Shown here: piece by piece, positions 1 through 64,000 of the stretch
How positions within the stretch are numbered: the first letter of the stretch is position 1
How the letters are laid out: every line of letters starts with the position of its first letter
Assembly: GCA_001600635.1 (NCBI GenBank)
Contig: BCKL01000008.1
Coordinates: 777,770-841,769, forward strand
Length of the DNA: 64,000 nt
Direction of reading: 5' to 3'
Origin: Leucosporidium creatinivorum
Lineage: Eukaryota > Basidiomycota > Microbotryomycetes > Leucosporidiales > Leucosporidiaceae
Notes under the pieces: model-generated
The model's input: only the letters and a program-made list of their open reading frames with translations
The model's database searches: none
What the model was told of the DNA's origin: nothing
Made by a program: the position numbers and the translations under genes

Positions 1-231
1 CGAGGCGAGACGAGCCAGAACGGTGTGGTAGGAGGGAGAGAGCTGAGGCGGGCAAGGCTGCTCGATTTCGCTAAGTCCCAGCTCAGGCTTCACTGCTGAT
101 TAGTCCGTCTTCTGGTCGCCCAACCAGCTCTCAATCACAGGCCATTACTTCTCACACGTGTGTGCTCTGGTGCACGCGCCCCCTCGGCTATAAAGACTAC
201 GGTTCAGCTCGCTCGGCGCGGAGGGCAGTAT

Positions 232-827
232 CTGGACTCAACATGGTACAAGTACAAGGCCGGACTGTACCGTAACTTACTGCGGAAAATACAGCCCCTA
301 TCTCAAGCCTGACAGTACAATCACAGCTCCTCGGATCCGTCAGGCGCGTAACCGAGTGTCGAAATTAGCCAGCTCGGCGCTCGGCGAGTGGTCTACGAAG
401 CTCGACTTGGTCTTCAAACAGCTCGAGAGCTCACAATCGATGGTCAAGTAGTCGAGTGGTGAAACTCAGTCTTTCTCTGCTCATTCAAAGCTCTTGAGGC
501 GGGTTCAATTCACTTCGAAGTTCACTCGTTATCCTTCAGCGCCGGCTTTTCTCGCCAGAAAATTTATATTGACATGTACATTTTGTCAGGAGTTCATCCT
601 TTTGCTGCGCTTAACTTACTACACGACTTCTTGCTGCCTGCATGTAGCACAACATGTGATAATTTGCCAGCTCGGCGTTGACCTCGCGACCTTTTCTCCC
701 TTGTTCCGGCCGATGCAGATACACGATGTACCTGTACTGAGCTGTATCGCGTAACATTGCGGGGTAAACCGGTACAATACAAGTACAGAGGCCGAATCTT
801 GCAGGTTTTGTACCATGTTGACTCCAG
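232..827. repeat. Candidate TIR-bounded element (weak)
   Basis: CTGGACTCAACATGGTACAA at 232-251 is repeated in reverse complement at 808-827 with one mismatch in 20. Further weaker similarity continues inward (GTACAAG...GGCC, GTACCG). The word CAGTAT lies directly left of the left arm and four bases right of the right arm, so a clean target duplication is not shown. The interior has no transposase-like frame. It may be a small non-autonomous DNA element or simply an old inverted duplication. Confidence 0.25.
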
Positions 828-1261
828 GTGCCAGTATCGCCGAGAGGCGCTACGACGACACAGGCGGTGCGGGGACACCGCGGATTCATCCCAGCGAGTA
901 TTATTAACTTCCTTGTACAATAAAAGGTCTTTAGAGCCTCAGGAGTCGTCTCTGTAGCTCGCCAACTTGAGAGGAGTGGGAGCGCCTTCATTCCTCGGCG
1001 TTTCTGCGTTGAAGGAGAGATAGCTGTAGCTCGTGCTCACTCTCAAGCATTGAATTTGCCATTCGCACTGCCCTCAAGCCATCGCTACCTCAGTCCCATG
1101 CTTGGGAGGCCTAGAGAAGCTTCGCCGAAGTGTTCGCCGAGAAACGTCTCCAGCGCAAGAGCTACAGATGCTGCAAGCTTCTGCTTCGAGTCAGCGGCTC
1201 TATGGAGCTATATCTTCATCCCTGTGGCCTTCTGTACCTCATCAAGTCCTCCCGCGCCAAA

Positions 1262-1421
1262 CACAGGTGGTCAGCGGGAAACAGGTGTCCCTCCGCTGTG
1301 GCTTAAACAGGTGGTCAGCACCTGTGAGTTACTACAGCGGCGCACCACCTGTTTCTGTAAAATACAGGTGGTCTGCACCTGTGGATCTGCCCCACACAGG
1401 TGGTCAACACCTGTGAAATAC
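1262..1421. repeat. Tandem short palindromes, CACAGGTG/CACCTGT
   Basis: Four or five units of ACAGGTG-GTCAG-CACCTGT type follow each other within 160 bases (for example 1308-1328, 1366-1386 and 1395-1418). Each can fold into a 7-bp hairpin with a loop of about 5 nt. They start about 15 bases beyond the LINE-A pol stop, so on the minus strand they lie at the start of its 3' untranslated region. A role in RNA recognition by the LINE RT is conceivable but not shown. Confidence 0.6.
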
Positions 1422-1435
1422 AACGGCTAGATTTC

Positions 1436-2580
1436 TCACGGTGCAAAGGTCACGAGCGACTGGCACTGCTCGTCGTCCAGGCCATCATCTTTCCCCTTTA
1501 GGTAGCTCAACGAGCGCTTCTTAAGCTCCGTCACTAGTAGCCCACGCTCCTGCGCACTTGCTGTGCAGTACCGGAAGATGTGAGCCTCGGTCTCGTTCGG
1601 CGCGCCGCAGCCCGAGCAGTCCGAGTTGCTGTCAAACGCTCACTCACTCGCTCGGCTGTCGGTAAGCACTGAGCCCGAATCTGTAGCTGTGTCTGCGCGA
1701 CGTAAGACGAGACAGCCCGAAGGTACGGATACGCGGGCGGAGCAAAGTTCAGTCGGCCGAGCTCGGCGATGGCTTGCTTCGACTTCGGCGGTAGAAGCGC
1801 CTTCTGAGTTTCAACAAGTTGATCTGTAAGCACAGTAGTGATGTTTCCCTCAATCCAGCCGCCATCGATCTGAAGTGCCAAGCGCTGGAGCATAAAGTCG
1901 GGAAAGGGAGCAGCTAGCGTCGCCGAGAGGTGGCCGTCCTTTGCCAGTTGGTCAGCTCGGTCGTTCAGCAGAGAGTCACTGTCCTCTGCCTCCGTATGCG
2001 CCTTCACATGCTTCAGTGTGACATTGGGAAACCGGTGGAGGGGGCATTGGAGCCAAGCGTAGTGAGCGCGCCCCGCGAGCGAAGGGGCCAGCACGGTCGA
2101 ACCTCCCTGCCATTCCTTGCTCCTCTTCACAGTATTGAGGTGGTCGGTAAGCATTGTCACAGCTAGAGGAATCACAGTGCCGGGCAGCGCAAGGCAGGCT
2201 GCGATGAGCGCCATCACCTCGCCTTGCCCAATCGAGCTTTGTGCGCCGAGGGCGAGGCTGAACTCCTTCGGTCCGACTACAGCGACTGCAGTTGACTTGA
2301 GCGACCCCATGAGTGTAGTAAGGGAGCCATCTGTTGCCCATGTATCTGCAGCCATGCCCTCCGGCTGGTTGGCCAGTGTACGAATCGAGCTAGTGAGCAA
2401 GCTTTCGGCCAGCTCCTGCCGCCATCTCGGACTCAGCAACAGCTGCGGCGGGCCCTGTATGAAGCGCAAAAGTGGGCCAGCTCTTAGCCAGGAGACTACC
2501 TTGACCGATGCGTTGTTGTACTGGCCGCCGAAGCACTCCACCCTGCGCTCTCGGTTGTGGCACTGCTCGGTCTGCAGCTG
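1436..2580 (-). pseudogene. LINE-A pol, RNase H and C2HC zinc-knuckle part
   Basis: The RNase H fold is recognisable by its four acidic sites: WATDGSLTT, the glutamate in GQGEVMALIAA, the aspartate in MLTDHLNT, and NDRADQLAKDG. The basic KHVKAHTEAED segment lies before the last site. A knuckle of the form CSGC...ETEAHIFRYC follows near 1560-1625, in a different frame from the RNase H, so a single-base shift lies around 1640-1700. The pol frame then ends with TGA at 1436-1438. An in-frame TGA at 2581-2583 separates this part from the RT connection domain. Such knuckles are typical of LINE C termini and are thought to bind nucleic acid. Confidence 0.8.
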
Positions 2581-5293
2581 TCAGAGGTATCCTGCTCCCC
2601 ATTGCGCTAGCTTTGTGATTGCGGCTTTGACATTGGGCGCAGGTGTAGGGGACTCGTTCCCAATACGCATCAGGTGCACAAGTTGAACCTCTCCGCGTAG
2701 AATGTAAGACTGATCCGCTTCGATGAGCCCCGCCGAGCCGAGCGCCGCCAAGTAGTCGAGCACTGTGTTCCAAGCAACAGGTACCTCGCTGAGAGACCCG
2801 GGGAAGCTCAGTCGCTTTGCTTTACCAGGTAGGAAAGGCTGAGAGCAGGTGTGCCCGCGGCACTGCAGGTCGGCCAGAGTGATGCGCGCCATCGCTGAGT
2901 AAGCGCCGAGGTGGTGGTTCAAATCTCGCATGACACCGGTGATTGCAAGTGCTCCGTTTTTGCGCCAGATGCTCGAGAGCCCGAATCCCCAGTGCTGTAC
3001 CGGAAGAGTAAGCACCATTGCGGAAGGGGTGAACGGCAGGTCAAGATATCTCGCAACGAGTTCGGCGATGGCGCCGTCGAGCTTTTTCGCTTGATCACTA
3101 GTAACTGGGCAGAGGGTGAGGCGGGCGCGCACCTTACTAATGATATTCTGCTCCACAAACCGGAGAACTGCCGTAAACGGGAGCCGCTTTGTTGTGAGAG
3201 CGGGAATGGCGCTCCGAGCGATCATTGCATGAAGACTGTCAAACTGAGCGTTCGGCAAGTTAATGACCGTCCGGAGGAAGGTTAGGCAGGGCTGTATGTA
3301 CCCTTACTGTGTGCTCCCCTGCTGTGCCTCTGACTTTCAGCGACTGCGGTCGAGGTGTGGAGGTTTTCCCGAGCACGTAAGCGACCGACTTTTCGGTCCA
3401 GTCCGTGCGCGAGCCGTACACCTCTTGGAACGATTCCCGCACGTATGTGACATTGCTGAGTGCTTCCTCAGTCAGTGCCACCAGTATCGAGTCGTCCATC
3501 GCATCGACTTGCCTCAAGCGCAGGATGGTGTCGTCAAGCGGCGTGTGAGGGTCGGCAAGCCGGCCATGTTGTGAGCGCAGGACAACGGTGCCGGGGATGT
3601 TCTGCTCTTCAAGGTAGTAGTATCCCATCGCCATTGCCATACAGAATCGCAGCGGATTAGGAGGGTCTCCCTGCTTCATTTGCCCGTCGACTTCGAAGCT
3701 TGGCGCAAGCCCGTAAGGCGTTTTGACTCGGAAAGCGCCGCGAGCAAGGCAAGCTCGGTCAAACAGCTCAACAGACGGGGGAAAACCAAAGAACCTGTAC
3801 GCGTCATAGCCAGCCTCTGCCCGAAGGAGGTCAAATCCCTTCTTCTGGTCGCGAACAAGTGCAAAGATTGGCGTGTCGGTTCGAACAGCCCAGCAGTCAA
3901 GCTGTGCCAGCAGGCTGGTGAGGTCTCGCGCCTGCACTCCTGACTGTACCGCTACCTGCGTCTCGGGGATCATGTGGTGTTGCATAGTGTGTGCTTGGGC
4001 GAGCTGCGTAAACCATGAGGCGGCTGTCACGGCGAGGAACTTTCCGAAGCAGACCGCTCTGTAGTTAGATAGCTCTGTGAAGAGCCCTCGGTTCTTGTAC
4101 ATTGGCAGCAAGTAGTGGTCTCGCAGCCGGTCGAAGTAGTTCTCACTGAGGACAAAGTTGAGCAAGGCGACAACAATTCGCAGGGCGCCGTCGCCGAGCA
4201 AGCTGATTGTCCACTTCTCCCAGCTATCCGGGCCCGGCGAGGGGGTCTGGTTGCCCTTCCGCAGCAGTGCTCGAAGTGATTCAACTGTTAGCAGCTGTGG
4301 CCATATAAACGGGGAAGCCGCTGCGAGCGTTTGAAACTTTGCTGCCGTCGCCGAGTTGAGCCAAGGGCGATGAGCGGGCAGGGGAGTCGGGTCCTTCGCA
4401 AAGAGCTGCAAGAAGTAGTCGGTGCAAGCTTCTTTTATGTCCTCGGGCTTCCCCTGCACTCCAGTTGGCGTCGAGACAGCCAGTGGCGTTACCGAGTCGG
4501 TCCAGCTTGCCAGCAGCTTCTTCGTCGAGCTCCCTTTCACCACCTGCTGCACCTTGTACTGGTCGCGCCGAGCTTGCTCTTCACGTCTTTCTTTCCGCTC
4601 GAGGCTGTACAGCGGCTTACTTAGCTTGTTTCGCACCGTCTTTGCCGCCTCAAGAGGGCTCGTGTCGGGCCGCTGAGCTCGTTGCTGGCGGACTGCGGTC
4701 AGCGCTTTGGGCAGCCATTTGTACACGCCCCTTCGCGTCTGCAGAGTATGTAGGTACCCCTCTTGCAAAGCGTGGATGAGGCGGTTCAGGTGGTGAACGT
4801 CCGCCGCGCGGCAGCGGTACTCCTTCGACCCTCGCCACGGCTTTCTACCTGCGCTCCCGCCTCGCTTTCCGAACACTGCTTCGCCAGTCTTCACCAGCAC
4901 ATCTGTCATCTGCTCGTAGACTGTATCCCATTCGGCAGGGCTGGAGATTCTCTCATCCGCAGCGGCGAGTTTTGCAAGCTCAGCGCTTGCCGAGATTGCC
5001 TCGTCGACTGCCGTAACAAATGCCGCTTGCAGCGGGGAGCCCTTTGCAGGGATCTTGATTCGCTTGGGACCTGTATCTTCCATCAACGGTGCCGGGGGTG
5101 CACAGCTGGGAAAGGCAACTTGCGCAAGGATCGGCCGGCGGTCGCTGCCAATAACTTTAGCGAGCGTGCGGATGTCGCTCAACTGTACTGGAGCTGACGT
5201 AGCTAAGCGGTCAAGGACTCGCTGGCCATCACCAAACTGCAGCCTCAGCATTGAACGCCTGGTAGGTCCAACTCTCGGCGAGGGAGAACTCAT
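2581..5293 (-). pseudogene. LINE-A pol, reverse transcriptase and thumb/connection
   Basis: The RT copies element RNA at a nicked target. Fingers and palm lie in the 677-codon frame 5293-3260. Motif A reads ALVRDQKKGFDLL, motif B GQMKQGDPPNPLRF, and the catalytic pair lies in VDAMDDSILVA. The following 2581-3258 frame (about 225 codons) carries the thumb and the stretch leading to RNase H. It is one base out of register with the RT frame near 3260-3275. The upstream junction with the endonuclease near 5255 is also shifted by one base. The spacing of breaks, roughly one per kilobase, suggests an old copy rather than programmed frameshifting. Confidence 0.85.
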
Positions 5294-5939
5294 CGTCGGC
5301 TGACCATATATCGTTTCCTCTCGTCTCCCGTAGAAACTTCAAGTATGAATGTGCTGCTGCGTTCAGTCGGAACACGCGGGCCGAGCTCTCACGGGCGTTG
5401 AGGGTCGCATTAACGTCGCCGAGCAAGGCCCAAGCGGGAGGGCCGTCTCTCATCCACTGCGTCAGTCGGGCATAGAACGGTTGTATTGTCTCCCTATCGT
5501 CGCCATAGGGACAGTAAGCTGAGACTATGCGCACCGTTTCCATGGAGCCGTCTGCTTTCGGTAGGAGCAGGTCCGCCGCTGCCATCCTTCCGCCAAAGCT
5601 GCAGGCTTGGAAGGTGTGGGTGGCTATCAGCGGGATGCTTTTTCGCACCAGAAGTACCGTACCATACTTCCATCTTCCTCCTCCCTCAGTTGGTTACGAC
5701 TCGCTGTGTACCACTTGGTAGCCCTGCGTGTGAAGCGGGAGCTGAGTTGCCATCGGCCACTTCAATTCGATCAGACCAATGGCATCGAATCCTTGGTCAA
5801 GGAGGAGCTGTACGCTTGCCACTTTATTTGGATTGCCAAGCCCGTTCACGTTGAGTGCAAGCAGTCGAAGCGGTGTGTGAGCGTTCGCTGAGTTCGCAAG
5901 GAGCACGACAGTGATGAGAAGCACGGAAGAGCTGGGCAT
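5229..5939 (-). pseudogene. LINE-A pol, AP-type endonuclease domain
   Basis: This domain nicks the target DNA in target-primed reverse transcription. The start LRLLALNVNGLGNPNK carries the asparagine strand typical of exonuclease-endonuclease-phosphatase folds. IGLIELKWP holds the metal-binding glutamate, and SAYCPYGDD and ALLGDVNATLN follow in the usual order. An in-frame TAA (about 5694-5696) divides the domain, and the frame to the RT shifts near 5255. The ATG at 5937-5939 opens a short hydrophobic leader before the domain. That leader may be a chance ATG, since the upstream ORF1-like frame runs straight into it. Confidence 0.75.
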
Positions 5940-7262
5940 TGTCAGGCTGGTTAAGACTAATAAAGTACAGCGAGATAGAGTTGAAGTGATTGGAGACGTG
6001 AGCCGGTGCATTCTCGCGTGTTGGGCGTTTGGTAGGAGGTGAAGAGCCGGGGAGGGAACGGGCGCCGGGTCTGAGTCTGGGTCACGAGGAAGGAGAGAAG
6101 GGTGTCGAGCAGCGTGTAGGGAGAGTCGAGGCGGTGAGGCCAAGGGGAGCGGTGAGCACTGCTTGTGGGTCACGACTGGGGGAGACAAGTCAGCGCTGCT
6201 CTCTTTCCCGATCGCGAAGCCGAGGGGACTCAAGCTCACCTGCATCGCGTTAGGGTCAGCTGCGGCGCCGCTGGGCCCGCCTTGTTGCTGTTGCTGCGAT
6301 GACAACTGCTTTGACCGGGCCATCATGTCGCTGTGGAGCGAGGGCTGCCCGAGTTGAGGCGCCGAACCAGCAACTTCGAGGAGGCGATGAGGGCGCTTCT
6401 TGTTGGTGATGCCAGAGGCGGGAGTGTCGTTGGCGTCAAGAAGGAGTTGGCTCTGGTGGGTGGTGGTGGTGTGCTCCTGTTCCGCCGCTGTGAGGGCGTT
6501 CTGGGCATCCGCGACGCAGCCGGTGAGCTCCCTCGTCGTTGCAAGGGCCTCCTCGTAGCGTTTGGTTGCCATTTGTTGCTGTGCAGATGTGGTATACGTA
6601 GAGGTTGTGTGTTGGTGGGTGTGATGAGCAGGGAGCAGTCGAGGTTGAGGGGAGGAGCATAGCGAAGGCGGGTCAGCGGCAAAGCTTGATCGCGGGAGAC
6701 AATGGCAACTGGAGAAGGGCGGGGGAGAGGGACAACGTACCATGGTCTTGTTACCAGGAGTCATTGCTATGAACATCAACGAGGACTCCTCAGCCTGCTT
6801 GCTAGCTTGGATTTTAGCTTCGAGTTGCGCCACTTCCGTCTTGGCCGAAGTAAGTCGGGAGCTGGACTGGGTGATGGCGAACTGCACTTGATGTTGACAA
6901 TTGAGCATCGAGAATTGTCGAGCTGAAGATTCCACCACACTGGTGATCATCTCCCGCAGGCCGTCGAGCTCGTTGTGGATGCCGTTCATTGCTTGCGCCT
7001 GAGCGAGGGACTTGGCGGCGGCGCCTGAGGATCGTTGTTTATTGTTGGTAAATGCAAGGTGGCGAGCATCGTACTCGAGGTCCATTGTGAGGCCGGGGTC
7101 GGCGGTGAACTCCATGTTACCCATCCTGGGAGGCAGCACCTGTTGTGCGTAGGAGGTCTGGTAAGCGCCGAGATTCAAGCGGAGAGGGAGCAAGAGAAGC
7201 GAAGCGAGGGGCAAGCGTACCTGTAGCGCAGTAGTGTCAATGAGTCGAGATGAGCATCCATG
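5940..7262 (-). CDS. LINE-A ORF1-like coiled-coil region with candidate introns
   Basis: Minus-strand exons encode a Gln/Ala-rich, probably coiled-coil segment (heptad-like stretches around AAKSLAQAQAMNGIHNELDG and KTEVAQLEAKIQASKQAEE). LINE ORF1 proteins are often coiled-coil RNA chaperones, so that role is inferred. Splice-like signals divide it. GTACGC...CTTACCAG (7222-7163) joins codons in phase 0. ATG|GTACGT...ACAG (6740-6579) contains GCCGCTGAC, removes 54 codons and keeps the frame. CAG|GTGAGC near 6236 is followed by GCGCTGACTT...CCCCAG. The excised parts are Pro/Ser-rich and low in complexity, unlike the exons. The 5' side runs into the assembly gap. Confidence 0.45.
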
Positions 7263-7268
7263 GGCGAG

Positions 7269-8143
7269 NNNNNNNNNNNNNNNNNNNNNNNNNNNNNNNN
7301 NNNNNNNNNNNNNNNNNNNNNNNNNNNNNNNNNNNNNNNNNNNNNNNNNNNNNNNNNNNNNNNNNNNNNNNNNNNNNNNNNNNNNNNNNNNNNNNNNNNN
7401 NNNNNNNNNNNNNNNNNNNNNNNNNNNNNNNNNNNNNNNNNNNNNNNNNNNNNNNNNNNNNNNNNNNNNNNNNNNNNNNNNNNNNNNNNNNNNNNNNNNN
7501 NNNNNNNNNNNNNNNNNNNNNNNNNNNNNNNNNNNNNNNNNNNNNNNNNNNNNNNNNNNNNNNNNNNNNNNNNNNNNNNNNNNNNNNNNNNNNNNNNNNN
7601 NNNNNNNNNNNNNNNNNNNNNNNNNNNNNNNNNNNNNNNNNNNNNNNNNNNNNNNNNNNNNNNNNNNNNNNNNNNNNNNNNNNNNNNNNNNNNNNNNNNN
7701 NNNNNNNNNNNNNNNNNNNNNNNNNNNNNNNNNNNNNNNNNNNNNNNNNNNNNNNNNNNNNNNNNNNNNNNNNNNNNNNNNNNNNNNNNNNNNNNNNNNN
7801 NNNNNNNNNNNNNNNNNNNNNNNNNNNNNNNNNNNNNNNNNNNNNNNNNNNNNNNNNNNNNNNNNNNNNNNNNNNNNNNNNNNNNNNNNNNNNNNNNNNN
7901 NNNNNNNNNNNNNNNNNNNNNNNNNNNNNNNNNNNNNNNNNNNNNNNNNNNNNNNNNNNNNNNNNNNNNNNNNNNNNNNNNNNNNNNNNNNNNNNNNNNN
8001 NNNNNNNNNNNNNNNNNNNNNNNNNNNNNNNNNNNNNNNNNNNNNNNNNNNNNNNNNNNNNNNNNNNNNNNNNNNNNNNNNNNNNNNNNNNNNNNNNNNN
8101 NNNNNNNNNNNNNNNNNNNNNNNNNNNNNNNNNNNNNNNNNNN
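7269..8143. other. Assembly gap (N run)
   Basis: These 875 bases are N. Blocks on both sides (7164-7223 and 8175-8236) are near copies of each other, so the gap probably reflects a repeat the assembler could not resolve. The true length is unknown. Reading frames drawn across it mean nothing. Confidence 0.98.
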
Positions 8144-9250
8144 GGAGAAGGGGAAGGGAGGTAGAGAGAGAGCAAGGTCAGCGCCGAGGTTCAAGCGGAG
8201 AGGAAGCAAGAGAAGCGAAGCGGGGGGCAAGCGTGCCTTGATGGTCTCACAAGCCATAGCAGCTGTCACAAAGTTTGAGCAGTAGATGATGGTCCATCCT
8301 TGTTCCCAGGGGCCGGTGCCAGTAGCGGCGAACATGTCCGAGCCGAGAACATCCCCAGCAAGCTTGTGCTTCTCCATGTACGCCTTGATCTCGGCGTGGG
8401 CGTGGTGGACGATCGCATCGTGCAACACTTGCGCGTGGTATCCGGTAATCCGAACGGCGAAGGGTCCTCCGGGCGCCAGCGCCTGCGAGCGTTTAAACTG
8501 ACCGAAGACGGTGGTGATGTTGTCAATTGCCCCGAGGCCGGTGCCAGCAACTCCAGGTTGGATGACATCTGCCTTAAAGGTGTTGTAGGAGCGCGTAACA
8601 TTGGACAGCACAGCGAGCATCCAGTCGTTGTGGAGGAGGCGGACGGTCACGTTGATCGCTTGCTTCGAGCGGGGCTGTTGGGTGGGTACAGTGTCGGGGT
8701 GAGTGATGATTGTGGGAGATTGTGAGTGAAGCGGTGGGTCAGCGGTGCTCCGAGCAACATGTACCAGCCCTGCGCGGCGCACCTTCTTGATCATTACCGC
8801 CGAGAATTTGAATCCGTGGTTGGTCAAGTGGGTCCTAATTGCCTTCTCGAGTGCCGTCGTATCAACGCGGTTGAGGTCGTCCCATTCCTTGCTCTTGCTG
8901 ACCGTTGCGTTGGGAGTGAACCTGAGGTCCACGTCTTGAACTCGGTCGGCTCCGGCGGTGGCCACCCAATGAGCGCAGAGGTTGAAGCTCCAGGGGTCTT
9001 CAACAGCAGATGTGCAGTTGGTGAACTTGCTGAGCAGATCGATCAACCCGTAGGTCAACGTGACAGGGACTGCATAAGGGTTAATGTTGCCGAGGTCAGC
9101 GCCGAAGCTTGCGCGGCTCGGAGAGAGTGTAAGGGAAGGACAGCATCTCACCTGGAGGGTCATAGGGATGATGTCGAATGCAATGTAAGGAGGTGGGTTT
9201 CCGTTGTGGAGAATGTGGTGCCAGAAGCAAGGAGGAGCGGAGGGGGGCAA
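8144..9250 (-). CDS. LINE-A ORF1-like protein, upstream part
   Basis: The minus strand keeps a long frame with protein-like composition, for example LTYGLIDLLSKFTNCTSAVED and GGPFAVRITGYHAQVLHDAI. I recognise no domain. Splice-like signals again fit the host intron style: CCAG|GTGAGA with GCGCTGAC and TATGCAG (9151-9070), AAG|GTGCGC with CCGCTGAC and CAACAG (8782-8675), and AAG|GCACGC at 8238 as a donor leading into the gap. The 82-nt intron would leave the frames out of step, so the copy is degenerate or the base calls are imperfect. It could also be a separate gene fused to the LINE by rearrangement. Confidence 0.4.
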
Positions 9251-9291
9251 AAAGAGGTCAGCGCCGAGGCTTGGTGGAAGGAGTATGGAAG

Positions 9292-9440
9292 CCTGAGGTC
9301 AACTGCTTCAGACTAGCTCCTTACAGACATGCTACAACTACTCAAAACTCACCTGAGGTCAACTGCTTCAGACTAGCTGAAGAGAGACCCAGGTGAGCGC
9401 CCGGCCTCGGGTCTTAACCCCAAAGACTCGCTTCCCTCAC
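9292..9440 (-). mobile_element. Diverged Copia LTR fragment
   Basis: On the minus strand the stretch reads TTAAGACCC...GGGCGCTCACCTGG...TCTCTTCAG, then a 24-base block that is repeated after about 38 bases (9296-9319 and 9355-9378). The two Copia LTRs at 12252-12642 and 18589-18980 share the same layout: TTAAGTCCC, GGGCGCTCAC, CTCTTCAG and then a duplicated block with GTGAGTTT behind it. It is therefore probably an LTR end of a related family. It is incomplete and looks older than the other two LTR copies. Confidence 0.5.
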
Positions 9441-9815
9441 TTCAAACAAATCACTCTGCACTCCTCCTAGATGATACCCAGTGGGAGTAAACCCTCTTGA
9501 GCAAGTACCTGGCCGAGAGGGACGAGCAAAAGTTGACGAGAGAGGGCCAACACTTGAAGGCGCGCCGAAGAGGAATCGAACCGATGGGAGATGAACTTGA
9601 GGAAGACGTCCTGATGGTGTACATGATGAGGTAGATGATGAGATAGATGATGATGATGATCTCGTGGTAGAACTCGTGGTAGATGCCGATCATGAGGTAG
9701 TAGTCCGCCGTCTCAACAAGGAGAGGGAGACGCAGAGCAAGCGAGGTGGTGTTGTTACCGAGGTGGGAAGGCTTACTTTTGCAAATTCCATCTTCACAGC
9801 TTTGCATGTAGTCGA
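9441..9815. other. Unassigned spacer with GAT microsatellite
   Basis: No gene is supported. The stretch contains imperfect (GAT/GAG)n repeats at about 9615-9665. The minus-strand frame through it (LSIVIDYMQSCEDGICK and onwards) may continue the unknown ORF at 9816-11579 after a frame change, but I cannot show this. Confidence 0.4.
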
Positions 9816-11579
9816 TCACGATGCTGAGCTCGAGGCAGTAGCAAGGATCGTACAATCCTTCAACTCGGAGATGGTCGTTGTGCACGGGGACTTGACCTGT
9901 GGTGGGAGGCGGGGTTTGGAGAAGTTGAGGCGGGCGATCTGCTCCTCCGTAAGGCCTGCCATCCGGGCGACGTAGGGGAAGAGAGCGGATCCCAACTCGA
10001 AGACGATTGACGTCTCGTTCCAGGGGAGTCCGGTGATGATGGCGACGTTGCTGCGAGGGATAGTGTTGGACTGAAGGGCGGAAGCACCGTCGGCGAGGGG
10101 TGTAACAGGCTTGTATTTGCCCATGGTTGGATGGCGGTTCGGCTTAGGGGAGGCGAGAGGTTTGTGCGGGAGCAGTGGTTGGGAGGGAGCAGAGAGAGAG
10201 AGCAGCTGTTCGAGCTTGGAAGCAGAGCGGGAAGCAGCTGTACGCAAGCATGGCGTGGGCGAGAGACAGGCCGCAACTGAGTCGTTACCGTTCCAGGACA
10301 AAGGGCGGGAGCTGGAGCCTGCTGTAGGTGTCTGGAGCGTGTCCATGGCCCTTCCCGTCTGTACAAGACCACCTGGCTGCTGAGGCTGGTCCAGGGACAA
10401 ATCACAAGAGCAGAGATCGGAGGCGGAGAGCGAGCCGAGCACAGGGTCAAGGTGGGGGTCGGGAGGCGTGGGTGGGGACCAAGCTGTAGCGTAATAGTAT
10501 GCGGGCTGTAGCTTTTCATAGAGCACAGAAAAAGAGGAGCCAGCTGCCGCTGTTATGTAGTTGTTTGCGTCGGTCATGAGGAGGCCATGAAGCTCGGCGC
10601 TAAGGCGAGGGTCGGTAGATGTGCGGGACGAGGAAACTGTGGTGTTGGAAACGGCGGGCTGTAGCGTGTTGTGGAGCAGGATAAGTTTCGCGAGAGTTGC
10701 TGCTGCCCTGTTGACCATTAAGTTGGTGTCGTGAAGGGGGAACGGCTCGGCGAGGAAGTGGTTTGCAAGGGAAAATATTCGCTGTTCTCGTGGCTCTCCT
10801 TTGCATCTTTCGGGAGGGCGGGGGTCAAGCTCTGGGCTGTCATGAAGTGCTCTCACTTGCTGCTCTCGCACGATGAAGTGCTGTGATGTTCTGCAAAGTA
10901 GTTGATGTGCTCGCGCTCCACAGGCTGCTCGTTCGACGAGGGACACTGGGATGGGCGGCGGGGTGGTGTGGGCAGGTGTAGTTGATTCAGCAGGGTTATA
11001 TTCCGATCGCTTGAGCTGTCCTGACCTACTAGGCAGCTGTCTGTAGCAGAGAGCTCCGTTCGAGTGGGGAAGCCTTCCCTCCTTCTCTGTCGATGAGCTG
11101 GAGAGGTCGTCTTGTGTACCGAGCTCGGGGGCTGAAGCATTGTTGATCCCGAGCAGCGTGTAGTTTGGTACAGCTGCTGGGAGGGCCAGCCAGCGGGTGA
11201 GCCACTGAAGCGCAAGCATCTTGTGCCTTCGCTTGGTAAGGACATGAGGTGGTGGAGGGTGCGGGGAGAGTGAGGCTCTTCTGCTGTATTGGTATAGGGT
11301 AAGGCTAGCCTGCCTATAGGCGTGAGGTGAGGTGAGGTGAGGTGAGGTAGTGGTGAAGTCGAGTTGAAGTCGAAAGGCGACGCGCCGCCGCGCGTCGACG
11401 AGGGGAGAGTCGAGTCGAGGAGGGAGGAGTGGGAGGGGAAAAGAGCTGAGGGAAGATGGTGAGGTGGAAGTGGGAGAGAGGAGGGTGGAGAGTGAGGGAG
11501 TGGAGAGGGAAGGAGTAGGAGCACCTTGGATCGAAAGACGAGACCCTCCGCTCGGCTCAACAGCGCCGAGCAGCCTCAT
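9816..11579 (-). CDS. Long unrecognised ORF in the transposon region
   Basis: A 587-codon frame is open from 11579. The first 130 or so codons are low-complexity Pro/Ser/Leu, including a (TCACC)n run opposite the GGTGA repeat at 11327-11350, and are probably not coding. A better start is near MLALQWLTRWLALPAA (about 11222). Later parts look protein-like, such as NVAIITGLPWNETSIVFELG and MAGLTEEQIARLNFSKP. I recognise no domain. It lies upstream of LINE-A in the same direction and could be its ORF1 start, or a different element, since an LTR fragment lies between. I assign no function. Confidence 0.35.
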   Translation of the reverse strand: MRLLGAVEPSGGSRLSIQGAPTPSLSTPSLSTLLSPTSTSPSSLSSFPLPLLPPRLDSPLVDARRRVAFRLQLDFTTTSPHLTSPHAYRQASLTLYQYSRRASLSPHPPPPHVLTKRRHKMLALQWLTRWLALPAAVPNYTLLGINNASAPELGTQDDLSSSSTEKEGRLPHSNGALCYRQLPSRSGQLKRSEYNPAESTTPAHTTPPPIPVSLVERAACGARAHQLLCRTSQHFIVREQQVRALHDSPELDPRPPERCKGEPREQRIFSLANHFLAEPFPLHDTNLMVNRAAATLAKLILLHNTLQPAVSNTTVSSSRTSTDPRLSAELHGLLMTDANNYITAAAGSSFSVLYEKLQPAYYYATAWSPPTPPDPHLDPVLGSLSASDLCSCDLSLDQPQQPGGLVQTGRAMDTLQTPTAGSSSRPLSWNGNDSVAACLSPTPCLRTAASRSASKLEQLLSLSAPSQPLLPHKPLASPKPNRHPTMGKYKPVTPLADGASALQSNTIPRSNVAIITGLPWNETSIVFELGSALFPYVARMAGLTEEQIARLNFSKPRLPPQVKSPCTTTISELKDCTILATASSSAS

Positions 11580-11585
11580 CCCGAC

Positions 11586-11977
11586 CTAATCCCTGTCCTC
11601 GAGTCGAGCCATGATCCTCTCCTCGACGAAAGCGGCGAGCTTGGTAGCGTCGCGAATGCAAGAGCCATCCCGCGCAGCCCAGCGAGCGTCGTGGAGAGAT
11701 TGGAGCGAGACGGCGACGAAGAGGCGAAGGGCGTGTTGGTCGGTCTTGGGGAGGGAGGAGCGGAGGGTGGGGAGGCCGAGGGTAATGTCGGAGGGGGTGA
11801 CCTCGAGGAGGGGAGGAAGGACAAGGAAGAGGCGGGCAAAGACGGCGTTGAGGGAGGTCCAGAGCGAGGCCGACCACTCGCAGCCGAAGAAGTAATGCTC
11901 GACCGTCTCGATGATCTCTGTTGGGCAGTGGGCGCAGAAGGCATCATCTGCTCGCTCCTGATGGACGAGTTTTTGAG
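11586..11977 (-). pseudogene. LINE-C: C-terminal fragment with zinc knuckle
   Basis: The minus frame contains CAHCPTEIIETVEHYFFGC followed by EWSASLWTSL, the usual CxxC...ETxEHxxxxC...W signature of the RT-associated zinc-binding domain in LINEs. About 100 further codons follow to a TAG at 11586-11588. Nothing of the RT remains on its upstream side; the sequence changes near 11980 into LINE-B, which runs the other way. It is a different family from LINE-A, judging by the knuckle sequence. Confidence 0.65.
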
Positions 11978-11989
11978 GTGTTGACGTGT

Positions 11990-13423
11990 GCCAATAGGAT
12001 TGTGCAACTCTAATTTGCGCTCGGGTTCAGCGATGTCGCCAACCTCCGCCACGCCTCCCAGCTCTATGAGCGCGCAAGTGGGAGTTGTATCAATGACACC
12101 AAGTCATTTCTCTACCCTCTTGGAGCGCTTCGAGACGACGCTCGGCCGAGCTGCGAGGGCTGGAGGATCGAGCGGGCGCCGTTTCGTTACCTTGGAGTGC
12201 AGGTGGGGGTCGGCGTGAATCGGGAGGAGGAGTGGACGGTCGCGCGAGTAGTGTTGAGCAGGATGCTCAGGTCACCACTTCCACCTCATCATCGGCTTCA
12301 GCATTGCCCTCTCTCTCCCTTCCTTTCGACCTCCGTTCGAGTCCGAGCGCGGCAACCTCTCATCCTCCTCACCTTTCGCTCTACACGCTCTCTCCTCGCT
12401 CAAGTAGCTCATCAGAGCATGTATCAGTCTCTACTCCAACTTTGGGACAGCGAGGAGGAGTTTTGGGATGGGAGCCCCTATCGGACTTAGGCGGATTTAA
12501 GTCCCCGGCGTGGGCGCTCACTTGGCTTTCTCTTCAGACTCTGTCTGATCGAGTACATCGCCAGGTGAGTTTGTGTAGCTAGTCTTTGATGCATTGAGAT
12601 TCTGGCTGATCGAGTACATCGCCAGTCCTCTGTACCTCTATACACCCGTCTTCTCGCCGACTTCGCCTTTGCATCGACCCTCGCCCCCCCTCGGCGCACA
12701 CACTACGACTACACGACTCCCTCGACCGACGCCTCTCTTCTCTCCTCGTCCAACTCCGATCCGGTCGCTCCCACCTACATGCAGACCTCTTCCGCACACG
12801 CTCTTCTCCGACTGACTCGTGCGAGTGCGGCGGGAGGGAGACGCGCCAACATTTCCTCCTCTCCTGCCCACTCTACTCCACCGCACGCAGCTCTTTACGT
12901 CGAGAAGTAGGCAAGGACACCATGGACGTCTCAGTGTTGCTCAATACGCACACAGACGCGGTGCTGAGGTTTGCGATGGCGACTGGACGCTTCCCTCGCT
13001 ACCATTCGGGGAAGCTGGAGATGGATCAGCGGAGGAAGAAGGCCGAGGCTCAGGGATGAGTGGAAATCGAGGTGAGTTGCACTGAGGTCTCTCTACATTT
13101 GTGGAGAGGAGAGGACGAGCAAGGTGGATGAAGTGAGGAGTTGGGCAGAGGGGGAGGGACTTGGCGCGTTTGAGCTCGAGGCCGAGGCAGTAAGGTGATT
13201 TTGGTCAGAGGTCGAGTCTTGATGATGATGAGATGAGTAGCTTCTCGATGGTCTCTTGTAGACACCCAGGTCACCCACCACACTTTTACAGTATCTGCAC
13301 CCTTCCAGGCCTTAGCCACCCCCCTCCTCCTCCTCCTCTCCGCTTTGTCTACTCATATAGGTGGTCTCAATGGGCGAAAGCTTGACATAGACTGAAACAC
13401 GATAAACTAAACTAAACTAAACT
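11990..13423 (+). mobile_element. LINE-B: 5'-truncated LINE with solo LTR inside
   Basis: Two coding pieces flank the LTR at 12252-12642. The left piece (about 12029-12251) encodes late RT sequence, SGSCINDTKSFLYPLGA and WRIERAPFRYLGVQVG, typical of LINE RT ends. The right piece (about 12650-13059) encodes LRSGRSHLHADLFRTRSSP and the knuckle CECGGRETRQHFLLSCPLY, ending with TGA at 13057-13059. A 3' untranslated region of about 360 bases then closes with four TAAAC units at 13403-13423. A short-repeat tail instead of poly-A is known in several LINE groups. The copy is dead: the 5' part is missing and an LTR sits in its coding region. Confidence 0.7.
12252..12642 (+). mobile_element. Solo Copia LTR inserted in LINE-B
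   Basis: This 391-bp block begins TGTTGAGCAGGATGCT and ends CCTCTATA. It matches the 392-bp LTR at 18589-18980 in inverted orientation at roughly 95% by eye, including the internal duplicated block. No internal region is attached, so it is a solo LTR, presumably left by LTR-LTR recombination. I see no clear 5-bp target duplication. The similarity between the two copies suggests a fairly recent fossil compared with the diverged fragment at 9292. Confidence 0.8.
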
Positions 13424-15480
13424 AGGCATGCCTTGGGTCTGGAAGAAGCAGGAATCTTCGTCATCGGCGCTCCTCATCCTCGGCCACTGGGTGGACTCGG
13501 AGGCGCTCACCATCACCCTCCCTGCCAACAAGAAGCAGGAGTTCGTCACCGCCGTCTCCTCCTTCCTCTCCCGTCGCGACAGGCCGCCTGTCATCGACTG
13601 GCAGCGGATCGCTGGCTACGCGCAATGGGCTTGCTACACCCTCCCCTTTGCCAAGTTTGCCCTCCAACCTCTCTACGACAAAATGGCAGGCAAGTCGAAG
13701 CGCAACGCTGGCATCCCCATCAACGTCAAGGTCCGTCGCTCGCTTAGCTGGTTCGTCGCTGAGCTCCTCTCCTCCCCTCCTCTCTCGCTCCTCGACCCTG
13801 CCCTCGACGAGTGGTCCCCTTCCGACGCCGACATCGAGATCCACACCGACGCTTGCGGCTCGAGCAATACCTTCGACCTCCCTGGCCTCGGCTTCGTTGT
13901 CCTCCCAACTCGGCGCTCCTCCTCCTCTCCTCCTTCCGCAGCGCTCCGCTTCTACCATCGCGCGCCGGCTGCGCTAGGCAACATCCAGATCATTGAAGGC
14001 CTTGCCGTTGCTTCTGCCATCGCCTGGATCCTTAAAGCTCGCCCGGCAACTCGCAGGATTCTCATCCGCACCGACTCGGCACCCGTCGTCTACGGCTTCG
14101 ATGCCGGCTCAGGCTCGGCGGCAATGAAGGCGCTCGTCTGGTCAACCTACCTCCAGCTCCAGTCTCATCGGATCCACCTTTGTGTTTGTCACATCGCTGG
14201 AGTCAAGAACATCATCGCCGACGCCCTCTCCCGTTGCCATCCTCTCGTCCTCGCCGATGAGTACTCCTCTCTCTCTTGGTTCTCTCCCCCGGCCTGGGCG
14301 TTTGGGAGAGCTCTCCAATGAGTACTCGTTGGCCTGCTGAGAAGCAAGGAGTGACCTTCGCCTTGCCACTAACTCGCCCCTTCTTCCCCGCACCTCCCAA
14401 GGCCCCTCCTCTCTCCCTCTCCCGCCTTCAGGACCTTGCCGTCCACCTCACCAACCATGCCATTGAGCCTTCGACTCCTCGAGGCGTTTCTTACGCCTTC
14501 AAGCACTGGGAGGCCTTTGTCCGCACCTACAAGCTCTCGGCGACCCCCTCGGCTGACTCACTCGTCCTCTTCATCGCCTACCTCTCCTGCCAACTCCACT
14601 CTATTGACAAGGTCCTCTCCGCGCTCGCCTTCCACTTCAAGCCCATCATGCCCGGCTGGGAGAAGGTCCGCTCGAACCCTCGTGTCCTCCTNGCGCTTCG
14701 GGGCTCGCTCAAGCTCACCGCCGTCCCCATCAAGCGCTCCCCACCTCTCCTCCTTTCACATCTCGTCGCGTTTGCTTCCTCTACCCTCGCGTCGTCTCCT
14801 CCCTCCCACGACAGCATCCTCGCCCTCGCCATCGCCGTCATCGGATTCGGCGCACTTCTTCGCCTCGGTGAGATTGTCGAGCCTTCGCACTCTGGCGACC
14901 GAGACCCACGGAAGTACATCAAGCGCTCCTTGGCTCGCCTCGTGGGGCTCAAGGAGTTCCACTTCCACCTTCCCTACCAGAAGGCGGATCGCTCCTGGGG
15001 CGGCTCAGACGTGGTCATCGTCGCTGAGAACTCTCCGCCGGCCTTCAACCTCCTCGGGGTTGTCGCCCTCTACCTTCGCTCTTGCGACAGGTTGCATCCC
15101 TCCAACCCTTATCTTTTTATCCGCGCCGACGGCGCCCTCCCGCCTCGCAGCTGGTTTCTCGACCGGCTTCCCCTTCATGCTCCTCTCGTCTCGGGCCACG
15201 GCTTCGAGCGGGAGGGGACACCTACCTTGCCTCCATTCGCACGTCATCATCCTTCATCAAGCGCATGGGACGCTGGACGTCGGACTCTGCATGGCAAGAC
15301 TATCTCCGAGATCAGCCCGCCCTCGCCGCCACCCTTCACCGCCTTCACCTCTCGGAGCGCCGGCGCTCCTCCTCAGCAACGGATCGATTCCCTCGCTACT
15401 ACGCCCAAACACCTCCTTCGACTTCCACCTCTCCATCGTCTTCGGATTGGGTCGGAAGCAGGCGGGGCGGGTAGAGGAGA
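13424..15480 (+). mobile_element. Tyrosine-recombinase retroelement fossil (DIRS/Ngaro type)
   Basis: The left part (13428-14321) carries the end of an RT (HWVDSEALTITLPANKK) and an RNase H with IEIHTDACGSS, an IIEGLAVASAI helix, IRTDSAPVVYG and KNIIADALSRC. The right part (from about 14400) resembles a tyrosine recombinase (IGFGALLRLGEIV; a GRW-type motif lies further on in another frame). RT-RNase H followed by a tyrosine recombinase is the DIRS/Ngaro layout. The element is incomplete and broken, with a few breaks. It abuts the LINE-B tail on its left. Its right limit is not clear. Confidence 0.65.
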
Positions 15481-16200
15481 TTGGGGTGCAGAGTTGGAGT
15501 GGTTGATGAGGGGATTTGGAGCCGAGGAGGAGGAGGAGGAGGGAATGGGAAGGGAGGGAGGAGAGACGGGCTGGGAGAGCCAAGGAGGGAGGGGAGTGAG
15601 GAGGGTGGTGTGTAGGAAGGAGGGTAGGAGGATCATGGGAGAGATGAGTTGGAGGAGTGGGAGTGACTTCAAGCAGCGGAGGTGGACGAGGGAGGAGGTC
15701 AGGTCTGGAGGGGCGGGGGACTTGGGCGGGCGGGAGCGCAGACAGAGGGACCATCCTCACCACATCACTTTACCCCCGCGCTTTTACTTATACACATTTC
15801 ACGCTCTCTTTTGTGCACCGCTTCTTAGTGTTATTTTTGGTAGACTACATGGGCCTTAGCCGCCTGAAGGTCGAGGAAACAAGATACATTCATTCATTCA
15901 GTCTTCTCTCCTCACTCGTCCTCCTCGATACCCACATACCTTTGTTCTTCGCATCTCTCGCACCTCGTTCTCCTCGCAACCCTCGCATCACTCGCATCCT
16001 CCTCGCAACACTCATCGGCCTCACTTCGCCGCTGGCGGCTCGTTCGTCTCCCTCCATTTCGATCTTCCATCACCACTCTTCCTTCTTTGACATACACCTT
16101 TGAAATTTCCTTCCAGTACAGCTCATTGAAATGTACAGCAGGCCGCCCAATTCAGCTACATCTCCCGCCTCGCGTCGTGAACGGCTTCAACGAGATTGGA
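15481..16200. other. Spacer between retroelement fossils
   Basis: No gene is supported. The left half is purine-rich (GGAGGAGGA runs at 15520-15720). The right half has imperfect CTCGCA and CATTCATT repeats (15888-16010). It may include non-coding termini of the tyrosine-recombinase element, but I found no repeat that proves this. Confidence 0.4.
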
Positions 16201-16490
16201 GTGAGGAGTTGGGCAGAGGGAGGAGGGACTTGGCGCGTTTGAGCCCGAGGCCGAGGCAGAGAGGTGATTTTTGGTCAGAGGTCAAGTCTTGATGATGACG
16301 ATGAGTAGCTTCTCGATGGTCTCTTGTAGACACCCAGGTCACCCACCACACTATTACAGTATCTGCACCCTTCCAGGCCTTAGCCACCCCCTCCTCCTCC
16401 TCCTCTCCGCTTTGTCTACTCATATAGGTGGTCTCTATGGGCGAAAGCTTGACATAGACTGAAACACGATAAACTAAACTAAACTAAACT
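16201..16490 (+). mobile_element. LINE-B family 3' end, second copy
   Basis: This block matches 13133-13423 along its whole length at roughly 95% and ends in the same TAAAC repeats. Since the first copy is the 3' untranslated region of LINE-B, this one is best read as a severely 5'-truncated insertion of the same family. It abuts Copia-1 integrase sequence at 16491. The sequence left of 16201 does not continue the Copia element, so a plain insertion with target duplication is not visible. Confidence 0.65.
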
Positions 16491-18588
16491 CGGTCCTCAG
16501 ATTTTTGAGCTTCTTTCCGGCCGCTCGCTCGGTTGCCTCGACGGAGCGCTTGAACGCGGCGAAGGCGTTGCTCTTCTTCTTGAGGAGCTCGACGTGCAGG
16601 AGGCGTGAGTGGTCGTCGACGAAGGTGATGGCGCAGCGAGCTTGACCGTGCAAGGGCTTGTTGAAGTCGAGGAGGTCGGAGTGAACGAGGGCTAGAAGCT
16701 CACTCGCTGTCTTCTTGTTTGCGGGGAAGGATAACTGTGTAGCTTTTGCTTTAACACAGGCATCGCAGTTCGTTACCGCTTCGAGGCTATCAGAAGTATC
16801 ATTGAGCTTCAGGCCGCGAACGAATCCTGAGCTCTCAAGCCTCTTCAAGGATGAAGTTGGTCGGTGGCACGTGCGGAGGTGCATCATCAGCGCGTCCGTC
16901 TTCGTAGACGTCCGGCCAACAAGCGCAAACGAGGTAGACTCACTAAGGGGGACGAGGTCGAGGACGATGAGGCCGGCGCGGATGACTCCCTTGGTGATGA
17001 TTCCGCGGTTGGGCTTCTCGATGATGGCTCCCGTCTTGGTGATCTTGATCTCAACGCCAAAGGTCTCGGTGAGGACGGCGGTCGAGATGAGGGTGTAGGC
17101 GAGCGACTTGACGAAGAAGACGGTGCCGAGCGTGACGATCTTGCCATCGGCGGTGCGAAGGTCGAGGGTTCCGACCTTGGTAGCATGCGCGCCGGGGATG
17201 ATGCCGTTGATCTCCATGGGCTTGATGTCCCTAATGTTGCGGAGGATGGATGAGTCGTCGGTGAAGCAGACCGAGGCTCCACAGTCAAGGATGATCGCTC
17301 CGTCGATCTTCTTGACTCCGGCTCCGACTCCGACGAGGGCGCCGGCTCCGTGCGTGTAGCCGAAGTTGCCGAAGTCGGCAATGTGCGCCGATCCTCCGTC
17401 GTTGTCAGAGGAGGAAGTCGAAGCGGCCGAGTTGGACTTGAGCTTGGTGATGTTGGCGCTGGCGCCCTCCTTCTCCTTGGCCTTCTTCTTTGCCTCGTAC
17501 CTGGCCTTCCTAGCGACGGCGAGCTCGAGCTGCTTCTTCTCCTTGTTGGGGTGCTTGCAGTCTTCGAGCCAGTGGATCTGCTTGCAGGCGGGGCACGGGC
17601 CGGGAGGTGGGCCGCGGTCGGACTTGCCCGAGCGCGACTTGGACTTGTTGGCAATGAGGGCCGAGGAGGATCCGCCGTCGTCGCGTTTGCTGGTTTTGAT
17701 GACCGCCTCCCTGATCGACGAGAAGAGGTCCGCGAGCGCGGGGAAGGTGATGACGTTGTTGGCGACGGTCGACTTGGTGGCAAGGAAGATCTCGGTCGTG
17801 TTGGCGAGCGAAGGGGGGAGACCATGCATGGCGAGGATGAAGACGAGGTTGTCGAGGGTGAGTCCCTTTGTCTTGGCGAGCTCGAAGGTGGACTTGAACT
17901 TGCGGGTGAAGGTGTCAACGTCCTCAACGCTCGGCGACTCGCCGAGGTCGATCTTGAGGAGCTTGGTTGTCACCACTTCGAGCGAGGAGGCCGAGGGAGG
18001 GTTGTAGGCAAGGTTGAGGGCGTCCCAGATCTGCTTGACCGTGTTGGCCGCCTCGGGGATGACCGTCTCGACTCCTTCGGCGAGGGAGCTCGTGATGAAC
18101 GTGCAGAGGTGCTCCTGGCGCATGTTCCAGATCTTGCGGTCGGCGTCCTCCTCGTTGGTGCCTGGGCGAGCGTCGCTGATGAAGAGGTTGGCGAGCGCGG
18201 GGCCGGTGATCGACTTGATTTTTCGCGCCCAAGGCATCCAGTTGGTCGGTCCCTTGAGCTGCTGGCTCTCAGGGAGAGGGTTGTAGGAGGGTGGGCGGTA
18301 GGTGATGACTGTTTGGTCGGGCATGATGTGCTGCTGCTGCTGTAGGCGAGCGCGACAAGCTGAGTGGCAAGGAAGAGGGCGAGACGCGCGTGGAAGCTCG
18401 TGGAATGTGCCTNCTGTTCCTGCCTTTTGGAGGGCTCCTCGAGTCGGGGACTTGTCGAGGGCTGGAGAGACGGTGTAGGAGAGTAGGAGCGAGCTTGTAC
18501 TGTAGCGTCCTAGGTGCTCCTGAGCGAGTACTAGTCTTGACCAATTAGGAAGCGTCTGATAGGCTCAGCGCGTTTGGGCTCAATAACC
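16491..18588 (-). mobile_element. Copia-1: leader, gag, protease and integrase start
   Basis: An incomplete Ty1/copia-family fossil. Directly after the LTR the minus strand reads GGTTATTGAGCCC (18588-18576), close to the complement of the anticodon region of initiator tRNA-Met, the internal primer type known from Drosophila copia. The gag starts at 18324 (MPDQTVITYRPPSYNPL). A CPACKQIHWLEDCKH knuckle follows, then an aspartic protease region, the GAG-pre-integrase H/C motifs and the start of the integrase core (FVDDHSRLLHVELLKKK). No further pol is present, and a LINE-B 3' end adjoins it. It looks comparatively young. Confidence 0.75.
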
Positions 18589-18980
18589 TATAGAGGTACA
18601 GAGGACTGGCGATGTACTCGATCAGACAGAGTCTGAAATGCATCAAAGACTAGCTACACAAACTCATCTGGCGATGTACTCGATCAGACAGAGTCTGAAG
18701 AGAAAGCCAAGTGAGCGCCCACGCCGGGGACTTAAATCCGCCTAAGTCCGATAGGGGCTCCCATCCCAAAACTCCTCCTCNCTGTCCCAAAGTTGGAGTA
18801 GAGACTGATACATGCTCTGATGAGCTACTTGAGCGAGGAGAGAGCGTGTAGAGCGAAAGGTGAGGAGGATGAGAGGTTGCTGCGCTCGGACTCGAATGGT
18901 GGTCGAAAGGAAGGGAGAGAGAGGGCGATGCTGAAGCTGATGATGAGGTGGAAGTGGTGACCTAAGCATCCTGCTCAACA
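18589..18980 (-). mobile_element. Copia LTR shared by Copia-1 and Copia-2
   Basis: The LTR runs from TGTTGAGCAGG (18980) to CCTCTATA (18589) on the minus strand. A run of seven Gs, fitting a polypurine tract, lies just upstream of its start, after the RNase H end of Copia-2. The tRNA-Met-like primer site of Copia-1 lies just downstream of its end. It thus serves as 3' LTR for one element and 5' LTR for the other. A 27-base block is duplicated inside (18603-18629 and 18664-18690), as in the solo LTR at 12252. One N (18781) lies within. Confidence 0.75.
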
Positions 18981-21580
18981 CCCCCCCGTAGTCCCACTGG
19001 GGGACTAGCGAGGCCAAGCGCTGCCCGAAGCTTCTCGAACGTGGGTCGAGGCAGCGCCTTGGTGAGGATGTCCGTGATCTCCTCCTTCGTGGGGATGTAC
19101 TTGATCTCCACAATACCCTCCTTGACGGCGTTGCAAACCCAGATGTGGCGGGACTGGACGTGCTTGAGTTGCAAAGGGTGACGAGGGTCGAGCAAGACGG
19201 CGATGGCTCCCGTGTTGTCTCTGAGTAGGGTGACGGGGCCGTCTGAGCCGTAGCTCATCTCCTCCTTCAGGATCTTGATCGGCTGCACTTGAGTAGCGCT
19301 GTGGTTGAGGGCGAGGAGTTCTGCTTCCGTCGATGAGAGAGGGGGCGCCTTCTGCTGCTTGCTGGACCATGCCACCGCTCCTCCCTGGTTGAGGAAGACG
19401 TAGCCCATTGTTGAGCACCTCGTGTGGACGTCATTGTTGTAAGCTGTGTCTGTGTAGCCGATGAGCTTCTTGACCTTGACCGAATGGTACGTATTGTGGA
19501 TGTGGATCTCGTCCTTGTTAACCTCGATGGGCTCGATGTCCTTGCGTAGTCTGCTGTAGTGGCCGACAATGGTGTCCGACTCCTGCCCTGCTTGGTAGAC
19601 AATGCCGAGGTTGGGGTAGGTGCGGAAATAGCGAACGACCTGAAGTGCAGCTGCAAAGTGCTCGTCTTGAGGGCCTCTTGCGAAGCAGGCCAGATAGTTG
19701 ACGGCAAAGGCGGTCTCGGAAGGAGTAGCACCAGGGGCGTAGAGGAGGGAACCAACAATGGAGAGGTAGGCCTTGCGCTTCTCGGGAGGGCAGGACTTGT
19801 CTGGCTCGGGGAGCTGTAGACCTGGCTGCACCGGGATGTAGACGGCGCGGCTCGGCTCGTTGCTTGGCGGCGATGGCGAAGAAGGTGCGAAGCGAGGGAG
19901 CCCGAAGAGTCGGCGCAAATGTGCCGTGAAAGTCGATCCCTGCTGTTGCTTCGTTGCCAATCGCAACAATGCGAGCCTTGTACTTGTAGGGGATGCCGTT
20001 CTTGTTGTACTTGACGGTGTAGACAAACTGTGAGTAGATGATCTTGGCGTTGGAAGGAGCTGCGAGCGGTCGACGAGGACAAAGACCTTGTAGTCGTCCT
20101 TCAGCGAGCGGATCTCCTCCTTCTTGGCTGCCCTCCACTTGTCGGCAAGAGGCGAGCTCATGCCCTCCTTGCGCGTCTTGGGTTCGGCGGTAGGGAGGGT
20201 GAACTCGTTGATAGACTCCTCGGCGAAGGCGGTGTTGCACTCGGCGATGAAGGCGGCAAAGGAGTTGTCAATCTGCTTGTGCGCTGGGTCCGGCTCGAGG
20301 AAGAGAGGATCTGGAGAGGATGAAGGCTCTCGCAAGCCCCCCCGTGCTTCGTCTGCCTCGTCGTTGGTCACGCTGTGTTGGAGACATATTCGGCGAAGCG
20401 GACGGTCTTCTTTCCGACGGACTTAGGTGGGGAAGGCTGACAATTTGGCTGCTCCCAGGCGACGTCTTTGTTCTTGTCGACAAAGGGTGTGGTGCTCTTG
20501 CCGCTGTCAGATCCTCCATCGGCCGAGTCGTCGATCATGTGAGGAGCGGTCAGTGGCATGCTTATCGGCTCGCTCTGAATGTGGTGAGAAGGACCTACGG
20601 ACGGCAGTGAGGGTCAAAAGATTCCCATCACCGCAAACATTGTCAAGCATCATTGGGAAGCGGTGCTCCCGGAAGTAGACGTTGCGAGCTCGGATGATGC
20701 CCTTGCTTGGAGGGAGAGAGGGGTTCCATCCCTTGTAGTGCGACTCGGTGAGGCCGTAGCCGACAAAGATGAGGGAGACGACATTCTTGTTGAGCTTGTG
20801 ACGCAGTTCCTTGGGGATGACGGCGAACATCTCGGATCCGAAGGCGCGAAGGTGGGCGATCGAGATGGGCTTGCCGGTCCAGCACCAAAGTGGAATGTCT
20901 CCGTTGAGCGAGGCATGTCCAAGTTGGTTGTAGGTGTAGACGGCATGCATGAGGGCTTCTCCCCACCACTTGACATTGAGTCCGCTCTGGAAGAGGCTCG
21001 CCTTGGTCATCTCGACGATGGTGCAGTTGACCCTCTCGGTGCAACCGTTTGAGCGAGGCGTGTAAGGGACAGTGAGCTTGTGGATGATGCTGCGGTCCTC
21101 AAGGTACTTTTCAAACCCATTGCAAGTGTACTCTCCGTCATTGTTGGTCCTAAGGCGCTTGAGCTTCTTTCCAGTCTTCACGCGCTTGGTCGCCTCTGTC
21201 AAGGACCGTGCTACACCCATCCATAATGTAACTGTCTTCTTAGACCGCTGGCCCAAAACGCTGGGAACAAGTCAGCACTTGTTCTCTTGACGGACTATTT
21301 GAACCCCAGAAGTAAAGGTGGAGGCTAGGCCTTCACAGCCTCGAGGAAGTGTTGGGAGGCTGCGAGGGTGTGGCGCTTGTTCTTGAGGAGCTTGAAGTGA
21401 GGAAGGCATGGGTGATTGTTGACACAGGTCATGGCACAGCCAGCGTTGCCGTGAAACGACTTGAGGAAGTTATAGTGTAGAAGCAGTGTGAGGCGGGCCG
21501 GGGCTCGCCTGTGTTGCAAAAGTGCCCTCTGTGTAGCTCCTGTCAGAGGACCAATGTTGAGATTTACACCGACTCTTGCT
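18981..21580 (-). mobile_element. Copia-2: integrase, RT and RNase H part
   Basis: A broken, incomplete Ty1/copia fossil. On the minus strand it runs from about 21580 with integrase sequence (CVNNHPCLPHFKLLKNK, later VPYTPRSNGCTERVN and FVGYGLTESHYKGWN). RT sequence follows (MSSPLADKWRAAKKEEIRSL and onwards), then a complete-looking RNase H domain (YTDTAYNNDVHTRCSTMGYV, LSSTEAELLAL, SRHIWVCNAVKEG). It ends where the shared LTR begins. There are several breaks, roughly three to five. It is related to Copia-1 but not identical in the overlapping integrase part, so the two are separate copies. Confidence 0.7.
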
Positions 21581-21739
21581 ATCACATCTACAGGGAGAGG
21601 TAGCCGGGACCCTTTCTCCAGGCTCGAGCTCGCCCGCAGGTCGCCTCTCGGAATGCGCTCTTAAGTCTTGACACCTGTACTTCTTCAGCAGCAAAACCCT
21701 TACAGAAGACGCAGTACAAGCAAGTACAACTAAAGACAT

Positions 21740-23097
21740 CTAGGACAGCACCTGTACAGCAAGACAGAGTCAGTTCAGTCTCAGCCGAACCTCGAATTCG
21801 AAGACAACTTACAGCAAGAAGCACGATAGACAGAACGAGAAGGAAGACAAGGAAGAGACAGAACATCCGCCGACCCGCGCGGCGTTGGTAGGCGTGTGCT
21901 TCAGTGAGCTGCACCGAGGCATTACGCGTGTCGGAAGCGACGCTCCGGACGTTGGTCTCAATGTTGTCTATTGGGCAGGCTGTTAGCTCATGAGAACAGA
22001 AAAGAGAGATAGCAAGGTACTCACCAATCATTGACTGCTGCTCCCCTACAATCTGTCCGAGGTCCTTGAAGATCTGGTTGAGCTCGGTGATGCCTTGCTC
22101 GATCTGCTCAATCTCGCCCTCGCGCTCCTGGATGAGCTGCTCCTGGAATTCGACCTCCGAATCGGGGATGCCCTCGACGAGCGACTGCTGCTGCTGTTGC
22201 CTGCGAGTGAAAGGCAGTGATTAGCTGAGAGATTCGGTTGAGCGAGCAGCGAGCTTACGGGTGCTCCGAGAGTTCGAGAAGCTGGTCACCGTCTCCTCGA
22301 TCGCCCCTGTAACAACGGACAGGATATCAGCGAGACTCGCTATAAGTCGAAGCCTGAAGCTCACCTCGTACTTAGTCCCGTCGCCGACTCGGCGTCAATG
22401 CCAGCCCTGGCGCGCTCGACGAACAGACGTTGCCGTTCTGCGCTACGCTTCGAGGCAGCCTGGAACGACTGGAGCGCCTTTTGGAAGTCGTTGGAAACCT
22501 TCTGCTGCTCCTGCTTGTGCTGGCGCTGTGTGGTGAGGCGTACAAGGTCAGCACGGGGAGCGATCTCAGCGAGAGGCGAAGAACGGACATCGGTGGGGGC
22601 TACCTCCCAGTTGGCGAATCGCTTGACATCGGCAGTCGAGTCCTTGAGTACCTCCCGCGTCGCGTCGGTCAAGTTGTGGCTGAAGAGAGGGAGGGTTCGG
22701 AGACGCAATCAGCGCCCCGCTCGCTGCTCGGCCTGGAGCAAGCCGTCGCGGAGTACTCACAGCTTGTGACGGAGGTCGGGCGTGTCTTTGGGAGTTCCAA
22801 GTAGGTCGACGAGCTTGGTGATGGCCGAGACGTTGGCGTTGATCTTGTGAATCTGCACAGAGACGCCGCGAGCGAGCGACTTGAACTGCAAGTCGGCCTC
22901 TGTTGTAGAACAGCATCGGGGTGAGCAAAGGCCGAGCTAGGTAGCTATGCATGTCGCGCACCTGGAGAGATGGCAGTATCGCGGGCCAGAGGAGCGCGCT
23001 CACCGAGTCCCCGTTCCAAGTCCTGGAAGCTCTGCATGACGAGGCGGGGGGTGGGCGTTGTGTACAGCGTCGGGGTTTACAGGCTTCAGCTTACCAT
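21740..23097 (-). CDS. PEP12: Qa-SNARE, Pep12/syntaxin-7-like
   Basis: A t-SNARE for fusion at the late endosome or prevacuole. The spliced protein begins MSFQDLERGLGERAPLA, has an N-terminal Habc-type helical region (INANVSAITKLVDLLGTPKD), and a SNARE motif EIEQIEQGITELNQIFKDLG with the central glutamine region intact. It ends in a basic stretch and a single membrane anchor (FCLFLVFLLVLSIVLLAV), with only three residues after the last intron. Introns are short, with host-type branch points. The first exon appears to be ATG alone, followed by GTAAGC (23094) and an AG acceptor; the ATG two codons upstream of the second exon is an alternative start (MQSFQD). It is divergent from SEC24. The Pep12 assignment rests on overall layout; another endosomal syntaxin is possible. 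Confidence 0.85.
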
Positions 23098-23259
23098 GGC
23101 TTGAGGCTGTAAGTGAAGTGCTAGCGAGCGAGACGAGAGACGAGGAGAGCAGCAAGTAGTAGGGCGGAGAGTTAGAGCAGCTGAAGCTCGGACGGACGGC
23201 ACTTGTCCTCTTACACGTCGCTCGCTTGTCTCGACTCGGCTCGTTCTCTGTAGCTCGAT
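23098..23259. promoter_or_regulatory. Shared divergent upstream region, PEP12-like / SEC24
   Basis: Only 162 bases separate the two start codons, so both promoters and 5' leaders must fit here. Both genes act in membrane traffic. I see no clear TATA box. Confidence 0.5.
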
Positions 23260-26200
23260 ATGGATGCTAGTAGAGGACAAGGTCCACCAGGGCCTGCCCG
23301 CTCTCCTCTGCAACATGCCCCACCGCCAGGTCACCCTCACCCTCAGCAACCTCTCGACCCGCGTCTCGCTCGTTCGGGCCAGCAGCAACACCAACAGCTT
23401 CCGCCTCCCATCGACAATCTGTACCCTCACCAGCAACCCATCCACCGTCAACCTTCTCCTGTAGGACATCATCCACAGCAGCAGCAGCAGCAGCCACGCG
23501 TGGATCAACTCGCTCAGTCGATGAACCGCGTCGACTTGCAAGGCCAACAACCTCCTCCTCCAGCTCAAGTAAGCTTGCTATATCCGACTAGTACTCCCTG
23601 GTCATCGCAGCTGACTCTGATTGCCCTCCTACAGAGCGCCGAACCTGCTCCGGCTCGTGCCAAGCGTTCAGCTCGCGCTTACCATCAGGCGGCACCTCCT
23701 CCTGCTGCCCAACAGTATGCCGAGCGCGATCAAGGCATCGATCCGCGTCAGGCTCCTCCTCAAGATTTCCACCACCAGCAGCAGCAGCACCCGCAAGGCC
23801 CCGGCGGAGGCTACGCTCAACCGCCGCCCCAAGTCCATCAGGAGCAGCAGGCTCGCATGCAGCAGCAGCAACAACCTCACCAAGCTCCGAACTACCCCTC
23901 ATCCTCCCAGTCATACCCTCCCGAGACGGGCATCCCGCAACCTCCTCACTCCGCCGGCCAGCGCATCCCAGGCAAGATGCGCGTTCGCATCGACCCCGAC
24001 CACATCCCATCGCCCGTTGCCGTGCAAGAGGTCGACCAGGCGCTGTACCGTGATGAGCCTTACATGACCTGCTCGCGTATGGCCGCACCTCTGGCCACCA
24101 CCGAGTTCATTGCCATCGACCAAGGTGCGCTTTCGTGGTCCTCTCCTCTCGAGAGCGGTTGCTGACTACGCTACTTCCCTCCAGGCAACTGCAACCCTCG
24201 CTTCCTCCGCATGACCACCTACAACCTCCCCCACACCGACGACCTCGCCCTCGCCTCGCAACTCCCTCTCGGTCTCGTCGTTCAGCCCTTCGCTCTCCTC
24301 CGCGACGAGGAGGGCAGCGTCCCCGTCGTCGATGCTGGAGACGTAGGGCCGGCAAGGTGTCAACGCTGTCGCGGATACATCAACGCGTGGTGTACCTTCA
24401 TCGAAGGCGGGCAAAAGTTCATCTGCAACTTGTGCGGAGCTTCGACCGAGGGTGGGTTGGGCGCCTCGGCTAGGTCATGGAAGCCGTACACTGACCGCTC
24501 CGCCCTCCCACAGTCGCGCCCGAGTACTTCAGCCATCTCGACATGTCGCAGCGTCGTATGGATCTCGACCAGCGACCGGAACTTCAGTTCGGATCGGTCG
24601 ATTTCGTCGTCGGCAAGGAGTACTGGGTGCAAGAGAACCCCACCTCGCCGGGAGCATCTCCTCGCGAGCCGACGCCGCTGCACTACATCTTTGCGATCGA
24701 CGTCAGCTGGACGAGCGTGCGATGCGGTCTCATCAAGGAGGTTGTCAAGGGATTGCGGGAGCTGTTGTACCCTACCGAAGAAGAGATGGCCGAGGGACAA
24801 TCGACTGGGCTGCCAGCGGGAGCCAAGATTGCCATCATGACCTTTGATCGGACTGTGCAGTTCTTCAACCTAAAGGTGAGCTTCCGCTCGAGCGGCCGAG
24901 ACTCACATCCGCTGACCTCCAACTCCCTCCACAGCCTGGACTCGACCAGGCGCAGATGCTCGTCGTACCCGACATCACCGACATGTTTATGCCCATCAAC
25001 GAGGGGTTTCTGGCGGATCCTATTGAGTCTCGGTGAGTCTCAGCTTGCGCGACTCAAAGCTTCGTCGCTGACCGAGCTTGCTTCCCAGCTCCGTCATCGA
25101 GGGTCTTCTCGAGTCACTACCAGCTCTTACCGCCGAAACCTCCATCACCGAGGCTGCTCTCGGCGGCCCTATGCGCGCTGCTCTTCTCGCTCTCGTGCGT
25201 TTCAAGCCGCTCTTGCCTTCGCCGAGCGCTTCGCTGACCCATTTTCGCGCCTGCAGAAGGGCTTCGGAGGCCAGGTCAACATCTTCCAGACGTCGCTACC
25301 TACCATCGGACCCGGTGCGCTCAAACATCGCGAGGACAACAAGCTCTACGGCACGGACAAGGAGAAGACCCTCTTCGTTCCTCAGGATCCCTTCTACCGC
25401 GCGACTGCCGAGGAGTGCGTCGAGCTGGGCATCGGAGTCAACATCTTCCTCTTCCCTACGCAGTACATCGATGTAGCGAGTCTTGGTGCGTCGATAGCGT
25501 CCGCCTCCATGGTCAGCCGAACTGACCCCCCTCCTCTTGCGCAGGCGTTTTGCCCGGCCTCACTGGCGGCGAGCTCTTCTTCCACCCTCGCTTCGAGCCC
25601 GTTCGTGATGGAGACAAGCTTCGCGCAGAGATCAGGCGTGTTGCGCAGCGGGAGACGGGCTACAGCGCCACCATGCGGATACGTTGCTCGAACGGTGAGC
25701 GACGAAGTCACTTCTCAACCTCTCTCGCGGCGTCTGATGTCGCTGCTTTCTTTCCTCCTCCCCTGCTCCCTTCTCACCTACAGGTCTTCGCATCGCCGAT
25801 CATTTTGGCAACTTCTTCCAGCGCAATGTCACCGATCTCGAGTTCGGAACCATGGACGCCGACAAGGCCATCGCCGCTCGCATCAAGCACGAGGGCAAGC
25901 TGGATGAGAAGGTCGACGCTCACTTCCAATGCGCCGTTCTTTACACGTCGGCCGCTGGCCAACGTCGCGTCCGTGTGCACAACCTCGCCGTTCCCGTCAC
26001 GAGCTTGCTTGCCAACGTCTTCCGCTTCGCCGACATGGACACCACCATCGCCTACGTCGCAAAGGATTGTACGCGTTCCTGCCTTCTTTCAAACACTCGA
26101 ACTTGCGAGCTGACTCGCACTGTCCTCTGCCACACAGCCATCTCGCAAGCATCCTCCAAGCCCCTCCGCCAGGTGCGCGAACAGCTCACCGACACCTGCG

Positions 26201-27259
26201 TCAAGGCATTACTGGCCTACCGCAAGCACTGCGCTTCTTCCACCTCTCCTGCCCAAGTCCGCACCCTCTTGTCTGCCTCGTTCTGCTCCTTCGCGCTGAC
26301 GCCGCTCGTTCTCCTCAGCTCATCCTCCCCGAGTCGTTCAAGCTGTTCCCGCTCTACGCCCTTGCGCTTATGAAGTCGAAGGCGCTCAAGGGTGCGTCCT
26401 AAACTCTCTTAGACCACGCGCCGAGCTAACTCGTTGCTCCTCCGCAGGTGGACCTGTCGCCTCGGACGTTCGTACATGGCACATGAGGCTCATCAAGTCG
26501 TTCGGCGTGGCCGCCACCGTCGGCCTGCTATACCCTCGCATGCTCCCCATTCACATGTTCTCGGACGATATCGGATTCCCCGACGAGCGTGGACGTCTCA
26601 AGCTCCCACCTCTGATTCGCACCAGCTACGCTCGTATGGAGCCTCACGGCGCCTACCTCATCGGTGAGTTGGTAGTTTATGAATTCGACTTCACGTTTGC
26701 GAAGCTGACCTCGCATCATCACCCGCAGAAAACGGAGAGATTGCCATTCTCTGGATCGGCTCGGCCATCTCGCCTCAGATTCTGCAGGATCTTTACGCTG
26801 TCGAGAACTTGGATCAGCTCGACACTCGGATGGTGAGCGGCTACCGCTATGACTCGCTTGTCGGACATCAGCTCACCCTCTACCGCTCTACAGGCCTCGC
26901 TCCCCGTCCTCCCCACCCTGCTCTCCACCCAGCTCCGCAACATCCTGGCCTTGTTCGAGAGGCAGCGCGGTGGCCGACGTCTCCCGGTACTCATCGCTCG
27001 TCAGAACATCGATGGCACCGAGATCGAGTTCAGCAACATGCTGGTGGAGGATTCCAACAACGAGCAGGTTCGTCGTCGAGTCTCCGCCACCTCCCGTCCG
27101 CTGTTGTGGTTCTATCAGAGCTGACCCGATTCTTCTTTCTCTACACAACAGCTCTCATACGTCGACTCGCTGTGTCACATCCACTCGTTGCTGCAGGCAG
27201 AGCTGCTCGGCGAAACGAAGAAGGACTTTGATGTGTCGTCGACCTTCACGACTTGGTGA
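23260..27259 (+). CDS. SEC24: Sec24, COPII cargo-adaptor subunit
   Basis: Sec24 forms the inner COPII coat with Sec23 at ER exit sites and binds cargo. The N terminus is the usual disordered Pro/Gln-rich tail (about 250 residues). The zinc finger follows with CQRCRGYINAW...FICNLC. The trunk domain is marked by HYIFAIDVSWTSVRCGLIKE and MTFDRTVQFFNLK, and the later beta-sandwich and helical parts by RVHNLAVPVTSLLANVFRFA and LPESFKLFPLYALALMKSKA. The end contains the gelsolin-like part (ENGEIAILWIGSAISPQIL). About 13 short introns interrupt the gene, and all joined exons keep the frame. Stop TGA is at 27257-27259. Total length is roughly 950-1,000 residues, usual for the family. Confidence 0.95.
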
Positions 27260-27523
27260 TAGTGTGGTAGCGGAGAGGGCAATTGCAGTTTCCAGGTTGC
27301 CTAGACAGTCAAGCCGTGAGCTGAGGGAGAAGCGAAAGGCAGGCGGACTGGGGGCAACTGAGCTCGACGGCTTGAGATTCGAGCGTGTGAGCTGACAGGG
27401 CTCTCCCTGCTACCAACACCACAACCTCGCTTCCGTTTCACCTCGACTCGTCGCTGGTGCAAGTGCTGTAGCACATCTCGTCTGCTCTACGCTCTCCCTA
27501 GTTACCCACACCTTCAACCCACC

Positions 27524-28433
27524 ATGGCGCGCTCGAGAAGTCGCTCGCCCCTCCCTCGTCGAGACGGTCGCAGCTTGTCCCGTTCCAGGTGAGCAGGGCG
27601 CAGAGCCTTCAGAAGTCTAACGCAGTAACTCACTGCATCATTACTGCAGGTCCTACTCGCCTCCTCCTCGCAAGCCCGTCGTTCGGGTTGGCCGCCTCAC
27701 CAAGAACGTCACGGCCGCTCACTTGGACGAGATCTTTGGCGCTTACGGCAAAATTCTGGACGTTGAGCTGCCCATCGACAGGCGCCGTGAGTCCCTCTCG
27801 TGCCCGAAAGAGACTGCCTGCGCCTTTGCTGATCCTCTCGCTTCTCCCCCTCCAGTCGGCACGCACAAGGGAACAGCCTGGATCACCTTCGCCACCAGTG
27901 CAGCAGCAGAGAAGGCAGTCTCCTACATGGATGCAGGCCAGGTCGACGGCTCCGAGATCGCTGTCGTGCCCGAGCTGCCCTCGCCTCCCCCTCGTCGCCG
28001 CCTCTCCCCCGTCGGTCGTCGCCTACCGCCCGGCCGCAACGCTCGACCCATCGGCAGGAGTAGGAGCAGGAGTCGGAGCCGTTCGAGGAGCTGGACTCGC
28101 AGCGTCAGTCGCTCGCGCTCGCCTATGTCAAGGTCGCGGTCTCGCTCTCCTCCCCGTCGCGGCGGCAGGGGACGCTCGCCTTCGCGGTCGCGCTCTCGTT
28201 CGTGGTCAAGATCTAAGAGCAGGAGTCGCAGCCCTCGTCGCGGTGGTGCTGGAGGAGCAGGACAGAGGCGACCTTCCCCTCGGCGCGGAGGTGGACCTGG
28301 GCGACCGGCAGCAGCTAGGGGAGGACGGGAGGATGGAGCTAGAGCAGGCGGGAGCAGGCGCAGGTCACCGAGCTACTCTAGGTCTCCTTCGCGCTCGCGC
28401 TCTCGCTCCCGAGCCATGTCCATCTCCAAGTGA
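27524..28433 (+). CDS. RNPS1-like SR protein with one RRM
   Basis: The protein starts MARSRSRSPLPRRDG, an Arg/Ser-rich lead. A single RRM follows: VVRVGRLTKNVTAAHLDEIF is the first strand and helix, and GTAWITFATSAAAEKAVSYM is the RNP1 side. A long C-terminal RS/RG tail ends in RAMSISK. Two short introns lie at about 27589-27648 and 27786-27854. RNPS1 is a peripheral exon-junction-complex factor that affects splicing and mRNA fate, which is a family-level inference; other small RS-RRM factors would look similar. It stands 265 bases downstream of SEC24 on the same strand. Confidence 0.75.
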
Positions 28434-28633
28434 GCGATCTCGGAGAAGGGGCAGAGGGTCAAAACGTCGGTTTCTAGACCTTTGTAGCAACTCGCGAATA
28501 GCACAGTGAATTAGTGAGGCCGAATGCAGTGCTGCAGCGAAGCATTGTGAGAGTCTGACAAGATGCTAGAGAGCCCATGTCGACCGCTCGCGCGCACCCT
28601 CTCCTTCCTCCCTTTCGCTTCAATCTCTTAAAA

Positions 28634-30686
28634 ATGGCGGCAGCATCTCTCGCCGACTCGAAAGGAGCGGAACAAAAAGCCTCGTACGTCGCTACTGCTC
28701 TCTGTAGTCTCCGCAGCTCGCTTTGGGCTCACCGGCAGCGCATCTCCTCAGGTCTGGAGGCGACACCGACTCGACTCGCATCGCGTGGGCCTTCTTGTCG
28801 CAGGTGAGCAGCCGTCTTGCATTGCTACAGGCTCAATAGCTGATCCTGTACTCTCCCACAGTACTACTCGTTCTTGGTGAGCCTACAGCAGCTTGAAGCG
28901 CATTGAAGCCTCAGCTCATTCGCCTCTCCTCACAGAACAAGGATCCTAGTCGCCTGCACTGCTTCTACACCAAGCGCTCCACTTTAATCCACAGCACCGA
29001 AGGCGATGATGTAGCTCCCTGCTACGGGCAACAAGTTCGTCCCCTTCTCCTGTTTGCTAACGGCGAGCGAGAGCGAGGCTGACTGTCCTTGCCCGCTCGC
29101 AGGAGATTCACGCCAAGATCATGAGCCTCGCTTTCGAGGATTGCAAGGTCTACATCTCCAACGTCGACAGCCAGAGCTCAGCCGAGGGCGGCATCATCGT
29201 GCAGGCAAGTCTCGCAGGACGCGCTTCGAGGCGACTGCTCGCTCACCTCTTGTCTTCGGCTGATAGGTGCTCGGCGAGCAGTCTAACCGCGGTGGAGACT
29301 GGCGCAAGTTCTCGCAGACATTTTTCCTCGCCGAGCAGCCCAACGGCTACTTCGTCCTCAACGACATCTGTCGCTACCTCAAGGAGGAGGGCGTCGATGA
29401 GGAGACCCCCGCCGCCGACTCGAACGAGGAGCCTGCTACCGTCGACAACACCCTCTTCGACGAGTCGTCCTTCCCTCCTCCTACCGCCTCCATCCTCGAG
29501 AACGGCGTAGCGGCCGAGCCTGCTGCCGTCGAGCACGAGCCGATACCCGAGGCGTTCGGCGAGATTGAAGGCGACCAGCAGGCCGCTCCTGTCGCCAACG
29601 GAGTCCACCACGCTGAGGAGGTTGATTCCACTGCTACTTCGCCTCCAGCGGAGGAGGTCGTCGCCCCCGTCAAGGAGCCTGTCGCCGAGCTCCAGCCCGA
29701 GGTTCAGCCTGAGGCGCCCGTTGAAGAGGTTGCGCCTGCTCCCGAGCCCGTCGCTGAGCCTCAGGTGGAGGAGAAGAAGGAGGAGGAGGCCGCTCCCGTC
29801 GTCGCCGAGCCTACTCCTGCCTCTGCCCCTGCTCCCGCTCCTACTCCCGCCGTCGCCGAAAAGCCCAAGTCGCCCGAGGTGGCTCAGGCTCAGGCTCCCG
29901 CTCCCGCTCCTACCCCCGCCCCGGCTCCCGCCCCTGCCCCTACCCCCGCTGCACCTAAGTCTTGGGCTAGCCTTGCCGCTTCCAACAGCGTCAAGTGGGG
30001 CGCGCAGGCGGTCGAGAAGAAGGGCGTCTCGAGCGCTGCTCCTCCCCCTCCCGCCGCTGCTCCCGCCGAACGCCCTACTCCCGCCTCTGCCGCCGCCGGC
30101 CGACCCCTCATCGACGCTGTCCTCGCCATCAACTCGCCGCTGTGCTTCGTCAAGGGCGTCTTAGAGCCTGTCACCGACAAGGCGCTTCGCGACATCCTCA
30201 CCACTCGCTTCGGACCCATTCGCGAGTTGGACATCATTCGCAGCGTGCGTTGTGCGGCTGTAGCTTATGTTGAAGTCTTCACTGACCTTCTCTCGACCTC
30301 TCTCACAGAAAGCATGCGCCTTCCTCGAGTTTGAGCGAGTCGACAGCGCTCGCCGAGCCATCCAAGCGTGCATGCGGCCATCTGAGGGCGGCGAGGGAGG
30401 CATCGTCGTCGTTCCCGGATCGACGATTCACGTCGTCGAGAAGAAGAACCCAGGAGACCGTCCCGGTTCACGTCCAAGAGGAGGAGGAGCGGCGGGAGAT
30501 GATCGTAGTGGAGGACGAGGAGCTTACAGGGGATCGGGCGATAGGACTTCGGGGTCGGGAGCGGGGCAGCGTTCGAACGCTGGAGGGGAGGAGGGTTCGA
30601 ATCGGGGGTCGGGAGCAGGCAGGACAGGCGGCTCGAAAGCCAACCGAGGAGCACGAGGGGCCGGCGCGACGAAGACGGCCAAGTGA
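28634..30686 (+). CDS. NTF2-domain plus RRM protein, G3BP/Bre5-like
   Basis: The first small exons encode an NTF2-like fold: WAFLSQ, YYSFL, NKDPSRLHCFYTKRSTLIH, EIHAKIMSLAFEDCKVYISN, VLGEQSNRGGDWRKFSQTFF and NGYFVLNDICRYLKEE. A long acidic then Pro/Ala-rich linker follows (about residues 150-390). The RRM (CFVKGVLEPVTDKALRDILT, KACAFLEFERVDSARRAIQA) and an RGG-rich tail close the protein. This is the layout of G3BP, and of yeast Bre5, the partner of ubiquitin protease Ubp3. It suggests a role in stress granules or deubiquitination. The intron 29205-29266 starts with GCAAGT, a GC-AG intron confirmed by the conserved VQ|VLGEQS junction. The 3' end converges on VMA10. Confidence 0.85.
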
Positions 30687-30930
30687 ACTCTCTCCCGACT
30701 CTCTTGCGCTTCGTTCTTCCACCGTAGTCCCCCTTCCTCTTTCTCCTGTTGTCCTACCTCTCGCAGCACACGATTTCGCATAGCACCTCTCGGGCAGGAG
30801 AGATACCAGAGGACAGAGTACATTCAACGACCGAATAGCTGCGCCGAGCGAAGGGATTAGCGAAAGCGTCAGGCGATCGAAAGCAAGTCAAGGCTCACCA
30901 AACGACAAGTCCATCACCATCCAACCCGCT

Positions 30931-31562
30931 TTAGTGGACGTAATTGCGGTGCAGCTCCGGCTTGACCTGGACGACGCGGTCGAGGAGCTGAGCTACGACC
31001 TTCTCGCGGTTCTCATCGAACGAGGCGTTGATCTTGCTGAGGGTCTCCTCGGTGGCCTTGTCTACCTCTCCCTGCGAAGTCGAGCTATCGCCAGAGTGCT
31101 GCAGGAGACAGACCGAATCAGCTTGGGGCAGCTCGTGCGCCGACGACGCAAGGGACCGAACGTACCTGCTGTTCAAAGTCCTTGAACTCGGCATCCTTCT
31201 TTGCCTTGAGCTCTTCAATCTCCTTGCTAGCCTCTCCACGGGCGTCCTTGATGCGCTGGTTGCGGTCTGGAGAGATGAGGCGGCGGAGCGTCAGCGGTGT
31301 GGGAGAGGGAGGGAGGGGGAGCAGAGGACTGACATTCCCGAGCTTTCTGTACGATAGCGCTGGCTTCCTTCTCCGAATCAAGAAGAGCGCTGATTCCCTG
31401 AGCTGTAGCGAGTGAGATGCATGAGAGTCAGTCGAGAGGGAGCGGCAGCGAGTGGGTCGACGGCGCTCGAGCAAGAAGTAAGCGTACAACTTTGTGCGGC
31501 CTGTGCGGGTAACTTAGATTAGTATCTATGGCTCATTCGGTAACTGAGAAGTGACTTGCCAT
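30931..31562 (-). CDS. VMA10: V-type ATPase subunit G (Vma10)
   Basis: Subunit G belongs to the peripheral stalk of the vacuolar proton pump and pairs with subunit E. The spliced protein reads MAAQTQGISALLDSEKEASA, then VQKARECRNQRIKDARGEAS, a long charged helix, and ends VVQVKPELHRNYVH. At about 114 residues this is the family's normal length. The start codon stands alone in exon 1 and is followed by a GC-AG intron (31501-31559, donor GCAAGT). A tiny exon (GCCGCACAAA) then precedes the next intron. The resulting MAAQ start agrees with the family. The start lies 105 bases from the symplekin start on the other strand. Confidence 0.9.
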
Positions 31563-31667
31563 TGATGCGGGAGGAGGGGAGGAGGGAGACCTTCAACTTG
31601 AGCGCGCGTCGCTCCTTGCCCTCTCGCCGTTCCCTTCTGCTTGTACTCGCTTCGACTTTCGACCGCC
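31563..31667. promoter_or_regulatory. 105-bp divergent promoter, VMA10 / symplekin
   Basis: The two start codons face away from each other with 105 bases between, including both 5' leaders. This is very short even for a compact fungal genome. The two genes have no obvious functional link, so shared regulation is only a possibility. Confidence 0.5.
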
Positions 31668-34600
31668 ATGGCGTCTCATGATGTAGGAGAGCTCGTACGA
31701 CAAGCAATCGCTGCTTCGGAACAGCAACAACCTCAGCTCCTCGCCCACCTTCTCTCCACCCTCGAAGCTCAACCTCACGCCGCTCCCGTACGTGAAGTAG
31801 CTCACTGCAGCTCACCGGAAGCTCGCTCACAAGCTCTTACCTACAGCCAATCTGGTCAGCCATCACCTCCATCATCACCGACGAACGGCCGCTTCCGCTC
31901 GCCGTTTGGGCAGCAGAAGTCATGCGACTGGCTTTGTGCCGACCTCTCCTCGACGCCGACATCCGTACTGCTCGTGAGTAGCTCCAAGCAAGCCAATGAG
32001 ACCCTTCGCCCCGGCTAACCCTTGCTCCACAGTCGCCGTGCAAGCTCTACCGGCTCTCGCGCGTCTCGCGGCCAGCTCTCAGGTCGGATTGCTCAAGGCA
32101 GCTCTGCAGTGCTTTGCCAGCGTCTATCCGCTTCTCTTCAAGCATGCGTAAGTACAGGAGTTAGCTCTCCAGAGTCGCCCGCCCGCTAACATCCCTCGCT
32201 GCAGCTGTGGAGGCGCCGACCAGCAGCTCTGGACCAACGTCGTGCTCCTCAAGACGGCTGCTGTTCAATTCTGGCGGACTGGTTCAGCAGGAGCAAAACT
32301 AGCAGCTCTCAAGGTTCTCCACCGCATCATCCAGACTCAGACCAAGGGCACGGCGGACCCTCGAGTGAGCTCGCCGACGCTCAGATTCGGCTCGCTCGCA
32401 GGCTGACCTTCTCTCTCTTCAGCTTCAACGGATTGCCGAGCCAAACCTCGCTCTCGTGAGACCCCATCACCCCTTCCTACAGCCGGGACCGCTCGAAGAG
32501 GAGGCCAACAGGCTGCTCGAGGAGTGCATCACGACCCTCTTCACCTCTCGCACGCCCGATGTTGTCTCCGCTCTCGCTGCTACAGCCGCCACCCTCGTCA
32601 AGGTCCGACCCACTTTCGCCAACCTGGTCATCACCGCTCTCACCAACTGGACGCCCGACGCGCTGTCTGGGTTGAGCAACGTTCACGTTCGGTCGGTGGA
32701 GAAGACGGTCCGAGCTGCCCTCTCTCATCTCCTCAAGTCGGTCTTTCAGCTCAGTCGCTGTTGAACGCTCGCTGACTAGCTCTTCACCGCATAGGACTGG
32801 TCATGGAACTCCCTTCACCACCCAGATCAACGACTTCCTCGCTCGGCAGGCGACGCGCATGGAGCAGGCCGTCGTCGAGGCTCGACAGCAACGCGAGCTC
32901 GAAGCAAGTCGGAAGCGTCAAGCACTCTCGGACGAGATCACCACCTCTGCCAAGCGGAGACGACTGGACCTGCCAGCCGTCGACGCGCAGGTCTTTGCAA
33001 CTCCCGACAATCCTCTCTCGACTTTCGATGCGACGAGCCTCCCTCTACCCATCGTGATCGACCTCATTGTCAACAACTTACAAGGGATCAGCGACTCTAC
33101 CTTCAACGCGGCCATCGAGGTGAGTAGCAGAGCTCTAGCTCGCCGAGCCGTTTGCTGACCCTTGCCAGTCCAGCTTGTTCGACGTCGTATACCTTCCGCT
33201 TCCGAGGCTACGCCGGCGCCCGACCAGTCCGTCGCAGGCGCTTCCGGCTATCAGCCGACACCACCGCCATCGCAAGCCTGCGTCAAGGCCGAGCCTATCG
33301 ACCCGTTGAAGCTGGATCTCGGAGCCGAGGAGCTGGAGATGAAGGCAGAGGTCGTTCCCGAGGCTGAGGTGAGTGGTGGTGCCGAGTTAGGCAGACCGAG
33401 AGCTGACCCAGTTCCTCCGCAGAGCGATCACGAGAGCGAAGCGGACGACCTTCAAGCCGTCGACTTTGATTTCGACCTCGCCGCCGAGCACAGCAACGCG
33501 CCCAAGGAGATCTCGACAAGCGCAAAGACGGCTATGATCCAATCGGCGTTGCGTCGGATCTGCGCTGCTGGGACAGATGGAGCTTCGCCAGCGGTTTGGG
33601 TGCCCCTCGTCGCTCGGTTGATCACGAGGGGACTGCAGCCGGAGGATGAGGACGACGATGAGGAGGCTCGTACTCGGCGGGACTCTCTGCGGCAAATTGT
33701 ATTCGACTTTATCATTGCCGACCTCCAGTCGAGGTGCGTTACAGCGTCCCTCTTGCTTCGGATGCGCGCTGACGGTCACCTCTTGCACAGGATGGAGTTT
33801 GCTCGGCTATGGCTGAACGAGGAGTGGTACACCGCTGCTCGGCGGAACGATCAGGTGTGTTGCGACTCCTTGCCGGTGCAGGACTCCGGCTGACTAGGTC
33901 TCTGGGCGCTGCAGGATCGCCCCTACGACCGCTGGCTTCGGCGACTGCTCGAGCACATCTGCAACTTCTCCTCCAACAAGGACAAGGCCTTCTCTCAGTT
34001 CATGATCGACCTTCCCGAGATCCCGAGCGAGGAGATTGGACGACTATGCGACATGTGCTTGAACCCCGACCAGTGAGTTCGAAGCCTTGCCGACTAGCAA
34101 TGGAAAGGCTGATGACTCCTCCGCGCCTCCACAGAGTCCAACTGGGCTTCTCAGCATTGCGCGAGCTCGCAGTCCTGCGCCCACCGACTCGTGCCGCAGC
34201 TCTCGACGTCCTGCTTTCGCTCACCACCCACGCCGGTTCGTCTGTCCTTTCGCTGTTCGAGAGAACATGAGCTGACGACCCTGCTCTGCAGACAAGCTCA
34301 CTCGCAACGCCGCTATCAACACCGTCAAGCGCTGGGTTCCCGACACCAAGCCTCTCAGCGGCACCATCGTCTCCTTCGCCCTCGCCCTCTACGCTCGTCT
34401 CGAGGTCGCGCCGCCGCCAGAGCCAGAAGAGCCGGCCCCGAAAGCGGAGGGAGAGGATGGCGACGGCGAGGAGGACATGGCCATGGACGCTACACCACCA
34501 CCAGAGCCCGTCAAGCTGCCATTCGCTCTCGTCGAGGCCGGCAAGATTACCGACCGATTAGACCCTCCCAAGGTGCTCGGCGAGGTCGTTCAGCACGTCG

Positions 34601-36005
34601 AACTGCTCCTCGCGCTTTGCGTGAAGAACCCCGATCTTCTCTATCCGTGCGTTTCCCTCATCTCATCGTCGCGCGAGCCGAGCTGATCCCTTGCGCCTAT
34701 TCGCAGTCTCTTCGAAGGCTACGCTCGCCTCCAGCCGTTCGCGCAGGAGTCCCTTCAATCCCTCATCACCCCTCTGATCCGATCGCTAGGCCTTAAACAC
34801 CCCAAAGTCCTCGAGCTTATTGAAGCCTTCCCTGCTGGCTCGGACGAGCTCATCCTTCGCATCCTCACGGTTCTCGCGGACGGCGCCCGCCTGCCTAAGA
34901 ACATCATCGAGATCCTCAAGAATGTGGCCGCTCGTCAGCCCCTCCCTGCTCGCTTCTACGTCCTCATTATCGCCGACTGCGACAAAGTTGGTCGACTTCC
35001 TCCGTCTGTATCGAGTCGAGCCCGAGCTCACCTCCTTATCATCACAGCCTTCCGTCATCCGCTATATCCCTCGGATCATCACCCTCCTCAACAACACCCC
35101 CGAGGAGAAGACCATGATGCGCTCGTGCTTCCTCGCCGTTACGGCTCCTCCATCGCAACTCGTCGGCGTCAACCACCCCAGTCGCACCAAGAGCGATCAG
35201 ATCACTGCTGTCGAGCTGATGACGCTCTTGCACAAGAGCGAGAAGGAGTCGGGATTGAAGTGCACGATCGAGGGTGGGTTTGAACGAGAGTTGGACGCCG
35301 AGACGAATGCTGACCTCGCCTCTCGCTTCAACAGCCATCGCCATCTGTTTCTCCATGTCGGACGCTTTCCGCCCCGAGGTCCTTGCCGCCTTCATGCAAC
35401 AGCTGGTCGACGAACCCGTCTTGCCCGTCCTCTTTATGCGCACCGTACGCCGACTTCCGTCAATGCTCGCGCGGTCTCTTGCTCACCTCCCTCTTCCACA
35501 GGTCATTCAAGCCGTCACGACCTACAAGACTCTCCAGCCCTTCGTCTCGGCGACTCTCCTCCCTCGCCTCATCAGCAAGAAGGTCTGGGAGACAGGACCT
35601 CTATGGGAGGGCTTCATCCGCTGCGCCAAGATCATTTCGCCTCATTCGTTCGCCGCGCTGCTTTTGCTGCCACAGGAGCAGTTGAGGGATGTAGTGGAGA
35701 AGCAGCCGACGCTGAGGACCCCGTTGAGGGAGTATGTCAAGCTGAGTGAGGCGAGCGCCTCCTGCTTCTTCGCCCCCGACGATCGCTGACCTCACCTTCT
35801 CTCTTGTTTGCGCGCCACAGAGACCGGATCGAACAAAGCTCGCAGCACGGTCTTGCTTGAGGCGTTGGGAGGCGAGGACGACGAGGCAGAAGTGGCTGCA
35901 ACGGCCGAGGGAAGCCGACCGGGAACGCCGAGCGAGGCGGGAGTGGTTGAGGGGTCGCCTGCGCCGTCGTCGGTTGGAGTGCAGGAGATGGACTATGCTC
36001 AGTAG
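31668..36005 (+). CDS. PTA1: Symplekin/Pta1, mRNA 3'-end processing scaffold
   Basis: Symplekin (yeast Pta1) is a scaffold of the cleavage and polyadenylation factor. The N-terminal HEAT-type region contains LPALARLAASSQVGLLKAAL, CGGADQQLWTNVVLLKTAAV and the conserved NLALVRPHHPFLQPGPLEEE. An acidic middle follows. The C-terminal symplekin domain reads LFEGYARLQPFAQESLQSLI, then LPKNIIEILKNVAARQPLPA, SVIRYIPRIITLLNNTPEEK and LWEGFIRCAKIISPHSFAAL. Introns are short; at 34988-35048 a GTTGGT donor joins IADCDK to PSVIRYIP in frame, otherwise the frame is lost. It ends in an acidic, poorly conserved tail. Total length is roughly 1,150 residues, similar to metazoan symplekin. Confidence 0.9.
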
Positions 36006-36190
36006 AAGGCTACAGAGGGCATGTGCAAGCTAAAACGAGGCGTTTGGCCTCTTTGGAGAACTTCTCTCTGCCGAGTTTGCCGAACGACCAGCACAGATAA
36101 CGAGATTTGGGACTGCAGCTGAGTTGAGAAGTAAAGTGCGGTGCAGAGTTCTACTGTCCATTCAGACTTCCTTTCCAAATGCGGTCCTCT

Positions 36191-38256
36191 TTACGCCAAC
36201 TTGACCTCGAAGGTCTTGAGCGCTCCATCCGCTCCGGCCGAGACGAGCTGCGAATCTCCCTTCCAAACGATAGACGAGACGCCCCCGCGGTGACTGCATT
36301 TGGTCGTTCGAATCAGCGTCCTTCCTCATGTGGCCACCAAATGGAGAGAGCAAACAACTCACGCATTCTTTGCCGAGACGACCGAGCTAGGCTTCGCGAC
36401 GCTGTAAATCCTGATCGACTCATCGAGGGAGGCAGCAGCGAGATGCGTGGACGAGGAGTTGAAAGCGAGGGAGTGGACACGGGCGGTCGTGTCGGTCCAT
36501 CGCGAGTGGATGAGCGAGAAGTCGTTGGTGGTGTACCTTTGGACGGCCCGAGGGGTCAGCGAGAGCCGTGAGGTGGGAAGGGGGGGACGTACAGAGGTAC
36601 CTTGCCCGTCGAGAGTCCCAATGCGAGGTACTTGCCATCGTTCGAGAAAGTAGCCGCCGTAGCCTGACTCCTCAACTCAATCTCCTTGACCTTCTTCAAT
36701 TCCTTAGGATCCTTCGCATCATACACCGTAGCCTTGAGGTCCTCGGTCGCTACTACGACGACCGCTCCATCCGCGCAGGCAGCGACGGCGGTAGCGGGCG
36801 AGGAGAGGGGGAGGGTTGAGAGTTTCGAGCCGGATTGGAGGACGGCGAGGGAGGTGGAGGTGGCTAGGTAAAGGAGGTCGGAGGAGGAAGTGGCAGCGAG
36901 GCCCTTTGGCTGCCCGCCGGTAGAGATGGAGGAGGAGCTGTTCGACGAACTTCGTGAGCGAGCAGCTCGGCGAGGGAGGAGAGGCCGGACTCACTCGAAC
37001 CCGGCCGAAGGATCCAATCTCTTGACCGTATCGTCAAAAGCCGCGGAATAGAAGCTCTCCCCACTCCTTTTGATATCAACCAGCAACCCCCCATGTCCCT
37101 GTCCCTCAACAACCTTACTAACCCCCTCCTCACTCGTCGCCAACACCCTCCCCGCCGAATCGCCCGAGAAGAACGTCTTGCTGCCCTCATCCACTGCGAG
37201 CGCGGTGATGGGGTTCTGGTGGCCGTAGAGGGTGTCTACTGGGGTGGAAGAGCGGGGGTCGAGGATATTGAGATTGCCCGAGAAGGAGAGGGAGACGAGG
37301 GTCGAGCCGGCGAAGACGTTGCCCTATGGTGTAACGTGATGCGTCAGCGCGAGCGAGGAGTAGCAGGGCTGAGAGTTGAAGGGAAACCCACCACCTGCTG
37401 CTGCTGAAGAGCATCGCCGGCGAACTCCCAAGTCCTGTAAGCGAGTCGAGCTCTAGTCAGCCTTCTCTCCCTCCCTCTCGCTCACCCTCGCCAAGACAAC
37501 TCACTGCACCACCTTCCCCCCCTCCACATCCCAAAGTCTAACCTTCTGATCCGCCGAGCTCGTCGCCACGTGGGTCGAATCCCTCGAGAAGCTCGCGGCA
37601 AAGACTCCGGCCTTATGCGCCGCCTCTGCTCCCTCGTCGACGTCGACGAGAGCGCCCTTCTCCTCGCCTGTAGTGCCGTCGTAGAGGAAGACCTGACCGT
37701 CTGATCCGGCCGAGGTGTAAAGAGCGCCGGAGGGGGCGTACTGTTGTGTCAAACCGGGAGTTAGTGAGATGAGAGGAGAGAGGGGGGAGAGAAGGGAGCA
37801 AAGGACGAACGTCGACGGACTGGACGAATCGAGTGTGTCGACGCGAGGTGGTGCCATACTTGAAAGGCACTCCATTAAGCAGTACCGTCGAGAAGTCGTC
37901 CGATCCGGTTCTGCGGCGCTCAACCCATCGTCAGCTTGAGCTCGGCGCCGAACTCTTGCCCCTCCTCAAAACCTCAACTCACACAGCCTTGAAAGGTCTT
38001 CCCGGCCTCATCGCCACGGCATTAACCACTTTCGAGTGTCCCGCCACCTCGCCAATACTACTCCCCGTATCGACACTAAACGTCGCGCCCCAAGCGCTCT
38101 TGCCCTCGCCGACGACGATGATTCGTTTCCCTTCGCCGTCGCAGGTGAGGTCATTGATGCGTGTGATGGGCTTGGATTCGAGCTTGATGGATTGAGAGCC
38201 GGTGGTGTCCCAGACCCTGCGTTTGCGAGCTCGGGGTCAGCAAGGAGAGCGAGAGG

Positions 38257-38292
<36 letters not shown>

Positions 38293-38694
38293 CTTGAGGT
38301 GCCCAGCCGCATCTCCCGAGGCGGCGTAGTATGCTGAGAGCTGCTTGACGACCGTTACGTTCTGCCGTATTCTCCCCAGTGAGCTACACCCTCCACCAAC
38401 AGAGACTCGACACGACTCGACTCACCGCCGCATGCCCCCCAAAGAGCTGGCTCGGCCCCCCACTCTGTACACTCCTGATCACAGCAGTTCGACCCGAGCC
38501 ATACGAGATAGACTGTCCATCTGGGGAAGCGCCGAGCTTGATTGCGACTCCACGGCTGTAAGAGAGGGGAAGTTGAGCGAGGGGGGGGATGACGAGACGC
38601 GTTGAAGCAGCAGCAGAAGGAGCAGGGCGACGAGTGCTTACGTGGTGGAAGGGGCGGGGATGGAGAGGATTGACAAAGGTGTAAGAGAGCTCAT
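36191..38694 (-). CDS. AIP1: Actin-interacting protein 1 (WDR1), WD40 protein
   Basis: Aip1 works with cofilin to take actin filaments apart. The protein starts MSSLTPLSILSIPAPSTTRG and continues KLGASPDGQSISYGSGRTAV, the first of about fourteen WD repeats. Recognisable repeats include VVVGEGKSAWGATFSVDTGS with GHSKVVNAVAMRPGRPFKA, YAPSGALYTSAGSDGQVFLY, SADQKVRLWDVEGGKVVQTW, and the last, HRGGVSSIVWKGDSQLVSAG. The order of repeats and the GRPFKA turn fit Aip1. The length is about 600 residues, as in the family. Eight or so short introns interrupt the gene. The upstream in-frame ATGs beyond 38694 are within the leader and poorly protein-like. Confidence 0.85.
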
Positions 38695-39112
38695 GGTCGA
38701 GGTGCAGAGACGAGGTGTGGGAAGGAGGAGGCAGAGAGCTGAGAGAGCTGAGCGCGCGTATGGCCTTCGGGGTTCGCTGTTCGAGTTGAACGGCAAGGGA
38801 GATGTCTGATTGAGGAGCAGACAATCTATAGCTGTACGAAGCAAGCCTTCGATCCTCCTCGCCGCCGAAGAGAGGGAGGGTCCCATCGCCGAACTTTGAG
38901 CCGAGAGCTCGCTGAGCATCCTGCAGTATCATAGCTGCACGAGCCAATCGCTCGCCCTACCATCTCTTGCGCTTCCCGCCGCAGCGAGAGACAGCCGCTT
39001 CGAGCAGCAGACTAGCTCTCAAGACCACGCTGAGCTCTCCTCCTGCTACCCGCCAAAGTTTCCTGATCGAACGCTTTCACAAACTGCGCTACTAGTCCGC
39101 TACTAGTCCTAC
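38695..39112. other. Upstream region of AIP1
   Basis: These 418 bases lie between the AIP1 start and the end of the ribosomal gene, both on the minus strand, so they hold the AIP1 promoter and the terminator of its neighbour. No RNA gene or repeat is visible. Confidence 0.5.
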
Positions 39113-40269
39113 TCAAGCCGAGATGGCCTTCCTTCCCCTGGCCCTTCCGACCTCATCGGCCGTCTGCATCCCCCTCGTCTTCTTGTTCCTCCTCTGGCCC
39201 TTTTCGAATCCAAAGCCTCCCATGTCTGTTGTGGCATCTCATCAGCTATGTTCCTCACTCGCATAGAGAAGAGAGAGTAGGAGGGACTAACCGACAGGGT
39301 TGGACCCATTGTGCAGCATGGCGACGGCAAGCTTGATGACTCGAGTGCCGTTGCGCGAGCCGTAGACTTTGGCGCTGAGGTCCGAGATGCCCGCTGCTTT
39401 GGCTACTTGGTGGAGATAGTGGTTCACGCGGAGTCCGAAGCCTATTGTGACAGAGTAGAGGAGTTAAGTTGGCAAGAGGAAGAGAGAAGAGAGCAAGCTC
39501 GGCGAAAGGAGGACCAACCTGGAGGCCTCGAGCGCATCTGAATCTTGCACGAGCCAAAGTTGGACTCCATGGCACCCCAGACGGTCCTATCCTCGTAGCG
39601 ATCGACATAATCCATACTCTTGACGGCCTGGTTGAACGCCTTGGAGACGGCCTTATTAGCCGTCTCATCATTGCCCTCGCCGAGTCCGACCAATCCCTGA
39701 CCATTGCCTACGACGACGAGGGAGTACATGGAAGGCATCTTGCCTTTGGACTTCATGGATACGACCCTCTTTACGATGAGAGGGAAGCGGTAGAGGTTGC
39801 GAATGTCGTTTGGGGAGAGGTGGGTGAGTTGGGCCAAGTGGGAAGTGGAATCATCCTCTCCTGGTAAGTTGTCGATCAAGTCGGAGGAAGGGCGGGGTTG
39901 AGTGTACTCTTTGTTGGTGGAAGAAGGGTTCGAGTTGATGTGGGTGATTTTAGTAAGATGTTGTTGAGAAGGGGACAAGGAAGGGGAGAAATTGTTTTGA
40001 GGGTGTAGGTCCAAGGTAGGGTCGAATGCTCCCAACTCTTTGAGAGATAATTGTTGCAAGTATTTCAGATCTCGGTGGGAGAGATCCCCTCGCCGAGGTG
40101 ATGAGGAGGAGGATGAGGAGGGTGCTGGTGCTGGTGCTGGTGGTGAAGGAGAAGGAGAAGGAGAGTCGGAGCAGTTGCAGGCTGAAGAGGACAAGTAGCG
40201 AGGGAGGGTAGTAGTAGGAGAGGGTAAGCGTGTACCGAGTCCCAATGTCCGTCTTAATGCCGTCTGCAT
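39113..40269 (-). CDS. MRPS5: Mitochondrial ribosomal protein uS5m
   Basis: A small-subunit mitoribosomal protein. The N terminus MQTALRRTLGLGTRLPSPTT is Arg/Ser/Thr-rich without acids, as in mitochondrial targeting sequences. A Ser/Pro spacer follows. The S5 N-terminal domain reads FPLIVKRVVSMKSKGKMPSM and VVGNGQGLVGLGEGND. The C-terminal domain is RVNHYLHQVAKAAGISDLSA with VYGSRNGTRVIKLAVAML. Two introns are supported, one before FGLRVNHY and one splitting NPV|DMGGFGF. The C-terminal extension is rich in Lys/Arg. It is divergent from the RRM gene, with 341 bases between starts. Confidence 0.9.
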
Positions 40270-40610
40270 CCTTGTAGTCGACTTAGGTAAGAGACGAGTA
40301 ATTGGTGGAAAGCCAAGATTCGCGTCTCCCTGATCCCTCTCTCCGCGTCGCCCCCTTCCCTCTCTTGAACTCCGTCCGCCCACTACTCGCTTCGCTCTTC
40401 TCTTCCGACTCGTTACTAGGAAGCTGTACGACTAGGCAGCTACCTACAGCACTCGCATTCGCATTCGCTTCTTGCTCTGTACACGACTCCAGGGGAGGTG
40501 GCCGAACAGCAAAGGAAAGGGCGCTAGTCGACTCCCTCAGTCTCTCCCTTTCCGCTCTCTCTCTCTGCTTGGCTTCTTACAGCTCGTAGTAGAGTACTAC
40601 ACCAGTCAGA
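40270..40610. promoter_or_regulatory. Divergent upstream region, uS5m / two-RRM gene
   Basis: The 341 bases between the two start codons contain pyrimidine-rich stretches on the plus strand just before 40611 (TCTCTCCCTTTCC, 40541-40562). No other feature is evident. Confidence 0.4.
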
Positions 40611-43600
40611 ATGGTGAGCACTCTTATTCTATCTCATCCGCCTCCCTCTGCACCACAACTGACTCGGTCTGCGCTCCACCTCGTGCCCCGCCCTCCTCAC
40701 CTCGCTTCCAACCCTCTCTGCCAACTTACAGGCCTCTCCCGACCCTGCATTCGACCACCACCATCTCATCCCACCACCACCACCTCCCCCACTCCCTCTC
40801 ATGCACCCTCCCCCGCCCAACAACCACCACCAATACCTCCCCCACCGCACCAACTTGAACTCGGCCTCGCTTAGCCAACTTCGCTCCCCTTCCTGGTCTC
40901 AGCGTAGGTTCTCCTAGCTCTCCAAGCAGCCTAGGTTGTCGCTAACAGTTTTGGAATGCTACCACAGGCCCTCATACCCCCGTCCAAGACTCTCGCACCC
41001 AGCTCTTCGTCTCCAACCTCCCGTTCCGCGTTCGTTGGCAAGATTTGGTCCGTTCTGCTCTCCTCGACGTCCTCTCGTGCAGCTACATGTACTCACCTCT
41101 TGCTCACACCTCAAACAGAAGGATCTCATGCGCAAATGCGGCACAGTCCTGCGTGTAAGCTGGCCTTCTCAAGCCCTTCCTCCCCTTCGTCATCCCCGCG
41201 CGCCTGAGATGATCGCCCAGGCTTCTGAAGCTGACTTTCTTTATTACTCCAACAGGCCGACGTAGCCCTCACACCTTCCGACGGTCGCTCACGAGGGTTC
41301 GGAGTCGTCCTCTTCTCTGTACGTTTCTTCAGCTCGCTCTCTCATCGCCGAGCTGACCCTCTCCGCTCTCTCCTGCCACCCTCTCCCTCCCTCACACGAA
41401 ACACCAACAGCGCGCCGAAGACGCCCTCAAAGCAATCGAAGTGTACCACGGCTACTCGTGGCAAACCCGCATCCTGGACGTCCGGATCGACAGCCACGAC
41501 CCTCGCGGCGAGCTCGCTTTGGCGGAAGCGAACCGGCAGACGGCGATGCAGCAGCAGCAGGAGAGGTATCAGTTGGCGGTGCAGCAGCAGAGCGTGCCGC
41601 CTCAGTGGGCGGGGATGATGGGCTTTGGTGCTGGGGCGGGAGGAGCGATGGGAGGAGCAGGAGCAGGAGCAGGAGGGATGATGATCCCCCCGCCACCGCC
41701 TCCACCACTACTACAGAATCACCACCAGCACTCAAACTCAAATGGTCTCCCTCCTTACCCCTCCCACTCCTCCTCCGGCAACTCGAACCCCTCCTCCTCC
41801 CCTCGACTCAATCACTCGATCCCTCCCTCGCCTCTTCTCGCTTCCAACTCGACTACCTCCACTCCTCCAACAGCCCATCATGCGTCGAGTAGTCCGAGGA
41901 TCACGAGCAGCACTACTCCGACGTTACCGAGCGAGAAGGGATCTGGCTCTGGCTCGGCGGGAGAAGGGACGCCGAATATCGGGTATGCTGGGCAGGGACA
42001 GGGAGAGCAGTTGGGCGTTGAAGGAGCAGTAGTCAGTGGAGCTCAGGGCGAGGGAGTAGTGAGGTCGGAGCAGCAGGAGTACTCCTCTTCCCTCGACAAC
42101 CGAACCGCACCTCCGAACGGCTCGTCCACCTCCAACTCCAGCTACGGCCCTCCTTCCTCCTCCTCCTCCTCCTACGGCGCCCCTCCTCCTCCTCCTCCTC
42201 CTCCTCCACCACCACCACCGCCCCCTCACCCCTCAATGATGATGATGATGATGCCCCCTTCCTACCCTCCTTCCTCCAACGGCGGGCAGCAGCAGCAGCA
42301 TCAGTTCGGAGGAGGGCCGCAAGGGACGATGCATGGGGGGTTGATGAATTATTATCAGGTGAGTTCTCCAGTCTGTCCTTCTGTCGAGTTGAGGCGGAAA
42401 TGAGGAAGGAAAAGCTGATTTGAGCGTCGATGGGGAACAGCAACAGCAAGGTTCGGCTTCGAGAGGAGGAGGAGGAGGAGGGTTAGGACCGAGTCCCGTG
42501 CCGGCGCAGTACGTTGGGAGACATTTGTTCGTTGGTAACGTATGCTCTCGCTCTCTCTCTTTTTGGCGTCTTCTTCTCGAGACTCCAGCTGACCCTCCCT
42601 CCGTCCCTCGGATCGCTCGCCGAACAGCTCCCCTTCAACTGCCAATGGCAAGAGCTCAAAGACCTCATGCGCCAATGCGGGTCCGTCCTGCGCGCCGGTC
42701 CGTACTCCCTCTCCTCCCCTCCCCTTCCCTCCCTCACTCTCACTAACTCCCCCCTCCCGCCGAGCAGACATCGCCCAAGGCCCCGACGGTCGTTCTCGCG
42801 GCTTCGGTTCCGTCCTCTTCGCCACCTCTCAAGATGCCGAGCGGGCAGTGCAGCAGCTCAATAATTATGAGTTTAACGGACGGGCGCTCAAGGTGCATTT
42901 TGATAAGTTCTCGACGGCGACGGGTGGGCAGGGGGGAGGCAGTCCGCAGATGAGTGGGATGGGAGGGGGAGGGTATGGTGCTGGAGGAGGGGGGATGGGA
43001 GGTCATCCGATGGGATATGGGAGCGGTGGAGGGTATGGGATGAGTCAGGGAGGAGGGGGATATGGAGATGCTCGAGATGGCCGAGGTGGTGGAGGAGGAG
43101 GATCGCCGATGATGCCGTGGCAACAGCAGCAGCAGCAGCAACAGGCGTCTCAGCAGCTCCACCATCATCAGCAACAGCAACTCTACCAGCAGCAGCAGCA
43201 CCTCCACCAGCAGCAACAGCAGCACAATTACGCCTCGGCGTCCTCTTTGGCTCAGTCGGGCATTTCGGCGCCGCTGCAGGATCGTCAGCCGATGAGGTCC
43301 AGCTCGGCTGTACAAGCCGTGGGACAGGGACAAGGGTCGTCGTCCTCGGTGGACGGGGAGAGGGAGAAGGAAAACGGCACGTCGGTCGTCAACGGCGACT
43401 CGTCTTCGCTCGGCGCCTCCTCGTCAACCAACGACGCCTCCTCCTCGCAAGACCGCGCCACCACCTCACGCGCTCACCCCGCCCCCGCGCGTATCTCCAT
43501 GCCCCCACCCTTCCCCTTCTCCAACGGTCCCGGCGGCGCCTTCTCCCCTTCCACGAACGGTCGTCTACCGCCCATGACGCCTTCCATGCCCGCCTTCACT

Positions 43601-44608
43601 CTTGGCGCTTTCCCCCAAACTCCTCCTCTGTACCCTCAAGGTTTCTTCTCGCCGGGGCTGGGACCATTTAGTCCGCAGATTGGGAGTCCGTACTTTGGCC
43701 CGCCGCCGGGGTGGGGCAGTGGATTGAACGTCGCGCCTGGTGAGTTTCTGCTCTTGTTGAGGGGAGGGGAGGAGAGGAGAGGGAGAGCTAACGAGACTGA
43801 AAACGATACTACAGGCGCTCCCGTCCATCATCAAATGCCGGTCGACTACAACCCCATGTTCCCGCCGATGATGGCGCCGAATGGAGGTCAAGACGGCTCG
43901 GTCGATTACCATCAATACCAGCAGCACCACCAGCAGCAGCAGCAAGGAGAGGACACCGCCGGCACTCCTACCGACGACCGTACCCCACCCGCCGTCATCA
44001 ACGGGAACGGCTCCTCCACCTCGCCCGCCGAGCCCTCCTACTTCCCCCCCGTCTTCGCTTCCACCAACTCGGGCTCTTCCAACTCGACCCCTTCCTCTTC
44101 TTCCACCAACTCACCAGCCATCTCCGCCCCTACCTCCCTCACCGGCGGCAAGATTGCCTCCGCCCCTCTCTCTCCCACTCTCTGCTCCTCAGGCTCCTCC
44201 TCCATCGTCCGGCCGGAAATGGCCCAGCACTCTCATTCCGCCGACGCAGCTCCCACCACCGGCGTAGGAGCGCTGAATAAGAACCTCGCGGCCCTCAAGC
44301 TCGATGCAGCGTCTTCAGCTGGAGCAGGGTGGGGAGGGGATTTCGGACTCGCCAGCGGAGGAGGAGGAGGAGGAGAGGGAGCAGCCCAGGCGCAGAGGAG
44401 GAGGTCGTTCGTTCCCGGCGCGGCGGGGTTGGAGGACAGGGCGACGTCGTTTGATATCAGGAGGAGGTTTGAGGGGGAGGAGTCGGCCTCGTTGGGGATG
44501 GGAGGCGGAGCCGCGGTGGGGAGTGAGAGTTTGGTGGCGAGGAGGGCGAGCTTGGAGGAGGGGAGTAGGGTCAGGCCAAAGTTTGGGACGTCGATTTGGG
44601 GGTTGTAA
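40611..44608 (+). CDS. Two-RRM RNA-binding protein, Gbp2/Hrb1-like
   Basis: RRM1 reads TQLFVSNLPFRVRWQDL, KDLMRKCGTVLRADVAL, DGRSRGFGVVLFS. RRM2 is close to it: GRHLFVGNLPFNCQWQEL, KDLMRQCGSVLRADIA, GPDGRSRGFGSVLFATS. The pair resembles yeast Gbp2 and Hrb1, SR-like proteins that travel with mRNA; that role is inferred. Between and after the RRMs lie long Gln, Gly, Pro, Ser and Met runs, so the protein is mostly disordered (roughly 1,000 residues). Exon 1 is just ATG, followed by GTGAGC and an acceptor TTACAG, giving MASPDPAFDHHH. The stop TAA is at 44606-44608. Coding microsatellites (CAG, TCC, ATG repeats) make length differences between strains likely. Confidence 0.8.
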
Positions 44609-44949
44609 GGTTATAGACGCCGTCGAGGGGGACGAGCGTTCGGGCTTGAGTTTGATGGGCGGTTGCATAGCGATATCGGGTCGGGTCTTGTTTCGTATAG
44701 GGTCAAGCAGTAGGGATCTACAGGCAGTTGGGATGGGTGGGACTTCGTTGGGCTTAGCAGCAGCAGCATTGGATTGAGGGGCACATTTCGGTCGGCGATC
44801 GTTGGAAATGAAAGGGCTCCTATTTTGTAACGCATCTCTCTTCGCTGTTCGAGTCAAGAGAGAACAGCAAACAAATCAGATTCGGACAGCACTTCTATAT
44901 ACTCTAGGCCGAGCAAAATGAGCGGCGAGCTAACTCGCCGAGCCCGAAT
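44609..44949. other. Convergent spacer
   Basis: The region lies between two genes ending towards each other and holds their 3' ends. No conserved frame, repeat or RNA gene is visible. Confidence 0.5.
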
Positions 44950-46122
44950 CTAATCAACGCCGAGCTCGTCCACGTTGTCCCCTCCTTCAGCCTCCGCCTT
45001 AGTCTGCGCCGGCTCAGGCTCCTCCTCCTTCTCGGCAGACTTGTCATCCTCCTTGGCGGGAGTAGCGGCATCTTGCTCGAGCGTGAAGGTGACGATGAGG
45101 TAGGTCGTAGATCCATCGCGGGAGCGGCAGACGAACGAGACGGGTTGACCATCCCTGCGAGTGGCGCAGAGTCAACTCGAGTTGACTTCCACCGCACACC
45201 ACGCTACTCACCAGTACTTGGCCAGCGGAAAGCTCAGCCCAATCGGCAGCTTGAGCGCGAGGGCATTGAAGTCGATGAAGCCGTTAGCAAAGTCAGCCTT
45301 GACGACATGCTCCGGTGTGAGCTTGAGCCCTGCACGGTTCTTTGCGTCTCCGAGGAAGGCCTTGCGCTTGTCGGGTCGGCCTTCGAGCTCGGGGTGGGAG
45401 GAAAGTAGGGGAGTGAGGTCCTCGGCGACGGGGCTGGGGATGGTGGGAGTGAAGGAGGAGGAGGGGGTGCTGCTGGTGATGGATGTGTAGTTCATGGTGG
45501 CGAGTAGGGGGCTCTGCAGGCGAGTCGAGACGCGGAAAAGTCAGTACGAGGAGGAACGCCGAGAAGCGAGCGAAACGCACAAGAACGTAAGGCTGGTCGG
45601 CATAGAGGTCGTGGCTAAGTGCGGGATCGAGGACTTGGCCGAAGCGGAGTACGGCGGCAGTTCCGTAGGCTGTAAAGTGGAGGATTAGCTGACCGAACGG
45701 AGGCAGAGGCCGAGAGGGAAAGAGCACTTGCGAAGATGGTCACGAATGGGCTTCTCCCAGATGTTGCCGAACAGCTACAGATACTCAGGAAAGCGTCAGC
45801 TACCCTGCGCAAGAGCTTACAGCGCCCCACGATGGCTGCGAGCATATCAGCGACTCACCACTTGATCCACCTCGACTTCCTCCTTGAACCTTCCCTCGAG
45901 CTGAATACTCCAGGTATCCCCCTCGTGGCTGAACTCGCTCGCCGGTGTGCTCTTGTTCTGCTGCCCGCTGGGCCCGCTGTAATCCTGGATCCGAACGGCG
46001 ACTGCTCCTTCGAACTGGTCCGTCGAGATGCAGAGAGCATCGCCGTTGACCGTGAGAGGCTCGAGTGAGGATAGGTTCGGTCCTGCTTTGCAGACGATTC
46101 GAGGCGCGGTAGTAGGTGACAT
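44950..46122 (-). CDS. DUF1769 (UPF0590) family protein
   Basis: A conserved fungal protein of unknown function. The diagnostic stretch is WSIQLEGRFKEEVEVDQVLF, then GNIWEKPIRDHLPYGTAAVL and the DP...DLYADQPYVLSPLL segment. A second half (FIDFNALALKLPIGLSFPLA, DGQPVSFVCRSRDGSTTYLI) follows, with an acidic tail ending VDELGVD. The intron 45670-45731 begins GCAAGT; splicing there gives DHLPYGTAA, which restores the conserved Leu-Pro, so it is a third GC-AG intron in the window. The start at 46122 (MSPTTAPRIVCKAG) is chosen because the frame upstream is low-complexity and follows an intron-like sequence. It is divergent from the GH31 gene with 253 bases between. Confidence 0.8.
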
Positions 46123-46375
46123 GCTGCAAAAGTCGAGAGAAGTCGAGGAAGGAGAGCTGTGATGACGGTCTCGCCTGCGCGATATCGCTCTTGGTGAGGG
46201 GGCTCTGCAGGCAGTGGTGTGAGCTGTAGGAGCTCTTGAGACTTGTACCAACCTATCTCTGCTCTCTCGGAGCTCGCTCTCTAGCCGAGCCCCTCTTCCA
46301 GCCGGCGCCTCGGCCGCTTCTCACCCCCACACCTTTCTGCCTCCGCCTACTCGCTTCCTTCAGCTCGTCTCGACC

Positions 46376-49300
46376 ATGCCTCGCATCTTAATCCCTACAG
46401 GATTCATTCCAGACGACTCTTCTGCTCCCAATGGTCCTGCTTTCGCCCTCCGCAACGCTCAAGACCATCGACTCGCTGTTCATCCTCTCTCTGCGACGAC
46501 CATTCGTGTAGTGCACGAGCTGCCTACCGACAAGTATCGACAGAGGACCAACGGAGGGATCGATTGGGAGGCTGCCGCTTCCGATATCGTCATACAGGTG
46601 AGCAGGCGCTGCTCTTCTGTTCTCGCACGTGGGCCGAGCTAACGTCTAGCGCTGGAACAGCACACCAGCAAGTCCAAGACGACCTTGGAGACTCCCAGCG
46701 TCAAGATAATCATCACCTACGACGGCTGTCCTCGTCTGCAGTGGTTCGCGAAGGACAGCGCCAGCCAAGTCGACTCCGAAACTCCCTTTCTCGCCGACTC
46801 GCGGTCGAGGGCTTACGCTTACGAGGCTGTTGAGGGTGGAGTGCTACATTATGTGTGCACGAAGCTTCTCGGTAGCTTCAGTGCTCGCTCTGACCTGGTT
46901 CCCCCTCAGACCGAGCGAGAGAATTACCTCCCCGTTTCGGAGGACGAGCTCAGCCACAAGGGCGCCGCTCCCTTCGTTCATGCTGAGCGTAACGAGTTCG
47001 CCTACGGCCTTGGAGAGTCTCGCGGTACTTTGGAGAAGTCGGGCAAGAAGTTTACGATGGAAGGGCGCGACGCTTTGAGCTATGATTGGGAGAATGGTGG
47101 GTCGCCGAGCTGTCCCCCGCTAAGCTCGCTGCTGACGCTCTCTCGCAGGCGACCCGCTGTACAAGGTCAATCCCTTCTATATCGTTTACAACAAGCGCCC
47201 AAATCGATGGCACGGCATCTACTACAACAGCCTCGTCGACTCGTCCTTCGATCTCGGCGCCGAAGCAGACATCCTTTGGGGTTGTTTTAGATCCTACCGC
47301 GCCAGCAGTGGACCTCTCGACTACTACGTTTTACTTGGAGACGGTACTCTCCCTTCCGTCGTCACCGCCTACGCCTCTCTCGTCTCGCCAACCCCTCCCT
47401 CTCCGAAATACCCCATCTCAGCCTCACCCTCGCTCCCTCCTCTCTCTCAATTCGGCTACCTCAGCTCCTCCCTCTCCCTCGCGGCCGACCCAAAAGCTCA
47501 AGAAGCCATCATCAACTTCCTCCGTACCTCAAAGAAGAAGGGATTCCCCGTCGACGGCCTTTACCTCTCCTCGGGCTGGTGCCAAGACGAGACGACCAAC
47601 AATCGACACTACTTCGCCTGGAACCGTCAACGCTACCCCGACCCTCGCGAATTCGCACATACGGTTGAGCAAGAGCTGCAAGTCCAGCTCATCGTCAACG
47701 TCAAGCCGTGGCTTCTCGAGACTCATCCGATGCTCGAAAGCGCCGAGCAGGTTGGAGCTTTTGTCAAGGCGGCGGAGGACGCGAGGGGCGATGATACGAG
47801 ATCGAGTGAGAACGGGAGTCAGAAGGATTGGGTGTGGGGAGCTGGGTTCGGATCGCACGAGCTCGGGCGGTACTTCGACTTTTGTGAGTTGCTCGCAAGA
47901 GCGCCGAAGCCCAGGGTCAAGCAAAAGGCGCTAACGCTCCACTTCCACAGCTTCTCGCGCCGGCTCCGACTGGTGGAAGCAGGCGACCACCGAGCACTTA
48001 CTCGACAATGGCTTGACGGGCGTCTGGTGCGTTTCGCCTTCCTCCCGCTGAGCGCGCTCCGCCGAGCTCTCGCCGTCGAGATCTCGCGCCTCTTCTACGC
48101 CTTCTCCTGAGACTCTGCTCTTCATTCTCACAGGATCGACAATAACGAGATGGCCGGCATGGTCGACGGCGACGCCACCTTCCAAGGCCAGGTCGGCATC
48201 GCTAATGCCTCGGTCGGATCGGCGACTGTGCTCGACAATGTTGAGAAGCGCATGGGCTGGCGAGGAGGTACTACGACCGTCGGCAGTGTGGGAAAGGCTG
48301 TACAGACGATGGGCATGGCTCGTGTCAGTACCTGCTTCCCGCCCCTCTCCTGCCCGAGCTCGGCGCTGACAGCCCTCTCCTCTCCGCTTCAACAGGCGAC
48401 CTACGAAGCTCTCCTTGCCGCTCGTCCTCAATACCGGCCTGTAATCGTTTCTCGCAGCGGAGTACCTGGCATTCAAGCCTACGCGCACGCTACATGGAGC
48501 GGCGACAACTCGACGACTTGGAAAGCGCTCAAGTGGGGAACGAAGATGACTCTTTCGGTCGGCATGTCGTTCGGTCCAGGGCTCTACGGTCATGATATTG
48601 TGAGCTGCTCCCCCTCTGTGCTCTTGTGTACGACGGCGCGCTGACTCGCCTTCGCAGGGGGGCTTCGCCGGCAAGCACCATCCCTCGCCCGAGCTTCTCG
48701 TCCGCTGGTGCCAAAATGTATCCGCTCTTCACTCTGAAGGAGGCGGCTTGTAGTGCACCTAATCTCTCTCTTTGGTGCCTCACTGATCAAGTCTCCCTCA
48801 CCCTCTTGTTCCTCTCCTCCCACCGCCCTCGGCGCCTTCATTTGCCGTTTGACAGGGCGCCTGGCACTCTCGCTTCACCGTACACTCGTGGAAGGAGGTC
48901 TCCACTACCCTTTGGATGTACGACGACGTCCCCGGCATCAGCGACATCCTCCGCAAGGTCCTCGGCTTTCGCTACAGGCTCGCTCCCACCTTCTACTCGC
49001 TGTACATCACTCACTACCATCGTCGAGGCTGGCCGCTCCTCAAAGTGAGTTGTTGTTATCGTCATCGGCTCTTTCCGCAGCCTGCTGACCTGCATCTGCG
49101 CCTCTAGCCCCTCCTTTGGCACCATTCGGTCGACCCCTCGACGCTCAAGATGGACGAGGATTTCCTGTTCGGCTCGCACGTTCTTGTCGCTTCGGTCACC
49201 AATAAGGGAGCTACTTACAAGACGGTCTACCTTCCCTCGCAAGCCAATGATGGCGAGAAGAACCTTCAGTGGTGCGAGCTTGACACGGGCATCTGGCACT

Positions 49301-49826
49301 CGACGAGCGGGGAAGCTCGATTTATAGAGCTAGGTGAGTCCAGCGCCGCTCGCCTAGCGTCGAAAAGAGTTCTGATTCTCTCGGCTCACTGCTTCTAGAT
49401 GCACCTCTTGCTCGCACGCCTGTTCTCGTTCGCGGCGGCGGCATCCTCGTGCTCGGCGGTCGCTGCACTTCCAACATCTACGACGGCATAGGCTCGCGCA
49501 TGGTCCTCATCTTCCCCTCGCCCTCCAACTCCACCTCTGGCCTCACAGGTAGCTTCACTCTCATCGAAGACGACGGCCGAATGAACGACCATCTCGAGAA
49601 GGGCGCCTGCACCGAGCTGGAGCTCCGTTTTGCTGTCGAGGGTGCTGAAGTGAAGGTTTGGTGGGAGCTCATACATGGTGGGTATTGTTTGCCATATCAG
49701 GAGATCGGATGGGAGCTGCCAAAAGGTGATACGAGGAGGTTTGTCGCCGGCAAGGGAATGCAGTCGCGGCGAGAGAAGGCCGAGGGCGGGGAGCGGTTTT
49801 CGATAGTTGCGCCAAGGATTGTGTAG
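46376..49826 (+). CDS. Glycoside hydrolase family 31 (alpha-glucosidase-like)
   Basis: A retaining alpha-glycosidase. The N-terminal domain has the GH31 pattern FAYGLGESRGTLEKSGKKFT and DPLYKVNPFYIVYNKRPNRW. In the barrel, LTGVWIDNNEM holds the catalytic nucleophile Asp, and RSGVPGIQAYAHATWSGDN holds the acid/base Asp. FGPGLYGHDIGGF and RWCQNGAWHSRFTVH complete the active site. The C-terminal beta domains follow, ending FSIVAPRIV. Length is roughly 850-900 residues. The start MPRILIPTGFIPDDSSAPN shows no signal peptide, so a cytosolic enzyme is likely, unlike acid alpha-glucosidases and ER glucosidase II. The natural substrate (maltooligosaccharide, xyloside or other) cannot be told. Ten or so short introns are present. 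Confidence 0.9.
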
Positions 49827-50185
49827 CGTGCAAGTCTACCTCAGTCCTCATTAGGACAAGTGGCGCATAGAGCTTCTGCTTCCGCCTTGTGAGTTTCTGG
49901 GTTTCGTCTCTCGCTTGCCTTTGGTGACTGCTTTGAAGCTCGGAGGCTGCTCGGCATCCACATTGAGAGGTATAGAAGGTAGCCAAAGACTGATAGTGAA
50001 GCATAAAAGTCCGAGCCACTTCTAGGCTCTCTCTTGTTCCGCTACAGCTGCTGAGAGAATCTCAAAGACGGCTCGAGTATCGCCGAGCTTGGGGTCCTTC
50101 GCTGCTAGCCTCTTCTTCGACAAGTTGACCTCGGTCTCTCGGCACTAACAGTTCCAATGCTATCAAACCCTCATCTCAACATGTC
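49827..50185. other. Convergent spacer, GH31 / paralog A
   Basis: The 359 bases hold the 3' ends of the two genes. No gene, repeat or RNA structure is visible. Confidence 0.5.
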
Positions 50186-51270
50186 TCAGGCCCACCTCGC
50201 CCTTAACTGCTCCTGCGTAACGCCGCTCCTCGCTTGCTGCCTAGACGAGAGCGAGGGGAGGTGTTGGTGACGAAGGGAGTGGGCGGTATAGATGGTCAGG
50301 CCTTGCGTGACATCTGTCGTGATACCCTTCTTGGTGAGAACCTGCCGCGTGAGGAATGTTAGCGTTAGATTCGGATGCCGACTCGACGACGAGCGGAGTG
50401 GTCGCCCAACCACACTCTGTGAGGCTTTACTTTGATGACATCGTTGGCCATCACAGCAAGCTGGGACCAAAATAGACTGGTCAGCATCTCACGCTTGAGA
50501 CTGATCTGTCTAATACCCAGCTTTTGCCCGGCCTAGCAGACCGCCGAGCGCTGCTACGACACACCGTGATCAGTTGTCGCTTGTGCAGGTTTGTCAACCC
50601 GTGTTGATACGCGAGCCACACGGCAGCACACTTGCGCAGAGAATCGTGATCGAAGTTGTGCGACTTGCGGGTCGATACGAAAGTGAGTCGACGGGCAAAG
50701 TATCGGATCCCCTCGTGGATGGCGTCCACTGAGGTCCGGGGTCAGCTTGAGGCGCAAGAAAAAGTTGAGCAAGTTGGACTCACAGCAATTCAGCTGGATC
50801 CTTGTATGGTGCTTCATCCAATACGATTCCTCACGCCAGCTCGAGTTCTCAACCAAGGTTGCGAAGGTAAAATCGTGTTGGCGGGCGCGCCAGACGTTGA
50901 CTGACATGTCACCCTCCAGACTACGAAGGATCAGAGCGTCCAGCGCAGCCGCCCCCATGCCTGGGCTTGGATGCTGTAGCTCCTTTGCCCGCGACACGTA
51001 CTCCAAGATCGTTACGTCGGTGCCGAGCGACGCGGCGGCGAGTGCCTCCTCCTGGTCGGGGTCGAAGTGCCCGGAGGTGACGAATAACGGGGTGGGAGTA
51101 CTACTGCGAGTACTCTGCTTGCTCCACAGTCGAGCGAACGCCTGATGATTGGTCAAGAGCTCGAGCCGCTGCTCTGCGCCGAGGAGCGCAATCGGAGTAG
51201 CATTAGGGAGCAAGAGCGGGATGGTCCACTGGTGTTCCTTGCTGATGGCGTCTTGGAGGAAGGCCTCCAT
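50186..51270 (-). CDS. Paralog A of an unrecognised fungal family
   Basis: Four exons: 51270-50784, 50728-50565, a 30-nt exon 50460-50431, and 50341-50186. The protein has roughly 285 residues, starts MEAFLQDAISKEHQWTIPLL and ends LSSRQQARSGVTQEQLRARW-A. I recognise no domain. It has no signal peptide or membrane segment and is probably mostly helical. Family features shared with B and C are AI..HxWTLxxLLP near the start, an LxCxxAI...ARRL segment, CAxVWLA, LxKxQ, the micro-exon LAVMANDVIK, and the C-terminal SLxxRHxPSLxSR...RARWA. This copy looks intact. Just upstream lies a copied last exon of NOC4. The 13-mer GGCACTGAGTCGA before its start also occurs before paralog C. Function unknown. 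Confidence 0.75.
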
Positions 51271-52644
51271 GATTTGGTGTGATGAGAAGAGCAGGAAAGC
51301 GGCAGCGCGCTCGACTCAGTGCCGCGGACTTTGAGACCTTGCTTCGTTCGGCGTCCAATCTCGGCGTTGCTTGGATCCATACTTAGGCATGCAGTGCTCC
51401 ATTGCCTATCTGTAATTAGCACCTCAAACCGCTGCCTGCTTTCACCTCGCCTCCACTCTCTCCTCTCCGCTTCCCTCCTCCGCACCGCGCAGCCCGCGCC
51501 TTTCCCTCCCCGTCGAACGCTCCACCACTCCCTCACTAGCCACCTCCTACAAGATACTCTCCTTTTCCTTCGCCAGTACCTTCTCAACGACCTTCTCCAC
51601 CTGGATCTTGGCGTTCAGAGAGTGGAGGAAAAGGAAGAATGAGTCGCCGATGGGTTGGCGCTTGGGCACTGGGGCTATGGCGGGAGCGGTGAGGAAGGTG
51701 CAGGAGGTTCCGGAGAGGAACATCTGTCGAGTTTGAGCTATCACTCGCTCGTTCTGTGCGCTGTAGCGAGCCCTGCAGAGGGAGTAGCGAAAATCAGCAT
51801 CTCGGTTCGGCGCTCGCTGAGATCTTTCCGAACCCGACAGCAGCCTTTCCTAACTGCAGACAGCGCTCAGACGAGAGCAAATTACAACTAGACTCACTTG
51901 ACTTGCCCAGATCTGCCGAGCAGCCTACAAAACCCTCAAACGCTCGTAGTCAGGCAGGACAGCTCCTCGGCTCCGACAGCATTCCTTCGGTCGAGCGCTT
52001 CGGGGCCTTCGCCGTTGTGTCAAGTGTCCAGTTGCAGCTCACTGGCGGTAGAACTGGCGCACGGGCCGAGGCGGAGCGTTTGGGGGTGCAGCGCAGGAGC
52101 GGATCTCCTACAAGGGCGATTCCCGAGCATAAGCTGGCCCTTAATGGTCCAGTGTACTTTCTTCGAATGGAGGAAAGGCGGTGGAGGTCAAGCGACGACC
52201 TTGAGAGGTGCGAGATGCTGAGGTGACGACGTGCTGAGGGAGAGCTTGCTTGAGCGAACAGTGCAGCGAGCTCCAGCAGGGCTGTACTCACTGTGCAGAT
52301 CACATCCCTCCTCGATGGAGCAGCAGTCATTCCTCGGTCGAGTCGACAGAAGACGAAGTGAGCGGGAGGAGAGAGAAAGACGCCAGGCGATCCGAGTGCT
52401 ACTTGAGGTCGAGTGCAGAGGGATCGAGGGAGCAGGTGAGTGTTGTAATATCTCTGGGAGACTCCCACCCAGCTGCCGTAGCTGGCTGTAGACGATCTCC
52501 GCTTCTTTAAGCCTGCGGAGCCATCGCCGAGCTCATTCGCTTGCTCAGCTTCGCGGAAGATGCGTTGCTCTAGTCTTCTTGCTACACTCATCCTCTTCTG
52601 ACTGTCTAACAAGACCTAGCAATACTTAGGTACCTCCCTCCATC
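51271..52644. other. Region between paralogs A and B
   Basis: The left part holds the paralog A upstream sequence and the NOC4 tail copy (51547-51723). The rest (51750-52612) has an open minus-strand frame of 220 codons starting MSVARRLEQRIFREAEQ, with a competing frame containing EAEIVYSQLRQLGGSLPEIL. Either could be a small intron-bearing gene, but I recognise neither and cannot place splice sites with confidence. Confidence 0.35.
51547..51723 (-). pseudogene. Duplicated last-exon fragment of NOC4
   Basis: The frame 51723-51550 (after an intact CAG acceptor) encodes a protein very like the true NOC4 last exon: APVPKRQPIGDSFF, LHSLNA..QVEKVVEKVL are shared almost residue for residue. It ends earlier, at a TAG (51547-51549). 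No earlier NOC4 exon is present upstream. It sits 276 bases before the start of paralog A, matching the 268 bases between the real NOC4 stop and paralog C. It is a by-product of the duplication that made the paralog and is presumably not functional. Confidence 0.8.
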
Positions 52645-53704
52645 TCACGCCCACCTCGCCCTCAATTCCCCCTCCGAAACGCCGCTCCTCTCCTGCTGCC
52701 TCGAAGTGAGCGAGGGGACGTGTCGATGGCCAAGGGATTGCGAGGAAACAATGGGAGGGCCATGAGAGTGAGAAGCATCCTCTTTCAGTCCGTTTTTGGT
52801 AAGAAACTAGCAAGCGAGGGTGGGTGGTCGGTCAGCCCAAGATTGGGCGCAGAGGCTCGAGGACGCAGCTTGGTCGCAGGTTGAACTCGGTGAAGACTTA
52901 CTTTGTCGACCTCGTTGGTGATGAGCGCAAGCTATAGATGGGGCGGATGTGGGAACACAGAAGACCAAGGTCAGCGCGGCGTTCACAGCAAATCAAAGCC
53001 AGCTCTATCATCACCGAGATTTCAGCACTGACCTTGAGAACCTGCCATTTAGTCAGATTGCCGAGTCCTCGCACGTTATGAGCAAGCCAGACGGCAGCGC
53101 ATTCCTCCATCGTCTTCTCGTCGTGCTTGAGCCCGAGATCCGTCGGCGCCGTTGCGAGTCGCCGAGCGACGGTTCTGACCTTGTCGAAGATGGTCATCTC
53201 TGGGACAAGGCAGAGACGTCAGCAGTGCATTGAGTTGGTTCAAACGGAGTACTCACTGCAGTCAAGCCGCTCGACTACCCTGCCCGAGTTCGTGTGCGTC
53301 GAGTCATTCAGCAGCGCCGAAAGGGGGATGCGCTCCGAGGTCAACTTGCCCTCCCACATCTTCTGCACAGCGGTGTCCACCCTATGCAAAGTGCCCTCAT
53401 CAACTGCATCGATGTGGGTTGGGTCGCCGGCGATGAGAAGCTCTCCTGCAGCCCAGATGTGCAGCCCGAGACCTAACCGAGCTCCATTCTCGGGGTCGAC
53501 CTGCGAGTGGAACTCCTCCGTCATGCTGGGAATGGCCAGTTCGAAGTATTTGTCCCTCCATAGTTTGGAAAACTTGTCGAGATCTTTCAGCACGTCGATA
53601 CGGTGCTGTCGCTTGTCGTACGGGGGTGTAGGCCGATCGTTCGGGACGAGCTTCTGTAGCGTCCAGCGGTGCTTCCGTATAGCGGCCTCGATGGCTGCTT
53701 CCAT
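52645..53704 (-). CDS. Paralog B of the unrecognised family
   Basis: Four exons: 53704-53257, 53199-53033, a 30-nt exon 52931-52902, and 52806-52645. The protein starts MEAAIEAAIRKHRWTLQKLV and has roughly 265 residues. Intron positions and phases equal those of A: after the first base of the codon behind the conserved Cys, then phase 0 on both sides of the micro-exon LALITNEVDK. The second exon carries VRTVARRLATAP and CAAVWLAHNVRGLGNLTKWQ. The end, SLGHRHVPSLTSRQQERSGV then RARWA, is the best conserved part. It looks intact. It stands in tandem with A and just downstream of CLF1 on the same strand. Function unknown. Confidence 0.75.
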
Positions 53705-53899
53705 GATTGGAGCGAAGTGTAGAGTGTGAAGAAGAGAGCGAAGCGGAAAGGGCGGGAGTCAAGGCGGGGAGCAGCACAGCACCGCGGATTTGCAGCACTG
53801 CTCGGCGTTTCACCGCTTTGGCGCTCGCTTCGGCCGGTCATCGCGTCCAGAATCTCCGATTTGATACAGCATATTCAATTTTCCACACCGCACACCTCT

Positions 53900-55763
53900 T
53901 TACTCCTCGTCGCCCTCTGCTTCCTCCTCATCGCTCTCCTCCTCCTCGGACGACTCCTCAGCCGGCGCAGGAGCAGCGAGCGCAGCCTTCTTCTTCCAGT
54001 CGGCGGCGAGCTGGAGGAATTTGAGCGAGGCAGGGTTGGCGCCGGCCGTCTCGTCGTCGGCGAAGAGCATGTCGTAGTCTATTTGTGTGAAGCGAGGGAG
54101 ACGAGTCAGTCAACGAACAAAGGGAGAGACTGAGCGAGTGAGCCAGGGAACAGAGGAAGAGCAACGTACACTCCTCCATCATGGAAGCGTCGCCGTCGAC
54201 CTTGCGCATCTTCTTGACGACGCGAGGCAGCATGGCCTCGACCTTGGCCAGAGTGGTGGCATCTCCCTCGGCCGACTCGAGCGCCTTCCAGGCTTCGAGG
54301 AGAACGACGCGCTGTGGTGGGAAGGCAAAGTGCGAAGGGTCAGCTCTCGCGCTCGAGGGAGTGAGGGAAAACCGGCAACGACTCACCTCCTCCTTGAGAC
54401 CCTTCTTCCTGAGGTCGGCGTATCCCCTCTCGAACACCTTCCTCGCCTTCTCTAACCCATCCTCCTTGGCCTTCTGCGCCGCCTCCTCATCGACCTCGAC
54501 CGGCTCCTTCTCGACCTTCTCCGCCTCCTGATCCTCCTCCTCCTCCTCTTCCTCCTCTCCACCACCCCTAATCGCCTCCTCCTCGGCCCTCCCCGCATTA
54601 GCCTCAAACTGAGCATACGAGACCCAGACCTTAACATGACTCGTCCTCCTCAACAACCTCTCGTACAGCTCCCTGACCCGACTGTACTCCTCCTCCTCAA
54701 ACTCGAAATCGATCCACGACTTCCAGATCAACTCGGGCATGTCCATCGAGGGTTGGTTGACTGCGAGCTCGTAGATTGCGCGCGCGCGGTCCGTGTCTTG
54801 CAGGATGGATTCGAGCTCGGTGAACTTGATCCAGGCGGAAGCGTTCGAGGCGTCGTACTGTTGGAGTGGAGATGGAGAGGTCAGCGCCAAGCGAAAGAGG
54901 AGAGCGAGATGCGGGAGTGGAGAACACTCACCTCCAACCACTTTTGGTACAACTGACGACAACGATCAAACTCGCGAAGGTTGAGCTCGAGGTCAATGTA
55001 CTTCTTGAAGAGCTGTTGGTGTCGGCGATCAAAATCTCGGTCAGCTCTGCTCCCGCCTCGCTCCTCGCCCGTCCCAGCAAGGACAACTCACCTTCTCCTT
55101 CGGCGCCATCCCAATAGCCGTTCCCAACACTTTCCTCGCCGCCTCCAAATCGAGTTGGCGGACCTCGAACTCGGCAAACTGGATCCAGACTTTGGCAAAG
55201 GTGAAGCGCTTGTGAGGGACGAGCTTGAGGCAGGCTTTGTAGATCTCGCGCGCGCGGGTGAGGTCCTGCAGTGGTTGGGCGAGGTTGGGTCAATGGAGAA
55301 AGAAGAGGAGGGAAGAAGGGTCAGCGAGCGCTCGGCGAAGGAAGAAAGAGGGAGAGGGCCCAAAAACGCACCTTCGTTTCCATCTCCTCAAACAAGGCAT
55401 AATTCAACCACGTAAAGATATACCTCCTCCAATGCCTCTTCTCCTCACTCGGCGGCACCTGCGCCACACTTCTCTCATACACCTCCCTCACCCTCCCCAG
55501 TGCCTCCTTGCCCTGCTGCTCTCCAACTTCTTTCGCACTCCTATACGCATCCTCCTCCAACCGGGCGTAATCGAACCATACGTCGTAGTTGCGTGACTCG
55601 TGCGTCAGCTCCTCCTCGTATTGGATCCGACGCTTGCCCAGGACGGTCGATTCGATGCCCGAGCGATCGCCGAATTGCTTTTCGAAATTGGTGTAGGAGG
55701 CGTAGAGTTGGGTGGAGCGGGAACGGGGGAGACGGTCGAGGGCGAACTGTGTTGGCGTGTCAA

Positions 55764-55853
<90 letters not shown>

Positions 55854-57166
55854 GAAGGGAGGAGAAGGAGCGGAGCGAGGAGAAGGGTCAGGCGCCGAGT
55901 CGGAGGAAGGCGAGCAGAGGGAGGGAGGGAGGGAGGAGTAAAAGACCACAAGACTCACCTTGTAGATGACGCGAGCGCGGTCGTACTCCTTGTGACGGAC
56001 CTCCATCTTGGCGAAGCTCGAGTAGAGGGATTGGGACTTGTCGATCCCCTCCTCCTCCTGTCCATAGAATTCGAAGCCCATGGTGAAGATCTCGCGCGCG
56101 CGGTCTGTGGTGTCATCAAGAGCGTCAGCGGTCTTTCTCCGCGAGACAGAGCCGAGTAGGAAAGGACCACACTCACCGACGTTCCCCCTCTCCTCCTCAA
56201 ACTTGGCCCACTTGACAAACATCTTGGGCTCAGGATGGCAATTGACCAACCTCTCATACACCTTGGACGCCCTATCCATCTCATTATACCTCACCTCCAT
56301 CTTGATATAAGCGGACCAAGCCTTCTCATCCGGCTCCCACGCCATCCACCTCTCAAACACCTGCCGCGCGCCCGCGACGTTGCCGAGGAGCTCCTCGAGG
56401 TAAACGTATTTGTACCAAATTTGGTCGATGCGGGGGAGGAGAGTGACGGCGCGGTCGAAGAGGTTGCGGGCGTGCGAGATGTTGCGCGCTTTGAGTTCCT
56501 GTGGTTGGCAGCGAGGGAGTGTTAGCTGGATTGGGGAGAAGGGTGGGAGAAGAGGATAGGACAGAACCATCTCGGTGTAGGAGAGCCAGAGCTTCATGTT
56601 GCTCGGATCGACGTCCATCGCACGCTCAAACACGGAGCGCGAGCTGTTGATTGTCGGGGCGAGCGGAGTCAGTTGGGCTGCTCCGAGAGAGCGAGGGAGA
56701 AGTGTACATACCGAGGGAACTCGCCCTGTGCTGCTTCCCAGTTGGCATACTTGGTCCAGGCGGTGATCTATTAAAGTGGGAGAGAGCGGCGAGTTTAGCG
56801 AGGTGAGGGGTCGAGAGGTGACTGGGAGAGCTGAGCTGGTCGGGCTACTGAGTTGAAGCTGTAGCAGAGGACGTGACGTACGTTACTCCTCGTCCTCCTA
56901 ATGACTTCCTCAAACTCTTGGCGTTTGCGACCGCGGTACTCGTGTAGTTCTTCAAAGTCCTCTACGTTCTGACGGGGCTTGGGGGGCGCCTTGTCCTGGA
57001 AGTCGGCTGCTTCTCGTAACAGTTGCTCGGCGGTGATCTAAATCAGGGGCAGAGTAGGAGTGAGTGAGTATGAGGTACAGAAGTGGAAGAGAAGACTACT
57101 GACCTGGATGGTAGCGGGAGCGCGATTCTTGACCCTGCCAGCTCCTCCTCCATCGCGTCCCGACAT
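53900..57166 (-). CDS. CLF1: Clf1/Crooked neck, HAT-repeat splicing factor
   Basis: A scaffold of the Prp19-associated (NTC) complex that joins the spliceosome. The protein starts [20 protein letters not shown] and continues [20 protein letters not shown], typical for Clf1. A long series of HAT repeats follows ([60 protein letters not shown] and more). The tail is acidic, rich in Glu, and ends EEEAEGDEE. It has about ten introns; one (55747-55958) contains an 89-base C run on the coding strand between branch point and acceptor. The length, about 750 residues, is close to other fungal Clf1 proteins. It is divergent from NOC4, 183 bases between starts. Confidence 0.92.
55764..55852. repeat. 89-base poly-G / poly-C homopolymer in CLF1 intron
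   Basis: Eighty-nine consecutive Gs on the plus strand. On the CLF1 coding strand it is poly-C, placed after the branch-point sequence GCCTGACCC and before TTGACACGCCAACACAG, i.e. where the polypyrimidine tract belongs. The length given by the assembly may not be exact. Confidence 0.85.
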
Positions 57167-57349
57167 GTTGAGCAGGGAGAGCTGTGTAGAGCGGTAGTGC
57201 AGAGAGTGTGTCTGTAGCCTGGTAGAACGAGAGACGAGTCGAGAGTCCAGAGACGAGCCGAGTGGTGGGCAAGAGGCCAACCTTGGCTTGCGAGACGAGT
57301 TGCTCTTCTCCCTTCGTCGCATTGCTCGTTCTACCGTCTACCGTCCAAC
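57167..57349. promoter_or_regulatory. Divergent upstream region, CLF1 / NOC4
   Basis: The 183 bases between the start codons serve a splicing factor and a ribosome-assembly factor. Joint regulation with growth is plausible, but no motif is evident. Confidence 0.45.
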
Positions 57350-60135
57350 ATGGCCCCTTTGTCACTTGCTGGGACTAAAAAGGGGAGATCAACCTCTTCA
57401 ATCAAACCAGTTACTGCTTCCAACACTACCAAACAACCGGACGCTATCCTACACCAAATTCACCAACTCACTTCGCAACTCCCTCCCGCCGCTCCAGCAA
57501 ACTCGTCTTTAAACCCTTTGGCCGACTTGGTCTCCTTGTTCACTTCTTTACCTCTTTCTCTTTCTGTACCTTCCTCGGCTTCCCCTTCAGCAGCCACCAA
57601 CAACCGCCAACAAGTCCACACCGCCCTCCACTCGCTCGCTGCAATCTTCCAACTCTTAATCAACCAAGGCAGGCTACATGGCACTCTCAAGGCCAAGAAA
57701 CAAAAGTTGGCCGGTGGTCATCAGGTACAGGACGAGCTGGACTCGGTAACTGCAGTCAAGCAATGGCTCAACGACCGCTACCACCAATTCCTCGCAAAAG
57801 CCGCACTCGTCGTCGGCGACCACTGGGATCTCAACGTTAGGGTCAGTCTTGATATCCGCTCTGCTGTCCATTAGCTCTGAACTACCCCAACCTAACCCCT
57901 CCTGCTCTCCCTCCTTCTCCACTACACTACAGATCTCCGCCCTCAACTGCCTCATGTCGCTCCTCCGCGCCGAATCCACCTTCCTCACCTCCCTCCACCA
58001 CTCGCGGCAAGCCCAATTCCCTTCCTCCACTTTCGCGCATATCGTTCGTGCCATTCTCGTTCCCAAGCCGGAGGGAGCGGAATTGAGGGAAGAGACGAGA
58101 GAGGAATGGCTCAAGTGGTTCAACCGGGATGATGATGTTCGGTATCACTTCTTGAAGGAGGCTGCGTATGTCCCCTTCTTCTTCTCCTCTTGCTCCTTCT
58201 TCTCCTCCCCTCGCTGACCCCGATGAACACCAACAGCACCCTCCTCACCTCCTACACCCCCTCGGCCTCGGCTTCAGCGCCCCCCTCCAAATCCTCCAAC
58301 AAGTCCACCACCCCCCTCCCTACCACTCCCTCGGTCCCCTCCCACCTCTCCACCAACCTCATCACCCTCCTCGAACTCCTCACCACCATGCCGACCTCCC
58401 CTCACGAGCTCAACTCCTTCTGGACCTCCACTCCCCTCGTTCTCAAGGCTCCCAAACTCGGGGGTGGCAAGAAGCGCAAAGCCCCCAGCTCGAACGGGCC
58501 AGTAGACGACGGCTCGACAGGCGTGTTCGACTCGTCCTCCTCCGACGAATCCGAGGCCGAGCCCGCTCCAAAGCTGTCCTCCTCGCAAACCAAGAAGCTC
58601 CTTCCCCCGCTTCTCTCCCTCTCGGCGCACAAGAAGGTCTTCCAGGATTGTTGGATGGCGTTGCTTAGTCTCCCGGGCGGGCTGGAGGAAGCAGAGGCCA
58701 AGAGGGTGTTGGTGATTTTGCATCGCCAGGTCCTGCCTCATTTGACCGAGCCGAGGAGGTTGATGGATTGGTTGGTGGATTGCGCGGATGGAGGTGAGTC
58801 GTCTCTAGTCTCGTGTTTTCATTTTTTTTGCTCGGCGCATGAAAGCTGCTGCGACGGGGTGGGTGGAGGGCCAGTCTCGCGGGGACGCGCGAAGGGAAGA
58901 GCCGAACCGTGGCGGAGCGGACCGAGATGCTGACTTCCCTCCCTCGTACCCCTCGCTCGCTACACAGGAGGAACGATCGGCATCCTCGCACTCAACGGCC
59001 TCTTCACCCTCATGCAGAAGCACAACCTGTACGCGTCTCTCCCTGTCCCTCTCCTGCCTCGCCCAGCCGAAGCTGACCTCTCCTTCCCTCCCTCCCTCCC
59101 TCCTCAACCGAACAGCGAGTTCCCCGACTTCTTCGCCAAGCTCTACTCCCTCCTCGACCGCGACGTTCTGCACGTGAGGTACCGACCGAGATTCTTCCGT
59201 CTGTTGGACATCTTCATGGGCTCGAGGTGAGTTTCCATCGTCCTCCTCCTCCCCTCACTCCCCCCCCCCACCTAGTCTTGGCTTCTCTTCTCCCCATCTC
59301 TCCCTCTTAAGCAAAACGGATCTCTGACGCCTCCTCTCATCAATCACACAGCCATCTCCCCTCCCACCTCGTCGCCTCCTTCATCAAGCGCCTCGCGCGT
59401 CTCTCCCTCTCGGCCCCCCCAGCAGGAATCATCACCATCATCCCCTTCATCTACAACATGCTCAAGCGTCACCCGGGATGTATGGTCATGATCCACAAGC
59501 CAAAGGGACGGTATGGAGAGGAGGAGGAGGAGACTGATGTGAGGGGAGCAGAGAATGGTGAGCCGCCTTTCCTTTCCCTCCTTCCTCCTTGGCACTGGGC
59601 TGACCAAGGTGCTGGACGACGGGCAGACCCCTTCCTTCCCCACGAGTTGGACCCCCTCAAAACCAACGCCATCTCCTCCTCGCTGTGGGAGCTCAAGGCG
59701 CTGCAATCCCACTACCTCGCCTCCGTCTCGGGCTTGGCCAAGATCTTTGGAGAGGTGATGAACAAGCAGAACTACGCGATGGAGGATTTCTTGGATCATA
59801 GCTATGCTACGGTGTGTTCTTCTGCTCTGCTCTGCTCCTCCTTCTCCTTCCTCGTCGCCGAGTACCCGCTGATCCCCTCCTCCCCCCCTCCTCAACAACA
59901 GATGTTCACCTCCGAAACCTCTCGCATACTCCGCACCGCCCCCGCCCTCGCCCCCGTCCCCAAGCGGCAACCCATCGGCGACTCGTTCTTCCCCTCGCTC
60001 CACTCCCTGAACGCCGAGACCCAGGTGGAGAAGGTCGTGGAGAAGGTGCTGACGGAGGAAGGGGTGTTGGAGGAGGTTGTGAGTGAGAGGGTCGTGGAAC
60101 CGGTGGATGGGGTGGCGAGGGGGTGGGCTTTTTGA
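57350..60135 (+). CDS. NOC4: Noc4/Utp19, 40S ribosome-assembly factor
   Basis: Noc4 binds Nop14 in the small-subunit processome in the nucleolus. The protein starts MAPLSLAGTKKGRSTSSIKP. The helical N-terminal half includes CLMSLLRAESTFLTSLHHS. The CBF/NOC domain lies behind: GTIGILALNGLFTLMQKHNL, EFPDFFAKLYSLLDRDVLHV, RYRPRFFRLLDIFMGSSHLP, then IITIIPFIYNMLKRHPGCMV and WELKALQSHYLASVSGLAKI. The C-terminal exon (from about 59903) reads APVPKRQPIGDSFFPSLHSL and is the piece copied next to paralog A. Stop TGA at 60133-60135. About seven introns are present. Length is roughly 650 residues, slightly longer than yeast Noc4 because of Ser/Pro-rich insertions near residue 280. Confidence 0.9.
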
Positions 60136-60403
60136 GTGGGGAGGAGAGCGAAGGATGAACAGAGATTGGGGAGGCAAGACAGAGGGATGGGATGGGAGGG
60201 AGAGGTGTAGAGGATGATATATAAGATCTGGTGCGTTTCTATACACTGCTCAGAAAGAATTGAGCTCGGCGTTCGGAGAAAGCGCGTGACAGCGCTCCGC
60301 CGAGAGTGAGGAGTCCTCGGCTCCACGGCACTGAGTCGACCGAGGCTGCCGGCTCGGTCTTCTCTCCCTTTTTCTTGCCTCCATCATTCACACCTCGTCA
60401 ACG

Positions 60404-61774
60404 ATGAAGGACGCCATCCAACCCGCCATCAGCCATCACGGATGGACTCTCGAGTCTCTCCTCCCGAGAAATCGCCCAGCTCTCGCCACCGACCGCAAGC
60501 AAGTCCTCGAGGCCATCTACGACATCTGCGAGCTCTGGGACGAAAACGACCAATTCCTTAAGCTCCCCGAGCCCTCGGCCGAACACCTAGCGTCCTTTGA
60601 CGCTCATGCTGCCATGGCCATGACGAAGGAGGCGAGCGACCAGGCAGCTCTAGCGATACAGAAGACGGGAGGTCATCGTGATGGGAGAGCGCATGAGGAG
60701 GATGACAAGATTGAGAAGCTGTGGAGTAGAGTGGGAGGGCTTTCATGTTTGGAATGCCCTTCTCGGCGATGCTGGAGGATTCGACCGAGGTGGACAGGAG
60801 CGGACATCGCGTTCGTCTCAAGTGCTGTGAGTCAGGTTCTGTAGCTTCTGGCACCGGTCCTCAATCTTCTTCGCCTGATTGCAGTGACAGCCATCGTCAA
60901 CAAGGTGCACCACGTCGCTGCTCGGCTCGCCCAAGCCCACGACCTCCGACTCGACCCCAACTCGCCGATGATGAGGAAGTGCGCCATCGTTTGGCTGGCT
61001 CGCGGTTTGAACATGCAAGGTTTCTCCCATTTGAGCAAGTGGCAGATCCTACAGGTGAGTTTCGAGTGCTCGGCTAACCTCGGCCGAAGCAAGGGGTGGC
61101 CGACCCCAGCTGTAATGCTACATGGACGTCGAGTCACATGCTGTAGCACTCTAGAAGTACACCCGACCAAGCGAGACCCGCTCTACTCGCCTACAGCAGC
61201 CTGCAGCTCGAGAAGAGGCCGAGGGCCCCGCACGGCCTCTTCTCGCGAGTCGACTTGAGCGGCGTCTGCCGGCCGCTGTAGGTCATCAAACAAGTCGACG
61301 CTTGGATAGGTACATGTTGACGCATCACGCTACCCTTCGCCCAAGTCTTGTACCACGATATGCAGTACAAGCTGAGAAGAGGTCGCAGGGGAGCTTAGCT
61401 GAACTTTTGGGCCGAGGTCGGCCACCCCTTGGCCGAAGCCTCGTCGCGCCCACTGGCAGCAAGAGGTCAGTCTCGAGAGGGTGGCTAACATGCTCGTCAC
61501 TCTCTTTACTCACAACTTCAAGCTGGCTATTACCGCCAAGGAGGTCGATAATGTTAGGTCTCACGTCATGCCTTCCGTGCTACACCTCAGGCTCGGCGAT
61601 CGCTTCCCGCGCTAACCATTCGGGCCTGCACAGCATCTTCACGAGCATGGAGTTACGGATAGCCCATCCGTAGCTTTGCATTCCCTTGGGCACCGACATG
61701 TACCTTCCCTCACGTCGAGGATGGAGAGGAGGAACCGCGTCTCGGAGTGGCAGTTCAGGGCGGCGTGGGCTTAG
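60404..61774 (+). CDS. Paralog C of the unrecognised family (frame break in exon 1)
   Basis: Exons 60404-60826, 60885-61054, the 30-nt 61523-61552 and 61634-61774 follow the same pattern as A and B. The start MKDAIQPAISHHGWTLESLL, the LKCLTAIVNKVHHVAARLAQ junction, CAIVWLARGLNMQGFSHLSK, the micro-exon LAITAKEVDN and the end SLGHRHVPSLTSR...FRAAWA identify it. In exon 1 the reading frame changes by one base between KLWSRVGGL (about 60735) and GMPFSAMLEDSTEVD (about 60751), so it is either a pseudogene or a base-calling error. The third intron position holds a 340-bp MITE. It lies 268 bases downstream of NOC4. Function unknown. Confidence 0.7.
61091..61430. mobile_element. 340-bp MITE, Mutator-type, in paralog C intron
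   Basis: Terminal inverted repeats AAGGGGTGGCCGACC (61091-61105) and its exact reverse complement (61416-61430) are flanked by a perfect 9-bp direct repeat GGCCGAAGC (61082-61090 and 61431-61439). A 9-bp target duplication points to the Mutator/MULE superfamily. There is no coding capacity. Inside is a 13-bp hairpin, CGAGAAGAGGCCG / CGGCCTCTTCTCG, with a loop of about 11 bases (near 61208-61245). The perfect ends and duplication suggest a recent insertion. The host intron keeps a GGCTAAC branch site downstream of it, so splicing may be unaffected. Confidence 0.85.
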
Positions 61775-62153
61775 AGTAGAGCTGGGGAGCAGAGGAGAAG
61801 GTAATTCATTGTGAAGGTACTCCAGACGCGCACAGATTCGAGAAGCAAGCTCCGAAGCCCATCACTCGGCAGAACTGACGCGATGAAAAAGAACGCCGAG
61901 CGAGTTCGGCGATGAGCAAAAGGGGGCCATGGCGATACAAAGTGGCTTTGACCGATGTGAGGGTCTCTCTATGGGGTGGAAAGATAGAACAACGCTTGTT
62001 GCGACGCTCTACGCTTGACATGAGGGGGCTTGCGACCTCGACTCAAGCCACCTTCAAAGCCTCGCTCGCCTCTTGCTCTTCTGCCTCTCGCTCGCTCGTC
62101 ACTCGTTTCACCTCGAACCGCTCGGAAGTAGACCCAGCTGGATACATATCACC
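61775..62153. other. Upstream region of the F-box gene
   Basis: The 379 bases lie between paralog C and the F-box gene on the same strand. In-frame ATGs upstream of 62154 (for example 61912) give poorly protein-like sequence, so I take this as leader and promoter. Nothing else is visible. Confidence 0.45.
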
Positions 62154-63615
62154 ATGCAAGACCTTCAGTGAGCATTTCCCGCTGCTGTATCTCAGTAGGC
62201 GGGCGTTGACTGACGTCGTTCTCCTCCCTTGCTCCAGGAGCACGCCCACTTCGCGATCCGCTCAGCGGGACTCGCCGCTCTTTCGACTACCCGACGAGCT
62301 GCTGTACGACATCGCAAAGCGTCTACTTTGCGACTGGGATCCACGGGACCGCGAGGGCAGCCTTCCGCAGGTCAACTTGTGCCCAGTTCGTCTCGTCTGC
62401 CGATACCTCGCCGCTCTCCTCCGTCCTTTGGCGTGGTGGCACTTTCACTTCGCGTGGGACGACTACGTAACAGCCTCTTCTCTTGAAGCTCTGCAGCAAG
62501 ACGTCACACTACGCCCTTACGTCCGTTCAGCCGACTTCTATTTCCCCAATGCGCTGCTCGGCTTTGGCATCCTCAACCTTCGCTCACTCGTCAACCTCAC
62601 CTCGCTACACATCACCGCTGTCGGGGAGGACAACTTCCCGACCTATGTTCCTCCTTCCATCACCGACACGCTCAGCCTTCTCCCTCACCTCAGCTACCTC
62701 GCCCTCCTCAACTTCAACGGCATTGCGAGCGAGACATTCTCGTTCAAGGACCACACGCCGGCGCTGAGGCATCTAGAGTACGAGTTCTATAACGACGGAA
62801 CTTTCCTATGTGGTCCCGAGCTACTGGAGACCATCACCACCAACACAAACGAGCAGATCATCAACGTCCTGCCGACTCTCCGCAACCTCAACCTCAAAAG
62901 GAGCCTGAACGGCCTCGAGAAGCTCACGGCAAAGCTTCAAGAAGCGTCTGTAAGCCTGGCGCACTGTGCGACCTGCTGGAGTAGGCCTCAGCAGTGCTCA
63001 TTCGCTACGTCTTCCGCAGGGCTCGGCGCCGACCTACCCTCTACATCGACTCCGCCTCGAGCTCTCCCTCCATCATAAGAAACTTGCTCCAGCTTTCCTA
63101 CAAGCTCTCGGTACTACTACCAAGCTCAACACTCTGGAGCTCCACTTGAGCTGGCTCGACTTCCCTTACGCCGAGGCGCTCGCCGAATGCCGCCTCTTCT
63201 CGCTCAAGAAGCTCATGCTGCGCTGTGACAGCGAGAAGCAGAAATGGTTAGGAGTGTGTATTCTCACAGGAATCGTTCTCTGCAAGCGTGCACTAACAGT
63301 CCCTTCGAGCAACAGACGCCCGACCCCAACCCGCCTTTCGGCGAGCCTCATCTCAGCGCCTACCCCCTCCTCAAGCAACTCCTCTACTCCTTCCCCGAGA
63401 TACTCACTCTAAATCTGTACGGCTTCTGGACCGACCAAGCAAAGAGCATCAAGATGCTGCCCGAGGTGCGCACCTTCGCCGACGACCTGTTGGCGGGGTC
63501 GAAGGTGGAGGAGCTAGTTTTGGTTGAGGAGCAGTGGGGGAATAGCTGCACCAATGTCTTGAGGGTGAATCAGACCCGAGATGGCTGGACCGAGGAGCTC
63601 TTCTGGCCGATTTGA
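62154..63615 (+). CDS. F-box protein with LRR-like C terminus
   Basis: A likely substrate adaptor of an SCF ubiquitin ligase. After a 14-nt first coding exon (MQDLQ) and intron 62168-62237, the protein reads STPTSRSAQRDSPLFRLPDE, where the F-box core LFRLPDELLYDIAKRLL begins, followed by CPVRLVCRYLAALLRPLAW. The rest holds leucine-rich repeats of irregular spacing (LRSLVNLTSLHITAV, LPHLSYLALLNFNG, LPTLRNLNLKRSLNGL, TTKLNTLELHLSWLDF). It ends EELFWPI. Two more introns lie near 62950-63019 and 63251-63314. Length is roughly 430 residues. Such F-box/LRR genes form large, fast-changing families in basidiomycetes; the target is unknown. Confidence 0.75.
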
Positions 63616-64000
63616 CGTGACTCGGGGGAAGCGGCAGCGCCGAGTAGGATTCGTGGAGGAGAAGTCGGGCGGCGGGCTGCTTCAGTTGAGCTACGTCCAC
63701 ATGCTAGCGTTGTCAATGCTGTAGTGTAGCTTTCTATTTCAGCTATTGAGCCGCCGAGGCGATCGCGAAACTTACACCGAGCTCAACGCTGAGCAGCCTG
63801 AGTTTGCTCGAGGCAGGCTTCTCGTGGCGGGTGAGGAGAGGTTGTAGGGTCTGCACAATGGGGGAGCTATCTAGGCGCTCGCGTCTGATGAGCTTACAAG
63901 CATCTCAGAGCGGGCTCGCGACTCGGGTTGAGGCTTCAAGCTTCAAAGTTGACTCGCGCCGAGAAGCGCGAGAAGCTCGCTCACCAACAGCATGGACGGG
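63616..64000. other. Non-coding end of the window
   Basis: No gene is supported in these 385 bases. Open frames are short. The sequence resembles leader or spacer DNA and may belong to a gene starting beyond the window. Confidence 0.4.

Follow-up and report, generated by a model that had tools for sequence, protein, structure and literature searches.

Small, lineage-restricted paralog families that match no Pfam domain are a general kind of fungal gene set rather than a named family, and such uncharacterised sets are many in fungal genomes. Taken by themselves, the three genes described here, paralogs A, B and C, are one such set. They resemble ordinary families of this kind in being small, divergent, locally duplicated, intron-containing and without a domain match, and their unusual feature is that a copy of the tail of a NOC4-like gene lies beside A. 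Retroposed gene copies offer another comparison: the locus likewise holds several copies of one gene but, unlike retroposed copies, A, B and C each keep three introns. Among the titles and openings of abstracts listed in a literature search (PMC4469406 included) we met no such family, and we do not claim that it is absent from print. All coordinates below refer to the 64-kb stretch of DNA that was analysed (the window).

Three paralogs with a common exon plan

Paralog A (50186-51270, minus strand; 4 exons, 278 aa; introns 50783-50729, 50564-50461 and 50430-50342) and paralog B (52645-53704, minus strand; 4 exons, 268 aa; introns 53256-53200, 53032-52932 and 52901-52807) both splice into open frames without interruption. 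Paralog C (60404-61774, plus strand; introns 60827-60884, 61055-61522 and 61553-61633) has four exons on the same plan, with a frame change in exon 1. Together the three genes span about 11.6 kb, with both strands represented. The extents given for them in a preliminary description of this DNA are correct, since the ATGs (A 51270, minus strand; B 53704, minus strand; C 60404, plus strand) and the final stop bases (50186, 52645 and 61774, respectively) agree.

The gene models are predictions whose splice sites were picked by eye from the sequence, and on these sites all three intron positions and phases are common to A, B and C. The phases are 1, 0 and 0 in A and in B. Relative to the shared blocks, the introns of C lie where those of A and B do, and reading the frames by eye gives local phases of 1, 0 and 0; the running phases computed for C are misleading because of the frame change in exon 1. 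The shared intron plan proposed earlier is thus borne out in A and B, and in C by local frame reading. All nine predicted introns have GT and AG ends, and in each a CTRAY motif resembling a branch point lies 5-38 nt from the 3' end (background ~2.9 per kb), the distance of 5 nt in C intron 1 being implausibly close.

Intron 2 is 104 nt long in A and 101 nt in B but 468 nt in C, where the excess is due to an inserted element of 342 nt (61090-61431, strand unassigned) that has perfect 16-nt terminal inverted repeats (CAAGGGGTGGCCGACC) and GCCGAAG flanking both sides. A perfect 16-nt inverted pair appeared in none of 5000 mononucleotide shuffles of this intron. Subtracting the element and one copy of its flanking sequence from C intron 2 leaves 119 nt, near the lengths in A and B. 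Within the window, there was no further match to the terminal repeat with fewer than three mismatches, and self-comparison (E up to 1e-3) gave no second copy of the element.

The proposal of a three-copy family holds, as the similarity is well above shuffled controls in every pair (300 residue shuffles per pair): the alignment z-scores are 23.0 (AB), 16.6 (AC) and 25.9 (BC) for exons 2-4, and 7.9, 5.7 and 10.5, respectively, for exon 1, for which C was taken only as far as its frame break. The strongest part of the similarity lies after intron 1 (42-51% identity among the three), while A and B are 34% identical overall. Exons 2-4 of C are open and share 51% identity with B across 110 aligned codons, and tblastn between copies reached E values as low as 2e-15 (B against C). 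The start, middle and end blocks named in the preliminary description are indeed common to the copies, but they are looser than it had them: at the start, A has WTI in place of WTL and B has LVP in place of LLP; in the middle, C has AARL in place of ARRL; at the end, C has RAAWA in place of RARWA, and the SLGHRH of B and C is SLRHQH in A. No fourth copy was found when the family profiles were searched against 1895 six-frame segments (at least 15 residues) of the window, the best E value outside A, B and C being 0.34 (at 3675-3517).

The count of three genes needs a qualification, for A and B splice intact whereas C, as it stands, is frame-changed. Its exon 1 shifts from frame 0 to frame 2 at about 60730-60755, ahead of a block matching B, and no combination of donor, branch point and acceptor that would make the change an intron was seen when the region was read by eye. 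From its sequence, C appears to be either damaged or misread. Because the sequence past the frame change still matches B in the other frame, any break would be recent, or else an error. That C is an intact gene and the frame change a sequencing or assembly error is a possibility that we hold at somewhat below even odds. The window does contain a gap of 875 bases and three isolated Ns, but at the frame change there is neither an N nor a homopolymer of at least 15 bases, and the inserted element is another disturbance of the C locus, though an insertion in an intron need not harm the gene.

Divergence of the copies and the NOC4-like tail beside A

To estimate constraint we compared codon positions and substitution rates, with the reservation that all selection estimates come from three sequences and that dS is near saturation. 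In exons 2-4, the substitutions per codon at positions 1/2/3 are 0.40/0.22/0.51 (AB), 0.50/0.26/0.54 (AC) and 0.36/0.25/0.46 (BC), and dN/dS is 0.43, 0.39 and 0.36, respectively. The low dN/dS (0.36-0.43) and the least change at position 2 suggest purifying selection on the protein in this part, in support of the earlier claim of selection on particular blocks. In the last 37 codons, A and C differ by 0.43/0.27/0.41. In exon 1, the values are 0.55/0.51/0.64 (AB), 0.56/0.50/0.52 (AC) and 0.53/0.38/0.64 (BC), so that the codon positions are almost equal in AB and AC, while BC retains the position pattern; dN/dS there, near saturation, is 0.56 (AB), 0.67 (AC) and 0.33 (BC), with 192, 196 and 146 of 200 dS bootstraps usable. 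Exon 1 thus seems to be under weaker constraint than the sequence that follows intron 1, and the two halves do not separate cleanly. The A-C dS is 1.33 in exons 2-4 (bootstrap 0.84-2.58) and 1.25 in exon 1 (0.78-2.40); together with the divergence of the sequences, this supports the old, divergent paralogy that had been proposed.

Upstream of C lies a gene with a CBF/Mak21 domain, which we take to be NOC4: its reading frame 59311-60132 matches PF03914 (E 2.8e-30), and its last exon, as translated, occupies 59902-60135 (plus strand). A dead partial copy of this last exon lies upstream of A (51491-51727, minus strand; 77% identity over 238 nt, E 2.5e-46) and has an in-frame stop after 58 codons; it was absent from the preliminary description. 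The NOC4 sequence that precedes this exon (59000-59901) gave nothing better than E 0.043 in the flank of A, and its sole better match is one of 33 nt (E 2.9e-04), in the GA-rich stretch that ends the gene upstream of B. B itself adjoins the 3' end of that upstream gene, which has HAT repeats (Syf1/Crooked-neck type). A search with the NOC4 exon for stray fungal contigs among genome contigs gave 23 stretches, none of them confirmed.

The dS of the NOC4 tail pair is 0.41 (bootstrap 0.19-0.72; a sample of 52 codons, with codon bias in NOC4 as a caveat), compared with about 1.3 for the A-C split. By this measure the tail copy looks younger than the split, so that A probably arose without it. The most economical account is that A acquired the tail later, or that gene conversion kept it alike.

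The alternative that one inverted segmental duplication took in both the NOC4 tail and C and so gave rise to A is unlikely. The arrangement of the tail copy and A does agree with that of NOC4 and C in order and orientation, and a match of 30 columns links the upstream flanks of A and C, with a score reached by none of 500 dinucleotide shuffles. Against it, the dS of the tail pair is well below the A-C values of 1.33 and 1.25, and dN in exons 2-4 is 0.37 between C and B (bootstrap 0.28-0.49) and 0.52 between C and A (0.40-0.67), which places C closer to B, although the intervals overlap. A single duplication could still be reconciled with the dS conflict if codon usage in NOC4 is biased or if the tail later underwent gene conversion.

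A more far-reaching reading makes A, B and C an undescribed, fast-evolving family of one fungal lineage whose members undergo local recombination with the 3' ends of neighbouring housekeeping genes and thereby gain new upstream regions. Such a family would combine a conserved helical and basic C-terminal module with a diversifying N-terminal half, and A would have gained its NOC4 tail in this way; we consider this quite unlikely. The preliminary description also spoke of a family spreading among essential genes. Three neighbouring copies do exist, but the phrase is descriptive, and one of the copies is damaged or misread. Nothing was seen of a system beyond a small paralog family, and we would class the three genes as an ordinary orphan paralog family whose one curious feature is the copied NOC4 tail next to A.

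Origin of the family

Our preferred reading, to which we give a probability of roughly 0.55, is that of an ordinary birth-and-death paralog family, copied as DNA, with a probably soluble helical product whose C-terminal half is under selection. A, B and C would be old paralogs of one intron-containing protein gene that was duplicated at the DNA level, introns retained, within about 11.6 kb. The copies would then have diverged by birth and death, leaving A and B intact and C decaying, unless C reflects a sequencing error. The similarity of the copies and their introns in shared places (at predicted splice sites) establish homology, and from these we infer the copying at DNA level. Retroposed copies would be expected to have lost their introns; all three introns are present in all three copies, and retroposition is therefore disfavoured.

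An origin of A, B and C from a mobile element that moves the family about, either as its cargo or as its domesticated remnants, is highly unlikely. Three copies within about 11.6 kb on both strands, the inserted element inside C intron 2, and Copia-type matches at 16477-18564 in the window, each under its curated cut-off, would fit such an origin. However, the retained introns argue against retroposition, and A and B have no Pfam match to transposase, integrase or gag profiles. Nor do terminal repeats clearly frame any of the genes: when the 500 bases to the left and to the right of each gene were compared in inverted and direct orientation, the best local scores were reached by 23-433 of 500 dinucleotide shuffles, the direct comparison for C being the lowest of the six and marginal (23/500). 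Between genes, the A-C upstream match is the only strong one; the A-B upstream match is marginal (14/500 shuffles), and the other four pairs are not significant (235/500 for B-C upstream; 68, 364 and 72 of 500 for the 3' flank pairs). A flanking-repeat reading of AACGCCGA was likewise rejected, as its core CGCCGAGC was found 57 times across the window and the flank comparison, too, gave no clear pair.

Searches and the predicted product

The view that the family has no recognised domain is borne out in searches of Pfam, NCBIfam, PHROGs and the PDB. For A and B, the only Pfam match was Internalin_N (E 0.32; 11.4 bits against a cut-off of 24.1), NCBIfam gave no match, and the best PHROGs match had E 0.12 (unknown function); the three C-terminal halves matched Internalin_N (E 0.044) and IF2_N (E 0.11) in Pfam, in one member each, and the best PDB matches by sequence had E values of 0.97, 0.38 and 0.68. 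We take all of these matches as chance. Pattern scans for relatives gave 24 and 5 stretches in viral contigs (two scans) and 71 in prokaryotic genome contigs, none of them confirmed by tblastn, and absence from these contigs carries no information on fungi. Rfam (at gathering scores) and tRNA searches found nothing in the window. A reading of the tail as HxxRH, a tyrosine-recombinase-like motif, was dropped because the arginine is not conserved across the copies (A HSLRH, B QSLGH, C HSLGH).

Structure models were made of single exons with AlphaFold2. For exon 2 of B, from an alignment that included A and C, the prediction is a helical hairpin made of two long helices, after which a third begins; its mean pLDDT is 84.1 in the best model and only 66.6-79.6 in the remaining four, while the exon 1 model is unusable (mean pLDDT 37.7). 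Foldseek against the PDB returned 19 matches to the exon 2 model, the best with E 4.9, and thus no fold match. Neither A nor B has a hydrophobic stretch of transmembrane strength (maximum 19-residue Kyte-Doolittle means of 0.99 and 1.13, respectively). The conserved part after intron 1 contains CAxVWLA, and the C terminus is strongly basic (pI computed for the last 40 residues, 11.8 in A and 11.4 in B), this tail closing with RA(R/A)WA. From the exon 2 model, the lack of a transmembrane segment and the basic tail, we infer that the product is likely a soluble, intracellular helical protein, its solubility and its helicity outside exon 2 being extrapolated. A binding role of the C-terminal half is a guess from composition: the most constrained part, comprising the hairpin with CAxVWLA and the basic tail, might bind a partner protein or nucleic acid, and the variable N-terminal half might set specificity, which is also a guess.

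That the second half is a distant cyclin-fold or TFIIB-like repeat (PF00382 and its kin) is scarcely tenable: the helical hairpin of exon 2, with its small-residue-rich helix, is like such a repeat, and the pattern around CAAVWLA seems to us to resemble one, but A, B and C have no profile, sequence or fold match to it, there being no TFIIB or cyclin entry among the Pfam matches of the three C-terminal halves (E up to 10, although HMMER filters remove most matches above E of about 0.1), the two PDB sequence matches of the family profile, or the 19 Foldseek matches of the exon 2 model (E up to 10).

Our preferred reading remains that of an ordinary paralog family that probably arose by birth and death. 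If relatives exist in other fungi, the part after intron 1 would be a new conserved domain, and the locus would be a small natural case of duplicates diverging and decaying.

Sequence additions at the paralogs

The second intron of C, one of the three paralogs (A, B, C) that lack a recognised domain, contains an element of 342 nt (window positions 61090-61431) that is bounded by perfect terminal inverted repeats of 16 nt and flanked by a 7-nt duplication. Upstream of A, at 51491-51727, lies a dead copy of the last exon of NOC4, the NOC4-like gene just upstream of C; its counterpart is found at 59898-60129, and the copy starts approximately at the exon boundary. On the 3' side of C, a reading frame at 61879-63075 gave a weak F-box-like match (E 0.0098), which is under the cut-off.

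Recurrent words

The word CGCCGAGC was counted 57 times in the whole window, compared with ~5 occurrences expected from base composition. A second word, AACGCCGA, which was chosen post hoc, occurs 11 times in the whole window, and four of these occurrences fall in the flanks of A, B and C; these flanks together make up 2.2% of the window.

Assembly features and possible retroelement traces

The assembly gap consists of 875 N bases (7269-8143) and is the probable reason why G+C is low and open frames are numerous there; copies of 63 nt with 92% identity stand on both sides of it (7160-7222 and 8176-8238). Inside the region of the HAT-repeat (Crooked-neck-like) gene, a run of 89 G (55764-55852) is either an artefact introduced during assembly or a homopolymer of great length.

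A reading frame at 1537-2580 encodes an RNase H domain (E 2.1e-06) and is possibly part of a retroelement. Further along, we noticed inverted repeats of 393 nt (12251-12642 and 18589-18981; 97%), direct repeats (13129-13426 and 16197-16493; 95%) and a minus-strand reading frame (16477-18564) for which three Copia-type matches were obtained, all under their respective curated cut-offs. This region, from 12251 to 18981, may be an LTR retrotransposon that is nested or has undergone rearrangement.
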